A stretch of 55,909 nt of DNA from Gammaproteobacteria bacterium (GTDB lineage: Bacteria; Pseudomonadota; Gammaproteobacteria; Pseudomonadales; Azotimanducaceae), in the NCBI GenBank assembly GCA_028824555.1, contig JAPPDJ010000176.1, positions 1 through 55,909 on the forward strand, written 5' to 3'. Position numbers and translations under genes: made by a program. The notes beneath the pieces are model-generated. The model was not told where the DNA came from, made no database searches, and worked only from the letters and a program-made list of their open reading frames with translations. The number at the start of each line of letters is the position of its first letter. Position 1 is the stretch's first letter. Below are positions 1-55,909 of the stretch, piece by piece.

Positions 1-618
1 GGCGAGGAACGCCGTTTCTCGACTCCCCCTCGAGGGGGGAGTGACAGGAAAGTGCCCGCCACCACCCTCGTTGGGCGATGCGAGGGCATGACAGGAAAGT
101 GCGCGCTACCACCGTTGCTGGGGATGCGAGGGCCTGTCACTCCCCCCTCGCGGGGGAGTCGAGAAAAGCGTCCCCGCTTTTCTCGGAGGGGGGGCCGCCG
201 ACCCAAAACCCCGTACCCCACAGTCCCCGAACGAAGCCCGACTTCGGAGAGAACACCCCGCGGCGTACTAACCCGCACAGGCGGCCCCCCCTCCGAGAAA
301 CGGCGAGGAACGCCGTTTCTCGACTCCCCCGCGAGGGGGGAGTGACAGGAAGGCCCCCCACAACGGTGGTGGCGCGCACTTTCCTGTCACTCCCCCCTCG
401 CGGGGGAGTCGAGAAATGCGTCCCCGCTTTTCTCGGAGGGGGGGCCGCCGACCCAACACCCGTACGCCACAATCCCCGAACAAAGCCCCCCCTGCTCCTC
501 CTTTCGTTTCTCTGGAAGGGGGAGTGACAGGCAAGTGGGCGCCACCACCGTTGTTGGGATGCGTGGCCCTTCCTGTCACCCCCCCTTGCGGGGGAGTCGA
601 AAAAGCGCCTCGCATTTC
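1..618. repeat. Array of palindromic GC-rich intergenic repeats
   Basis: No gene is supported here. A unit of about 100 bases starting near 131 recurs, almost unchanged, exactly 250 bases later from 381. Each copy carries two hairpins: a C-run/G-run palindrome (141-157 in the first copy) and a stem GAGAAAAGCG (161-170) pairing with CGCTTTTCTC (175-184). Inverted partial copies lie at about 1-50 and 290-350, and a diverged copy at about 520-618. The conserved flank reads TGACAGG or its complement. The same element in reverse orientation forms the right edge of the window (55800-55909). The open reading frames across it are low-complexity by-products of GC-rich DNA. Function unknown; REP/BIME-like intergenic element is the nearest general description. 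Confidence 0.85.
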
Positions 619-665
619 GGAAGGGGGGCTTCTCGCAGGAGGAGAGTGTTCTCAACTCCGGCGCA

Positions 666-686
666 AGCGCCGCTTTCTACGGCGCT
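666..686. terminator. Stem-loop downstream of waaA
   Basis: AGCGCCG (666-672) pairs perfectly with CGGCGCT (680-686) around a 7-base loop, 9 bases beyond the waaA stop codon. There is no clear T-run, so termination is inferred. The loop region (CGCTTTCTA) resembles that of the hairpin at 11884-11921, so this may be a member of a repeat family used at gene ends. Confidence 0.5.
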
Positions 687-695
687 GGGTCCTAG

Positions 696-1952
696 CTACG
701 GCCCCTCGAATACGGGGCTCGTTCGAGCGTCCGTGTCTGTCAACCACCCACGCAGCGCATCCACCGTGCGGCGGGTCGCGCCGGCGTTGTCCATCACCAC
801 CTGCCGTGCTGCGGCGCCTTCGCGTTGGCGGCGCCCGGGGTCCGCGATGCACTCGGCCACGGCATCTGCTAGTTCTTCCGCATTGCGGGCGAGGTGTAGG
901 CAGCCGGCGTCCTCAAACCGCCGGCACACCTCCTCAAAGTTGCGGCGTTCCGGACCCATCACCATCGGGCGGCCGTGAACCGCCGCCTCGATGGGGTTGT
1001 GACCACCGGTGTCGTCCAGACTGCCACCTAGGAACGCGACGTCGGCCTCGCCGTACAGCCCCCCCAAAGTGCCCATCACGTCGCCCACGACCACGTCCAC
1101 GGGTTGTTCGCTGGCGTTCGATTGCAGGCGGGCGGACAACCCTCGGCGGGTTGCCAGGCGCAGCACCGCAGGTGCCCGCGTCACATGCCTTGGCACGAGC
1201 AGCAGGCGCAGGTGGGGGAATCGAGTCCGTAGGCGTGCGTGCGCGTCGAGGACGATTTCCTCCTCCGGCGGATGGGTGCTGCCGGCGATCCAGACGCCGG
1301 CATCCTTGGCGAACACCGGCGGCAGGTCGACGTCGAACTTGACGCTGCCAGTGACCTGAGCGCGCGGGGCCGGCAGGCCCAGGTCCCGAAACCGCTCGGC
1401 ACTGTCCTCGTACTGGCAGAGCACGGCGCTCAGATTGCCGAGGACGCGGCCTATCAGGCGAGGCACGATGGCGTAGCGGGCGTGGGAGCGAGCCGACAGC
1501 CGGGCGTTGATGAGAAACACGGGCGCCGTGGCTGCCGTGCGCACCACCAGATTCGGCCACAGTTCCGTCTCCACCAGAACCAGCGCCCGCGGCCGCAGTT
1601 GCTTCAGGCAGCGATCCACGGCCCACGGGAAGTCGTAAGGCGCACGGCAATGCGCCACCGCGTCGCCAAAGAGCGCCCGAGCTCTCGCGGCACCGGCTGG
1701 CGTCATGGTCGTGACCAGAATCGGCACATCCGGCAAGCGACCATGCAACTCGCGGATCATCGGCGCGGCGCCAATGGTCTCTCCGGCAGACACGCAATGG
1801 AACCAAATGGCATTCTTCGGCAAATGGCTTGGCAGAATGCCGAACCGCTCCGGCATCCGAGCGGCGTACTCCGGTTCCGCGCGAGCCTTCCACCACAGCC
1901 GTCCCCACATCCAAGGCAGGGCGAGGGTGAGCAGAAGGTTGTAGAGGAACAT
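696..1952 (-). CDS. waaA: 3-deoxy-D-manno-octulosonic acid (Kdo) transferase
   Basis: Transfers Kdo from CMP-Kdo to lipid A precursor at the cytoplasmic face of the inner membrane, the first LPS core step. It is 418 residues, close to the usual 420-425. Residues 2-18 form the N-terminal membrane anchor. The PERFG segment (34-38) holds the position of the catalytic glutamate. Other family motifs are ETELWPN (128-134), TGSVKFD (201-207) and TGGHNPIE (315-322) of the GT-B C-terminal domain. The reading frame stays open upstream to 2180, but the family N-terminus (MFLYNLLL) begins at 1952. It is divergent from the FAD oxidoreductase gene, with about 110 bases between them. Whether it adds one or two Kdo units cannot be read from the sequence. 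Confidence 0.96.
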   Translation of the reverse strand: MFLYNLLLTLALPWMWGRLWWKARAEPEYAARMPERFGILPSHLPKNAIWFHCVSAGETIGAAPMIRELHGRLPDVPILVTTMTPAGAARARALFGDAVAHCRAPYDFPWAVDRCLKQLRPRALVLVETELWPNLVVRTAATAPVFLINARLSARSHARYAIVPRLIGRVLGNLSAVLCQYEDSAERFRDLGLPAPRAQVTGSVKFDVDLPPVFAKDAGVWIAGSTHPPEEEIVLDAHARLRTRFPHLRLLLVPRHVTRAPAVLRLATRRGLSARLQSNASEQPVDVVVGDVMGTLGGLYGEADVAFLGGSLDDTGGHNPIEAAVHGRPMVMGPERRNFEEVCRRFEDAGCLHLARNAEELADAVAECIADPGRRQREGAAARQVVMDNAGATRRTVDALRGWLTDTDARTSPVFEGP

Positions 1953-2062
1953 CAGGCGTGGCTGGGGCCGGCGCGAAACCGCGGGTGCATTGCGGATGCA
2001 GCGTGCATCGACGGCAGTGTAGCAGGGCGCCGGGCCCGAGACCGCGCGAGGTTGGCCGGACG

Positions 2063-3229
2063 GTGAACGAGGCCGCGATCCATGTCGATGTGGCCTTTGT
2101 GGGAGGCGGCGTGGCCTCGCTGTGGCTTGCCTGTCTTGCGCAGAGCCTTGGTCTGTCCGTGGTTGTGATCGCACCGGCACCGCTGGGTGGCGAGCAGACG
2201 ATGGCGTCGCAAGGGATCATCCACGGTGGCGCCAAGTACTCGCTTAACGGCAGCGCGAAAAAGGCCGGCCACCTGACGGCCATGCCGGCGCGCTGGCGGC
2301 GGTGCCTTGCGGGGAATGCCGTCGCTGGCAGCGGCGACCTCGACCTCAGCGGCGTCACCGTGCTGGCGGAGCATGTGGAACTGCGTGCCTGCACCCGCCG
2401 GGCTCGACTGCGTCAGCGCGCCGCGGCGCGGTTGCTGACGGGGGCAGCCAACACGCCCGCGCTGGCCAGCGGGGCAAACCGACTCCCCGACTTCGTGGTC
2501 GATGTGGAGAGCCTCATTGCGCGGCTTGTCGGTGGCATCGAAGGCTGTCTTCTGGCCGAGAAAGTCGGCCCGGAGCAGGTGCGGCGCGGTGACGAAGGAG
2601 TCGCCGGCATCCACCTCGCCACCACCACCGTCGTCGCACAGCGCTACGTCTTCGCCGCCGGGGCCGGCAATGTCGAGCTTGCGCCTCGACTCGGCTTTGG
2701 CACGAGCACGACCGTGCTGCGGCCCCTGCATCAGGCATGGGCCGTCGTCGAACACCCCCCGCCCACATTCGCCCATTGCCTCGTGCGTGCCTTCGGAACG
2801 GAGCCGGACCTGACAGTCACCACGCATGAAGCTGGCAACAAGACGGTCCTTTACCTCGGCGGTCATCTCGCAACCGCCGGGATTGCGCGAAGCGCCGACG
2901 ACCAAATCGACGCCACCAAGCATGTCCTCGCACGCGCCCTGCCGCACCTCGATCTGACCCACGCCCGGTTCGGAACGGTGCGCGTGGCCCGCGCCGAACC
3001 GGCGCTCGCTGCGGCGCGCCGCACCGACGACGCCTTTCTCACAGCCCGCGGCAACGCCCTGCTCTGCTTCCCCGTCAAGCTCTCCCTGGCCCCGCGCCTG
3101 GGCGACCTCTTCCTTAATGAAGTGGCCGGCCTAAAACCTGTCGCACCGCCGCAGGCCGCTGCATGCGTCCTCCAAGGGAAACAAGACGCGCGAAGGCAAG
3201 CGGTCAAGCTGGCACGGCCGTGGGCCTAA
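2063..3229 (+). CDS. FAD-dependent oxidoreductase (DAO family)
   Basis: The N-terminal beta-alpha-beta dinucleotide fold has the GGGVASLWLA glycine motif at about residues 14-23. It is followed by an acidic/variable strand and the conserved GIIHGGAKY segment typical of D-amino-acid-oxidase-like flavoproteins. Later the RYVFAAGAGN stretch marks the FAD-binding return. About 388 residues from a GTG start at 2063; the frame is open from 1958, but the upstream 35 residues are arginine-rich and not family-like. Substrate unknown. Its 3' end overlaps the start of the aldo/keto reductase by 10 bases, so the two are probably co-transcribed and may act on the same metabolite; this is inference. Confidence 0.8.
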   Translation: MNEAAIHVDVAFVGGGVASLWLACLAQSLGLSVVVIAPAPLGGEQTMASQGIIHGGAKYSLNGSAKKAGHLTAMPARWRRCLAGNAVAGSGDLDLSGVTVLAEHVELRACTRRARLRQRAAARLLTGAANTPALASGANRLPDFVVDVESLIARLVGGIEGCLLAEKVGPEQVRRGDEGVAGIHLATTTVVAQRYVFAAGAGNVELAPRLGFGTSTTVLRPLHQAWAVVEHPPPTFAHCLVRAFGTEPDLTVTTHEAGNKTVLYLGGHLATAGIARSADDQIDATKHVLARALPHLDLTHARFGTVRVARAEPALAAARRTDDAFLTARGNALLCFPVKLSLAPRLGDLFLNEVAGLKPVAPPQAAACVLQGKQDARRQAVKLARPWA

Positions 3230-3999
3230 AGCTGCCAAAGCGCCTGCTCGGGCGCACCGGCATGGAGGTGTCCATCCTTGGCCTCGGCACGGTCAAGTTC
3301 GGTCGCACCGCCGGCGCCCGTTACGCGGCACCGTTCGAGCTGCCGAGCGACGACGACATCGCCGAACTCCTGGCCACGGCCCAGTCCCTCGGCATCAACC
3401 TGCTCGACACCGCCCCCGCCTATGGCACCAGCGAAACCCGCCTCGGCGCGGCCCTCGCCGGGCAACGAGACGCCTGGATCATCGCCACCAAGACCGGCGA
3501 GGAGTTCGACGGCGTCAAGTCTCGGTTCGACTTCAGCGCCGACCACACGCTTCGAAGCGTCGAGCGCTCCCTTACGCGCCTCGCCACCGACCGCCTCGAC
3601 ATCGTGTCCATCCACAGCGACGGCCGCGATGTGGGCGACATCGAAGCTGCCGGCGCCATCCGCGCCCTGACCCGCCTGCGCGAGGAAGGCACCATCCGCG
3701 CCATCGGCTTCTCCGGCAAAACCCTTGCCGACGGCACCGCCGCGCTTGCCTTCGCCGACGTGCTGATGTGCACAGTCAACGCCAGCTATTCCGATGAGAT
3801 ACCACTGGTTCGAGCCGCCGCGGAGCAAGACATCGGCATTCTTGTGAAGAAACCCCTAGGGCGCGGGCTGCACCGCCCGGAGGCGCTGGCCGCCATCGCG
3901 GCCGTTCCGGGCGTCGCCTCGATACTCGTCGGCACGACAAGCGCCGATCACTTGGTGGAGAACGCGAACTCGCTGTGCGACGGCGCAAACGCGGGTTGA
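3220..3999 (+). CDS. Aldo/keto reductase family protein
   Basis: A NAD(P)H-dependent (beta/alpha)8-barrel oxidoreductase of 259 residues. The catalytic tetrad is visible: D63 and Y68 in LLDTAPAYG, K91 in IIATKTG, and H132 in DIVSIHSDG. The N-terminus (LLGRTGMEVSILGLGT) is the usual first strand. I chose the GTG at 3220 because it sits just before this strand and inside the end of the preceding flavoprotein gene; the ATG at 3163 would add 19 unrelated residues. It is somewhat shorter than typical members (270-330). Substrate unknown. Coupled in sequence with the FAD oxidoreductase upstream and convergent with hldE. Confidence 0.88.
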   Translation: MGLKLPKRLLGRTGMEVSILGLGTVKFGRTAGARYAAPFELPSDDDIAELLATAQSLGINLLDTAPAYGTSETRLGAALAGQRDAWIIATKTGEEFDGVKSRFDFSADHTLRSVERSLTRLATDRLDIVSIHSDGRDVGDIEAAGAIRALTRLREEGTIRAIGFSGKTLADGTAALAFADVLMCTVNASYSDEIPLVRAAAEQDIGILVKKPLGRGLHRPEALAAIAAVPGVASILVGTTSADHLVENANSLCDGANAG

Positions 4000-4031
4000 C
4001 TCGCGAACCAAGCGCACGTGCCGGGTCGGGC

Positions 4032-5456
4032 TCAGGCGGAGCGGATGCTCTCCACGATGGCGCTCGTAGAGCAGTCTTCGATGAGGCTGAGGACCCGCAC
4101 ATCGCCGCCGTAGGTGCGCACGAAGTCGCCGCCAACCACCTCTTCTTCGGTGTAGTCACCGCCTTTGGCGAGCACGTCCGGGCGCACTTCGGCGAGCAGC
4201 GCCTCCGGGGTGTCTTCATCGAACGCCACCACCCAGTCCACGGACGAAAGGCCCTCAAGGACACGAGTGCGCCGCTCAAGGCGGTTGACCGGCCGACCCG
4301 CGCCCTTGAGGCGGCGAACCGAGGCATCGTCGTTGACGGCGACGATCAGGCGGTCGCCTAGCTTGCGTGCCTCGTCCAGGTAGCCGACATGGCCGGCGTG
4401 GAGGATGTCGAAGCAGCCGTTGGTGAAGACGATGCGCTGACCGCGACTGCGGGCGCGCGCCACCACGTCGAGAAGCTGTTGTCGCGAGACATAGCCGTGG
4501 TCCGGGCGTTCTTCTGACGCCAACGCCGAGTTGAGTTCCGGGAGCGTGACCGCAGCGGTGCCCACCTTCGTGCAGACGATCCCGCCGGCAACATTGGCGA
4601 TGCGCGCGCTCTTGCGCCGCGACCAGCCGAGCGCGAGGCCGATGCCGAGGGTGGCCGCCACGGTGTCGCCGGCGCCGGTTTCGTCATAGACGTCCACGGG
4701 AACCGCGGGAATGTGCAGGTGCGAACCATCCGGCTCGAACAACGTCATGCCTTCGCTGCCTCGGGTGACCACCATGGCGTCGACGCCGGCGAAGTCCACC
4801 AGCGCCCGCGCGCGCGCCGGCAGGTCGGATTCGCGGGGCCAGAAGCCGACGGCCTTGCGGAACTCGCGGCGGTTGGGCTTCAGCACCGACACGCCGCGGT
4901 ATTGGGCGAAGGGCTTGAACTTGGGATCGGCGATGATCGGGATGCGTCGCCGGCGGGCCGCGTCAACGATTGCCTGTGGATCGCGGATGGCGCCCTTGTC
5001 GTAATCCTCGACGACGAGGGCATCCGCCTTGCGGAAGTGCTGCTGGGCACGTTCCGCCACCTCTCGCGCCGCTGCGGCGGGAGTGGACGCCTCGAAATCG
5101 GTGCGCAGGAGCTGCTGGTGCTTGCTCACCACTCGCTGCTTGACCGCGGTGGGCCAGTCGTCAATGACGACAAGGTCTGTCTCGATATCTGCCGCATTCA
5201 GCATCTGCGTGATTGTGCGGCCGGCATCGTCATTGCCCACCGCGCCCACCAAGGTACAGCGGGCACCGAGCGAAACGACATTGAGCGCCACATTGGCCGC
5301 GCCGCCCGGGCGATCCTCGGTGGAATCGACCCGCACCACGGGAACAGGTGCCTCCTGCGACAGCCGCGTCGTCTCGCCGTATTGGTAGCGATCCAGCATG
5401 ATGTCGCCCACCACAAGGACATGAACGGCGGAACCGGAAGGCAGTCGATGCGGCAT
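4032..5456 (-). CDS. hldE: Bifunctional heptose-7-phosphate kinase / heptose-1-phosphate adenylyltransferase
   Basis: Makes ADP-heptose for the LPS inner core: phosphorylates D-glycero-D-manno-heptose 7-phosphate, then adenylylates the 1-phosphate. It is 474 residues, matching the 477 of E. coli HldE. Residues 1 to about 315 are a PfkB-type kinase with the GAGD anion-hole motif at 261-264. Residues about 340-474 are a nucleotidyltransferase with TNGCFDILHAGH (345-356, HxGH). The start at 5456 gives the usual short leader before VLVVGDIMLDRY; the frame is open further upstream into repeat DNA. Its product feeds WaaC and WaaF, encoded from 9707 to 11778. Confidence 0.97.
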   Translation of the reverse strand: MPHRLPSGSAVHVLVVGDIMLDRYQYGETTRLSQEAPVPVVRVDSTEDRPGGAANVALNVVSLGARCTLVGAVGNDDAGRTITQMLNAADIETDLVVIDDWPTAVKQRVVSKHQQLLRTDFEASTPAAAAREVAERAQQHFRKADALVVEDYDKGAIRDPQAIVDAARRRRIPIIADPKFKPFAQYRGVSVLKPNRREFRKAVGFWPRESDLPARARALVDFAGVDAMVVTRGSEGMTLFEPDGSHLHIPAVPVDVYDETGAGDTVAATLGIGLALGWSRRKSARIANVAGGIVCTKVGTAAVTLPELNSALASEERPDHGYVSRQQLLDVVARARSRGQRIVFTNGCFDILHAGHVGYLDEARKLGDRLIVAVNDDASVRRLKGAGRPVNRLERRTRVLEGLSSVDWVVAFDEDTPEALLAEVRPDVLAKGGDYTEEEVVGGDFVRTYGGDVRVLSLIEDCSTSAIVESIRSA

Positions 5457-5584
5457 CGGCAAATCGTAACACGCACCGCCGACAATCGGCCAACCGACGC
5501 GCCCTTTGTTCATCTTCCAAGGGCCGCGAAGGGGTTCGAATGGCGGCTTCCGCAAGCGCCACAAGCGCTGTTCCTGTGCAGTTC

Positions 5585-5715
5585 GTAGGGGACGGGCTTG
5601 TCCCGTCCCGGCGCGCCCTACCGGGCGCGTTGGCAGTTCGCTTGCGCGAACTGCTTCGCTTCGACGAGTTCCTCGTGTTGAATTCAAGACGGGCGGGGAC
5701 AAGCCCCGCCCCTAC
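5585..5715. repeat. Palindromic intergenic repeats, inverted pair with a second repeat inside
   Basis: Two copies of a GTAGGGG(A/C)GGG palindrome face each other at 5585-5611 and 5691-5715; each is itself a hairpin (GACGGGCTTGTCCCGTC; GCGGGGACAAGCCCCGC). Between them at 5623-5655 lies another element, GGGCGCGTTGGCAGTTCGC followed by its partial inverse, which occurs again at 11818-11849. Relatives of the outer palindrome are at 44670-44698 and 55746-55773. The element separates hldE from the carbamoyltransferase gene, both on the minus strand, and may end or attenuate the upstream operon. Confidence 0.8.
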
Positions 5716-5740
5716 AGGGGCATTTGGCTTGGCGGCACGC

Positions 5741-7465
5741 CTATGCGCTTCGTTTCGACACCAGTACGTCTTCCATCACCATGTATTGGAGGCCCGAGCG
5801 GGAGAACAGGCTCACCGCGTCGGCAGGGGTGCAGGCGATGGGTTCGCCGCGCAGGTTAAGGGACGTGTTGAGCACGACGGGCGTGCCGGTGAGCGTGCCC
5901 AAGCGTTCCAGGAGGGCGTGGTAGCGGGGGTTGGTGTCGCGGTCCACCACCTGCGGGCGCGCTGTGCCGTCTTCGTGCACCACTTGCCCAATCCGCTTGC
6001 GCCAGCCCTCGGCGATGTCGAACGTGATCGTCATGTACGGGGCCGGATGCGCTGAGCCAAGCACCTCCGGGGCGATGGTGGCGGTCAGGGACGGGCAGAA
6101 CGGGCGCCAGCGCTCGCGGAACTTCACTTCGGCGTTGATGCGGTCGGCTATGCCGGTCGTTGACGGGGAGGCGAGGATGCTGCGGGCGCCGAGGGCGCGG
6201 GGGCCGAACTCCATGCGCCCCTGAAACCAGGCGACGGGATGCCCCTCGACCACGAGTTCCGCTGCCCGCCAGACGGGGTTTTCGAGGCGCTCCACCGTGA
6301 AGGAAGTTCCGGCCAAGGCGGCGAGGCAGTCTGCCGTGGTGAATGACGGGCCGAGATACGCGTGCTGCATGGGGCGCACGTTGTCGCCGGCCGCGATCGC
6401 GACGAAGACCGCCGCGCCGAGCGACGTGCCGGAGTCTCCCGCCGCCGGCTGCACGAACAGCTCATCGACGTCGGCCCGCGCGAGGATGCGTTGGTTCAGC
6501 TTGACGTTGAGTGCGCCGCCGCCGGCGAATGCCAGCCGCCGCGTGCGCGCCAGCGTCTCGGCAAGGTAGTGGTCGATCAGGTGCAGCACGGCCTCTTCGT
6601 ATGCCGTCTGCATGGCTGCCGCGTAGTGGACGTAGGGTTCGTCGGCGGCGTCCCCCTCGCGCACCGGGCCCAGTTGCCGCACCAGCTCCTTGCCGAAGTA
6701 GCGTCCCTTGCCCTGATGTCGATGGCGGCGCCAGCCCACGGTGTTGACGAGGCGTGTGTCCACCTTCACTTGGCCGTCGCGGCAGCCGAGCAAGGGCCGG
6801 AAATCCACCCGGGATGCGTCGCCGTATGGCGCCATGCCCATCACGCGAAACTCGCCGTCGAGCATCTCGAAGCCGAGGTATTGCGTTAGCGCGCCGTAGG
6901 CCCCGGCCAGCGAGTCGGGGTCGTGGAACTCCTTGATCGTGCGAATGCGCGCACCTTCCCCAACACCGACGAAAGTCGTCGCGTACTCGCCCTTGCCATC
7001 GACGCCGAGAATCGCTGCGTCGCCGTCGAAGCCAGCCAGGTGATAGGCACTCGCCGCGTGCGCGAGATGGTGTCTGACTGGCAGGAACCGGGTACGCGAC
7101 CAATCGACGCCGATCTCTTCGCCGGCCGCCATGGCACGACGGCGGTTGCGGCGGAAGCGACGGTTGCCGTTGAAGATGGCGTCGAGGGCCCGATCCGGCG
7201 CATACCAATGACGGCGGGCGTAGTGCCAGCGGCCCCGGTCGAACGGGGACACAGGCGCATAGGGAAACGCGACGGCCTGCACCGCGCTGGCATCGAGCCC
7301 GGCTTCACGCAGGCAATAGCGTGCCGCCTCGACCGCCATGCGCCCGTGGGCGTGCTTGTCGCCGACGAAGCGCTCCTCTTCCGCCGCGGCGACGATTACG
7401 CCGTCCACGAGCAGCGCCGCCGATGGGTCGTGCCCGAGAGCTCCAGACAGGCCCAAGACGATCAC
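5741..7465 (-). CDS. Carbamoyltransferase (NodU/CmcH/TobZ family), probably LPS core-modifying
   Basis: Transfers a carbamoyl group from carbamoyl phosphate, via carbamoyl-adenylate, to a sugar hydroxyl. The N-terminal Kae1-like domain shows LGLSGALGHDPSA, the metal-binding HHLAHAASAY (132-141) and GGGALN (315-320). The C-terminal YrdC-like domain contains GRMEFGPRALG (416-426). About 574 residues, normal for the family. A GTG at 7465 overlaps the TGA of the upstream ligase (GTGA), the coupling seen between other genes here; an ATG at 7495 is the alternative. In Pseudomonas aeruginosa a member of this family (WapO) in a comparable LPS cluster carbamoylates core heptose, so the same job is inferred here. 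It is the last gene of the waa operon. Confidence 0.9.
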   Translation of the reverse strand: MIVLGLSGALGHDPSAALLVDGVIVAAAEEERFVGDKHAHGRMAVEAARYCLREAGLDASAVQAVAFPYAPVSPFDRGRWHYARRHWYAPDRALDAIFNGNRRFRRNRRRAMAAGEEIGVDWSRTRFLPVRHHLAHAASAYHLAGFDGDAAILGVDGKGEYATTFVGVGEGARIRTIKEFHDPDSLAGAYGALTQYLGFEMLDGEFRVMGMAPYGDASRVDFRPLLGCRDGQVKVDTRLVNTVGWRRHRHQGKGRYFGKELVRQLGPVREGDAADEPYVHYAAAMQTAYEEAVLHLIDHYLAETLARTRRLAFAGGGALNVKLNQRILARADVDELFVQPAAGDSGTSLGAAVFVAIAAGDNVRPMQHAYLGPSFTTADCLAALAGTSFTVERLENPVWRAAELVVEGHPVAWFQGRMEFGPRALGARSILASPSTTGIADRINAEVKFRERWRPFCPSLTATIAPEVLGSAHPAPYMTITFDIAEGWRKRIGQVVHEDGTARPQVVDRDTNPRYHALLERLGTLTGTPVVLNTSLNLRGEPIACTPADAVSLFSRSGLQYMVMEDVLVSKRSA

Positions 7466-8781
7466 GTCGATGCGGCCTGCGCCGGCTGCCCACATGCGGA
7501 GTCGCCCACCGCGCTGCCATCGCCCTGCTTGTAGAGGAAACCGCTGAACGCCGCGAACAGCAGCGCTGTCGCATGCACCGCGAGGTACGACTCGGCGAAG
7601 CAGATGAGGGCAAAAAGCAACGGCATGGCCACGCCAATGCGCGCCCGCATCAGCGCGCTGCTATGGCCCCGCCGCCACGCCACGCGCAATTGCGCAACGA
7701 ACAGCCAGCCGAGCGCCGCAAGGCCGAGGATTCCAAACTGCACCATCGCCATCACATACATGCCGTGCGGGTTGCTGCGGCGCCGAACGTCCAGGCCCCG
7801 GCTCGTCAGCGCCTCGTCGATTTGCCGTGGGAGGTCGCCCGTGCCAACGCCCACCAGCGGGTGTTCGAGGAACACGTCCATGCCCGCTGCGGCATAGGCG
7901 ACCCGTTCTCCCACCGGCGACGCCGGATCGGCATCGAAGCTGCGCAAATCCGCCACCGCATCCGTCACGCCTGTCCGGAAGGCGTCGCTGGTCAGGAATG
8001 CGACCAGGAGCGCCGCGCCGGCGAGGCCCACCGCAGCTCCTGCGGCCGCCAAGTGCGCGACAATCCGCGTCGCTTCACGTGCGCTACCGGCGTCGCGGCG
8101 GCGCGAGACGAACTGCCAGCAGAGGATTGCCAGGGCGCCGAAGAACATCACGTGGCCGGCCCTGCCGGCGGTCATGAAGAGATTCATCGCCATCGCCACA
8201 AGCAGCACCGCCAAGGCCGCCTTGGCGACCGGCGGCAAGCGCCCAAACAACAGTCGCTCGGCCGCCAAATAGATCGCGAACGCGAGCAAGGGGCCATACA
8301 CCACATGGGTTCCGAACGGCACCGGGTTGTCGATCGTCGCGCGGCCCCATGGTTCGAGCACGCCAAACCGGATGCAGAACGAGGCCGCGACGCAAACCGC
8401 CATGCTGAGGAGCAGCGCCCCAACATAGCGTCCGGCGTGGCCCGTGCGGGCGCTGAACAGGAACACCGGCAAGAGGAGGAACTTCCACTCCTTCTGTGTG
8501 GCGGCAAGTCCCTGCGCGAGATCAGCGCTCCACAGCAGGCCAACGACGTGCAGGCCGAAGAACCCAAGCGCCGCCAGCGCCACCGGGTTGCCGCGAAGCT
8601 CCTGCCAATCGGCGCGAAACCGGCGGCGCGCAAGCCAGGCCACGAGGAGCAATGCCGCGAGGATGTTGCTGCCGGCGGTGGTGATGGGGATGGTGAAGAT
8701 GAGCGCGACCAGCAGGTGGCTTGGAAGGCGGTCCACGAAGGAACCGCCCATGCGCATGCGCTGCGACCGGACCGCCTTCAT
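7462..8781 (-). CDS. O-antigen ligase / Wzy-type polymerase family membrane protein
   Basis: A polytopic inner-membrane protein of 439 residues with about ten hydrophobic segments. These include pairs near 22-50, 68-84, 101-135 and 155-225, and more from 240-263 and 345-430. The large periplasmic loop (about 265-345) carries the Wzy_C-type features GVGTGDLP (311-318) and the conserved histidine H339 in SNPHG. The TAGRAGH segment (204-210) corresponds to the conserved arginine region. Position inside the LPS-core operon favours a WaaL-like ligase attaching O-polysaccharide to lipid A-core, but polymerases share the fold. It starts with ATG at 8781, overlapping the stop of the kinase gene (ATGA). 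Confidence 0.85.
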   Translation of the reverse strand: MKAVRSQRMRMGGSFVDRLPSHLLVALIFTIPITTAGSNILAALLLVAWLARRRFRADWQELRGNPVALAALGFFGLHVVGLLWSADLAQGLAATQKEWKFLLLPVFLFSARTGHAGRYVGALLLSMAVCVAASFCIRFGVLEPWGRATIDNPVPFGTHVVYGPLLAFAIYLAAERLLFGRLPPVAKAALAVLLVAMAMNLFMTAGRAGHVMFFGALAILCWQFVSRRRDAGSAREATRIVAHLAAAGAAVGLAGAALLVAFLTSDAFRTGVTDAVADLRSFDADPASPVGERVAYAAAGMDVFLEHPLVGVGTGDLPRQIDEALTSRGLDVRRRSNPHGMYVMAMVQFGILGLAALGWLFVAQLRVAWRRGHSSALMRARIGVAMPLLFALICFAESYLAVHATALLFAAFSGFLYKQGDGSAVGDSACGQPAQAAST

Positions 8782-9590
8782 CCCCTACGGGCCCTCGCAG
8801 CCGTGTCCCTCTTGCCCTTTGCCTGAAGGCGCGCGGCCCTCTGCGCAACGGTGCGCCAGAAGCGCGGTCCTGAACGCAGCGCCCGAGCCGGCGAACCAGC
8901 GGTGTAATGGCGCAGGAATCGAAACTGGTCGGTCCTCGTTGCGCCCTCGTATGCAGCGGAGAAGGAAAGCGCCGCCAAGTCGCGCAGCAGCCAGCGTCGG
9001 GGAACCCGCCGCCGGAGGCCAGCACGGTGCAGGTCGATGAGCGCCAACTCCACCCGCCCGTCCTGCAGCGCGGTGGAGTTCGCCAGCACATGGTCGAAGT
9101 ACAGGTCGCGGTGATTGACGCCGGCGTCATGCAAGGCCCGGACGAGGCGGGCAAGTTCCCGGGTGAGTTGCCAGCGCAGCGAAGGCGCCGGTGGATGGCC
9201 CCGCCAGCGTCCCGCCACCTCCGTGAGGCTCACGAAACCCTCGAGCGCATCGCACACGACGAAGGACTGTCTCGTTGCGGGGTTTGCGCCACGGACGCCG
9301 AACGCCGCCACCCGAGGCGCCCGAATGCCCACCTGGGCAAGTCGCCGGCAGGCGGCGCATTCATTGCCGGCATCCACGACGGGACGCTTTAGGGTGAGCA
9401 GATCTTCGAGAATCTGACGCCAGCCGACGCCCTCATGCATCTTCACGAAGTAGGCGCTGTCGCCGTCTTCCATGCGGAATGTGTGGCGGTTGTCGGCACG
9501 GCGAACCGTGTCCTTGGACATCCCTTCGAGCGCGGCGAACGGGTCGCCAGCCAGCGCACCGGCAAGATCGTCGCGCACCCAAACGGACAT
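8778..9590 (-). CDS. waaP: LPS core heptose(I) kinase family protein
   Basis: Phosphorylates inner-core heptose I, a modification that strengthens the outer membrane. It is 270 residues (265 in E. coli). It shows a protein-kinase-like fold: ATP-binding lysine K50 in AYFVKMH, glutamate E77 in GNECAACR, and the catalytic loop NHRDLYFDHVLAN with H160-R161-D162. The aspartate falls at the same number as the essential D162 of E. coli WaaP. The start at 9590 gives the family length; the frame extends to 9653 without recognisable sequence. Next to waaC, as in Pseudomonas. No waaG-type glucosyltransferase lies between them, so the core built here may be simpler, or that gene is elsewhere. Confidence 0.9.
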   Translation of the reverse strand: MSVWVRDDLAGALAGDPFAALEGMSKDTVRRADNRHTFRMEDGDSAYFVKMHEGVGWRQILEDLLTLKRPVVDAGNECAACRRLAQVGIRAPRVAAFGVRGANPATRQSFVVCDALEGFVSLTEVAGRWRGHPPAPSLRWQLTRELARLVRALHDAGVNHRDLYFDHVLANSTALQDGRVELALIDLHRAGLRRRVPRRWLLRDLAALSFSAAYEGATRTDQFRFLRHYTAGSPARALRSGPRFWRTVAQRAARLQAKGKRDTAARARRG

Positions 9591-9706
9591 CGTCGCCCTC
9601 GGAGCTAGCGCCGTGGAAATGGCGCGGCCGCGCCATTTTACGGCGCGGGTCATGGGGACGCGGGCTCTGGCCTCCGAGGGATTTGCCTAGCGTTGGCAGA
9701 GCCTTC

Positions 9707-10726
9707 TTAGCCGCTCCGTTCGCGCTGCATCGCCGCCGAGGCCAGTCGCCACACCGCTTCGGGCGCGATCCCGGCGAGGCACGGCGGCACCGGCCGACTT
9801 GTCGCGACGGCATCGGGATGGCGGCAACGGCGCGACAGGCAAGGGGCGCATGGCAGCTCGGAGTTGAGGTTGACGGCGCGCTCGCCGAGACAACCGGTGC
9901 GCTGAGGGTCTGTGGGTCCGAACAGCATGACGGTGGGACGGCCCATCGCCGCGCCCAAATGCGCGAGCCCCGTATCCACCCCGACCACGAGCCTCGAGGC
10001 ACCGAGCAGGTCGATGGCACCGGTGAGGTCCATGCGCTCGCACACCTCGGCCCTCGGCTCCGCATCGGCAATGCGTTCGGCGCGGGCGCGTTCGAGGGGG
10101 TCCTGCCAGAGCAAGGTGGGCGTCAGGCCCTCTGCAGCCGCGCGCCTTGCAATGTCGATCCAATGGCGCTCGGGCCACAGCTTCGTACTCCACGCCGCGC
10201 CGTGCAGCAGCACCGTATGGTCGCGGGTCGCACGGCCGCCCGCGATGCCGAAGTGCGGCGTTCCGGTTGGCACTTCGTAATCCATCGCTTGGGCGAACAG
10301 CGTCCGCAGCCGCATCGCGGCGTGGGCATGGCGAGGCACTTGCACACGGCGACGATAGGCCAACGTCGCCGCTCGCTCGCGGATACTGGTGCGGTCAAAC
10401 CCGGCGCGCACGGTCCCCCTGGCCAAAAGCCCCACCAAGGCACTCTTGATCAATCCTTGCGCATCCAGCACGAGGTCATAGCGCCCCTTTCGCAGGTGCT
10501 GGCAGGCGGCGCGAATCTCGCCTAGGCAGCGCAACGGCTGGCGCCGCCAGCGTCGGATCGCCACCGGCACAATGGCATGAACGCCTTGCGCCAGCGCTGC
10601 CACCGGCTCGTAGGCTTCCTCCACCACCCAGTCGATGTGCGCGCCCTGCCGCACCGCATCGCGCACCGCCGGCAGCGTGTGCACCACGTCGCCCAGCGAT
10701 GACATCTTGACGAGCAGCACTCTCAT
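9707..10726 (-). CDS. waaC: LPS heptosyltransferase I
   Basis: A GT-B glycosyltransferase (family GT9) that adds the first L,D-heptose from ADP-heptose to Kdo2-lipid A on the cytoplasmic face of the inner membrane. It is 339 residues. The N-terminus MRVLLVKMSSLGDVVHTLP is diagnostic, with D13 in the position of the catalytic aspartate. HGAAWSTKLWPERHW carries the phosphate-binding lysine, and VGVDTGLAHLGAAMGRPTV is the ADP-binding motif. Its ATG at 10726 overlaps the TGA of waaF by the ATGA arrangement, so translation is coupled. Confidence 0.96.
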   Translation of the reverse strand: MRVLLVKMSSLGDVVHTLPAVRDAVRQGAHIDWVVEEAYEPVAALAQGVHAIVPVAIRRWRRQPLRCLGEIRAACQHLRKGRYDLVLDAQGLIKSALVGLLARGTVRAGFDRTSIRERAATLAYRRRVQVPRHAHAAMRLRTLFAQAMDYEVPTGTPHFGIAGGRATRDHTVLLHGAAWSTKLWPERHWIDIARRAAAEGLTPTLLWQDPLERARAERIADAEPRAEVCERMDLTGAIDLLGASRLVVGVDTGLAHLGAAMGRPTVMLFGPTDPQRTGCLGERAVNLNSELPCAPCLSRRCRHPDAVATSRPVPPCLAGIAPEAVWRLASAAMQRERSG

Positions 10727-11778
10727 CGGGATGCCATCGCCAGGGGGTTCGCCGAGCCGCCATCGAACGCGCCGAGCCGCTCGAGCGCGGCCAGCACACG
10801 ACCGGGACGGATGTGGCGCAGACAGTTCAAGTGACCGAGTGGACATTCGCGGGCGAAGCACGGTCGGCACGGCAGCTCTTCGGCGACGATCTCCGTGCGT
10901 TCGCCGAGCGGCGGCGTGAACGCGGGCGTGGTGGAGCCATAGATCGCCACCACCGGCACACCCAATGCCGCGGCCACGTGCATGAGCCCGGAGTCGTTGC
11001 TCACCACGGCGTGGGCCGCGGAGAGAAGATCCACGGCGTCGGTGAGGGAAGTCCGGCCGGCCAGATTGTGCGCCAGCGAACGACGGGCGATGCGTTCTGC
11101 CGCCTCGGCATCCGCAGTGCCGCCCAATAGCCACACGTCCGCGCCGCGGTCGCGGCAGGCCCGTGCCACATCCGCGAAGCACGCTTCGGGCCAGCGCTTG
11201 GCCGGGCCGTAAGTTGCACCCGGGCAGAGGGCAATGATCGTTCGATCGAGGGCAAGGCCCAGTTCCGCCGCCCGCTGCACCCTCGCCTTGGCGTCGGCAA
11301 CCAAGCGCGGTGGCTCGGCGTCTGCGTCGGCAAGCGCCGCAAAGCGGTCCACCATGCGGGGCAGCTTCTGTGCATCCAAGACGCGGGCATCGGTGAGCAA
11401 AGCGCCCCGTGCCTCCTTGCGATAGCCAATCCGATGCGGAATGCGGGCAAAGGCGGGCACCAGCGCAGACTTGAAACTCCCCGGCAGCACGACCGCGCGC
11501 TCGAAACGCAAGCGCCTGAGGCGCATGGCGACGCGACTGCGCTCGCCGAAGTCGAGCCGACCGTGGCGAGTGCGAATGAGGTGCGATGCGACCACCCCGG
11601 GCATTCGCAGAGCCAGGTCGCGAGTCGCTCTCGGCGCCAGGCAATGCACCTCTGCACCGCGCCCTGCCAGTGCCGCCACCACCGTTTGCGACATCACCAT
11701 GTCCCCCACCCAAGCGGGCGAGATCAGCAGCACCCTTTCGCGAGCGGTTGGCTGCAGGCCGGCCACATCCGCGTCCAC
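10723..11778 (-). CDS. waaF: LPS heptosyltransferase II
   Basis: Adds the second heptose to the inner core after WaaC. Family GT9, about 351 residues (348 in E. coli). The opening VLLISPAWVGDMVMSQ matches the family N-terminus. CPGATYGPAKRWP is the donor-phosphate segment, and VVSNDSGLMHVAAALGVPVV the nucleotide-binding motif. A cysteine-rich tail segment (PCRPCFARECPLGHLNCL) is typical of WaaF. The start is uncertain: GTG codons at 11778, 11766 and 11733 are all possible; I take 11778 for length. There is no strong ribosome-binding site, and repeat DNA (11818-11921) lies just upstream. First gene of the waaF-waaC-waaP-ligase-carbamoyltransferase operon. Confidence 0.94.
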   Translation of the reverse strand: MDADVAGLQPTARERVLLISPAWVGDMVMSQTVVAALAGRGAEVHCLAPRATRDLALRMPGVVASHLIRTRHGRLDFGERSRVAMRLRRLRFERAVVLPGSFKSALVPAFARIPHRIGYRKEARGALLTDARVLDAQKLPRMVDRFAALADADAEPPRLVADAKARVQRAAELGLALDRTIIALCPGATYGPAKRWPEACFADVARACRDRGADVWLLGGTADAEAAERIARRSLAHNLAGRTSLTDAVDLLSAAHAVVSNDSGLMHVAAALGVPVVAIYGSTTPAFTPPLGERTEIVAEELPCRPCFARECPLGHLNCLRHIRPGRVLAALERLGAFDGGSANPLAMASR

Positions 11779-11817
11779 GCTAGGAGGGCGCAGGGCCAGC
11801 GCTAGCGCGCCCCTGAC

Positions 11818-11849
11818 GGGCGCGTTGGCAGTTCGCTGCGCGAACTGCT
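11818..11849. repeat. Second copy of the GGGCGCGTTGGCAGTTCGC repeat
   Basis: Nearly identical to 5623-5655: GGGCGCGTTGGCAGTTCGC is followed by a partial inverse (GCGCGAACTGC), forming a hairpin. It lies between waaF and ilvE. Confidence 0.75.
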
Positions 11850-11883
11850 GGCCTTCGTGCTCGCATTCGCTCGCAACTCCGGC

Positions 11884-11921
11884 TAGGAGGCTGCGCCGCT
11901 TTTCTACAGCGCAGCCTCCTA
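11884..11921. terminator. Long hairpin at the end of ilvE
   Basis: TAGGAGGCTGCGC (11884-11896) pairs perfectly over 13 bases with 11909-11921 around a 12-base loop containing TTTT. The right arm includes the ilvE stop codon. No T-run follows, so it may be a repeat or mRNA-stabilising element rather than a classical terminator. Its loop resembles the hairpin after waaA (666-686). Confidence 0.55.
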
Positions 11922-12893
11922 ACCCGACGCCACGCCATCGGCTTCCGGCACAAGCGCACCTGCGCCAACGAGCGTGTGCCATTCCGGGTGGGCATCCCGC
12001 TTGCCCCGCACCTGGTCGAAGTAGAGTGACTGCAGCTTCTCGGTCACTGGCCCCCTCTTGCCGCTGCCGATCCGCCGCCCGTCAAGTTCCCGAATCGGCA
12101 GCACTTCCGCGGCGGTGCCGGTGAAGAACGCCTCGTCGGCGATGTAGAACTCATCGCGAGTGATGCGCCGCTCGATCACCTCAAGGCCCTGCTCGCGGGC
12201 AAACACGAGGATGGTGTCGCGAGTGATGCCGGGCAGACACGACGTGAGTTCCGGCGTGTGGATCACGCCGTCTGCGACCATGAATACGTTTTCGCCGCTG
12301 CCTTCCGCCACGTAGCCCTCGTTGTCGAGCAGAAGCGCCTCGTCGCAGCCAGCGTCCACGGCCTCGCGCAGCGCCAGAATGGAGTTGATGTAGTTGCCGT
12401 TCGCCTTGGCCTTGCACATGGTGATGTTGACGTGGTGGCGCGTGTAGGACGAGGTGCGCACCGAGATGCCCCGCTCGCGGGACTCCGGGTCCATGTAGTC
12501 GGGCCACGGCCAGCACGCCATGGCGGCATGAACGCTCAAGCCCTCTGCCCGGAGGCCCATTGCCTCGGTGCCGAGCCAGACCACCGGCCGCAGATAGCCT
12601 TCGTCCAGGTCGTTGGCAACGAACACCTCGCACTGGGCGCGCTCGAGTTCCTCGCGCGCGAAGGGAATCTCGATGCGCATGATGTGGGCGGAGTCGAACA
12701 GCCGCTTGGTGTGTGCGCCCAGGCGGAAGATCTGCGTGCCGGCCGGGGTCCGGTACGCCCGCACCCCCTCAAACACGCCGACGCCGTAGTGCAGCGTGTG
12801 CGTGAGCACATGCACCTTCGCATCGCGCCAGGGCACGAGTTCGCCGTCGAGCCAAATCCAGCCGTCTCGATCCGCCAGGGTGCCTGTATCCAT
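11919..12893 (-). CDS. ilvE: Branched-chain amino acid aminotransferase
   Basis: A PLP-dependent fold-type IV transaminase that carries out the last step of valine, leucine and isoleucine synthesis. It is 324 residues. The PLP lysine is K163 in CKAKANGNY, with the following conserved blocks EGYVAEGSGENVF and CLPGITRDTI. The N-terminal HTLHYGVGVFEG motif is typical. An ATG at 12893 is preceded by GGAGACGAG at good spacing, which decides the start over the upstream open frame to 12962. It adjoins waaF on the same strand, the arrangement known in Pseudomonas. It is divergent from argE; the 219-base gap must hold both promoters, but I see no convincing boxes. Confidence 0.96.
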   Translation of the reverse strand: MDTGTLADRDGWIWLDGELVPWRDAKVHVLTHTLHYGVGVFEGVRAYRTPAGTQIFRLGAHTKRLFDSAHIMRIEIPFAREELERAQCEVFVANDLDEGYLRPVVWLGTEAMGLRAEGLSVHAAMACWPWPDYMDPESRERGISVRTSSYTRHHVNITMCKAKANGNYINSILALREAVDAGCDEALLLDNEGYVAEGSGENVFMVADGVIHTPELTSCLPGITRDTILVFAREQGLEVIERRITRDEFYIADEAFFTGTAAEVLPIRELDGRRIGSGKRGPVTEKLQSLYFDQVRGKRDAHPEWHTLVGAGALVPEADGVASG

Positions 12894-13112
12894 CTCGTCT
12901 CCACGTCCATGCGGCATCGGGGCAGCGAGCCGTCTTGCCGCCCAGCCGCCGCACCCATCCACGGCAGCCTACCCCGAACCTTAAGAAGCCTACGGGTTTG
13001 TGCAACTCGCCCCAAGTGCCGGCGCGCCAGAACCATCCCCGCCAATGCACTTGGGTGGAGCTTCACTATAGGATTGCGTCTTTCGCAAACCATCCGGGCG
13101 GCGCCCGCACCT

Positions 13113-14255
13113 ATGGCCATTCCCGAACCCATCGACATGCTGCGCGAGCTGGTGGCGTCGCCTTCGGTGAGTTGCACCGATCCCGGCATCGACCAGAGCA
13201 ATCTTGGGGTCGTGCATCAGCTCGCCGGCTGGCTGGAAGAGCTCGACTTCAAGGTCGACGTGCTGCCGATGCCGGACAAGCCCGGCAAGGCCAACCTCAT
13301 CGCCACGCGGGGTGACGGGGAGGAGGCCGGGCTTGCGCTATGCGGCCACACCGACACCGTTCCCTACGACGAAGAGCTCTGGCAGTTCGATCCGTTCCAG
13401 GTCACCGAACGGGATTCGCGACTCTACGGCCTCGGCACCGCCGACATGAAGGGCTTTTTCCCCCTCGCGCTCGGGGCGGCGGTGCGCCATGCCGACAGCA
13501 GGCTCAAGCGTCCGCTGACGATCATCGCCACTGCCGATGAAGAGACCTCCATGGACGGCGCACGGTTTCTCGCCGAGCGCGGCATTGGCAGCGTCGGCGC
13601 CGCCGTCATCGGCGAGCCTACCGGCATGCGACCTGTGCGCGCGCACAAGGGCGTGGCGATGGTCGCCATCGACGTGGAAGGCTCGGCCGGGCATTCCTCC
13701 AACCCCGCCCTTGGCATCAACGCCCTCGATGCGATGCACGATGTGATGGCCGAGATCATCGCCTTCCGACGCGAACTGGCGCAGCGCAACGTGCATCTCG
13801 ACTTCGATGTGCCGACACCGACGCTGAACCTCGGCTGCATGCACGCCGGCGACAATCCGAACCGCATCTGCGGCCACGCCCAACTCCTGATTGACCTGCG
13901 CGTGCTGCCGGGCATGGATGCGGAGGAAGTGATCGATGCGCTGCGCGCCCGCATCCAGAGCCGCGCGGGAGAAGCCGAGGTCACCGTGGAACCCATGTTC
14001 CGCCCGTTGGCGCCATTCGAGACCGCCGCTGAGGGGCGGCTGGTGCAGGACCTCGAGGGACTTTCCCGCAACGCCTGCGGCACCGTCGCCTTCGGCACGG
14101 AAGCGCCGTTCTATTCCCGGCTCGGCGTGGAGACGGTGGTGTTCGGCGCCGGCTCCATCGATCAGGCGCACCAGCCGAACGAATATCTCGAAACCGCACA
14201 GATTCCGCCCATGCTGGACATTCTCACCACGCTGATCGCCCGGCACTGCCTGTAG
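13113..14255 (+). CDS. argE: Acetylornithine deacetylase
   Basis: An M20-family metallohydrolase that removes the acetyl group from N-acetylornithine to give ornithine in arginine synthesis. It is 380 residues. The metal ligands and catalytic residues are visible: H79 and D81 in GHTDTVP, D111 in GTADMKG, E143-E144 in ADEE, E168 in GEPTG, and the C-terminal histidine in QAHQPNEY. The ATG at 13113 is chosen because the first helix of the family (PEPIDMLRELVASPSVS) begins there; the frame is open far upstream antisense to ilvE, which is a GC artefact. First gene of argE-argA-ilvD. Confidence 0.95.
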   Translation: MAIPEPIDMLRELVASPSVSCTDPGIDQSNLGVVHQLAGWLEELDFKVDVLPMPDKPGKANLIATRGDGEEAGLALCGHTDTVPYDEELWQFDPFQVTERDSRLYGLGTADMKGFFPLALGAAVRHADSRLKRPLTIIATADEETSMDGARFLAERGIGSVGAAVIGEPTGMRPVRAHKGVAMVAIDVEGSAGHSSNPALGINALDAMHDVMAEIIAFRRELAQRNVHLDFDVPTPTLNLGCMHAGDNPNRICGHAQLLIDLRVLPGMDAEEVIDALRARIQSRAGEAEVTVEPMFRPLAPFETAAEGRLVQDLEGLSRNACGTVAFGTEAPFYSRLGVETVVFGAGSIDQAHQPNEYLETAQIPPMLDILTTLIARHCL

Positions 14256-14268
14256 CGAAAATGCCGCC

Positions 14269-15543
14269 ATGAGCGATCCGACGGACTGGCCCCGCGCCGA
14301 CTGGTTTCGTGCTTCTGCGCCCTACATCCGCGCCCACCGGGGCCGGTTGTTCGTGGTGATGCTAGGGGCCGATGCGCTTGCAAGTCCTAACCTGCGCACC
14401 ATCGTCCACGACCTTGCGCTGCTGCACGTGCTCGGGGTGCGGCTGACGCTCGTGCACGGCATCCCCGGCGACGGCGACGGGCCCACCAGCGCCGAAGAGC
14501 TGAGCGAGTTCGAACGCGAAGCCGGCGTCGCCCGTTCGACGCTCGAAGCCCTCTTCTCCACCGGCATTCCGCCGAGCCCATTGCGCAACAACCACGTGTC
14601 ACTCGTGGGGGGCAACCTCGTCACCGCCATGCCGGCAGGGGTCGTGGCTGGCGTCGATCACATGGCGAGCGGCGCACCGCGCAAGATCCACGTCGGCGCC
14701 ATCCGTTCCTTGCTCGACTCCGGCCATGTGGTGCTGCTCTCCCCCTTGGGCTACAGCGCCTCTGGCGCGGCGTACACCTTGCAGCCCGCCGAGCTCGCCG
14801 CCACGGCGGCGGTCGAACTCGGTGCCGACAAGCTCGTGGTGTTCGATGCGATCCCGCAGCTCTCGGGCATGAGCGACGTCACCGTGGAGGGGCTCGGCGA
14901 GCTGCTTGCCGAGGAAGGCGCGGAGGCAAACTACGGCAAGGCAACCATGGATCGGCTGCAGGCGCTGCTTGACGCCTGTCGGCGCGGCGTGCCGCGCGGA
15001 CACCTTGTTGGCCACAACGCCGACGGTGCGCTGCTGCAGGAACTCTTCACCGCCGAGGGCGCCGGCACGCAGGTTGGCAGCGAGGACTACCGCGTCGTTC
15101 GTGACGCGACCGACGCGGACATCGGTGGCATCGTCGAGCTCATCACGCCGCTCGAACAGTCCGGTGCACTGGTGGCGCGGCCACGGGATCGAATCGAGCG
15201 CGAGATCGGCAACTTTCTGGTGGCGGAACTCGACGGCGCGCTCACCGGCTGCTGCGCCCTCTATCCGCTCGGCGGCGGCAACGCGGAACTCGCTTGCCTG
15301 GTTGGCGGCGAGGGTGTGGGCGACCGCCTGCTCAAGGCCGTCGTCGAACGCGCCAAGGCAACTGGCGTCGCGCGCCTGTTCGCCCTCACCACCCGCGCCG
15401 GCGACTGGTTTACCGAACGCGGTTTCGCGCCCGTGGACGTTGCGGCGCTTCCCGGCTCCCGCAAAGCCATGTACAACTACGCGCGCAACTCCAACGTCTT
15501 TTGTCTCACACTCCGCCAATCTGCCAAGGAATCGTCGCCATGA
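14269..15543 (+). CDS. argA: N-acetylglutamate synthase
   Basis: Commits glutamate to arginine synthesis by acetylation with acetyl-CoA. It is 424 residues (443 in E. coli) with the classic two-domain layout. Residues about 20-280 are an amino-acid-kinase fold that senses arginine. Residues about 290-424 are a GNAT acetyltransferase domain, whose end shows WFTERGFAPVDVAALPGSRKAMYNYARNSNV. It is 13 bases after argE, and its TGA overlaps the ATG of ilvD (ATGA). An ArgE-type deacetylase together with ArgA implies the linear rather than the cyclic arginine pathway. Confidence 0.95.
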   Translation: MSDPTDWPRADWFRASAPYIRAHRGRLFVVMLGADALASPNLRTIVHDLALLHVLGVRLTLVHGIPGDGDGPTSAEELSEFEREAGVARSTLEALFSTGIPPSPLRNNHVSLVGGNLVTAMPAGVVAGVDHMASGAPRKIHVGAIRSLLDSGHVVLLSPLGYSASGAAYTLQPAELAATAAVELGADKLVVFDAIPQLSGMSDVTVEGLGELLAEEGAEANYGKATMDRLQALLDACRRGVPRGHLVGHNADGALLQELFTAEGAGTQVGSEDYRVVRDATDADIGGIVELITPLEQSGALVARPRDRIEREIGNFLVAELDGALTGCCALYPLGGGNAELACLVGGEGVGDRLLKAVVERAKATGVARLFALTTRAGDWFTERGFAPVDVAALPGSRKAMYNYARNSNVFCLTLRQSAKESSP

Positions 15544-17213
15544 CCGATCCCAAACGCCCCTATTCCTCCATCGTCGTCGACGGCGTGGAGCAGGCACCGA
15601 GCCGCGCCATGCTCTATCCCGTGGGCTTCACCCGCGAGGATTTCGCCAAGCCGCAAGTGGGCATTGCCTCCACCTGGTCGATGGTGACGCCGTGCAACAT
15701 GCACATCAACGAACTCGCGGATGCGGCGGCGATGGGTGCCGACGAGGCCGGCGCCAAGAGCGTGCTGTTCAACACCATCACCGTCTCGGACGGCATCTCC
15801 ATGGGCACGCCGGGGATGCGCTACTCCTTGGTGTCGCGGGAAGTGATCGCCGACTCCATCGAGACCGTGGTGGGCGCGCAGGGGTTCGACGGCTTCGTCA
15901 CGATCGGCGGCTGCGACAAGAACATGCCGGCCTGCGCAATGGCCATGGCGCGGCTGGACCGGCCATCCGTCTTCGTCTATGGCGGCACCATCCAGACCGG
16001 CGAGGAGCGGCGCGATATCGTGTCGGTGTTCGAGGCCGTCGGCGGCCACGCCGCCGGCGCCGTCAGCGACGAAGAGCTTCTGGCGGTAGAGCAAACCGCC
16101 ATTCCAGGCCCAGGCTCCTGCGCCGGCATGTACACGGCCAACACGATGGCCTCCGCCATCGAGGCGCTCGGGCTGTCGCTGCCGAACTCCTCCGCGCAGG
16201 AAGCCGTGAGCCAGAGCAAGCGCGAGGATGCATACCAAGCTGGCGCGGCAGTCGCAGAGCTGGTGCGACGCGGCATCAAACCATCGGACATTCTGTCGAT
16301 GGAGGCATTCGAGAACGCCATCACGGTGGTGACGGCGCTCGAAGGCTCCACCAACGCAGTGCTGCATCTGCTCGCCATCGCCCATGCCGCTGGCATCGAT
16401 CTTTCCATCGACGATTTCACCCGCATCGGCGCCAAGACGCCGGTGCTGGCAGACATGCGCCCGGCCGGCAACTACGCCATGTCGGAACTCATCGAAATCG
16501 GCGGCATCCAGCCCCTGATGAAGACCCTGCTCGACGCCGGTCTCCTGCATGGCGACTGCCCGACCGTAACCGGCCGCACGCTGGCCGAGAATCTCGCCGA
16601 CGTCGCGCCCTATCCCGACAGCCAGAAGATCATCCGCCCCCTGGACAACCCCATCAAGCCGGACGGCCACCTCGTCATCCTGCGCGGCAACATGGCCCCA
16701 GAAGGCGCGGTGGCCAAGATCACCGGCAACGAAGGGCTCACCTTCACCGGCACCGCACGGGTTTTCCACGGCGAGGAAGCCGGCATGAAGGCGATCATGG
16801 ACGGCACGGTGCAGAAGGGCGACGTGGTCGTTATCCGCTACGAAGGCCCCCGAGGCGGCCCCGGAATGCGCGAAATGCTGAGCCCCACCGGCGCCATCAT
16901 GGGCCGGGGCCTCGCCCGCGACGTGGCCCTCATCACCGACGGCCGCTTCTCCGGCGGCTCCCACGGCTTCGTCATCGGCCACGTCACCCCGGAAGCCTAC
17001 GACGGGGGTCCCATTGGTCTGGTCGAAGACGGCGACCGCATCACCGTCGATGCACAAGGGCGCGAGATCAACCTGCACGTGAGCGACGAGGAACTCGCCG
17101 CCCGCCGCGCCCGCTGGCAACGCCCCGCCGACTACACCGAACGCGGCACCCTCGCCAAGTACGCGCGGCTCGTGACCTCCGCCTCGGAAGGTGCCGTCAC
17201 AGACAAGTTCTGA
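15540..17213 (+). CDS. ilvD: Dihydroxy-acid dehydratase
   Basis: An iron-sulfur dehydratase that forms 2-keto-isovalerate and 2-keto-3-methylvalerate in branched-chain amino acid synthesis. It is 557 residues. The three cluster cysteines are C52 (TPCNMH), C125 (GGCDKNMPAC) and C194 (GSCAGMYTANTM). The C-terminal GPRGGPGMREML and DGRFSGGSHG blocks are intact. The start codon overlaps the argA stop. It feeds IlvE, encoded 2.6 kb away on the other strand. A degenerate palindromic repeat follows at 17223. Confidence 0.97.
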   Translation: MTDPKRPYSSIVVDGVEQAPSRAMLYPVGFTREDFAKPQVGIASTWSMVTPCNMHINELADAAAMGADEAGAKSVLFNTITVSDGISMGTPGMRYSLVSREVIADSIETVVGAQGFDGFVTIGGCDKNMPACAMAMARLDRPSVFVYGGTIQTGEERRDIVSVFEAVGGHAAGAVSDEELLAVEQTAIPGPGSCAGMYTANTMASAIEALGLSLPNSSAQEAVSQSKREDAYQAGAAVAELVRRGIKPSDILSMEAFENAITVVTALEGSTNAVLHLLAIAHAAGIDLSIDDFTRIGAKTPVLADMRPAGNYAMSELIEIGGIQPLMKTLLDAGLLHGDCPTVTGRTLAENLADVAPYPDSQKIIRPLDNPIKPDGHLVILRGNMAPEGAVAKITGNEGLTFTGTARVFHGEEAGMKAIMDGTVQKGDVVVIRYEGPRGGPGMREMLSPTGAIMGRGLARDVALITDGRFSGGSHGFVIGHVTPEAYDGGPIGLVEDGDRITVDAQGREINLHVSDEELAARRARWQRPADYTERGTLAKYARLVTSASEGAVTDKF

Positions 17214-17222
17214 ACGGCCCTT

Positions 17223-17247
17223 CGGAGGGAGAGCATTCTGCCTTCCC
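17223..17247. repeat. Degenerate GGAGGGAAGGCA-type palindrome
   Basis: CGGAGGGAGAGCATTCTGCC, followed by TTCCC, is an imperfect copy of the element found at 34312-34336, 34388-34412 and 40911-40934. It lies ten bases past ilvD and might act at the 3' end of the argE-argA-ilvD transcript. It also marks the left edge of the accessory island. The remaining bases to 17381 show nothing. Confidence 0.55.
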
Positions 17248-17381
17248 TAGTGCACCGTCAGGCGCACCAACTATGCACTCACCAAAGGACGCGTCTGTCG
17301 GTGCCCTAGCAACCCGGAATGCCTTCCCCGTAAGCCGTTTTTCCGGCGCTCGTTTCCCGCCTGTGGAAGCGTTCGATTGGA

Positions 17382-17768
17382 CTACGGTGGGCAGACCACC
17401 CAAACAGCCGCCCGCTTGAACGCCTTCTTGATTGCCCTGGTCTTCTTCCCGACCACTTCCACATGCGCTGGATCGCGGTCCGTCGGACGCCTCACAATAG
17501 CCTGACCTAGTTCCCTCACTTGGCCCACCCTCAGTGCCACCAGACCATATCCATCGTATCCAGCGAGAGCATCGTCCTCCGACATGCCTGCAGCACTTAA
17601 CAGACCTGCCGCCGACGCGGACATTCCCGTTCCATCGGACGAGTCCGAAAAAGCGCCAGTGCTGACTTCCGTGACGCCCGTGTTCTCGTTACGAATGATC
17701 CAATCCGGATGCACCCGTCGAAGCAGCGTCTCGTCGTCCGATACCGTAAGGTCGTCGCACTGGGGCAT
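17382..17768 (-). CDS. Conserved hypothetical protein, third gene of TIGR04255-type module
   Basis: 128 residues, function unknown. It begins with a short acidic leader followed by LLRRVHPDWIIRNENTG, then a serine-rich segment (AFSDSSDGTGMS), a central helical part, GYGLVALRVGQVRELG, and DPAHVEVVGKKT near a basic C-terminus. I recall similar small proteins (an R-R-H-P-D motif, then an SxAF-type motif and VVGKKT) in other bacteria, but no named function. The start codon directly follows the stop of the gene upstream (TAA then ATG with no gap), so it is the last member of a three-gene operon. No membrane segment or signal peptide. Confidence 0.75.
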   Translation of the reverse strand: MPQCDDLTVSDDETLLRRVHPDWIIRNENTGVTEVSTGAFSDSSDGTGMSASAAGLLSAAGMSEDDALAGYDGYGLVALRVGQVRELGQAIVRRPTDRDPAHVEVVGKKTRAIKKAFKRAAVWVVCPP

Positions 17769-18308
17769 TTAGCCATCCCGGCCTTCCTGGGCACGCTCGC
17801 CAAGCAGGCGCACGTACTTTGTCAGTAGCGTCAGGTCGAAGCTAAGTACCTCTTCGTACTCTGGTAGCTCCCCTAGCAGGTCCTCAAAGGAAACCTCCAT
17901 TTCCGTGTCGGACAGCATCAGCACCTCAAGCTCAATGCCGTGCGAATGCCATTCAAGCTGAATGCTCCCCTCCGGGGTGGGTACAAGCGTGGGGGCCGGA
18001 GCTCGGTCGTCGGCGACTGCCTGAATCAGATCGCACGCGGCTACGATCCTAGCCCGACTGATGGGCGGCGCCCCATATGAGTCCCAATCCTCTTGAAGCG
18101 CCGCAATCCTCGCCAACTGCTCTGCCGCACTCCCCAGCCAGGCTGCCGGTCGAACCGTTAGGGCCGTCGAACTTGGTCGATTGGGGGACGGCAACTGAAG
18201 CACATGCCGTCTTGCGGGATTCGCTCCTATCGGACTTAGCTCCCGGACAAACGCGCCCGTTTCCACGGTTGCGCGCGCAGCATCGTCGTGCCATCTGAAG
18301 GCCAGCAT
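17769..18308 (-). CDS. Hypothetical protein, middle gene of TIGR04255-type module
   Basis: 179 residues, soluble. The N-terminal half is variable. A recognisable core lies at about 90-150: LQEDWDSYGAPPIS, then a helix, then APTLVPTPEGSIQLEWHSHGIELEVLML. This W-D-S-Y-G plus L-E-W-H pattern occurs in small bacterial proteins of unknown function. I place the start at 18308, where GGGAG lies 8 bases upstream and the ATG shares one base with the TGA of the TIGR04255-like gene (TGATG); 18323 is the alternative. The gene is flush with the next one, so all three should be made together. Confidence 0.75.
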   Translation of the reverse strand: MLAFRWHDDAARATVETGAFVRELSPIGANPARRHVLQLPSPNRPSSTALTVRPAAWLGSAAEQLARIAALQEDWDSYGAPPISRARIVAACDLIQAVADDRAPAPTLVPTPEGSIQLEWHSHGIELEVLMLSDTEMEVSFEDLLGELPEYEEVLSFDLTLLTKYVRLLGERAQEGRDG

Positions 18309-19132
18309 CACTCGATCTCCCATTCTTGTCGCATCGCCGGCGAGGTCGATGCGGCGAAGTACCTCACGATTGACTCACGGCCCAAGTCCAAGAAGGCCAA
18401 TGCATCTTCAGCCGAGTTCGTACCGGGATGCCCCCTCGCGGTCAGGTGGTACTGAATCACCGATTCTCCACCGACCTGACCAGGTCCGATCTCCGCATAG
18501 AGGCGCCCCTTGAACTCGTTCTCTGCGGTCATCCTGAAGCTCTGCCGGAGCTGGAATCCCTCCAAGGACACCGCCGTAGAACCTGTTTCGACGGGGTCGT
18601 ACAGACAGAACGCGTGGTGCATGTCATCCGGCCGAGTCCAAACCCCCTCGACGGTTCTGATTTGGTTGAAGTAGGAAACCTCACACTGGAGCACGTTGAC
18701 GTCGCCGATGCCCTCATCGCGCACAAAGTCGCAAAACGCCTGATAGTCATGCTCGAAATTCGGCCTGATGTGGTCTTCGTACCTTGGATAGCGATCCTCG
18801 GTACCACTTTTTCGCCAGTTTCGCGTAAAGCGGTCGTGTTGAATCTGGATGAGTTCACGCCGCTCCGAGTCTAGGAGCCATATTCGGGGCCGGGGTGGAT
18901 CTGTGCTGATGACCAGTTCCTGGCCGACGTGCACCCCATCCCTTTCAATCGGGATTGGCGGCAACGGGGGCTGTTCCTCAACGATCGGAAATCGCTTTCG
19001 GAGCCGACCCCAAAACTGCCCGATATGTGCAGCTGTTAAGTCGGGAAGGGACTCGAATTGCACCGAAAGTGCCACCTCATGCAGCGGCGGCTTGCGAAAA
19101 CTCGGCAGCGGACGATCAGCTCCCGCGGTCAC
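18308..19132 (-). CDS. TIGR04255-like protein, first gene of the module
   Basis: About 274 residues. Hallmarks of the sporadically distributed TIGR04255 family are visible: an N-terminal PPLHEVALSVQFE strand, a RKRFPIVEEQPPLPP segment, RRELIQIQHDRFTRNWR, YPRYEDHIRPNFEHDYQAF, and CEVSYFNQI. Biochemical function is not known to me. The start is uncertain: GTG at 19132 gives the family length, while GTG at 19237 would add 35 residues carrying two CxxC pairs, a possible small zinc site but more likely untranslated. There is no strong ribosome-binding site at either. Patchy distribution plus location in an island with a decayed transposase and a TIR protein suggests mobile cargo; a defence or conflict role is inference. 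Confidence 0.78.
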   Translation of the reverse strand: MTAGADRPLPSFRKPPLHEVALSVQFESLPDLTAAHIGQFWGRLRKRFPIVEEQPPLPPIPIERDGVHVGQELVISTDPPRPRIWLLDSERRELIQIQHDRFTRNWRKSGTEDRYPRYEDHIRPNFEHDYQAFCDFVRDEGIGDVNVLQCEVSYFNQIRTVEGVWTRPDDMHHAFCLYDPVETGSTAVSLEGFQLRQSFRMTAENEFKGRLYAEIGPGQVGGESVIQYHLTARGHPGTNSAEDALAFLDLGRESIVRYFAASTSPAMRQEWEIE

Positions 19133-19689
19133 GGGCTCACAACTCGCACAAGCAAAGCGGCTGTTCGACGGGCTCCCACACACCAGAGAATACCCCAAGG
19201 TAGCCAGTTCTGCACAACTTGGGCACCGGTTACCCACAGCCTACGAACATGTCCGTCAATCCGGGGGGGGGAGGGGCGATCCACTCGTTGAGGCACGGCC
19301 CCGACCTCACGCAAAGGAGAGCCGACCAAAGCCGGTCCGGGGGAGAACGTCGCGCCGTCGCTCGCGCGCCAAGGCATCGTTGGCCAAGGCTTGACGCACC
19401 TTGCCTCGGTTCTCCACGCTGCGTCGCGGCAACACAATGCGCCTTACAACCGGCTCGCGGCTCCTTGCTAGTTCCGTTCGGCGGTATCTCGCGACGGGCA
19501 GTTGACGGTTGGAGCGTTCGGGATTTGGAGGGCTGCTTCCTGATGCCCGGGAGGATCCGTTTGACGCCTTGATAGTCGCATGGGGACGCTGGCGGCGGCG
19601 GCCCGGACGTGCGGGCAAGGGCCGGCGTCGCGTTCCCTCTGGACGTGGCCCTTGCGCATTCGAGTGCGCTATCCAAGTTTGGGCAGCAG

Positions 19690-20745
19690 CCGGACGAGGC
19701 GGATCAGGTTGTGGCGAACACGATCGACTGCACGTACGCCTTGAACGCCGGCAGACTCGGCGGCACAGGCCCAGGCCCAAGCAGCTCTTCAGGTACGAGA
19801 TGCCGGCCTCGACGCCGGCGCGGAAGTTGCGCAGCTGGCGCCGGATCCACGACGGCGGCGACATCTGTTCCTCCCTCAGGCCGCGGATCTTCTGGAACAC
19901 CGCGTGCCTCACGCCGAGCGCCTTCGCCGCCTCAAGGTTCTCGCGCGAGGCGTAGCCGCCGTCGGACGCCGCGTGGGTCGGTGCCGCGCCCCAGCGCGCC
20001 ACGGCGCTCCAGCATCGGCAGGCAGCGGACGCTGTCGGTCGGGTTGCCGTCCTCCACCACCACGTCCAGCGCCAGCCCGCTGCGACCCGTTGCCAGGTTC
20101 AGCTTGTGGCCGTAACGCGAGCGGCGACCGCCCTTGTCGACCATGTCCGTGTGCGGCTCAAATTCACCCCACGACCTTCTCCTGCCCCGCCGCGCTGCGT
20201 CCGAACCTCCAGCCCAACGCTTCGCCAAAACAGAGGTGGTCCCGGAACGACGCCGTCACCACGCCGAACGCTTCCCGCCCCTGAACAGCCGCGTCAGGAC
20301 CCGAAACTCGTCCCACAGCAGCTAACTGTCCGATGGGCTCCAGGATGCTCGTCCGCGTCACCGTGCTGCCCACCCGAACCCGCTCCCCGGACCCCACCCC
20401 GACGACCGGGCGTTCGTCTGAAGCGCCGACTTGCACCGAGGGCGCAGCGCGTCCACCCGCGCGAACCTCCGCCCAAAGCGAGAGTTTCGCAGCAGGAACG
20501 CCAGGCCCCGGAACGTCTCCTGCCGAAGCCGCTTTAGCAGCGCACAGCGCGGAACCGTCTTGCACAGACCCCCACGGCCCGACCCCGGCCGTACTCCCGC
20601 CAAGATCCGACGCCACATCCTCAAGGAGCTCCGCGTGCGCGTCCAACCACAAAGACATCCGATCCAGGTCGTCCCCGCCCCGGCGGCCGACGGCACCCGG
20701 ATGGAAAGCCTCAACCTGTGTGACTCGTCTCTAGCGGATTGCACA
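19690..20745 (-). pseudogene. Decayed transposase, ISNCY/IS1202-like
   Basis: Fragments of one transposase appear in order on the minus strand but in different frames. The N-terminal part near 20450-20560 reads ALLKRLRQETFRGLAFLL. Then VGSTVTRTSILEPIGQL follows near 20310-20400, and FEPHTDMVDKGGRRSRYGHK with GLALDVVVEDGNPTDS near 20010-20170. Next comes SDGGYASRENLEAAKALGVR with LRNFRAGVEAGISYLKSC near 19780-19960. Last is a C-terminal AFKAYVQSIV near 19730 that needs another frame change to continue as RHNLIRLVRLL. At least four frameshifts make it non-functional. Terminal inverted repeats were not recognised. The stretch 19238-19690 downstream shows no gene. Confidence 0.75.
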
Positions 20746-20935
20746 TCCGGCGGACTCGGTTCCGTGGCTCATTGGGGAACGAACCAATGATTAGCTGATC
20801 CGCCGGTGCCACACGCGCACAAAGGACCTTTTCCGTTCAATCAGTCCGTTGTGGAACTGACGGACAGGACCTCGTCAACAGTGGAACTCACAGTCAGGGC
20901 TGCGCAACGCCCTGATCTGGCGATAGGTCACCAGT
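20746..20935. other. Intergenic stretch between transposase remnant and TIR gene
   Basis: 190 bases with no open frame that I can support. It contains a weak inverted repeat around TCATTGG...CCAATGA (20769-20791), which could end transcription from the TIR gene; there is no T-run on either side. Confidence 0.4.
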
Positions 20936-23404
20936 TTACCGCTTGCCACGGCTCGGACGATAAGCCAGCCCTAGTGCACTATATGCCCTCTGCCGGACCT
21001 TGAAATCGACATCATGCGCGTTCAAGTGATGCTGGGTTGCCAATGACAAGAGACGGCGCACTGCCGCGCTACCGTCTTCATCAAGAGTCCGCAATAGTTC
21101 CTCCAAATGATTGACATCGCTATGGCGGAGCATCGCGGAAGCCTCCAGAAGAACAAGGAAGTCAAGAAGTAAATACGCCGGTGTTGCCGCCGATCGGCAC
21201 ACATCGCCAACGATTTCCCGCAGTTCCGGCTTGGCAACCGTGATCGCAGTCCTGTGCATGGTGCCGCACATCGCCCAGAAAAACAACATCCGGGCCTCCC
21301 TTCGAACATGCTCCTCCCATTCGGCCCCAACTGTTCGATCAAGCTTTTCATCCCGCCTAAGTACTTCCACCAAATACTCCTCCGCGCCGCTAACATTCTC
21401 CGGGTTGACAAGCTCGCTTACGAGACGAAGCCCGGCCTCAGTTATCGTCTCGACGATATCTTTCAGCCTCGCGCGCGTGAAACTGCCGTATTTGTTGCGC
21501 AGAATCTGTCCGAGTATATCCATGTTCTTAAGGAGCCGGTAAAACTCATTGCGGTAGTCGTTTGCTTCTGCTTCGGTGTGCGAATCGACCGCAAGATCGT
21601 CATCTTCCATATCCTCTTGCCTATCTCTGTGCGCCCTAATCTGTCGCCGTGAATCTTCAACCGACCGCGTTGCTATCGCACGTGGGATTTCGGCTACAAC
21701 ACCGCTGAATGCGCGCATTTCATCCTTGGTCAATGTGGCAGGTGTCACGTCGTCAAGCGCCTCCATCGTATGGATTAGCACGGTATCCGTCAAGTCTTCG
21801 TCTCTTGTGTGGTGGATGGCAAATATGAGTATGTATTTGTTCTCCTCCAAAAAGCTACGACGGGCTATCAGGTCGAACTCTTGCCTTCGGTCGTCATAGT
21901 AGTGGGCGAAGTATCGCCCTAGAAAGAAATAGTATACGTAAGGATATCGAAATTTCAAGGCGCCCTCTTGATGTCCCCGGTCAAACATAGTCCGCTCTGC
22001 GATCAACCTATTTGTCAAGCTATCGCTGATTACAAATTCTTCAAGATACCCTTGATGGAAGGCGTGATACCGGTCAGCAGTATATGGTACGTCGCGATGC
22101 CGGAACATGTCGAAGGACAGGTGTGTGAGATAATTGAATGCACTGTCGAAAGCGTGTGCATGCAGCCCGCTACGGGCCATTTGGGCCGTAATCAATGCAT
22201 GGTAGCAATGTCCATAAGCGGAAATCTCAGTGCCTTCCCCTTGGCGGAGTTCAGATGACTGGAGGATAGTTAGCACATAAAAAGGATACCGTGGTACGAT
22301 TTTACGGTTGAGAATGACGGAGTTGACTAGGTTTTCGATCTTATCCACTTCGTGGTGATCGGGTGCTTGGCCGTTGCCGAGGCGCAGCCAGTTGGTGATA
22401 AGCGCTTCTTGTTGTTCATGGCGTAGAGGACGGATTTCCAAATGGGTGTAGTTGGCTACCAAGGGTTCATCTCTATAGTACGCGAGGTAATGATCCGTTG
22501 ATACAGTCACCAGGATGCGGTCGAACACGCTCTCTGCATAGTCAATGAATGTCAGGGGTGTTTGGTCAGATAGTCCGTCGATTATCAAGGTCTTGTTGGG
22601 CCGATTGAACCATGATGCGAATTCGCCCGCAAACTGATCTCCAAATGATGCCTGTATTGTTTGCTCATGTCGCCGTTTGCTTTGAATGTCGTCGCCAGTG
22701 AGGTAGAGAACCGGTTGGTCCTGGGAGGACAGGCGGACAAAGATATGGGTGGCGAGACCGGTCTTGCCGCTTTGGTCCTCGCCACGGATCAGTACGCGGT
22801 TGCGCTTTTGCCAGACTTGCTCCGGCTCTTCGATGCGGGACTCGGTGTCACCGTCGAACCGGAGTAGGTTTGGAAACACGAAAATCTCATCGGATCTGAT
22901 GTCTGAACGGTGCTTGGATATGAACCCAGTGCGACGGATGTTCTCGAGGAACGGGGGCCGTATTGTTAGTCGTCGGGCGTCTACGGCGCGCTTTACGCCT
23001 TCATAAATCTCATGTAGGGCGGTGTTCCTGTTAGACGAAAGGTCGAGCGGATGTCCATTGTTGGGTAATGCAAGGATATCCTTGAGGCGATCGTCGTCTC
23101 GCCATGCACAGGTGGTGACGATGATCGGGAGAACCGTTACGCCTTGTGCCTGTCGGAGTTCAAGGCTGCGGGTCAGTTCCGCCTGGCAAGCGTTCGAGGC
23201 GAGAAAGCTGGCGCTGAGCAGGAAGGCAATTATGTCGGAATCGGCCAGGTTGGCTTCTATTTCGGGCGTTAGGTCTTGGCCAGGTACGATCTTGCCATCG
23301 TACCATTCGCTGATCGATCCACTCTGGCGCAGAGGTGCCAGATGCCGTTCGACATCTTGGCGAACCGAGTCGTCGGCATGGCAATAGCTATAAAATAGCT
23401 TCAT
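20936..23404 (-). CDS. TIR domain-STAND NTPase, probable anti-phage immune sensor/effector
   Basis: 822 residues. Residues 1 to about 145 are a TIR domain: KLFYSYCHADD, a SEWYDGKIVPGQDL strand-loop, DIIAFLLSASFLAS, and NACQAEL, where E76 fits the catalytic glutamate of NAD-cleaving TIRs. Residues about 200-420 are a P-loop NTPase with Walker A GEDQSGKT (208-215) and Walker B TLIIDG (272-277). The rest is helical and includes FRYPYVYYFFLGRYFAHYY, a stretch I recognise from STAND ATPases. In such proteins the C-terminal region senses an infection signal, and TIR depletes NAD or makes a nucleotide messenger. Start 23404 gives the normal TIR N-terminus. The gene is visibly richer in A and T than its neighbours, a sign of transfer. 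It stands alone, with no adjacent effector. Confidence 0.85.
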   Translation of the reverse strand: MKLFYSYCHADDSVRQDVERHLAPLRQSGSISEWYDGKIVPGQDLTPEIEANLADSDIIAFLLSASFLASNACQAELTRSLELRQAQGVTVLPIIVTTCAWRDDDRLKDILALPNNGHPLDLSSNRNTALHEIYEGVKRAVDARRLTIRPPFLENIRRTGFISKHRSDIRSDEIFVFPNLLRFDGDTESRIEEPEQVWQKRNRVLIRGEDQSGKTGLATHIFVRLSSQDQPVLYLTGDDIQSKRRHEQTIQASFGDQFAGEFASWFNRPNKTLIIDGLSDQTPLTFIDYAESVFDRILVTVSTDHYLAYYRDEPLVANYTHLEIRPLRHEQQEALITNWLRLGNGQAPDHHEVDKIENLVNSVILNRKIVPRYPFYVLTILQSSELRQGEGTEISAYGHCYHALITAQMARSGLHAHAFDSAFNYLTHLSFDMFRHRDVPYTADRYHAFHQGYLEEFVISDSLTNRLIAERTMFDRGHQEGALKFRYPYVYYFFLGRYFAHYYDDRRQEFDLIARRSFLEENKYILIFAIHHTRDEDLTDTVLIHTMEALDDVTPATLTKDEMRAFSGVVAEIPRAIATRSVEDSRRQIRAHRDRQEDMEDDDLAVDSHTEAEANDYRNEFYRLLKNMDILGQILRNKYGSFTRARLKDIVETITEAGLRLVSELVNPENVSGAEEYLVEVLRRDEKLDRTVGAEWEEHVRREARMLFFWAMCGTMHRTAITVAKPELREIVGDVCRSAATPAYLLLDFLVLLEASAMLRHSDVNHLEELLRTLDEDGSAAVRRLLSLATQHHLNAHDVDFKVRQRAYSALGLAYRPSRGKR

Positions 23405-23528
23405 CGTATCACGCCCCATCTGTTTGACTTTGCGTCCGCATGGATAGCAGGGAGCTGTTGTCGATATGGACATAGGGCAGGACAAAGCGACGAGTGCATG
23501 ATGGAATCGACCGTGTGCAGGAGGCCGG

Positions 23529-23556
23529 AGATTAATGGAAATCTAATGTCTGTCAA
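23529..23556 (-). promoter_or_regulatory. Candidate sigma-70 promoter of the TIR gene
   Basis: On the minus strand, a perfect -35 TTGACA (23556-23551) is followed after 16 bases by TAATCT (23534-23529), a fair -10. It lies about 125 bases upstream of the TIR start in locally AT-rich DNA. The spacer contains AGATT facing AATCT, a short dyad over the -10. Prediction only. Confidence 0.45.
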
Positions 23557-24465
23557 GCGACGCGGGACACGTGGTAGCCCCTCCACATGGGAACTCCCGC
23601 CCCGTGGTTTCTCCTTGGCTAAATGAAACTCGTCCCACACTGCCCTCCTCCCGGACATGCACTTCTCCCCGACACACAGCGGTCATGGCCTGGGGCGGCC
23701 ACCCCGAAGCTATGAAATGCTGGTACAGTGGGCGTTCGGTTGCCAGCAGGGAAGCCCAATGGTGACGCACATTCCCGCCGACACCCGAGCGAGGGTAGTG
23801 CGCCAGGCCAGAAACCGGGACGCGCATCGCACGCCCGACGTCCCCGCAGCAGGCGCGGGCTCGTGCCGCTAACGGCCGGCGCTTCTGGAGCCGGGCAGGC
23901 TTGTCGCTGCCTGACAGATGCGATCTGACCACGGGAATTCTACAGCAAACATCTCGTCCTACATCCCGCGGACATTTCGCACGCCGGCGGCGGCCTCGCC
24001 GGCCGGAGGATGCAGCTGCAAACCTTCCCAATGAGCTCGTGCAAGGGGACCAGCGATTATCGGACCCGGTTCGCCCGTGCATCACTCCCGTTCGTCGGCT
24101 GCCGCACACTCCCAACGCGCCAGCGTAGAACATCGCCCACTCGACCGTAGGGCGAGAGCTTCGTGTTTCGGCTAGGCAGCTTTTCTGGTAGGCAGTTTCC
24201 GAAGTTACTGTTACCAAATTGGCGCAGCGAGAACGAGCGTGGAACTGTACCAAGGTGCTGCCGGCCACCTCACGGGCATCGTAGCATCCGAAGAATGCGG
24301 GAAAGCGAGTCCGGTAGTCGGCGAGTAGCCCCTTACACCGCTTCTTCGGCGGCTTAACGACTCCGCAAGGTGGCCATAGGATGCCGCAGTCGGCGCGTCT
24401 TCCGCTATGAACGCGCTTTTGTCGCGGCGATGCCGCTCGATGAGGATGACCGAGTGCGCATCGGT
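23557..24465. other. 909 bases with no assignable gene
   Basis: A long minus-strand frame (23543-24475) crosses this stretch, but its translation is rich in Arg, Cys and Ser with no family motif, and several short plus-strand frames compete with it. The segment 24361-24465, directly behind the antitoxin stop, reads in frame as DAHSVILIERHRRD followed by AFIAED and may be the rotted start of a PIN-domain toxin. Nothing else is recognised; it is probably decayed mobile DNA. Confidence 0.5.
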
Positions 24466-24705
24466 TCATCCCCACTCCACCCTAATCTGTTCCTGAAATG
24501 CAAGGCCATCCGTGCCTTGTCGGATGCCGGCCGTCCGGACGATTACATCGCCAAGCGTTCCAGCAGGCTCAGGGGCCGTGTGACGAAGCCTCAACTCGCG
24601 AACGGCCAGACACACTAGATCGGCCAGCGAAACACGGCGACGCTCCGCCTCTCGATCCAACCAAGACTTCTCGCTCGTCGTCAGTTCCACGGTCGTTCTT
24701 GACAT
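24466..24705 (-). CDS. Ribbon-helix-helix antitoxin-like protein (CopG/VapB type)
   Basis: 79 residues. The N-terminus (SRTTVELTTSEKSWLDREA, then RRVSLADLVCLAVRELR) fits the beta-strand plus two helices of a ribbon-helix-helix DNA-binding domain. The C-terminus (GTLGDVIVRTAGIRQ, then GLAFQEQIRVEWG) resembles the toxin-wrapping tail of VapB antitoxins. A strong ribosome-binding site AAAGGAGG (24714-24721) lies 8 bases before the ATG, which argues for a translated gene. No intact toxin follows; only a possible PIN-domain remnant at 24361-24465. Such antitoxins repress their own operon, so an operator should lie just upstream. Confidence 0.7.
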   Translation of the reverse strand: MSRTTVELTTSEKSWLDREAERRRVSLADLVCLAVRELRLRHTAPEPAGTLGDVIVRTAGIRQGTDGLAFQEQIRVEWG

Positions 24706-25284
24706 GGCACGCGCCTCCTTTCGCTGGCGGGGTTGGGTTCAAACAAAGGCCACAAAGCTACCGCCCTTCCTTTTGAGAAGCGGCATCCGGCACGTCAAGC
24801 TCTCGTAGTCCCGTCCCTAAGGGCTGTCGCGGGGGCGAGGCGCTACGGTTTCGGTCGTTTCGGACGAGCAGCCGAGAGTCGTCTCAAAGGCTCAATGACA
24901 GAGGTGGGAGGAGGTGTCGGTCTCCTTGCGCGGCGGCACTCGGCGTCCTGCCGTGGAAACTAGGCACGGACGTAGCAACAACGAGGCGCACCTACGCAGT
25001 TGGATCCTGCGCTGGCGACTACAAGGGGAACCAAACGAGCAGCGAGTGCGACAGACGACCCAGTGGCGCTACAGGTCCGTGTCGCCGATGTGCGAGATCT
25101 GATGCAGTTGCGTGCGACTTGTATGGTCTGTGGCGGCCCAAGGGTGCCGGCGGGTGGTTTTGCCGTATGCTTGGCCGCCCTGCTCGCCGGTTCTGGCGGT
25201 GGCGCAGGTCTTGAGGAAGAAGCAGCAGTTCAGGCATCCGAAAAGGGGAACTCCTTGGTCTCCTTCCCAGAACGGAAATAGGAT
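24706..25284. other. Intergenic region upstream of the transport locus
   Basis: 579 bases. The antitoxin ribosome-binding site is at its left edge and the transport-locus promoter should be inside, but no clear -35/-10 pair stands out. A plus-strand frame ending at 25281, three bases before the ABC start codon, has a hydrophobic GGFAVCLAALLAG stretch that could be a leader or lipoprotein remnant; I do not support it as a gene. Confidence 0.4.
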
Positions 25285-26259
25285 TTGAACACACAGAACA
25301 GCGCACCCGTCATCGTCGCGAGTGGTCTAGGCCACACCTACAAGGGTGGCCATACGGCGCTTGTTGGCGTCGACCTTGAGCTTGGGGCGGGGCTCTTCGG
25401 GTTGCTCGGGCCCAATGGCGCTGGCAAAAGCACGCTCATGCGCATCCTCTGTACTCTCCTCGAACCGACCGAGGGTCGGGCTAGCGTGTTTGGGCACGAT
25501 GTGGTGCAGGAGCGACAGGCGGTACGAGGCCAGATTGGCTACCTGCCGCAGGATTTCGGTGGCTGGCGGCTGCATCGAGTGGAAGAGGTGCTCGACACGC
25601 TGGCGCGTCTTTCGGGGATGCGCGAGAAGGCTGAGCGACGTGAACGCGTTGCGGAGGTGCTGGAAGCGGTTGGCTTGTCCGAGGCGGCGCATCGGAAGGT
25701 GAAGAAACTGTCGGGAGGCATGGTGCGGCGCCTGGGAGTGGCGCAGGCGCTGGTGCACGAGCCGCCCGTTTTGGTGGTGGACGAGCCTACCGTGGGTCTC
25801 GACCCCGAAGAGCGCATGCGGTTTCGCCAGTTGATGGCTCGGCTTGGGCGTGACCGCACCATCCTGCTTTCCACGCACATCGTTGCGGACTTGGGCGGCG
25901 GCTGTCGTGAGCTGGCGTTGCTCGATGCCGGTGAGGTGGTGTTCAAGGGCACGCCCGGTGAACTCGTGCAGCAAGCGCACGGCAAGGTGTTCGAGACGAA
26001 GGCGAGCGCGGCCGATGCCGAGCGGATTGAGACGCAGCATGAAGTGGTTTCGCGTCGGGTCGTGCAAGGTGGCGTGGAACTCAGGTTCGTTGCCGCAGAC
26101 GCGCCGACCGGCACCACGCCCGTGACATCGCCGACCTTGGAGGAGTCTTATCTCGCCTTCATGGCAGCCCGAGGCCGTTCCGAAGCCGCGCGCCAGGACG
26201 AACCGGAGGGTGACCCAGCGGAAGGTACGGATGACACCGCCGAAGGGGCCGACAAATGA
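25285..26259 (+). CDS. ABC transporter ATP-binding protein (ABC-2/NatA-CcmA type)
   Basis: Cytoplasmic ATPase of 324 residues. Walker A GPNGAGKST (42-50), Q-loop in LPQDFG (87-92), signature LSGGM (142-146), Walker B VLVVDE (162-167) and switch H198 in LSTH are all intact. The C-terminal 80 residues are an acidic tail. The start is TTG at 25285 behind GGAAATAGGAT. Its stop overlaps the ATG of the permease-peptidase fusion (ATGA), so this is the motor of that permease. First gene of the six-gene ABC/RND locus (25285-40047). Confidence 0.93.
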   Translation: MNTQNSAPVIVASGLGHTYKGGHTALVGVDLELGAGLFGLLGPNGAGKSTLMRILCTLLEPTEGRASVFGHDVVQERQAVRGQIGYLPQDFGGWRLHRVEEVLDTLARLSGMREKAERRERVAEVLEAVGLSEAAHRKVKKLSGGMVRRLGVAQALVHEPPVLVVDEPTVGLDPEERMRFRQLMARLGRDRTILLSTHIVADLGGGCRELALLDAGEVVFKGTPGELVQQAHGKVFETKASAADAERIETQHEVVSRRVVQGGVELRFVAADAPTGTTPVTSPTLEESYLAFMAARGRSEAARQDEPEGDPAEGTDDTAEGADK

Positions 26260-29200
26260 TGCGCCCTGCCACAATCCTTGCAGTCGCGGTTGCCGAGATG
26301 CGCTCGGCACGCCGCCTTGCCCGCACGTGGATCTTCGCGGTGCTGTCGCTCTTGGTGGCCACCATCGCTTTCGGCTATTTCTCCGTCATCCACGGCATGG
26401 CGTCCGGCTATTCAGCCACGGCCGGGTTCGTCGGGGCCCGCTTCCTCATCAGCGCGATGGGCTTTTATCTCTTGTGGATCATGCTATTGGGAATGATCTT
26501 CCTCGCCTTCGACCTGCGCTCGCGCGACACCCGAGAGCGGGTGGCCGAGGTGCTGGACGCGCGCCCATTGAGCAACCTCGAACTCCTGGTCGGTCGGCTC
26601 CTGGGGCTTGTCGTGGTGGGCTGGGTGCCGATGCTGGTGCTGGCGGCGCTGGTGCAGTCGTTCGGGCTCATCGCCGTGGGCACCGATCTTTGGTTTGGCG
26701 AGCCGTTGGAACGCGGTTCGCTAATCGCCTTTGTGCTGGCGGAGGCGCTGCCCTCCCTCATTCTCTGGTGCGCGATCGTGATGCTGCTGACGGTGCTGTT
26801 GCGCAACCGGCTGGTCACGGCACTGGTGGCGCTGGTGTTGGTCGCCACACCCATCGTGGCGTTGACGCTGGTGCCGGCCTACATGAGCCCCGTTGTTTCC
26901 TTCGTGGCAACGCCGTCGCAGTTCCCTTCCGACATCCTCGCAACCACCGCCACGAGCCTCACGCCGCAGACGATGTCGCATCGTCTGGCGATGCTCTTGC
27001 TCGCCGCCGGGTTCGTGCTGTGGGCGGCAGCGCTGTATCCGCGTCGGGACGACGCCTCTCGACCGGTGCAACTCGGGGCTGGGGGCGTCCTCGTTGTGGC
27101 GGCGCTTGGCATTGGCGTCGCTCTCGCGATCCAGGCCGGTGCGGGATTGCGCGACCGGGAAGCGTGGCTGGCAGCACACGAAGTGCATCGAGACACCGCA
27201 CACGCCGACTTGGCGGCGCTGGCGGGCACCGTGCAAGTGGACCCGGGTTCCAATCTCGCCATCGACGTCGAGCTCACCTTCACCGCGCCGCCCGGTTCGC
27301 CGAGCGAACTGGTCTTCAGCCTGAACCCGGGCCTTGAGGTGACGGAAGCTCTGCTCGATGGTCAGCCCGTCGCGCATCGGCACGAGCTCGGGCTGCTCCT
27401 GATTGAGCCATCGAGGCCCCTCTCGGCAGCTTCCGAGCATGTCCTTACGGTGGTCGCTTCGGGCACCCCCAACTCTTGGTTTGGCCATCTGGACGCCGTC
27501 GTGGAACCGTGGAAGCAGACGGGGCAAGACAATCAGATTCAAGTGCTCGGCACCGAGTCCATCGTGTTCGAGGACGAGTACGCAGCCTTGCTGCCGGGCG
27601 CTCGCTGGCTGCCGCACCCAGGCGGCAATGTCACGCCGGCTGTATATGGCGCGCATCGACGCGATACCTTCGATCTCGACCTCACGGTGGAAGTGCCCGA
27701 TGGCTGGCTGGTCGCCGGGCCTGGGCTGCGGGAGGAACTTGCCGAGGGACGATTCCGCTTCCGCCCACCAGCGCCTGTGCCGGCGTTTGCCTTGGTGGTG
27801 GGACGCTTCGAGCGTCGCGCCGTGGAGGTTGCCGGCATCACCTTCGAACTGTTGCTCGACGAAGCGCACACTCGCAATCTCGCCGTGTTTGACGAAGCCG
27901 CCGACGCCGTTGCCGGGCGCTTGACCGAGATCTTCGACGAGGCGGCGAGTCTCGGATTGCCTTATCCCTATCGCGGCCTTTCGCTGGTAGAGGTGCCGAC
28001 GACCCTGCGCAGCTACGGCGGTGGTTGGCGCATGGACACGGCACTGGCGCAGCCGGGCCTCATGCTGATGCGAGAGACGAGCTGGCCCACGGCGCGTTTC
28101 GAGTTCTGGTTCGAAATCATCTCAAGCCGCGAGGGCATGGAGGCGGAGCACGAGGGCGGCGTGCCGGAAGCCAAGGTGCGCGGCCTCGAACGGTTCTTCG
28201 AGAATGATGTCGGCGGCGGCAACATATTTCTTGGGGTGGCGCGCAACTTTCTGGGCTTTCAGACGGCGGCGGCCGGCCCCGGTGCCCCGGCGCTGGACTT
28301 CGTCGCGGAAACGCTGCTGATGCGGCTCCTGAGCGACCGCGACGGGCATTTCTCCGCCCACATCTTCGCCTCCGGCGACAGCTTCGGCGGCGTCATGGCG
28401 CAGACGATGACGACGTTGCTCGGGGGGGAAGGCGAAGACTCCATCGTCGATTCGGTGGCGACTGCAGCGAGCGATCAGCCGTCGGTGTGGGACCGCGCAT
28501 TGGGCGCGCCACTGAGCGAGCTTGATGTCTGGGAGGATCCGGCCAAGGCATTCAATGTCATCACGCTGAAGGGTCGCGCCATCGCCACCGTGCTGCTCGA
28601 CGACCTAGGTCGCGAAGGCGCCGCAGCGATGCTCGCGGAACTGCGCCGTCGCCATGCCGGTGGCACTTTCACGGCGGAGGACTTCCACGCCGCAGCGGCG
28701 GCGAGCGGTGCGGACATCACCTCGCTCCTCGGCGACTGGCTCGACGACGAAGCCATGCCCGGTTTCATCGCCTCGAACGTATCGGTGGTTCGGCTAAGGG
28801 ACGACGAGCTTGGCAAGCCTCGATACCAGATTCGCCTCATCGTGCAGAACGGCGAGCCGGCGCCGGGCCTCGCGCGGGTGCGCTTCTCGACGCGGCAGTC
28901 GGCGGAGGAAGAGGCCAACTGGATTGCCGGCGATCCGCTCAGGATTCCCGGCAACTCTGCGGTGGAGGTGGGCCTCATCGCCGGTGGTGTGCCACAAGCG
29001 GTGGAACTCGAGCCTTACCTATCCCTTAATCGCGACGCGGTTGCGCTCAAGCTGCCGGAAGTGGATCAAGAGAACACGGTGGACGACGAGCCATTCGTGG
29101 GCGCACGGCCTGTCGAAGGGCCGTTGCCGGGGGGGGATCCGCGCGAGATCATCGTCGACGACCTTGATCCCGGCTTTGCCGTGGCGAGCACGGAGGCCGA

Positions 29201-29759
29201 AGGGGATGGCGTTCGGGTCGGCGGCGGGTTGCAGTTCAGCATGGGTTTCGGGCCGGAGGCGGATGTTGACCAAGGCTTGCCCACCTACCAGTCGTTCACC
29301 GCGGCACCGACCGGCTTCTCGCGCCAAGCCGCGTCTTCGGCTTGGGGCCGATACCGTCACACCATCGCCCGGGCCACCACCGGTCAAGGCAACCACGCCG
29401 CCACGTTCGCCGCCGAACTGCCGGAGTCTGGCCGCTGGCGCCTCGCCTACCACTTGCCGGCCATGTCGGGAAGCAGTGGCGCGGTATCCGCTAGGGCGGC
29501 TCGAGGTGCGGTGGTCGTGTCCGCGTCCACAGGAGGCTCTGGCGCCTACTTCGGTCGCCAGGGGACCTACGACATTGCCTTGGAATCGGCGGGGGAGTCG
29601 CAGGACGTGGAGTTTGATGCCTCGGTGGCAGAGTCTGGCTGGAACGATTTGGGCGAGTTTGACCTGCCGGCCGGCGAGGTTCGAGTGAAGGTCACCAATT
29701 CCACGTCGGGCCGGACGGTGGTGGCGGACGCCGTCCGCTGGACGCCGGCGAACGGGTAG
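26256..29759 (+). CDS. ABC-2 permease fused to M1-aminopeptidase-like domain and golvesin-like C-terminus
   Basis: 1167 residues. Residues about 15-290 hold some six membrane helices of an ABC-2 permease. Residues about 310-850 resemble an M1 aminopeptidase: the barrel-like DLDLTVEVPDGWLVAGPG, then YPYRGLSLVEVPTTLRSYGGGW. However, the zinc motif HExxH and its downstream glutamate are absent; the expected site reads TARFEFWFEIISS. The peptidase part is therefore probably inactive and may bind a peptide or lipoprotein. The last 140 residues, ending WNDLGEFDLPAGEVRVKV then VVADAVRW, match the golvesin C-terminal-like beta domain, a ligand-binding module. The length fits known permease/M1 fusions. 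Paired with the ABC ATPase by a 4-base overlap. Confidence 0.85.
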   Translation: MMRPATILAVAVAEMRSARRLARTWIFAVLSLLVATIAFGYFSVIHGMASGYSATAGFVGARFLISAMGFYLLWIMLLGMIFLAFDLRSRDTRERVAEVLDARPLSNLELLVGRLLGLVVVGWVPMLVLAALVQSFGLIAVGTDLWFGEPLERGSLIAFVLAEALPSLILWCAIVMLLTVLLRNRLVTALVALVLVATPIVALTLVPAYMSPVVSFVATPSQFPSDILATTATSLTPQTMSHRLAMLLLAAGFVLWAAALYPRRDDASRPVQLGAGGVLVVAALGIGVALAIQAGAGLRDREAWLAAHEVHRDTAHADLAALAGTVQVDPGSNLAIDVELTFTAPPGSPSELVFSLNPGLEVTEALLDGQPVAHRHELGLLLIEPSRPLSAASEHVLTVVASGTPNSWFGHLDAVVEPWKQTGQDNQIQVLGTESIVFEDEYAALLPGARWLPHPGGNVTPAVYGAHRRDTFDLDLTVEVPDGWLVAGPGLREELAEGRFRFRPPAPVPAFALVVGRFERRAVEVAGITFELLLDEAHTRNLAVFDEAADAVAGRLTEIFDEAASLGLPYPYRGLSLVEVPTTLRSYGGGWRMDTALAQPGLMLMRETSWPTARFEFWFEIISSREGMEAEHEGGVPEAKVRGLERFFENDVGGGNIFLGVARNFLGFQTAAAGPGAPALDFVAETLLMRLLSDRDGHFSAHIFASGDSFGGVMAQTMTTLLGGEGEDSIVDSVATAASDQPSVWDRALGAPLSELDVWEDPAKAFNVITLKGRAIATVLLDDLGREGAAAMLAELRRRHAGGTFTAEDFHAAAAASGADITSLLGDWLDDEAMPGFIASNVSVVRLRDDELGKPRYQIRLIVQNGEPAPGLARVRFSTRQSAEEEANWIAGDPLRIPGNSAVEVGLIAGGVPQAVELEPYLSLNRDAVALKLPEVDQENTVDDEPFVGARPVEGPLPGGDPREIIVDDLDPGFAVASTEAEGDGVRVGGGLQFSMGFGPEADVDQGLPTYQSFTAAPTGFSRQAASSAWGRYRHTIARATTGQGNHAATFAAELPESGRWRLAYHLPAMSGSSGAVSARAARGAVVVSASTGGSGAYFGRQGTYDIALESAGESQDVEFDASVAESGWNDLGEFDLPAGEVRVKVTNSTSGRTVVADAVRWTPANG

Positions 29760-29766
29760 CAGCGCT

Positions 29767-30870
29767 TTGTTGCAGTCGAATGGGAGTGCCCGCGGGCGGG
29801 TCGCCAAGGCGGCTTGTGCGCTTGTGCCCGTCGTGGCGTTGCTGCTTGGCTGTGGCGGACCCGCCGACACTGGCGAGGTCGCGTTCCGCATCCCGGTGGA
29901 AGTGGTGGAGATCGGCACCGGCGATGTCGAGGACTTGGTGCTCACCACCGGCACCCTGAGACCACCGGAAGTGGTCACTTTGAACATCGAGGCGCCGGGC
30001 TACCTGCAGATCGGCCGCGACGCAGCGGGCGAGCGGCTGGTGGAGGGGGCACAGGTGACCCAAGGGCAAACCATCGCCCAGGTGACCGGCGAGGATGCCC
30101 GTCTGCACGCCCGCATCGATTCCACGAGACGAACCCTCAGCAATGCCGGCGCGGAACTCGAACGGCGCCGAGAGCTGTTCGAGGGGGGGCTGGTTGCGGA
30201 GGAGGAACTTCGCCAGAGCGAGGTTGCCTACGAGAATGCCCTCTACGAATTCGAGCGCAGCAAGCTCAACGCATCCAAGGCGACACTCGTCACACCCATC
30301 GACGGCGTGCTGCTGACGCTCGCCCGCAACAACGCCGGCCTGCCGCTGGCGGACGGTCAATTGGTGGCGCCCGGCTTTCAGGTGGCGCGCATCGCCGCGC
30401 TGGACCCACTGATCGCAGACGTGGACCTCGTCGGGCCGGAACTCGCCAAGGTGCGGCCCGGTCTCGATGTGCGCGTCCGCCACTATGCCTTCGCCGCCGC
30501 GGGTCTCACCGGCAAGGTGCTGCGTCTGGCGCCGGAGATGAATGCCACCACGCACACCTTCCGCGCCGAGGTGGCGGTGGACAACGCCGCGCAATTGCTG
30601 CGCCCCGGCATGTTCGTGGAGGTCACCATCATCGCCGAGCAGCGCCTGGAAGTACCGGTGGCGCCCCGCGAGTCGGTGGCGTCCCGCGCCGGCAAGAGCG
30701 TGGTCTTCGTGCTCGACGGCCAGCGCGTCAGCCGCCGCGAGGTCGCCTTGGGACTCGGCAACGACGCCGTGGTGGAAGTGGTGGACGGCCTCGCCGCCGG
30801 CGACCGAATCGTGGTGCGCGGGCTGGAAACGCTGACCGACGGGACGCGAGTGCGCGTGGTCGATTCCTGA
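29767..30870 (+). CDS. RND periplasmic adaptor (membrane-fusion lipoprotein)
   Basis: 367 residues. The N-terminal signal ends in the lipobox LLGC (C29), so it should be anchored by lipid to the inner membrane and span the periplasm. A biotinyl-lipoyl-like half motif (VTLNIEAPGYLQIG), a short coiled-coil hairpin (about 115-155), the second lipoyl half (ATLVTPIDGVLL), a beta-barrel, and a membrane-proximal domain follow in the usual MFP order. Start is one of two adjacent TTG codons (29767 or 29770), 7 bases past the permease fusion. It is the adaptor for the RND pump that follows; an outer-membrane TolC-type gene is not in the window. Confidence 0.9.
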   Translation: MLQSNGSARGRVAKAACALVPVVALLLGCGGPADTGEVAFRIPVEVVEIGTGDVEDLVLTTGTLRPPEVVTLNIEAPGYLQIGRDAAGERLVEGAQVTQGQTIAQVTGEDARLHARIDSTRRTLSNAGAELERRRELFEGGLVAEEELRQSEVAYENALYEFERSKLNASKATLVTPIDGVLLTLARNNAGLPLADGQLVAPGFQVARIAALDPLIADVDLVGPELAKVRPGLDVRVRHYAFAAAGLTGKVLRLAPEMNATTHTFRAEVAVDNAAQLLRPGMFVEVTIIAEQRLEVPVAPRESVASRAGKSVVFVLDGQRVSRREVALGLGNDAVVEVVDGLAAGDRIVVRGLETLTDGTRVRVVDS

Positions 30871-30936
30871 CCTGCTCGCTTTGGGGCACTCGCGCCGATG
30901 AGTTGCTTGGGGGTCCCATAAACACGGAGGACTGAG

Positions 30937-33900
30937 TTGTTCGAGTCGCTCGCCGCGCTCGCCACGCGCCGCCCCGTAGCCATCAGCGTCTTTGCCTTGG
31001 CCGTGGCCTTGGTGGGGGTGCTGTCTTGGCGCGAGTTGCCGGTGGATCTCCTGCCGGACCTCGAAAGCCCCACCGTGGTGGTGTCGGTGCGCTCCGGCAA
31101 CCGGCCGCCGGTGGAGATGGAGCAGCTCTATGGCCGCCCGGTGGAACAGCTTCTGTTCACTGTGCGCGGCATTCGCGAGATCAGCCAAGTGGCGCGCACC
31201 GGTCGGCTCATCGTCACGGTCACCTTCGATTGGGACACCGATCCAGACCTCGGCCTGATCGACGTGCAGAAGGCGGTGGGTCCGCTCGAAGCCGATCCCG
31301 AAGTCAACGAAGTGCTGGTGCGCCGGTTCGACCCCCGGCAGTCGCCCATCCTCACCCTCGGCTTGGTGGCACGCTCCGGCCAGCCTGATCTCGCGGAACT
31401 CCGCCGCCTCGCCCGCCGGCAGGTTGCACCGGCCTTGGAGCGGCTCGCCGGCGTTGCCGAAGCGCGCATCACCGGCGGGCGAGAGGAAGAGGTGCGGGTT
31501 CTGGCCGACCGCTACCGCATGGACGCGTTTAGCGTTTCCCTCAAGCAACTCGAAGATCGCTTGCAGGCCGAGAACGTGGACATATCCGCCGGCACGCTGG
31601 AGGAGGGCAGCCAGGTCTTCGTCGTCCGCGGCATGTCCCGCTTCCGCACCGCCGACGATGTGGCGAATGTGGTGGTGCGCTATCTCACCGACGGATCAGG
31701 GGGGCGCCGCAACGCCGTCCGCGTTTCCGACATCGCCGAAGTGCAAATGGTGGCGCGGGAGATCGACCACCTGGTTCGGGTGGACGGCACCGAGGGCGTC
31801 GGCGTTGCCATCTACAAGGAGGCCGGTACCAACACGGTGGCCGTATCGGAGACGGTGCAAGAGGCGCTCACGGGCATCGCCCGAGACTTGCCCAACGTCG
31901 AGGTGCGCGAGATTGTCGATGAAGCCGCCTTGGTGGTGGACGCACTCGACGATCTCGAAACCGCCGCCATCGCCGGCATCGTCCTCGCCGTTCTGGTGCT
32001 GGCGGTGTTCCTGCGCTCCGCCGGAGCGACCTTGGTGGTTGCGACCGCCGTGCCGGTGTCCATCTTCGCGGCTTTGTTCCTGATGCGGCTTGGCGATCGC
32101 AGCTTGAACATCGTCACCCTAGGCGGCCTGGCACTCGGTGCCGGGATGCTGGTCGACAACGCTATCGTCGTGGTGGAGTCAATCTATCGACGACTCGCCG
32201 AGGTGCGCGAGCAAGGCGGCGACGCCGGCGAAATGTCGCAGGCAGCCATCGACGCAGCGGTGGCGCAAGGCACCGGACGGGTGGCCGGTGCCATCACCGC
32301 AACGACGCTCACCACCTGCGTCGTGTTTCTGCCGGTGCTGTTCGTGGAAGGGCTGGCGGCACGGCTCATCGACGGCATCGCCTTCGCCGTGGTGGTGTCG
32401 CTCTTGGCCTCGCTGGCGGTGGCGGTGTTCCTGATTCCTGCGCTTGGACGCTGGTTTCTGCGCCCTGAACGGGCAAGGCCCGGTGCTGCCGGTGGTTCCG
32501 AGGAACCCAAGGGCCTGCTTCAGCGCGCCTATTCCCCGAGCGCGTCGGATGTGGCTGGCGTGCGAGTGCGTCTTGAGCAGTTGGTCTCTGCGTTGCTGCG
32601 ACGACCGTTCTTGGTGGTGTTGGCGGCGGCGGCGCTCGCCGCGGTCGCCATCGCGGGCCTCGCTCGCCTCGGCACCGAACTGCTGCCGCCGGCAGACCCG
32701 CGCCAGTTCTCCGTGCGGGTGGTGGGGCCGTCGGCACAGCGCGTCGAATCCACTTCGCGGGCGGTGGAGGGAATCGAATCGCTCATCCGCGATGCCGGCG
32801 CCGACTCCCTTGCCGCCATGCTGGCGGAAGTAGGCCGCCTGCCGGAGGATGACCGGCTCATTCGCACCGAGCTCACGGAGGAAAACACGGCCAGAGTCAT
32901 CGTGCGCATGACGGCCGGCGGCCCGACCGGGCGTCAGTTGGCGACCCGCTTGGGGCCGGAACTCGAAGGCATGGAAGGTACCGACGTCACCTGGGAGGTG
33001 GAAGGTTCTGCGCTCGCGGATGCCTTGGGTGGGGGCGGGCCGCCGATCACCGTGGAGGTTTCCGGCAACGCCATCACCGAGCTTCGGCGCGCCGCCAGCC
33101 GCGTCAAGGAGCGCTTGGACGCAACGCCTGAAGTGTGGAACGCCCGGTCGTCGTTTGAAGGCGGGCCGCCCGAGCTTCGGCTCACCTTGGACCGCGCCCT
33201 TGCTGACGCCTACGGGATTGATCTCACCGCCCTGTCGCGAGTGGTCGAGTCGAGCCTCGACGGCCGCATCGCGACTACGCTGACCCAAGGTGACGAGGAA
33301 CATCCGGTCACCATCCGCCTGCCGACGCCGCGCCGGGATGCCCTCAGCGATGTGGTCTTCCGCGCCGCCGATGGCCGCCAGATCGCCCTCGGCTCGGTGG
33401 CGCAGTTCAACGAGGTGGAAGGTGCGCGGGAGATTTTCCGCCGCGATCAACGCCGCACGGCGCAGGTGACCGCCCAAGTGGCAGATGGGTTTTCGCAGCC
33501 CGAAGCCATAGCGGCAGTGCGTGCCGCGCTTATCGATGCGCCGTTGCCGCCCGGCATCACCACGAAGCTGCGCGGCGACGAGGAAGAGCGCGCCCGCACC
33601 TTCGGCGAGCTGCAACTGGCCGGCGTGCTGGCTCTGGTGCTGGTGCTGATGGTGCTGGCGAGCGCGTTCGAGTCTCTCAAGCATCCCATTACCGTGCTGG
33701 CGTCCATTCCCCTCGCGCTGATCGGCGTGGCGGTGGTGCTGGTGCCGATGGCCGCTCCCTTGGGCGTGATGGCCATGCTGGGGCTGATCGTCCTTGCTGG
33801 CGTCGCGGTGAACGACGCGGTGCTGCTCTTGGCGACCGCCCGGCAACTCATGGCCGACGGTATTGAACGCAAGCTGGCCTTGGCCCTGGCATCCGGTGTG

Positions 33901-34143
33901 CGCCTAAGACCCATCGTGATGACCACCCTCACCACCGCGCTAGCCCTGACGCCCCTCGTGTTCGGCACCGGCGAAGGCGCAGAGCTGCGCGCCCCTATGG
34001 CGCTCACCATCATCGGCGGCATCATTGCCTCCACCGTGGGCTCGCTCCTGGTGCTGCCTTGCCTCTACCTCCTGCTCGACGATCTGGGTCTCCCGGCATG
34101 GCTGCGACGCCAACCGAAAACCGCGCGGGACGTAGCTTCATGA
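30937..34143 (+). CDS. RND efflux transporter (AcrB/MdtBC type)
   Basis: A proton-driven inner-membrane pump of 1068 residues, the usual size. It has twelve predicted helices in two repeats, each followed by a large periplasmic porter domain. The TM4 proton-relay motif is GAGMLVDNAIVVVES, with one aspartate where AcrB has two. The second repeat shows LGVMAMLGLIVLAGVAVNDAVLL. TTG start with CGGAGG six bases upstream. Preceded by its adaptor and followed, after a repeat region, by the RND-ABC fusion, which suggests the two RND chains may assemble together, as MdtB and MdtC do. Confidence 0.94.
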   Translation: MFESLAALATRRPVAISVFALAVALVGVLSWRELPVDLLPDLESPTVVVSVRSGNRPPVEMEQLYGRPVEQLLFTVRGIREISQVARTGRLIVTVTFDWDTDPDLGLIDVQKAVGPLEADPEVNEVLVRRFDPRQSPILTLGLVARSGQPDLAELRRLARRQVAPALERLAGVAEARITGGREEEVRVLADRYRMDAFSVSLKQLEDRLQAENVDISAGTLEEGSQVFVVRGMSRFRTADDVANVVVRYLTDGSGGRRNAVRVSDIAEVQMVAREIDHLVRVDGTEGVGVAIYKEAGTNTVAVSETVQEALTGIARDLPNVEVREIVDEAALVVDALDDLETAAIAGIVLAVLVLAVFLRSAGATLVVATAVPVSIFAALFLMRLGDRSLNIVTLGGLALGAGMLVDNAIVVVESIYRRLAEVREQGGDAGEMSQAAIDAAVAQGTGRVAGAITATTLTTCVVFLPVLFVEGLAARLIDGIAFAVVVSLLASLAVAVFLIPALGRWFLRPERARPGAAGGSEEPKGLLQRAYSPSASDVAGVRVRLEQLVSALLRRPFLVVLAAAALAAVAIAGLARLGTELLPPADPRQFSVRVVGPSAQRVESTSRAVEGIESLIRDAGADSLAAMLAEVGRLPEDDRLIRTELTEENTARVIVRMTAGGPTGRQLATRLGPELEGMEGTDVTWEVEGSALADALGGGGPPITVEVSGNAITELRRAASRVKERLDATPEVWNARSSFEGGPPELRLTLDRALADAYGIDLTALSRVVESSLDGRIATTLTQGDEEHPVTIRLPTPRRDALSDVVFRAADGRQIALGSVAQFNEVEGAREIFRRDQRRTAQVTAQVADGFSQPEAIAAVRAALIDAPLPPGITTKLRGDEEERARTFGELQLAGVLALVLVLMVLASAFESLKHPITVLASIPLALIGVAVVLVPMAAPLGVMAMLGLIVLAGVAVNDAVLLLATARQLMADGIERKLALALASGVRLRPIVMTTLTTALALTPLVFGTGEGAELRAPMALTIIGGIIASTVGSLLVLPCLYLLLDDLGLPAWLRRQPKTARDVAS

Positions 34144-34240
34144 AGTCGCCGCCGCGCATGGCGAAGCCGCACCGATTGAGTGCTTTGGCTAGAGCCTCAG
34201 GCGGGAGGCGCAGAACCGCCTGCGCGCCTTGCGGCGCGAT

Positions 34241-34412
34241 GGAGGGCGAGACGCCCTCCCTCCAGCGATGCCGAGTCACCGACGCGCAGGCAACAGGCCT
34301 GATGGACCCTCGGAGGGAAGGCATCCTGCCTTCCCCAGGCGCCGATAGGCGCCTTTTCATCGGCACAATGAAGTGCGCTGGCGCGCAGGGAAGGCAGGAT
34401 GCCTTCCCTCCG
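34241..34412. repeat. Cluster of three palindromic repeats between the two RND genes
   Basis: GGAGGGCGAGACGCCCTCCC (from 34241), GGAGGGAAGGCATCCTGCC plus TTCCCC (34312-34336), and its inverted copy (34388-34412). The last two can pair with each other to form a long cruciform of about 100 bases. They fill most of the 340-base gap 34144-34483, which has no gene. They could dampen transcription into the RND-ABC gene. Confidence 0.8.
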
Positions 34413-34483
34413 ACGCTTTCGCTTCGAGCTAAATTAATCAAGCATCAACGCGTTACGAGCTTTGTTCATTGCGAGGCGATGGC

Positions 34484-37400
34484 ATGAGCGATGTGGGAGC
34501 CACACGCCCCTCGTGGATCCCCTCGGTGCGGAGGATCAACTTTGGCGCCATGTTGGACCTGCCCGTGCGGCGGCCCGTGGCTGTGTCGATGGTGTATCTC
34601 GGCATTGTGCTGCTCGGCGTCGTCGGCTGGCAGCGGATGCCGGTGGAGCTTTTTCCCAACCTGAGTGGCGATGCGCTGACGGTGAGCTTCAGCCGGCCTG
34701 GCAGCGAACCGCATGTGGTGGAGCGCGAAATCCTGCTGCCACTCCACGCACGCGTGTCCGGGTTGCCCTTGGTGGCCGAGAGCTGGGGCCAAGTGCGCGG
34801 TTCCGGCGGCAGCTATCGGGTGCGATTCGAGCCGAGCGCCGACATCAAGGTGCGCCAGCTCGAACTCGGCCGCATCGCCGCAGCGATTCAGCGCGAACAG
34901 CCGCGCAACACGCGCATCGACGTTTCCGCCAACGACGCCTCCGCCTTCGGCACCTTCGTGATGACGGTCCACATTGCCGGCGGCGATGGCGACCGCAATG
35001 CGCTGCACGATCTGGTGGAGGAGCTCATCGTGCCCCGCTTCGCCGCCGTGCCGGGGGTGAGCGAAGCCCTCGTCAGTGGAGGCGCCGGGCGGCAGGTGCT
35101 GGTGCGCGTGGACCCGAACCGCACGGCAGCCTTCGGCGTCACCACGGACGACGTGATCGCCGCCGTGCAGCGGAACGTCGGACGGCTTGCCTATCTCGGC
35201 AATCTTGAGGACGAGAACGGCCGCACCGACATCGTCCTCGACGGACGCCCGGCCAGCCTCGACGCACTGGCCGAAGTGCGAGTCGCCGACGGCAAGGAAG
35301 TGAAGCTCGGCCATGTCGCGGCGCTGGAACACGGCACGGCACAGGCGCGTTCGCTGTTCCGGGTCAACGCGGAGCCGGCCGTGGGCGTGTTCATTTTTCA
35401 GGAAGACACCGCCAATCTCGTGCGCCTCGGCAAGGAGTTGCGCGAGCGGGTGGCGCTCTTGCGCGACGAGCTCCGGCCCTTGGGGCTCGATCTCGTCATT
35501 GGCTCCGACGCGGCGCAAGAGGTGGAGGATCAGCTAGGCCGGCTGGTGCAGCTCGGCGCCACCGGCTACCTCATCGCCTTGGGCGTCCTGTTCCTGTTCC
35601 TGCGGCAATGGCGTGCCGTGGCGGTGGTGGGCGTGGCCGTCCCGATAAGCCTGCTCGGCGCGCTGGCGCTGCTCTTCCTGCTGGGCCAGACGCTCAATCT
35701 CATCAGCCTCTTGGGGCTCACGCTTGCGGTTGGCCTTTTGGTGGACAATAGCGTGGTGGTCTATGAAGCCACGCAGCGGGGGCTCGAACGGGGCGCCGCG
35801 CCGGCGGAAGCGGTACGCCGCGGGCTCGGTCGCACCGCCCGCGCCATCGTCGCTGCCAGCCTCACCACTGCGGTGGTGTTCCTCGTGTTGGTGCTGGTGC
35901 CCGTCGCGAGCCCCCAGTTTCGAACTCTGTTCGAGATCGTTGCCATCGCCTTCCTGCTGCCGCTCGGTTCCTCCCTGCTGGTGGCACTGGGGTTGGTGCC
36001 GCTGCTGGCACACCGGCTGGCGTCCTCTGCCGCCGTAAGGGAAGTGCAGGCGGCGCGGTTCCGGCGCGAGGCGCAAGGCGGACTGGCGCGGCCCAACCCA
36101 GCGCGCCTGTACTTCACCGGGGTCGTTGCCGGCGCGCTGAGGCGACCTGCGGGCTGGGTCGCCGGCGTCGTCCTCGCATTTCTGGTGACGCTCTTGATCG
36201 CCGTGCCGTGGGTGTTGGTGCGCACCGGTTCGTCGCCCGCTGCGGAAACCGATTCCGTGGAACTGGTGGCGCGCTTTCGCGCCGGCGCGAGTTCGGTGCA
36301 GGCGATGAGTGGCGCGGTGGAACGCATCGAGCGCGCCGTGCTCGCCATCGAGGGCGTCGAAACGGTGGAGGCACGCATCGAAGAAGACGGCGCCTCCATC
36401 ACCGTGCATCTGCTGGATGCGGAAGAACGCCCCACCACCACCAACGCCGCCCGCGTGCGCGACGTGGCGGAGTCGGCGACGCGCGATGGCCTTTATCTGC
36501 TGCGCCCTGGCGAAGGCGAGTTCGAACAGGACGGCGGTGCCGGCGGCGAGGGCCTGGAAGGGGGTCCCGCGCGGATTGTCTTGTCCGGACCAGACAGCCG
36601 CACCCTGGAACGGCTGGCGCGAGACGTGCGCTTGCGCCTCGAGAGCGTGCCTTGGGTGGACAAGGCCTGGCCCGGAGTGTCGCCGGGCATGGACGAAATC
36701 TGGGTGCAGCCCAACCGCCGCGCCTTCGAGGCCTTTGGCCTGACGCTCGACGACGTGCTGCCCGTGCTGCAACTTGCCGGCCGCGAAGGGCAGCGCAATC
36801 GCAACGGTTATGTGCTGCCGAGTGGCCGCGAGGTGCCGGTGGTGGTCGAGCGGGCCAGCGCTCGGGACTCTGACCTTGGCCTCGGCGATGTCGCTTCCAT
36901 GCGGGTCACCACGGACAGCGGCGTGTTTCCGGTGATGGCTCTGGCCGAAGTGCAGCGGATGCCGCCGCAACCCACCATCGCCCACCACAACGGGCGGCGC
37001 GAATTAAGCGTCTTCTACACGCTCGACCGGCAAGCGCCGGAGACCGGACCGGCGCGGGTTGCCATCGAAGACGACATCGCCGAGTCGGTGCGCTCGGTAT
37101 CGAGACCGGATGGCTACACCGTCGAGGTGGGCGCCGCCGACGAAGACAGTGTCACGGACTGGCTCAAGTCCGTCCTGGTGCCGGCGGTGTTGCTGCTGTT
37201 CCTGGTGCTGGCCATGACCTTCGAGTCGCTGACCATGCCGGTGCTGGTGCTGCTGGCGCTGCCGCTGACGTTGTTGGGCGCGGCGTGGATCCTCGTCATT
37301 TCCGACACACCGCTCGGCTTCACCAGCGTGCTCGGCGCGCTGGTGCTGTTCGGCCTCACCGTCAACCCGGCCATCCTGCTCGTGGATCGGATGCAGCGCA

Positions 37401-39370
37401 AGGCGCTCGACGCCGGTTGGTCGGCAGGGGCTGCGGCTTTTTCCGCGGTGCGAGAGCGCACCCGCCCGGTGCTGATGACCTCCGCTACCACCATCGCCAG
37501 CCTTTGGCCGCTGGCTCTCGTGACGGGTCGCGAGAACGAGATGTGGCCGCCCTTCGCCACGATCGTCATCGGCGGTCTCGTCACCTCCACGTTGCTGACG
37601 CTGCTCGTGATTCCGGTGGGCTACATCCTGCTGCGTCGACTCGATGTGTTGTTCGGCCGGGTGGGCCCTTGGCTGATGATCGGCTGGCTCGGTGCCACCG
37701 CGGCCGTCATGGCGCCGCTGATCCTCACGGAGGTGCTGGCAAGCCTGCTCTGGCAGGTGGTGATCACGCTGCTCGTGGGCGGCGCATTGCTGGCTGTGGC
37801 AGTGATGCTGTTCCGGCGACCTGATCGAATCGAACCCGACTGTTCGGCGGGGCCGCCGGCGTTGGAGGTGCGCTATCTGCACAAAGTCTATGGCTTGCCC
37901 GGCCCGTTGCGCCACGCCGTGCGCGCCCCGCGTGATTTCGTCAACGCCGTGCGCGCCCGGGGCGGCGAACCCCTCGCCCGGGCGGAAGCCGCCGCTCGCC
38001 TGCTGCCCTTGGCGTTGCTGGGGGCGGGAAGTCTCGCGCTCGCCGTCCTCGTGGGCGGCGGCGCCTGGAAACTGGTGTTTGGGCTCATGGCTGCGGGCTT
38101 CGTGGCGCAGGGCATTCGCTCGGTCCGGGTCTGGCGCGTGGGACATGCCAGGGCTGCCGAAACCTCAGGCATCGAAGGCTTGTTAGCTGCGCTGACGCCG
38201 TGGCTGGCGCTCGCAGCCTATGTGCTGACGCTGGTGGTGATGCCGCTCGTCATGGGAGAGGCTGCTCGCGCCAGTCTCGTCTGGCCGGCGTTCGGCAGCC
38301 TCGCAGTGGCCCTAGTGCAGTTCGCCCGACGCAGCGCCGTGCGGCAGCAACGAGGACTGCTGTCACCTCGCGCCCAAGACGGTCCCTTGCGCCATCCGCG
38401 TACGCTCCTGCGCGGCTGGGCGCGGCAGCTCGCAGGGCTCGACTTGCCGGTAGAGCAAGTCACGGCTCTGTCGTCGGTCGCATTCCGCATCGAGCGCGGC
38501 ATGGTGGGCGTCTTGGGACCCAATGGCGCCGGCAAGACCACCCTGCTGCGCCAGCTCGCCGGCATCCTCGACCCCACCCGCGGCACCATTCGCCTCGGGG
38601 GTGTGCCATTGCCGCGCATCCAGCGCCACCTGGCGCGCTGGGTCGGTTACCTTCCGCAGGATTCCGGGCTTCCGGCCGGCATGTCGCCGCGCGAATACCT
38701 GCTCTATTTCGCGGCGCTCTACGACATTCCGGCAACGGAACGCACGGCCCGCGTCGAGTACCTGCTGCGGGAAGTGGGGCTTGCGGACAAGGTGGACGAC
38801 CGCATCGGCTCGCTCTCGGGCGGGATGCGCCAGCGCGTCGCCGTGGCGCGCACGCTGCTGCGCCTGCCGCCGGTCATCATGGTGGACGAACCCACCGCCG
38901 GCCTCGACCCACGCGAACGCATCCGCTTTCGCAATCTCTTGGCGAGCTTGGCCCGTGAGCGCATCGTGCTGTTCTCCACCCATGTGGTGGAGGACGTGGC
39001 CGTGGCGTGCGAACGGGTGCTGGTGCTGGCGCGGGGCCGCCTCGTGTTCGACGGCGTGCCGGGGGAGCTCGCGGAAGTGGCGCGCGGGCGCGCTTGGGAG
39101 CTTGCAGCACCGGCGGACGAGGACTTCGCGCTGCCACCAGGTGCGGTGCTCGCGGAAGAGGCGCCCGGAGAGCCCGGAATGGTGAAGCGGCGCGTTCTCG
39201 CGGATTCGCCGCCTAGAGCCGATGCGCGGGCCATCGAAGCGGGGTTGGAGGACGGCTATCTCTGGCTCATCGGCAACACTCGTGCAACGGAGCCTCCCGC
39301 AGAAGCGGACGACGCTACCGACGTTGCGGAAGGCGACGCTGTGCCCTTGCCACCGGGAGCGCCGACATGA
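34484..39370 (+). CDS. RND transporter-ABC transporter fusion protein
   Basis: 1628 residues. Residues 1 to about 1070 are a full RND pump: TM1 near 30-50, porter domains, and the TM4 motif LAVGLLVDNSVVVYEAT. Two extra helices follow at about 1070-1115. From 1127 an ABC domain begins (LEVRYLHKVYG), but a segment of about 180 residues with some four membrane helices intervenes before Walker A (GPNGAGKTT, about 1345). Then LPQDSG, signature LSGGMRQR, Walker B VIMVDE and LFSTH follow intact. One polypeptide thus has a proton-driven and an ATP-driven module. Start ATG 34484; the frame opens at TTG 34469. It shares a 4-base overlap with the last permease. I found no stop or frameshift at the junctions, so this is a true fusion in this sequence. 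Confidence 0.88.
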   Translation: MSDVGATRPSWIPSVRRINFGAMLDLPVRRPVAVSMVYLGIVLLGVVGWQRMPVELFPNLSGDALTVSFSRPGSEPHVVEREILLPLHARVSGLPLVAESWGQVRGSGGSYRVRFEPSADIKVRQLELGRIAAAIQREQPRNTRIDVSANDASAFGTFVMTVHIAGGDGDRNALHDLVEELIVPRFAAVPGVSEALVSGGAGRQVLVRVDPNRTAAFGVTTDDVIAAVQRNVGRLAYLGNLEDENGRTDIVLDGRPASLDALAEVRVADGKEVKLGHVAALEHGTAQARSLFRVNAEPAVGVFIFQEDTANLVRLGKELRERVALLRDELRPLGLDLVIGSDAAQEVEDQLGRLVQLGATGYLIALGVLFLFLRQWRAVAVVGVAVPISLLGALALLFLLGQTLNLISLLGLTLAVGLLVDNSVVVYEATQRGLERGAAPAEAVRRGLGRTARAIVAASLTTAVVFLVLVLVPVASPQFRTLFEIVAIAFLLPLGSSLLVALGLVPLLAHRLASSAAVREVQAARFRREAQGGLARPNPARLYFTGVVAGALRRPAGWVAGVVLAFLVTLLIAVPWVLVRTGSSPAAETDSVELVARFRAGASSVQAMSGAVERIERAVLAIEGVETVEARIEEDGASITVHLLDAEERPTTTNAARVRDVAESATRDGLYLLRPGEGEFEQDGGAGGEGLEGGPARIVLSGPDSRTLERLARDVRLRLESVPWVDKAWPGVSPGMDEIWVQPNRRAFEAFGLTLDDVLPVLQLAGREGQRNRNGYVLPSGREVPVVVERASARDSDLGLGDVASMRVTTDSGVFPVMALAEVQRMPPQPTIAHHNGRRELSVFYTLDRQAPETGPARVAIEDDIAESVRSVSRPDGYTVEVGAADEDSVTDWLKSVLVPAVLLLFLVLAMTFESLTMPVLVLLALPLTLLGAAWILVISDTPLGFTSVLGALVLFGLTVNPAILLVDRMQRKALDAGWSAGAAAFSAVRERTRPVLMTSATTIASLWPLALVTGRENEMWPPFATIVIGGLVTSTLLTLLVIPVGYILLRRLDVLFGRVGPWLMIGWLGATAAVMAPLILTEVLASLLWQVVITLLVGGALLAVAVMLFRRPDRIEPDCSAGPPALEVRYLHKVYGLPGPLRHAVRAPRDFVNAVRARGGEPLARAEAAARLLPLALLGAGSLALAVLVGGGAWKLVFGLMAAGFVAQGIRSVRVWRVGHARAAETSGIEGLLAALTPWLALAAYVLTLVVMPLVMGEAARASLVWPAFGSLAVALVQFARRSAVRQQRGLLSPRAQDGPLRHPRTLLRGWARQLAGLDLPVEQVTALSSVAFRIERGMVGVLGPNGAGKTTLLRQLAGILDPTRGTIRLGGVPLPRIQRHLARWVGYLPQDSGLPAGMSPREYLLYFAALYDIPATERTARVEYLLREVGLADKVDDRIGSLSGGMRQRVAVARTLLRLPPVIMVDEPTAGLDPRERIRFRNLLASLARERIVLFSTHVVEDVAVACERVLVLARGRLVFDGVPGELAEVARGRAWELAAPADEDFALPPGAVLAEEAPGEPGMVKRRVLADSPPRADARAIEAGLEDGYLWLIGNTRATEPPAEADDATDVAEGDAVPLPPGAPT

Positions 39371-40047
39371 AGGGCCAACTGCAACTGTGGCGTCTGGCCG
39401 CCATCGCCACCGCCGGCCACCGCTTCTGGCTGCTGCCGCTCTTGCCTCTGGTATGGCTGGTGTTGAGCGCTCTCATGGTGCTGGTCGGCTTCGACACGCC
39501 GTACGGGCCGGCCTCGGCACAGGTTGAGTTGATCGGCTTCCCGCTGACCATGCTGGCCGTGTTTCTAGGCTTGCGCGTCATCGCCGGCGAAGTCGACGGC
39601 CGAACGCTGGAGATCGCCTACACCGTGCCGGGGGGCTGCGAGCGGGTCTGGTGGGCCAAGCTGGTGGGTGCCTGGAGCATTCTGCTGGTGGCCCTGGCCC
39701 TCTTGGGCATTGCCACGTGGATCTTCTTCACCCGCTATTCGCCATGGGCACTCTACGGGGCCCTGCAAGGCGCTACGTTCTACCTTGTGTTCGCCATGGC
39801 CATGGCCGCCCTGCTCCGCAGCGAAGTCGCCGGCGCCATGGCCACCGCCGCCGTCCTCGCCTTCAACATGCTGATCCAAGGCGCCCCCATCTCCCCCATG
39901 TGGAACCCAGACGCCCAAAGCCAAGACCCGACTGAACTCCTTGCCCGAACCCTCCAAAACCGCGTCGGCGTCGCCTTGGCCATCGCTGCGATCCTGGCCT
40001 TGGCCTTCATGCGCGCGGGCCGGCGCGAGCGGATGCTTGGGGGGTGA
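39367..40047 (+). CDS. ABC-2 type permease
   Basis: 226 residues with about six membrane helices (near 18-40, 52-68, 97-118, 127-150, 155-170 and 203-218). The sequence VIAGEVDGRTLEIAYTVPG is the cytosolic coupling segment usual in ABC-2 permeases. It starts inside the stop of the RND-ABC fusion (ATGA), so its ATPase is most likely the ABC module of that fusion. Substrate unknown. Confidence 0.85.
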   Translation: MKGQLQLWRLAAIATAGHRFWLLPLLPLVWLVLSALMVLVGFDTPYGPASAQVELIGFPLTMLAVFLGLRVIAGEVDGRTLEIAYTVPGGCERVWWAKLVGAWSILLVALALLGIATWIFFTRYSPWALYGALQGATFYLVFAMAMAALLRSEVAGAMATAAVLAFNMLIQGAPISPMWNPDAQSQDPTELLARTLQNRVGVALAIAAILALAFMRAGRRERMLGG

Positions 40048-40157
40048 CGTGACTCTCCGCTGCGAGCAACTCGCGGTCGCCAGGCCGGCCCCTGCCACGC
40101 AAGCGTGGCGCCAGCCCTTCCGGCCTAGGCTGCTGGGGCCCGTCCACTGCGGGAGGA

Positions 40158-40604
40158 TCAGAGTGGCGACGCGCTGAGTGTGTTCGCAGAAGGCTGTGCT
40201 TCGGGGGTCGCTTGAGATTGGGCTGCGGGGCTTTTGGGCGCGGCGTTGGCGGGTTCGCTGGCGACTGCGGTTTCGCTCGGCCAGAGGCGAGGCTCAATCG
40301 TGTTAAAGAGGCCGAGCGCGACGAGGAGGGCCAAGATGAGAAACGTGTACCGACTCGTCGTGTCAAGCTTGCTGGCCAGCGCTTCGACCTTGGCCTCAAG
40401 ACCAGTGAACTTGCCCTCCAATCCCTCGAACTTGCCCTCCAGCCCCTCGAACTTGGTGTCCAGCGCATCGAACCGGGCGTTTACGCCCTCGAACCTCGCG
40501 TTCACGCCCTCGAATCTGGCATCCACCACCTGGAACTTCGCGAGCATCTCAGTTCGGAGTTCCGTGATGGCGGCCTTGAGGTCCTGCTTTGTCACCAGCG
40601 CCAC
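40158..40604 (-). CDS. Coiled-coil membrane protein (DUF1640-like), separated from its N-terminus by a frameshift
   Basis: About 148 residues. After VTKQDLKAAITELRTEM comes a run of heptad-like repeats (VDARFEGVNARFEGVNARF and LDTKFEGLEGKFEGLEGKF), a long coiled coil. A single membrane helix follows (FLILALLVALGLF), then an Ala/Pro/Ser tail. Such proteins resemble the DUF1640/CCDC90 group, which are membrane-tethered coiled coils of unclear role. The start is uncertain: GTG 40604 or 40595, or TTG 40646. The family N-terminal part is found just upstream in another frame (40592-40768), so the ancestral gene was probably longer. Confidence 0.6.
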   Translation of the reverse strand: MALVTKQDLKAAITELRTEMLAKFQVVDARFEGVNARFEGVNARFDALDTKFEGLEGKFEGLEGKFTGLEAKVEALASKLDTTSRYTFLILALLVALGLFNTIEPRLWPSETAVASEPANAAPKSPAAQSQATPEAQPSANTLSASPL

Positions 40605-40768
40605 AAGAACCGTTGCCTTCGGACAACGCTTCTTGCCCCAGCCCAAGCCGTCCTGGCGAGGAGTTCGTCGCCCCGGGCGCGCGCTGTCGCGTTGGCCACT
40701 CGGTCTTCCACTCCGGCGTCCTTGAGGCGCGTTGCGTATCTTTCGGTGTCGATCACGTTCGCGTTCAT
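40592..40768 (-). pseudogene. Out-of-frame N-terminal part of the DUF1640-like gene
   Basis: From ATG 40768 the frame reads MNANVIDTERYATRLKDAG, then VEDRVANATARARGDELLAR, the usual start of DUF1640-like proteins. It then runs into arginine-rich nonsense and stops at 40592. The matching continuation (TKQDLKAAI) lies in another frame, so a one- or two-base indel between about 40610 and 40690 breaks the gene. A sequencing error or programmed frameshift is possible. Confidence 0.55.
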
Positions 40769-40910
40769 TGGCCGCTTTTGTTGGTTGGGGAACATACCAC
40801 TATGCACGATCCGGGACGAATCCCAGTGTAGGACATCGTCCATCGCGAAGTGGGAAATGGCTGGCGCACCGCAGGAGCGCGCGTCGGCAGCTCGCTCGCG
40901 GGCCTTCGCA

Positions 40911-40934
40911 GGTAAGGTGGGATGCCTTCCCTCC
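40911..40934. repeat. GGAGGGAAGGCA-type palindrome copy
   Basis: GGTAAGGTGGGATGCCTTCC plus CTCC, an imperfect copy of the repeats at 34312 and 34388. It lies in the 248-base gap between the DUF1640-like gene and the end of the nucleoside hydrolase gene, where I see nothing else. Confidence 0.6.
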
Positions 40935-41016
40935 AGCGGCCCGTCTGCCCGAGGAAGGGCCTTCCGCGGGGGAGAGGTTCCGCCCCCGCTGAAGGTCTGG
41001 TGGCTTGGTCCGAGCC

Positions 41017-42045
41017 CTACCGCAGCTCCCCGGGCGGCCGCGTCATGAGTTCCTCGATCCACGCCTGAAACTCCTCGATGCCCTTGCGTGGACCGACGTA
41101 TATCCGGTGCGGCGCCCTGAGCTGCCAAACGTGGCCATTCGGGAGACTTGCTTCCCCTTCTGCGACATCCTCGAACCAATCCCCAGCGCCAAAGACGCCG
41201 TAGAGAGCCGCGACCTGATCCCAGCTCGAGCGGCCGCGGAAGCTCTCGCCGAAGTAGCGGAAGTAGGCCTCGCGCACGGGGTTTTCGAACGACGCGTATT
41301 GCAGTGCTGCCCCCGTGCGCACGCTGCCGCCGAAGTCGGTGATGGCGAGAGGCGTGGGCCAGTCGGTGACGACCCGCTGCGTCACATCCACGAGATTGTG
41401 GCGAACGAGGTTGAAGCCGTCGTTGTGGCGTCCGCCCATGACGACAAGCTGGCGCACCTTCGCGGCCACCAGCCGTGGTTCCTCGCGGAGCAGCACGTCG
41501 AGGTTGTTGAGGAAGCCGACGCTGACGATGGTGACGGCGCCGTCCGGTTGGCTGCCGAGCACGCTTCGGTACAGATCAAGAGAATCTGGAGTGGCCTCGT
41601 GGCCAAGGTCATGCGGGAATGCCGCCACATGGTCGAGATAGCGCGACGGGTCCGGTGCGTGCAAATCGCCGCCGAAGGTGCCGATCGGAATGTCGCCTCG
41701 TCCATACCATGTGTTGATGGCAGCGATCGCCGCCGCGCCACTTCGGTGCGTCTCGTTGAAGCTGACGGCCAGGAGCTCCGCCTTGCCTGCGTCCGCCAGC
41801 GCGTGCAGCACGGCTAACGCGCCGACATCGTCGACGTCGTAGGTCATGTCGGTCTCGAAGATGATCTTGCCCGGTGCAGCGTTCATTGGCGGCTCCCGCG
41901 TTGGTTGTGGCGCCTCTCCGGGGGCTGCCCCGAGTGCCGTCAAGGCACCCGCGACGACCGCGAGCCACGTCGGGCGACCCCGCCAAACCCCTCGCTCGGC
42001 TCGCGGCCTGGCCCCAGTCTCCGCCTCCCTGCGACCGTCGCTCAC
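41017..42045 (-). CDS. Nucleoside hydrolase (IUNH family), probably exported
   Basis: Cleaves the N-glycosidic bond of nucleosides to free base and ribose. 342 residues. The calcium-binding aspartate cluster is ETDMTYDVDD (64-73), and VSVGFLNNLDVLL and VVMGGRHNDGFN follow as in the family. The first 40 residues contain arginines and then WLAVVAGALTALGAAPG, which looks like a signal peptide, so the enzyme may act in the periplasm. GTG at 42045 overlaps the TGA of the CBS gene (GTGA); an internal ATG at 41886 would remove the signal. Last gene of an amidohydrolase-CBS-hydrolase operon. Confidence 0.85.
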   Translation of the reverse strand: MSDGRREAETGARPRAERGVWRGRPTWLAVVAGALTALGAAPGEAPQPTREPPMNAAPGKIIFETDMTYDVDDVGALAVLHALADAGKAELLAVSFNETHRSGAAAIAAINTWYGRGDIPIGTFGGDLHAPDPSRYLDHVAAFPHDLGHEATPDSLDLYRSVLGSQPDGAVTIVSVGFLNNLDVLLREEPRLVAAKVRQLVVMGGRHNDGFNLVRHNLVDVTQRVVTDWPTPLAITDFGGSVRTGAALQYASFENPVREAYFRYFGESFRGRSSWDQVAALYGVFGAGDWFEDVAEGEASLPNGHVWQLRAPHRIYVGPRKGIEEFQAWIEELMTRPPGELR

Positions 42046-42452
42046 TCCTCAGCCACGTCCGCTTCCGCCAGACGCAGCACCAGATCGCGCATCGTCACCA
42101 TGCCGACGATGTTGCGGTCGTGGTCGATGGCGACGCCGCGAGAGAGGTCGAACTGCACGAGCAGTCGCACGGCGTAGCGGGCGAGCATGTCCGAGCGCAG
42201 GGTGAGAATGGGCTTCGACATGACCTCGTACACGTTGGTGCGATCGAGCGGCCGGTTCTCGGCGATCACCTTGCGGGCGATGTCGGCGACGACGACGAGG
42301 CCGTACTCATCGCCGTCGTGGCGTCGCGCCACCACGAGCGAACTCACGGCATGGCGCCGCATGGCCTCCACAGCGTCCGCCACCGTCGCGAGTCCATCGA
42401 CGCTGTGAATGTCGGCCGTCATCACATCGGCTACCCGGAGGGTGTTGTTCAT
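42042..42452 (-). CDS. CBS-domain protein
   Basis: 136 residues made of two CBS motifs (about 8-60 and 72-130), forming one Bateman module that binds adenosyl ligands such as AMP, ATP or SAM. The second repeat shows NIVGMVTMRDLVLRLAE. No catalytic domain is attached, so a regulatory partner is expected, possibly one of the two neighbouring hydrolases. ATG at 42452; a longer frame upstream is antisense artefact. 11 bases after the amidohydrolase gene, overlapping the nucleoside hydrolase gene by 4. Confidence 0.88.
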   Translation of the reverse strand: MNNTLRVADVMTADIHSVDGLATVADAVEAMRRHAVSSLVVARRHDGDEYGLVVVADIARKVIAENRPLDRTNVYEVMSKPILTLRSDMLARYAVRLLVQFDLSRGVAIDHDRNIVGMVTMRDLVLRLAEADVAEE

Positions 42453-42463
42453 GGCCCGCCCCC

Positions 42464-43477
42464 CTACAGCCGATATACGCGCGCCGCCGTTCCGTAGAAC
42501 ATCGCGTGCTTTTCGTCCTCGGTGAAGTCGGCGACGATCTTCTTGAGCCCGTTGAAGAGCACCTGATAGGAAATCGACAGGCGATCCACCGGAAAGTTGC
42601 TCTCGAACATGCAGCGGTCTGGCCCGAAGCACTCGATCGTGTGCAGGTAGTAGCGCCGTTGCGCAGCGGCGAATTCGTCCGAGGTGGGCGGACGTTCGGC
42701 GCGGTCCCAGCCGAAGCCGTTGTCCGGCATGGCGAGACCGCCGATCTTGGCGACCACATTCGGGCACCCGGCGATTGCGGCGATGTCCTCCTTCCACTGC
42801 GCGAAGATCTCCTCCTGACGGCCGGCATAGGCGCCGACGCCCAAGGGCGTGCCGAAGTGGTCGAGCACCATCGTCGTCTCTGGGCAGGCGCGGGCGAGCT
42901 CGAGATAGTCGCGATTCTGGTGAAAGAAGTGCCAGGTGTCGTAGGTGTAGCCGAGCCGGCCCAAGGTGCGTACGCCGGTGCGGAAGTCCTCGCGCGGGTA
43001 GGGGCAGGGCCAGCCGCGACCGGCATTGGTCAGGGTGCCGGTGGAGTCGCTCGGCCCCGCATGACGGATGCCACGAAAAAGGCCGTTGCCGGCGCTCTCG
43101 TGGGCGGCGAGCACCTCTTCGACCGCATCGCCCCGGGTCAGATCGGCATGGCTGACGATGCCGGCGATGGTGGCGCGGCCTGCCGCCTTCGCGCTCTCGG
43201 CCGCGACACCGGCGACGTACTCGGTCTCGCCCACCGGGCGCAAGTGCTCGGGGCCGTCGGTGCGGTAGCCGGAGTGGCAGTCCACGAACACCGTCTTCTC
43301 GATGTTGTGCCCGGAGCCCGTGTCGGCCCAGAGGTCTTCGAGCACGTAGCGGCGCCAGTTGCCGGCCGTTTCCCACATGTGGTGGTGCGGATCGACGATT
43401 GGCCGATCGGGTTCGATGATTTCCTCGGTGACCGAGGCAAGCCATTCGTCGGAACCGGGCTTTGGCATGGCTGGCAT
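42464..43477 (-). CDS. Amidohydrolase family protein (amidohydrolase 2, TIM barrel)
   Basis: 337 residues. The metal-binding VDPHHHMWE (28-36) starts the barrel. Later IAGIVSHADL, VLDHFGTP with the fourth-strand histidine, and FESNFPVD near the end are typical of the amidohydrolase-2 group that acts on lactones and small cyclic or aromatic acids. Substrate not deducible. Transcribed away from the ankyrin gene (60-base gap) and first in an operon with the CBS and nucleoside-hydrolase genes. Confidence 0.88.
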   Translation of the reverse strand: MPAMPKPGSDEWLASVTEEIIEPDRPIVDPHHHMWETAGNWRRYVLEDLWADTGSGHNIEKTVFVDCHSGYRTDGPEHLRPVGETEYVAGVAAESAKAAGRATIAGIVSHADLTRGDAVEEVLAAHESAGNGLFRGIRHAGPSDSTGTLTNAGRGWPCPYPREDFRTGVRTLGRLGYTYDTWHFFHQNRDYLELARACPETTMVLDHFGTPLGVGAYAGRQEEIFAQWKEDIAAIAGCPNVVAKIGGLAMPDNGFGWDRAERPPTSDEFAAAQRRYYLHTIECFGPDRCMFESNFPVDRLSISYQVLFNGLKKIVADFTEDEKHAMFYGTAARVYRL

Positions 43478-43536
43478 TCCTTGCTTTTGGAGCGGACGGG
43501 CATGGTACGACGATTCAAAGCGTAGAATCGCCGGCG

Positions 43537-44661
43537 ATGGACGGCGAGACGACGGTGCGCTCCCTGTTGACGGGGAAGACCAGCGACTTCCTCAAGATCG
43601 GAGTGGGCGCTGCCGGGCGCGGAGACTTGGCGACCTTGCAGGCAGTACTTGCGGTGCAGCCAGACTGGATCACACGGATCGGCTCCCACGGCCGCACGAT
43701 GCTCTGGGAAGCGGCATACCGCGGCCGGCTAGAAACCGTGGCGCATCTCGCCGAGCGTGGCGCTGACATCGAGGCGCGCGGCTGTCACTTCACGCCGCTC
43801 CTGGTGGAGATCAGCCCCTATTGCGCTGCGCGCCATCGCAAGCACGAGGCGGTGGCGGAGTTGCTTCTCGCTCGCGGCGCCTTGGTCGACATCCTCACCC
43901 ATGCTTATCTCGGCGACGGCGACAGCGTGGCAGCGCGGCTCGATGACGATCCAGCGCTTGCCACCGCCGAGGTGCCGCAACACGACCCCAACGTCCGCGC
44001 CACGGTGCTGCATTACGCGGTTGCGGCAGGGCATCTCGACATCGTTCGGATGCTGCTCGCACGCGGGGCGAAGCCGGCGCCCTATTCGCTTTGGCTCACC
44101 CGCTTCGCCATCTGGCGCGAACGCGCCGACATCCTGCGCGAACTCATCGGTGCCGGGATGCCGGTCGAACCGCAGGCTGTTCCCCGCGCCGGAGTCCGTA
44201 GCCGTGACGTGCTCGATGTATTGTCTGCCGCCGGCGTCGCGGACGACCCCGACCGTGCCGAGGGTGGCTGGCCGCCCATTGTCTTTCAGTCGCGCGGCGA
44301 CCGAGGCGGCAGCGTCGAACGAGTGCGCGACCTGATCGAACGCGGGGCGGACGTGAATGTCACCAACCACAAGGAGCAGACTGCACTCCATTGCGCCGCC
44401 AAGGCCGGCTTCGTGGACATCGTGGAGCTCCTGCTCGCGCATGGCGCCACGGTGGACGCGGCGGACGCCACCGGCGCAACACCCTTGGCGACGGCGCTGC
44501 GTTCCACGGCGAAGGACAAAGAACGTCTTCTGGCTGTGGTGCGCCGACTGTTGGCGGCGGGCGCCGATCGGCACCACGCCGACCGGCAAGGCCGCACCCC
44601 AGCCGACATCGCATCCCGCAAGCGCGATGGCCGCTGGGCTGCGGCGCTGGAGATTGGGTGA
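43537..44661 (+). CDS. Ankyrin-repeat protein
   Basis: 374 residues with five or six ankyrin units. Examples are GRTMLWEAAYRGRLETVAHL with ERGADIEAR, ATVLHYAVAAGHLDIVRMLL with ARGAKP, QTALHCAAKAGFVDIVELLL with AHGATVDA, and a C-terminal GRTPADIA unit. No signal peptide, membrane helix or catalytic domain. Ankyrin proteins bind other proteins; partner unknown. Start at ATG 43537 (MDGETTVRS); the frame upstream to 43462 overlaps the divergent amidohydrolase and is less likely. Confidence 0.85.
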   Translation: MDGETTVRSLLTGKTSDFLKIGVGAAGRGDLATLQAVLAVQPDWITRIGSHGRTMLWEAAYRGRLETVAHLAERGADIEARGCHFTPLLVEISPYCAARHRKHEAVAELLLARGALVDILTHAYLGDGDSVAARLDDDPALATAEVPQHDPNVRATVLHYAVAAGHLDIVRMLLARGAKPAPYSLWLTRFAIWRERADILRELIGAGMPVEPQAVPRAGVRSRDVLDVLSAAGVADDPDRAEGGWPPIVFQSRGDRGGSVERVRDLIERGADVNVTNHKEQTALHCAAKAGFVDIVELLLAHGATVDAADATGATPLATALRSTAKDKERLLAVVRRLLAAGADRHHADRQGRTPADIASRKRDGRWAAALEIG

Positions 44662-44669
44662 CGGGACGC

Positions 44670-44698
44670 GTAGGGGCGGGGCATGCCCCGCACGGCCC
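44670..44698. repeat. GTAGGGGCGGGG palindromic repeat
   Basis: GTAGGGGCGGGGCATGCCCC followed by GCACGGCCC. The core GGGGCATGCCCC is a perfect dyad. It is a member of the family at 5585, 5691 and 55746, here 9 bases after the ankyrin gene, so it may also end its transcript. Confidence 0.7.
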
Positions 44699-44778
44699 TC
44701 GCGCCGTTACACTCGCGCGAAACGTTGGAGGCATTTGCCCCGCCTCCAAAGGTTCTTGGCAGGGGAAGGACATAGGCC

Positions 44779-45978
44779 GTGACGAACGAACTCGATGATC
44801 TTGCCGTGGTTGGCGACACACCGGTGGGCTGGTGCGCGCGAACGCCGGTCAATGAAACGCTGGACGAAGACGGTCACCCGCTAGCGGAGAAGCGGGGCTT
44901 TGGCGTCGCCGACCCGCGGGCACCGTCTCGACGCCTCTATGACGACCCCGAAGTGCAGGCGCTGCGCGACCACCTCAAGGCCAACAACGGCATCAAGGGG
45001 CTCGACATCTGCGCCCCGAACGAAGTCGACCGCGCCGTGCGCCTCTTCTTCCGCGACGGCTTCGTCGTCGTGAAGGACCTGCTCGACGCCGATGCGCTGG
45101 CGCGTTGGCGTGGAGGATGCGCCCGCGAGCTGCGCAAGATTCTCGAACCCGACGGCCACGACGGGCGCAAGTACATCACCGAGACGATGCGCCTGCCGCA
45201 TCGCTACAGCTATGGCACGGCATCGGCGTCGCGCCAGTTGCTGCACGATCCCGTGTGGGCTTCGATGATCGACCTACCGGCCACCACGCCCATCCTGAAG
45301 GCGATCTTCGGCACAGACGACTATCTGGTGCTCGGCGCCGGCGGCGACCTTTGCCTGCCTGGAGCCGTGGAGTACCAGCACCTGCACGGCGACGTGCGCG
45401 AGCAATACCACCTGCCCGAGGCCCGCATCCATCAGGCGGCGGGGCTCGGCATCGACACGTCCGGTGAACTCGATGGGCGCACCAAGCAGCGAATCGTCGA
45501 GCGAACGCCGCCCGTGGTCACGATCAACTTCGCCATGAGCGACCTCACGTGGGAGAACGGCCCCATCCGCCAGATTCCCGGTACCCACGGCGTGGCGGAA
45601 GATCCGCCAAGGCCCGCCGACGAACCCGAATGGATGCGCCTCTCGACGCTCGTCGGCGCTCCCGCCGGCGCCGGCGTGTTCCGCGACAACCGTGCCTGGC
45701 ACAGCGCCACGCCCAACCTGTCACGCGAAATCCGCGCCCTTCCCAACGTCGAATACGGTGCCCCGTGGCTCGACGGCGACCGTCCCCACGCCCGCACCAT
45801 GCCGCACGAAATCTGGCAAACGCTCTCCCCCCACGCCCAGCACCTCAGTCGCCGCGTGAAGGCCGACCCTGGCGTCTGGCCGGCAGGCGCCGGCGTCATG
45901 CACGCCTTGGCAAACAAGCGCAAGGAAGCCAACGGCACGCTGGCGCGCAAGCCCGGCGAGGGCAGTCAACGCCGCTGA
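44779..45978 (+). CDS. Phytanoyl-CoA dioxygenase (PhyH) family protein
   Basis: Fe(II)/2-oxoglutarate-dependent oxygenase of 399 residues. The iron triad is visible as H203-x-D205 in YQHLHGDV and H308 in RAWHSATPN. RQIPGTHG and the following FRDNR support the jelly-roll core. The N-terminal 80 residues are family-variable. GTG start behind GGGGAAGGACATAGGCC. Substrate unknown; related enzymes hydroxylate CoA-linked or free small acids and natural products. Confidence 0.85.
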   Translation: MTNELDDLAVVGDTPVGWCARTPVNETLDEDGHPLAEKRGFGVADPRAPSRRLYDDPEVQALRDHLKANNGIKGLDICAPNEVDRAVRLFFRDGFVVVKDLLDADALARWRGGCARELRKILEPDGHDGRKYITETMRLPHRYSYGTASASRQLLHDPVWASMIDLPATTPILKAIFGTDDYLVLGAGGDLCLPGAVEYQHLHGDVREQYHLPEARIHQAAGLGIDTSGELDGRTKQRIVERTPPVVTINFAMSDLTWENGPIRQIPGTHGVAEDPPRPADEPEWMRLSTLVGAPAGAGVFRDNRAWHSATPNLSREIRALPNVEYGAPWLDGDRPHARTMPHEIWQTLSPHAQHLSRRVKADPGVWPAGAGVMHALANKRKEANGTLARKPGEGSQRR

Positions 45979-45986
45979 CGGCCCCC

Positions 45987-47024
45987 TTGAGCCGTCCAAG
46001 CGAAACCGGTTTGCCCGCCAAGGTTGCCATCTCAGTCAATCCCATGTCCGGGCGGGACGTGCGGCGGATCGCGGCGCGCGCCAGCAACATGACGATTGAG
46101 GCGAAGCGCGACATTGTGGCGCGGATTGCGGCCGGAGCCGATGCCGCGGGGGCGACGGACATCTACATCACCGAAGAGCCGTTCCGCATCGCGTCGCTGG
46201 CGCTCGAATGGCTGCCACTGCGGGCGCGGGTGCATGTCCTGAAGACGCCGCTGAACCATGATGCTTCGGACACCGAGGCTGCCATCGCGTCGTTCTTGGA
46301 GGCTGGCGCGACCACCTTGGTTTCCCTCGGAGGGGACGGCACCAATCGCGCCATCGCCCGGCACCTGCACAAAGCCGGCGACGACGGAATCTCGCTGATC
46401 CCGCTCTCCACCGGCACCAACAACGTCTTCCCGACGCTAGTGGAGCCAACCATTGCCGGCACCGTCGCCGGGCTCACCGCTCGCGGCCTCCTTGCCAAGG
46501 CGCCGGTGCGCCCACGCTGCAAGATGCTGCATGTGCGATTTGCCGATGGCGCCACGGACGTAGGCCTCATCGATGCGGCGCAGCTAGACGGCGACTTCGT
46601 CGGCAACCTGCTGCCGTTCGATTCGGCACGTCTCGCCCGCGTTCTCTTGACGCGGGCGGAACCGGACGCCATCGGCATGTCGCCCATCGGCGGGCTGATC
46701 GACGTGGTGGATGCCCAAGACGACTGCGGCCTGCTGCTTGAACTGGGGCCAGGGCAAGTGGTTGATGCGCCCGTCTCGCCAGGACTCTTCCGCTCCGTCT
46801 CCGTGACCCGCGCCGTTCGCGTGCCCTTCGACACGCCGGTGATCTTTCGCGGCCACGGCGTGCTCGCGCTCGACGGCGACCGAGACCATCGACTGCGCGG
46901 GAGCCGCATCGCCCACGTCACCGTGCGCCGCGACGGTCCGCATGTGCTCGATGTGGCCGCCGCAATGCGACACGCGGTGCGTCACGGTATGATGGCGCGC
47001 CCCGAAGACCGAGCCGCCGATTGA
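45987..47024 (+). CDS. ATP-NAD kinase family protein (AcoX-like)
   Basis: About 345 residues. KVAISVNPMSG opens the family fold, and LGGDGTNRA supplies the GGDGT nucleotide motif, followed by STGTNNVFP. Members phosphorylate NAD or related diphosphate substrates; the AcoX-like branch has unclear specificity. No ATG is available: TTG 45987 or TTG 46011 are the candidate starts. It overlaps fabV by TTGA, tying it to fatty-acid synthesis, where an NAD(P) role would fit. Confidence 0.82.
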   Translation: MSRPSETGLPAKVAISVNPMSGRDVRRIAARASNMTIEAKRDIVARIAAGADAAGATDIYITEEPFRIASLALEWLPLRARVHVLKTPLNHDASDTEAAIASFLEAGATTLVSLGGDGTNRAIARHLHKAGDDGISLIPLSTGTNNVFPTLVEPTIAGTVAGLTARGLLAKAPVRPRCKMLHVRFADGATDVGLIDAAQLDGDFVGNLLPFDSARLARVLLTRAEPDAIGMSPIGGLIDVVDAQDDCGLLLELGPGQVVDAPVSPGLFRSVSVTRAVRVPFDTPVIFRGHGVLALDGDRDHRLRGSRIAHVTVRRDGPHVLDVAAAMRHAVRHGMMARPEDRAAD

Positions 47025-48202
47025 TCGTCAAGCCCCGCATTCGCGGCTTCGTCTGCACCACTGCCCATCCCGCCGGCTGCGTGGCAGGGGTCAACGAACA
47101 GATCGACCTAGTGCGTGGGCGCGGCGCCATCGAGGCGCCGAATCGACCCCGCAATGCGCTCGTCATCGGCTGCTCCGGCGGCTTTGGCCTTGCTTCGCGC
47201 ATCGTCGCCGGGTTTGGTGCGCGAGCAAACACCCTCGGCATCTCGTTTGAGAAGCAGCCGACGGCGAAGCGCACGGCGACGGCGGGCTGGTACAACAATC
47301 TCGCCTTCGAGGCGGCCGCCGCCGAGGCGGGGCTCCTAGCCCGAACCCTGGATGGCGATGCGTTCTCCGACGAGATGCGCACGCGCACGGCTGAGGCGCT
47401 AAAGGGCGAGTTTGGCCCCATTGACCTGCTTGTCTATAGCCTCGCGGCGCCGGTGCGCACCCATCCGCGCACGGGCGAGACACACCGATCGGCCATCAAG
47501 CCCCTAGGCGGGTCGTTCACCACCAACACGCTCGACTTCAACACCGGCAAGGTGCACGAGGTGACCCTTGAGGGCGCCAGCGAAGAGGAAACCGCTGCCA
47601 CCGTGCAGGTGATGGGGGGTGAGGATTGGGAATACTGGATTGACGCACTTGCCGATGCTGGGCTCTTGAACGAAGGGTTCCAGACGGTTGCCTATACCTA
47701 CCTCGGCAGCGAACTCACCCACCGCATCTATCGGGGCGGCACCTTGGGCCAGGCGAAGGCGGACCTCGACCGGGCAGCAGGTGCCATCGACGCTCGGCTC
47801 GGCGCCATCGGCGGACGCGCCCGGGTGGCCGCGCTCACCGCCATCGTCAGTCAAGCGAGCGCCGCCATTCCCGTTGTTCCGCTTTATGTCGCGATCCTCT
47901 TCCGGGTGATGCGCGAGCGCGGCGTTCACGAATCCTGCATCGAGCACGTCGACCGGCTCTTTCGCACGGGCCTCTATGGCACCGGCGCCGCCATCGATAC
48001 AGAAGGCCGCCTGCGGCTCGACGACCGCGAGTTGGACGCGGCCGTGCAGGCAGAGGTTGGCCGGCGTTGGCGGCAGGTGAACACCGAAAGCCTTGCGGAG
48101 CTCGGCGATGCGGCCAGCTTCCGCGATGGCTTTCTCAAGGTGTTCGGATTCGGCATGGCTGGCGTCAACTACGACGCGGACGTCGACATCGGCGGAGTCT
48201 GA
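47021..48202 (+). CDS. fabV: Enoyl-[acyl-carrier-protein] reductase, FabV type
   Basis: NADH-dependent reductase of the last step in fatty-acid elongation. 393 residues. It opens MIVKPRIRGFVCTTAHP and has VIGCSGGFGLASR as the cofactor loop, YSLAAPVRTHPRTG, and the active site Y237-(8 residues)-K246 in RIYRGGTLGQAK. FabV enzymes are naturally less sensitive to triclosan than FabI. TTG start at 47021 overlaps the stop of the ATP-NAD kinase gene, so the two are translationally coupled. Confidence 0.95.
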   Translation: MIVKPRIRGFVCTTAHPAGCVAGVNEQIDLVRGRGAIEAPNRPRNALVIGCSGGFGLASRIVAGFGARANTLGISFEKQPTAKRTATAGWYNNLAFEAAAAEAGLLARTLDGDAFSDEMRTRTAEALKGEFGPIDLLVYSLAAPVRTHPRTGETHRSAIKPLGGSFTTNTLDFNTGKVHEVTLEGASEEETAATVQVMGGEDWEYWIDALADAGLLNEGFQTVAYTYLGSELTHRIYRGGTLGQAKADLDRAAGAIDARLGAIGGRARVAALTAIVSQASAAIPVVPLYVAILFRVMRERGVHESCIEHVDRLFRTGLYGTGAAIDTEGRLRLDDRELDAAVQAEVGRRWRQVNTESLAELGDAASFRDGFLKVFGFGMAGVNYDADVDIGGV

Positions 48203-48212
48203 CGGCGCTCAC

Positions 48213-49352
48213 ATGACCAATCGCGTCTTGGATGGCGAGGCCCCTGCCTTGACCTCGGCCACAGCTCCATCCCCTTCGGGCACGCCAAGAGAGCACGCCC
48301 CGTTCGTCAAGGCCTGCCGCGGCGAGCCGACGCCGTTCACTCCCATTTGGCTGAACCGGCAAGCCGGCCGCTACATGCCCGAATACCACGCGGTGAAGGG
48401 CAAGACGCCAAGCCTCGAGTTCTTCCGCACCCCGGAACTGGCGGCGCGAGTGACGGTGGATGCACAGCGCATTCTCGGTGTGGACGCGGCGATCGTTTTC
48501 GCCGACCTCTTGCCCATTCTGGAACCGATGGGGCTCGCGCTCGACTACGTTCCGGGAGTGGGCCCGGTGTTCGCGAATCCCGTGCGCGAACTCGCCGCCA
48601 TCGACCGGCTGCGGGTACCGTCCGCATCAGAGGAACTCGGCTACATCGCCGAGACCATCAGCGGCGTTCTCGATGGGTTGCCGCCGGACGTCCCGCTGAT
48701 CGGCTTCGCGGGGGCACCGTTCACGCTCGCTTCCTACGCCATCGAGGGCGCCGGCTCCCGCAACTTCCGGCACACCAAGAAGCTGATGTACGAGCACGAG
48801 ACACCTTGGAACCTGCTTCTTTCGAAGCTCACCCGCGCGGTGATCGACTACGTTCGCCTGCAGATCGAGGCCGGCGTGCAGGCGGTGCAGATCTTCGACT
48901 CCTGGGTTGGCGCACTCTCGCAGCACGACTACCGGCGCTATGTGGCACCCCATGTGCAGGAGTTGATGCAGGGTATCCGGCGCGCGGAGGTTGCCAGCGA
49001 CGGCACCGAGGGCCGAGTGCACTTCCCACCGATCATCTACTTCGGCGTCAACACGGCGCATCTCGTGGCAGACATGCACGCCACCGGTGCCGACCTCCTC
49101 GCCCTTGACTGGCGCACACCTCTGGGCGAGACGTGGCAGCGTCTGGACTCGCCGGCCATTCAAGGCAACCTCGACCCCATCGTCCTCTGTGCCAACACCG
49201 AGGCCATCGCCACGAGCGCCGGTCACGTGCTCGAGGAAGCCGGTGGCCGCCCCGGCCACATCTTCAACCTGGGCCACGGCATCGTTCCCGAGACGCCGGT
49301 GGACAACGTGAAGTTCCTGGTGGACTTCGTGCACGAGGCGACCGCGCAGTGA
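48213..49352 (+). CDS. hemE: Uroporphyrinogen decarboxylase
   Basis: Decarboxylates the four acetate side chains of uroporphyrinogen III to give coproporphyrinogen III in heme synthesis. 379 residues, slightly longer than usual (about 355) because of a 28-residue Ala/Pro/Ser leader. Signature IWLNRQAGRYMPEY is followed by VDAAIVFADLLP with the catalytic aspartate region, GFAGAPFTLASY, and a final NLGHGIVPETP. It follows fabV by 10 bases, and its TGA overlaps the GTG of the VanZ gene. Confidence 0.96.
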   Translation: MTNRVLDGEAPALTSATAPSPSGTPREHAPFVKACRGEPTPFTPIWLNRQAGRYMPEYHAVKGKTPSLEFFRTPELAARVTVDAQRILGVDAAIVFADLLPILEPMGLALDYVPGVGPVFANPVRELAAIDRLRVPSASEELGYIAETISGVLDGLPPDVPLIGFAGAPFTLASYAIEGAGSRNFRHTKKLMYEHETPWNLLLSKLTRAVIDYVRLQIEAGVQAVQIFDSWVGALSQHDYRRYVAPHVQELMQGIRRAEVASDGTEGRVHFPPIIYFGVNTAHLVADMHATGADLLALDWRTPLGETWQRLDSPAIQGNLDPIVLCANTEAIATSAGHVLEEAGGRPGHIFNLGHGIVPETPVDNVKFLVDFVHEATAQ

Positions 49353-49747
49353 ACGCGCCGTCCGTTGCTGTGCAGCAGGTGGCGCAGCCCGGACCTTGGC
49401 TCAAGCTGCTCTGGCGCCTCGCCTTTTGGATTCCCCTCGTCATCAGCATCGCGGTCGCATGGACGCCGAACCCCGCCGGCTTGGTGGCAAGCATGGCCGG
49501 CAGCGTCGCCCACATCGCCGCCGCCGGCTACCTCGCCTTCGCTCTCTCGCTGGCGCACTTTCGACAGGGCCCCTGGCCCGCTGTGGCAGCCTGGATGATG
49601 GTATGGGGCGTCACCATCGAACTGGTGCAGCTCTTCGTCGATGGCCGCGGCGCTCAACTGGCCGACCTCGCTTCCGACGCCCTCGGCATAGCCATCGGCT
49701 GCGCCGCATTCGCCGTATGGCAGAGAGTAGGGAAGCGGAAGATGTGA
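49349..49747 (+). CDS. VanZ-like family membrane protein
   Basis: 132 residues with four hydrophobic helices (about 22-41, 50-70, 77-98 and 110-126). The conserved VTIELVQLFVDGRGAQLADLASDALG block is the VanZ signature (given here in parts: VTIELVQLFVDGR, then AQLADLASDALG). Role unknown in most bacteria; the founding member gives low-level teicoplanin resistance. GTG start within the hemE stop (GTGA) makes it the last gene of the fabV-hemE operon. Confidence 0.82.
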   Translation: MNAPSVAVQQVAQPGPWLKLLWRLAFWIPLVISIAVAWTPNPAGLVASMAGSVAHIAAAGYLAFALSLAHFRQGPWPAVAAWMMVWGVTIELVQLFVDGRGAQLADLASDALGIAIGCAAFAVWQRVGKRKM

Positions 49748-49771
49748 TGTGGAGAAATTGTTAGAAGTGTG

Positions 49772-49803
49772 TTGAAAACTCTTGCTTTTGTCCGTGATAT
49801 GGT
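49772..49803 (+). promoter_or_regulatory. Candidate promoter of the small-protein/retropepsin pair
   Basis: TTGAAA (49772-49777), then 20 bases, then TATGGT (49798-49803) preceded by TG at 49795-49796 (extended -10). The spacer is longer than ideal. It lies in an AT-rich pocket 55 bases upstream of the small gene. Weak prediction. Confidence 0.3.
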
Positions 49804-49858
49804 GTAGTGGCGGTCAGGCGAAGTTGGCCGCGAGAGACAAGCTGGCGGAGTTGATGCC

Positions 49859-50101
49859 ATGTCCATTCTGGAGGAGGAAATCGCAGCGTATCAAGCGCAG
49901 CAGGATGACCTTGAGGCAAGCCACCGAGGCAGATGGGTTCTGTTTCATGGCAGCACGAGAGTCGGCATTTACGACACATTCGAGGAAGTCTCGACCGATG
50001 CGTTGCGCAAATACGGTCGTGGCCCATACTTGATTCGAGAAATCGGCGCAGTACCCGCGCCGCTTCCAGCAATTCTACAGCGAGCAGCGTCACACGGATG
50101 A
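49859..50101 (+). CDS. Small conserved protein (DUF5678-like)
   Basis: 80 residues, soluble. The core GRWVLFHGSTRVGIYDTFEE, then a helix, then KYGRGPYLIREIG matches a small family I know as DUF5678-like, of unknown function, often encoded beside an aspartic-protease-like gene. GGAG nine bases before the ATG. Its TGA overlaps the ATG of the retropepsin gene (ATGA), so the two are made together. Confidence 0.7.
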   Translation: MSILEEEIAAYQAQQDDLEASHRGRWVLFHGSTRVGIYDTFEEVSTDALRKYGRGPYLIREIGAVPAPLPAILQRAASHG

Positions 50102-50556
50102 GCCCCCTTTCCGTTGAGTTGAGGAACTCGTCCGATGGCCTTTTGGCCACCGGGCCATTATTGCCCATTCAGATTGGCTTGGATGAGACCTACGAGCCGG
50201 GAGGCCTTTGGGAGTCGTCAGCGCCTCTGCTATCGAGAAGCGAGGGCGCCGACGCGCTCATCGACACCGGTGCTCGCGTGAGCTGCATCGACACAGGCTT
50301 GGCCGAGCGGCTGCGTTTGCCGATCGCTGACGAAGATGCGCTTCGAGGTCTGGTTGGCTCACCGATAAGCGTGAGGACCAGGCTCGGCCATCTGGTCGTC
50401 ACCGAGCTGCAAATCATCCGACCCTTGCGCTTCTATGAAGTGGACCTGTCGTCTTGGCTCTCCCATGAGGTGCTTCTTGGCAGGGACATGCTCGAGGGGT
50501 GCCAGATGCACTACGACGGGGAGAGCGGCAACGTTACCGTCGCCCGCCGCAGTTAG
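50098..50556 (+). CDS. Retropepsin-like aspartic protease domain protein
   Basis: 152 residues. ADALIDTGARVSCID contains the aspartic-protease triad DTGA with D56 as catalytic residue. The later VVTELQIIRPL and SWLSHEVLLGRDMLEGCQM complete the single-domain retropepsin pattern, so it should work as a homodimer. No signal peptide or membrane helix, so cytoplasmic. Translationally coupled to the small gene upstream, whose product may be its partner, inhibitor or substrate (inference). Confidence 0.78.
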   Translation: MSPLSVELRNSSDGLLATGPLLPIQIGLDETYEPGGLWESSAPLLSRSEGADALIDTGARVSCIDTGLAERLRLPIADEDALRGLVGSPISVRTRLGHLVVTELQIIRPLRFYEVDLSSWLSHEVLLGRDMLEGCQMHYDGESGNVTVARRS

Positions 50557-50769
50557 GCGTTTGTCCGGCACCCGAACGGGCGCCCATGAGGTACGGCCGA
50601 TGGCATCGGTCTAGGCGTGGTTGTTTTTGCCTCAACTCCTTGAGGCGCCGTCTCGTTCGGGGCCACATGCGTCCTGCGGGTGTGAAGGGCGACATACCTT
50701 GCGTCCAGAGAAGGTGATTTACCATTCGCGCTCGCGCCAAAACGGCGCTCGGATTGGATGAGGGAGTTC

Positions 50770-51750
50770 ATGACCGCAGCAACGCGAATCACGGTGACTG
50801 GGGCCGCTGGGCAGATCGGCTATGCGCTGGTGTTCAGGATTGCATCCGGGGCAATGCTGGGGGCGGATCGTCCGGTGATTCTGCAATTGCTGGAGATTCC
50901 GCCGGCCATGAATGCGTTGAACGGCGTCATCATGGAACTCGAGGATTGCGCCTTCCCGCTGCTGAAGGACGTGGTCGCGACCGACGATCCCAACGTCGCC
51001 TTTGCGGACACCGACCTTGCGCTGTTGGTGGGATCGCGTCCGCGCACGGCGGGCATGGAGCGCAGTGACTTGCTCGAAGCCAACGCCGCCATCTTCTCGG
51101 TGCAGGGCAAGGCGTTGAACGATCATGCCTCGCGGCAGGCGAAGGTGCTGGTGGTGGGCAACCCGGCCAACACCAACTGCCTGATCGCGCAAAGGAACGC
51201 GCCGGACCTCGACCCGCGCAACTTCACCGCCATGACTCGGCTCGACCACAACCGGGCGCTCGCGCAGCTAGCCGCCAAGACCGGAGCGTCGGTGAGCGGC
51301 ATTTATGGCTTCTCGATCTGGGGCAACCATTCGCCGACCATGTATCCGGACCTGCATCACACGGTGATTGCCGGCCAGAGCGTCTTGGATCGGATCGACA
51401 TGGATTGGTACGAGAACGACTTCATGCCCACCGTGCAGAAGCGCGGCGCCGCCATCATCGACGCCCGCGGGGCTTCGAGCGCGGCGTCAGCCGCCAACGC
51501 CGCCATCGACCACATGCACGACTGGCTGCTCGGCTCGGACGGCCGCGTGGTGAGCATGGGCGTCGTCGCAGACGGCAGCTACGACATCGCCGAAGGGTTG
51601 ATCTTCTCCTTTCCGGTCACCTGCGCAGAGGGCGATTGGAAGATCGTCCCGGACCTCGCAGTCAACGACTTCAGCCGCAGCAAGCTCGACGTTACCGAGA
51701 ACGAACTGATCGAAGAACGGGACGAAGTGGCGGCGCTATTGCCGGGCTGA
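50770..51750 (+). CDS. mdh: Malate dehydrogenase
   Basis: NAD-dependent interconversion of malate and oxaloacetate in the citric acid cycle. 326 residues. [19 protein letters not shown] is the NAD fold. [25 protein letters not shown] and the active-site histidine in [12 protein letters not shown] are intact. Cytosolic-type family as in Proteobacteria with about 327 residues. I choose ATG 50770 because TGAGGGAG lies just before it; ATG 50758 would add four residues. Followed directly by a strong hairpin. Confidence 0.96.
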
Positions 51751-51800
51751 GGCGCCTATTGGCGCGAGCGAGGGCAAGAGGCCCTCGCCCCTAAGGCGCC
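51751..51800. terminator. Bidirectional hairpin between mdh and the enoyl-CoA hydratase gene
   Basis: GCGAGGGC (51768-51775) pairs with GCCCTCGC (51781-51788) around AAGAG, and outer arms GGCGCC (51751-51756 and 51795-51800) extend it. The two flanking genes converge and leave only this 54-base gap, so it probably ends both transcripts. No T-run; related in style to the other palindromic repeats. Confidence 0.6.
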
Positions 51801-51804
51801 CGCT

Positions 51805-52656
51805 CTACCCCCCAAGCCAGTCGTTGAAGCGGGCTCTTCGCTTTTCGTGAAAGGCGCGGACACCTTCGCGAGCGTCGGGGTGGTGGTCGGAGATGGCGGT
51901 CTTGGCAGCGATCTCGTCGAGGCTTTGCTCCCAGCTCATTTCGGCGGCGTTGTAGATGGAGCGCTTGAGGAGGCGCATGGAGACTTGGGGCCCTTCGGCG
52001 AACTCCGTCGCGAGTTCCATCGTCGCGTCTTCAAGCTGGTCGGACGGCACCACTTCGTGCACGAGGCCGAGTTCGAGCGCTTCTTCCGCTTCGATGATGC
52101 GCTTGCGCATCATGAAGTCCATGGCGCGGGAGACGCCCAAGAGCTGCACCAATAGGTATTGGCCGCCCTCGTCGGGCAACAGGCCAAAGCGGAGCGTGGC
52201 GCTGCCCATGCGCACGCCTTCAGAGGCGATGCGGAAGTCGCAGGCGAGGGCCAGGGAGAAGCCGGTCTGGATGGCGACGCCGTTGATGGCGGCGATGGTG
52301 AGTTTGTCGAGCGAACGCACCTGCGTGTTGACGCGTTGGGAAATGGTCCTAAGGCCATTGTAGGTGCCGAGGTTGTTGTCGTGGCCGTGGGCAATCTTGG
52401 GCGTGAGCGACTCGCCGGGAATGCTCGTGCTCTGATAGCCCTTGAGATCGTCGCCGGCGCAAAACGCGCGGCCGGAACCGGTGAAGACCACCACCCGCAC
52501 GTCGTTGTCCATCTGCGCTTGGGTGACCGCCTCCACGAGGTCGCGCTTGATCGACGCGGTGAAGCCGTTCAGGCGTTCGGGCGTGGTGAAGCGAAACCAG
52601 GCGATGCCCGGCGAGCGCACAGCAACATTGAAGCCCTTGAAATCTCCGGTGTCCAT
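51805..52656 (-). CDS. Enoyl-CoA hydratase/isomerase family protein
   Basis: Crotonase fold of 283 residues. Oxyanion-hole segments are GRAFCAGDDLKGY and AINGVAIQTGFSLALACD. FGLLPDEGGQYLLVQLLG holds the second acidic position. It acts on a CoA-thioester, but reaction type and substrate are not deducible. ATG 52656 is preceded by GGAGGAAGGACAAGG; the frame to 52701 is not supported by sequence pattern. Convergent with mdh. Confidence 0.9.
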   Translation of the reverse strand: MDTGDFKGFNVAVRSPGIAWFRFTTPERLNGFTASIKRDLVEAVTQAQMDNDVRVVVFTGSGRAFCAGDDLKGYQSTSIPGESLTPKIAHGHDNNLGTYNGLRTISQRVNTQVRSLDKLTIAAINGVAIQTGFSLALACDFRIASEGVRMGSATLRFGLLPDEGGQYLLVQLLGVSRAMDFMMRKRIIEAEEALELGLVHEVVPSDQLEDATMELATEFAEGPQVSMRLLKRSIYNAAEMSWEQSLDEIAAKTAISDHHPDAREGVRAFHEKRRARFNDWLGG

Positions 52657-52719
52657 CAGCCTTGTCCTTCCTCCCTTCGGGGTGTGTTCAACCTCGTTCA
52701 AACCGAGGCAAGCGTCCTG

Positions 52720-55011
52720 TTAGAAAAGCTCCGGCACTTCGTGGTGCGGGATGAGTCGTTCGAGGCCTATGGCGACGAGTTGGTCCCGCACGAAGGCGAC
52801 GATTTCCGTGGTGGATCGCATTCTCAGGACCCGCGCCAGGATGCGGCGGCAGTCGCGCAGCGAGACGCTGCGGATCACCAGCTTCACCCGCGGCAGGTTG
52901 GTGGCATTCATGGAGAGCACGTCGTAGCCCATGCCGACGCAGAGGAGCGCGCCTTCCGGGGTGCCGGCGAGTTCGCCGCAGATGCCGACAGGCTTGCCCT
53001 CGGCGTGGCAGCTCTTGGCGATTTCGCGCAGGGCAATGAGCACCGACGGGTGCATTTCCTGAAAGAGACCCGCGACGCGGGAGTTGTTGCGGTCCACCGC
53101 CAGCATGTATTGGGTGAGGTCGTTCGATCCGACGGCCAGGAAGTCGAGCTCGCGGGCGAGATCGCGCGTGAGATAGACCGCGGCCGGCACCTCGATCATC
53201 ACGCCGACGAGGGGTGGCTTGACGTCGAATCCTTCCTCCACCACCTCTTGATAGGCGCGATCGATCAAGCCGCGTGCCTCGGCCACTTCGTCGAGGCTCG
53301 ACACCATCGGCAGCATGATGCGCAGGATGCCCTCAAGCCCGGCGTTGGCCTTGATCATGGCGCGCACCTGGCCGAGGAATATCTCCGGGTGGTCCAGCGT
53401 CACGCGGATGCCGCGCCAGCCGAGGAACGGGTTTTCCTCGTTGATGGGGAAGTACGACAGCGACTTGTCGCCGCCGATGTCGAGCGTGCGCATGGTCACC
53501 GGGCGCGGCTCGAACGCCTCCATGTGTTCGCGGTAGATGCTGCGCTGATCTTCCTCCGTGGGGAAGCGATCCCTCGTGGCGAACGGCACCTCCGTACGGA
53601 ACAGGCCAATGCCCTCGGCGCCGCGGTCCAAGGAGCGCGAGATTTCGCTGACGAGGCCTACGTTCACCCACAGGTTCAGACGATGGCCGTCGCGGGTTAC
53701 GCTCGGCAGTTCCTTGAGGGAATCGAGCTCGGCCGCGAGCCGGCCTTCTTCTTCGGCAAAGCCGTCGTATTGCGCCCGCACCAAAGCCCCGGGCGACACG
53801 AAAACCTCCCCATAATGGCCGTCCACCACCATGGGCTGGCCATCGACACGGAAGATCGGCATCTCCACCACGCCCATCACGGTGGGGATGCCGAGCGCCT
53901 GAGCGAGAATGGCGCCGTGCGAATAGCTTGAGCCGCGCACCGAGACGATGCCGCGCAGCTTCTCGCGCGGCAGTTCCGCCATCATCGAGGCGGTGACCTC
54001 GTCCGAGACAAGGATCATGTCGTCCGGCAACACCAGCTCGCCTCGGCTGATGTCTTGCAGGTACGCGAGCACGCGCTGGCCCAAATCGCGCACGTCGGCG
54101 GAACGCTCGCGCAGGTACGAGTCGGGCATCTTCTCGAAGGTGGCCATGTGTTCGAGAATCACTTGCCGCAGCGCCCCCTGCGCCCACTGGCCCATGCGAA
54201 TGCGCTGGCGGACTTCGCCGGCGAGAGCGGCGTCGTCGAGGATGTGCAGATACGCCTCGAAGAGCTCTCGCTCCTCCGGCTGCAGGTTTTTGGAGAGTTC
54301 CTCGTTGATGCGTTCCAAGTCTTCGCGCACGCGGCGAATGGCCTGGTCGAAGACTTTGACCTCCGCCTCAATGTCGTCGGCGTGGCGATCGGGCACCGTG
54401 TCGAGGTTCACCATGGGTTTCACCACCACGGCGGTGCCGATGCCGATGCCGGGGGCGCCGGGAACACCTTGGTAGTTGGCTTCGTGGGCATGGGTGTCGT
54501 CGCCGAACAGGTGTCGGATCTCCCCGGTAGCATCGGCGTGGGCGACGATGCCGGCGAACTGCGCGGCAAGCGTGACGAGGAAGGCCACTTCCTGCTCGGA
54601 GTAGCGGCGCGGGGGGTGCCCCTGCACCACCATCACGCCGAGCACGATGCGATTGTGGATGATGGGCACGCCCAGGAAGGCACGGAAGTCCTCCTCGCCA
54701 AGCTCCGGCACTTGCAGGTAGCGCCGGTGCTCGGTGGCATCGCCGAGGTTGATGGGCTCGGCGCGTTCCACCACCAACCCCACCAGCCCTTCGCCGGGAG
54801 CCAGGGACAAGGTGCCGACGGCCTTGGGATTGAGGCCTTCGCTAGCAACGAAGCTGAAGCGATCCGATGTTCGATCCAGGAGGTAGATCGAGCACACCTC
54901 GGTGTCGAGAATCATCGAAACCCTCGCCACGGTGAGGTCCAGCGCGTGCCGGAAGCTGCTGGCCGCGCCAACGTCCTGGACGATCTGCCGCAGCGCGTCA
55001 AGCACGGCCAC
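52720..55011 (-). CDS. ptsP: Phosphoenolpyruvate-protein phosphotransferase PtsP (enzyme I-Ntr)
   Basis: First enzyme of the nitrogen-type phosphotransfer chain: takes phosphate from PEP and passes it to NPr. 763 residues. The N-terminal GAF domain (about 1-165) is followed by the HPr-binding and swivel domains with the phospho-histidine H365 in [10 protein letters not shown]. The PEP-binding barrel contains [19 protein letters not shown] and MIEVPAA, then [12 protein letters not shown] start at 55011 overlaps rppH by 14 bases; GTG 55005 is also possible. The rppH-ptsP order is as in E. coli. No NPr or EIIA-Ntr gene is in the window. Confidence 0.95.
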
Positions 55012-55636
55012 AGCTCCCGTCGGCTGCCGGTTCGTCCAGCACGGCCTCCTGTTGCGGCTGCTTCACGCGCAGCATGGGAGCGAGTTCCGTGAGCGCGCGG
55101 CGGTACACATCGCGCTTGAACGCCACCACTTCCGAGAGCGGATACCAATAGCTGACCCAGCGCCAATGGTCGAATTCGGGCTTTTGCGTGCGGTCGGTGC
55201 GCACGGCGTCGTCGCCGGCAATCAGCCGCAGCAGGAACCACTTTTGCTTCTGCCCCAGAAAGCGCGCTGTGGAACCCTCGGCGGGCCGCGCCGCAGCGGC
55301 TGCAGGCGCGGATTGAGACCGTCCGTCATCGCGCCGCCGGGACGTGGTGCGATGAGCGCCGCGTCGCCGCATGTGGCGTGGCAGCCGATAGCGCAGCCAG
55401 CCGGAAGTGGAGGCGACGATCTCGACCGCCTCGGGCTCAAGCCCCACTTCCTCGAACAACTCGCGGTACATCGCCTCCTTGACGCTTTCGCCAGCATGAA
55501 TGCCGCCCTGCGGGAACTGCCAGGCATCGCGCCCGCCCACACGCCGTGCCCACAGCACCTGCCCCGCATCGTTCTGGATGACGGTGCAGACATTGGGCCG
55601 AAACCCATGCCGATCGATGTTCTCGGAACGATCCAT
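54998..55636 (-). CDS. rppH: RNA pyrophosphohydrolase (Nudix)
   Basis: Removes pyrophosphate from mRNA 5' ends, starting decay. 212 residues against 176 in E. coli. The Nudix box GGIHAGES...REL(F)EEVGL is at residues 44-66, preceded by [13 protein letters not shown] and [21 protein letters not shown] and [13 protein letters not shown] complete the family. The extra length is mostly a low-complexity Arg/Ala-rich insertion at about 91-125, between LPRHMRR and LGQKQKW, where E. coli has about ten residues. Start at 55636 ([15 protein letters not shown]). It overlaps ptsP. Confidence 0.92.
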
Positions 55637-55745
55637 CGCGCCCGATTGTTCCACATCGATGGGCGGATTGCTCTGATCGGGTCGGCGGCCTTGTTCGTGG
55701 TTCGCGGTCGGTTAGGGAAGACCGCTCTGGAGCGAGCACATCCGT

Positions 55746-55773
55746 AGTAGGGGCGGGCGTGTCCCCGCCCGTA
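55746..55773. repeat. GTAGGGGCGGG palindromic repeat
   Basis: GTAGGGGCGGGCGTGTCCCC followed by GCCCGTAA; the arms GGGGCGGG and CCCCGCCC face each other. Family member as at 5585, 5691 and 44670. It lies upstream of rppH, where no other feature is seen. Confidence 0.7.
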
Positions 55774-55799
55774 AACTACAAATGCATTCTACGGCGCTG

Positions 55800-55909
55800 G
55801 CGCGAAAGGGGAGTGACAGGAGGGGTTTCGTTCGGAGATTGGGGCGTACGGGCGTTGGGTCGGCGGCCCCCCCTCCGAGAAAAGCGAGGACGCTTTTCTC
55901 GACTCCCCC
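55800..55909. repeat. Right-edge copy of the left-edge repeat array
   Basis: GGGGAGTGACAGG (55809 on), a TTGGGGCGTACGGG segment, GGGTCGGCGGCCCCCCCTCC and the hairpin GAGAAAAGCG / CGCTTTTCTC recur here as the reverse complement of the unit at 131-232. The window stops inside the element. Confidence 0.85.

Follow-up and report, generated by a model that had tools for sequence, protein, structure and literature searches.

A natural fusion of an RND permease with an ABC ATPase whose fold is predicted to be split by a four-helix membrane insert

Gene E of the window (the whole stretch analysed, 55,909 nucleotides of contig JAPPDJ010000176.1 from a gammaproteobacterial draft genome) is a natural fusion of an RND permease and an ABC ATPase, as seen in its continuous frame, its domain order and its conserved motifs. 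The gene (34484..39370; it and all other operon genes lie on the + strand) is a single open frame of 1,628 residues with no internal stop. Its RND permease domain (residues 23–1050, 34550..37633) is a complete ACR_tran domain (PF00873, profile positions 1–1020 of 1021, E = 2.3e-143), and residues 1331–1472 match ABC_tran (E = 2.4e-28). Between them lie two extra helices, TM13–TM14 (residues 1060–1111, 37661..37816; family-mean hydropathy and loop charges), and the first ABC strand with its A-loop, LEVRYLHKVYG (residues 1127–1137, 37862..37894), which includes the aromatic A-loop residue Tyr1136. These are followed by a four-helix insert (residues 1138–1324, 37895..38455; hydropathy and positive-inside pattern) and the second ABC strand (residues 1323–1336, 38450..38491; strand 273–286 of a modeled piece that starts at residue 1051). 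Family-averaged hydropathy places two helices within residues ∼1060–1111 and four within ∼1170–1281, with segment borders assigned by hand. The remaining ABC motifs follow in order: Walker A, GPNGAGKT (residues 1345–1352, 38516..38539), the Q-loop region (38642..38662), the signature LSGGMRQR (38813..38836), Walker B with its catalytic glutamate (38873..38896), and the H-loop STH (38975..38992). An initial annotation had described this layout, from a full RND pump through two extra helices, the early strand near residue 1127 and a hydrophobic insert to Walker A at 1345 and a complete motif set; Pfam, hydropathy and motif reading bear it out, and its positions were right. The search for homologues with the same domain order that it had proposed found, in 25 of the 27 related loci fetched, an intact frame of ∼1,600 residues whose parts are arranged as in E. 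These 25 sequences and the window protein form the family set of 26 intact sequences used below.

The motifs of both halves are conserved. Walker A, the Q-loop, the signature, the Walker B glutamate and the H-loop are each kept in 26/26 sequences, and conservation within E is highest in the ATPase, with 79 of 187 positions invariant over residues 1354–1540 compared to 157 of 1,028 in the RND part. The better sequence matches of the ATPase include GldA, DrrA and ABCA-type proteins. In the RND part, the TM4 proton-relay residue Asp421, at the position of AcrB Asp407, is kept in all 26 proteins and in all 17 further RND proteins retrieved from the window genome, so that proton coupling is probably retained. 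TM10 carries Asn961, presumably the position of AcrB Lys940, in 26/26 proteins rather than the AcrB lysine. A loss of proton coupling, with this asparagine as a sign that ATP has taken over from the proton gradient, was considered and rejected, since 15 of the 17 other RND proteins fetched (not all that the genome has) also carry Asn, with one Lys and one Glu; the TM10 lysine marks AcrB-like pumps rather than RND proteins in general, and Asn argues neither way. Because both motif sets are conserved, two energy sources in one chain are plausible.

Gene E is the fifth of six genes, A to F. Gene A (25285..26259) encodes an ordinary ABC ATPase without an insert (PF00005, alignment). Gene B (26256..29759) encodes a hydrophobic, permease-like N-terminal part, seen by inspection, and a large soluble part with a golvesin C-terminal domain (PF25275); its sequence contains no HEXXH, and it may be ABC-2/M1-like, a reading that does not come from a family match. 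It occurs in 37 of 146 related genomes (three of these matches being weak) and so more widely than E, with several paralogues in many of them. Gene C (29767..30870) encodes a HlyD-type membrane fusion protein (PF16576, PF13437), and gene D (30937..34143) a second RND permease (PF00873), the proposed heteromer partner of E. Gene F (39367..40047), whose start codon shares bases with the stop codon of E (ATGA), encodes a small hydrophobic, ABC-2-like permease of 226 residues, as suggested by a weak match to PF12679 (ABC2_membrane_2; 20 bits, cut-off 27.2), no Pfam cut-off being reached by the copy in the window; the F of locus L034 matches no family. In the 340 bases that separate D from E (34144–34483), inverted and repeated GGAAGGCAGGATGCCTTCC-like segments are visible by eye and possibly represent a REP-type element or a terminator. 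Elsewhere in the window, 20936–23485 (− strand) encodes a TIR domain with weaker STAND-type NTPase matches behind it, possibly a defence or signaling protein; an ankyrin-repeat protein lies downstream of the operon (43462–44661), and a bacterial protein at 49933–50556 contains an aspartyl protease domain of the retroviral type that scores slightly above the Pfam cut-off.

F is tightly linked to E. An F match lies 3′ of E in 27/27 loci, cut in one (L050); in L049 (genome G014) the F sequence is divided between two overlapping frames, by decay or assembly error, and genome G006 has a second, fragmentary F copy near the operon (contig C87, 23681–24122). D lies upstream of E in 22 of the 27 loci, with L063 cut by the contig end. 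E and F occur without an adjoining D in four loci of a single genus (L032, L034, L038 and L062), and all four genomes encode a D orthologue elsewhere (61–64% identity); the scanned neighbors in L034 and L038 are unrelated enzymes and a carrier. Ten loci carry all six genes in the order A to F, as does L064, where A is truncated. L029 has its A gene after F and yielded no B, and in L033 and L039 the B gene is on the opposite strand. Across the 146 relatives, E occurs in 32 genomes, F in 31 and D orthologues in 31 (counted at ≥59% identity with an E limit of 1e-150, which excluded a 36% match in G112), and every genome with F or D also has E, so that 31 of the 32 E-bearing genomes have a D orthologue. 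Two genomes deviate: G082 (680 contigs, 77% complete), where E is present but F was not found, and G043 (85% complete), where the E match is partial and D was not found. Genome G003, of the same genus and 98% complete, is without E, D and F. Such joint loss of the three genes as a block is informative, although shared ancestry inflates the co-occurrence counts.

We consider it somewhat more probable than not that the E ATPase and F form an ABC exporter tethered to an RND heteromer of D and E, with an ATP-driven step handing over to a proton-driven one; the membrane topology, protein contacts, stoichiometry, direct hand-over and use of both energy sources by the E complex are what we infer. With both ends of the insert in the cytoplasm, the ATPase would be held at the membrane, next to the transmembrane domain of the RND part, by three attachments. 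It would most likely energize the adjacent ABC-2-like permease F, and F would move a substrate through the inner membrane or extract it from there. From that point the RND protein D, the fusion protein C and the RND domain of E could carry the substrate through the envelope on the proton gradient. ABC transporters require two ATPase domains and RND pumps are trimers; an E2D1 heterotrimer would reconcile both, since its two E subunits would supply exactly the pair of ATPase domains needed for an ABC dimer. MdtB2C1 is a precedent for a two-plus-one RND heterotrimer (PMC7015380). Linkage of the genes alone does not establish F as the permease driven by the E ATPase, nor a common trimer of D and E. 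We hold the complete dual-energy machine more tentatively: two E and one D with a built-in ABC dimer, ATP (via F) and then the proton gradient acting on one substrate, and insert helices that fix the ATPase beside the pump.

Alternatively, the fused ATPase may act directly on the RND part, making E an ATP-driven or ATP-gated RND pump with F as an accessory. The covalent fusion via two helices, the three tethers of the predicted topology and the invariant catalytic motifs would suit such a pump; however, the tight link of F to E, both at the loci and in co-occurrence, is what is expected of a cognate permease, and the conservation of Asp421 in E and in the other fetched RND proteins points to proton coupling that is probably retained, and we therefore regard direct action as unlikely. 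Slightly less likely still is an ATPase with a structural or regulatory role, in which ATP binding assembles or gates the complex without powering transport. A catalytic motif set alone is no proof of turnover, and gene A already provides an ordinary ABC ATPase, but a purely structural domain sits poorly with a Walker B glutamate, signature and H-loop kept throughout the family and with an ATPase that is the best conserved part of the protein. The exporter tethered to the RND heteromer remains our preferred reading.

The ATPase of E has the first strand and the aromatic A-loop residue of an ABC domain, but in 26/26 family proteins the first strand does not directly precede the second. From the start of the first strand to Walker A there are 218 residues in the window protein and 211–228 across the 26 family proteins, compared to 31–39 in 22 other ABC ATPases; the initial annotation had given a normal spacing of about 30. 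The LEVRYLHKVYG site is the best match to a first-strand profile in all 26 intact proteins, and the second-best site (two best sites per protein) never falls within 290 residues before Walker A. Leu1132, Lys1134 and Tyr1136 are invariant in 21 alignment rows, whereas the insert is poorly conserved, with 5 of 180 positions invariant over residues 1141–1320. The aromatic A-loop residue of ABC domains stacks on adenine (PMC7756269), which would account for the retention of the first strand in gene E.

In a structure prediction of E from residue 1051 onward, as the initial annotation had advised, residues 1127–1137 occupy the place of the first strand in the ABC fold. The model is reliable for the ATPase core only (mean pLDDT 60.7, pTM 0.48); its strand-1 blocks have pLDDT values of 67 and 61, and the insert is mostly below 50, so that the placement of the insert is not given by the model. 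Foldseek alignments to LptB (4p31) span only ∼210 columns, and the Foldseek output does not display whether the first strand is included; the first strand was matched to the ABC fold in VIA-align only.

The insert of the window protein matches no Pfam family at E 0.1. A known family for the insert was also sought among 19 members, where six Pfam families appeared at E ≤ 0.1, each in at most two members; the best, UbiA (0.001, one member) and HlyIII (0.0036, two members), were attributed, like the rest, to chance similarity among hydrophobic helices. When profiles were compared with those of F and of the N-terminal membrane part of B, there was no convincing sign of a hidden ABC-2 permease formed by the two plus four helices of the linker: the linker or the insert scored E = 0.14–0.35 (probability <1%) and the two helices alone E = 0.039–0.097 (probability ≤1.3%). 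These values represent absence of evidence only, because the positive control, in which the membrane part of B was compared to F, also scored weakly (E = 0.01, probability 4%).

These results bear on the two arrangements that the initial annotation had left open. Conservation, the first-strand profile scan and the predicted fold support the first, in which the membrane insert loops out of the ABC fold, and the C-terminal ATPase is shown, by sequence and prediction, to be one complete ABC domain with the insert looped out between strands 1 and 2. The second, in which the early strand is a relic, residues 1060–1320 form a second permease and the ATPase behind them is self-sufficient, has in its favor that two and four helices make six, the usual number for ABC-2 permeases. 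We find it very improbable: without residues 1127–1137 the ATPase would have no first strand or A-loop, the second-best first-strand site lies outside the 290 residues before Walker A in all 26 proteins, the strand is conserved and the insert is not, neither the linker, the insert nor the two helices alone have detectable similarity to F or to the membrane part of B (E = 0.039–0.35 and probability ≤1.3% over all these comparisons), and in the model the strand is part of the ABC fold. It appears that an ABC fold can accommodate four membrane helices between strands 1 and 2 and retain them in evolution, which has a bearing on the folding and membrane attachment of ABC domains.

The linker alone, used as a query, matches 32 of the 146 relatives, the window genome among them, and these 32 belong to 8 of 85 genera. 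The 27 fetched loci comprise 20 from this sample, five more (two from genomes outside it) and two from named MAGs; G002, G004, G043, G062, G070 and G082 of the 32 E-bearing genomes were left out of the fetched loci, G043 and G082 having partial or edge linker matches only. Gene E is truncated by the contig end in L063. In L064 (genome G001) a frame break interrupts the ATPase part, the first frame matching to residue 1395 and another from 1439, by decay or assembly error. Identity to the window protein is 98.8% and 97.1% in the named MAGs (Gammaproteobacteria bacterium SB0665_bin_27 and SB0662_bin_60) and ∼47–60% in the others; the scan of named genomes, made with a single sequence and not an alignment, found these two near-identical MAGs only. 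The intact layout extends to another order of the same class (L061, 47% identity). Linker profile matches, counted as lower bounds with at most five or six candidates scored per genome, occur in at least 8 of 390 genomes of an order sample (the window genome, six already among the 146-relative matches, and G410), at least 2 of 369 of a class sample (the window genome and G792), at least 2 of 398 of a phylum sample (the window genome plus one weak and partial match at E = 4e-4) and at least 1 of 20 of a further class sample centered on G792 (G792 itself); the linker had no match in plasmids. An assembly join, frameshift fusion or chimeric contig, which the 182 contigs of the draft window genome and the frame break of L064 might suggest, has a negligible chance of explaining E and, as the break the initial annotation had warned of, is excluded for the window, because the same layout and junctions recur in 25 of the 27 fetched related loci, including those of the single-contig genomes G012, G013 and G075.

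Primary (ATP-driven) and secondary (proton-driven) transport normally reside in separate proteins. The RND and ABC parts of E belong to known families; in the open-licence literature searched, we found no description of their combination or of an ABC fold split by an insert, nor any experimental work on a member of the family. With such a fusion conserved in nature, one can test whether a single machine couples ATP and proton transport, and in what way a pump built as a trimer takes up an ATPase that works as a dimer.

Known systems resemble the operon in parts. Gene B is similar to the ABC-2 permease/M1 peptidase fusions (TC 3.A.1.145) in joining a permease part to a large soluble domain (PMC3924187). 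Unlike these fusions, B is without HEXXH and is a neighbor of the fusion gene E. To our knowledge, neither MdtB nor MdtC has an ABC domain; MdtBC-like subunits are without an ATPase domain, and E carries one. The heteromeric MdtBC/MuxBC pumps (MdtB2C1) otherwise resemble D and E in having two adjacent, different RND genes and a membrane fusion protein (PMC7015380). Compared to them, E adds two extra helices, a split ATPase and a linked permease, F. AcrB/OqxB-type (HAE1) pumps share with E the full ACR_tran domain and the TM4 aspartate, and the closest solved sequence relatives of its RND part are 7cz9, which we take to be OqxB, and MdtB (9lyq). E differs from the AcrB/OqxB type in its C-terminal ABC ATPase and in having Asn at both the second TM4 Asp and the TM10 Lys positions. 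In MacB of MacAB-TolC, a normal ATPase at the N-terminus is joined to a four-helix permease of the same protein; MacB is not known to contain an RND part. Finally, the ATPases of the ABCA, DrrA, GldA and NosF types are sequence relatives of the E ATPase and share all of its catalytic motifs, whereas E has ∼185 residues with four predicted helices between its first two strands and an RND permease fused at its N-terminus.
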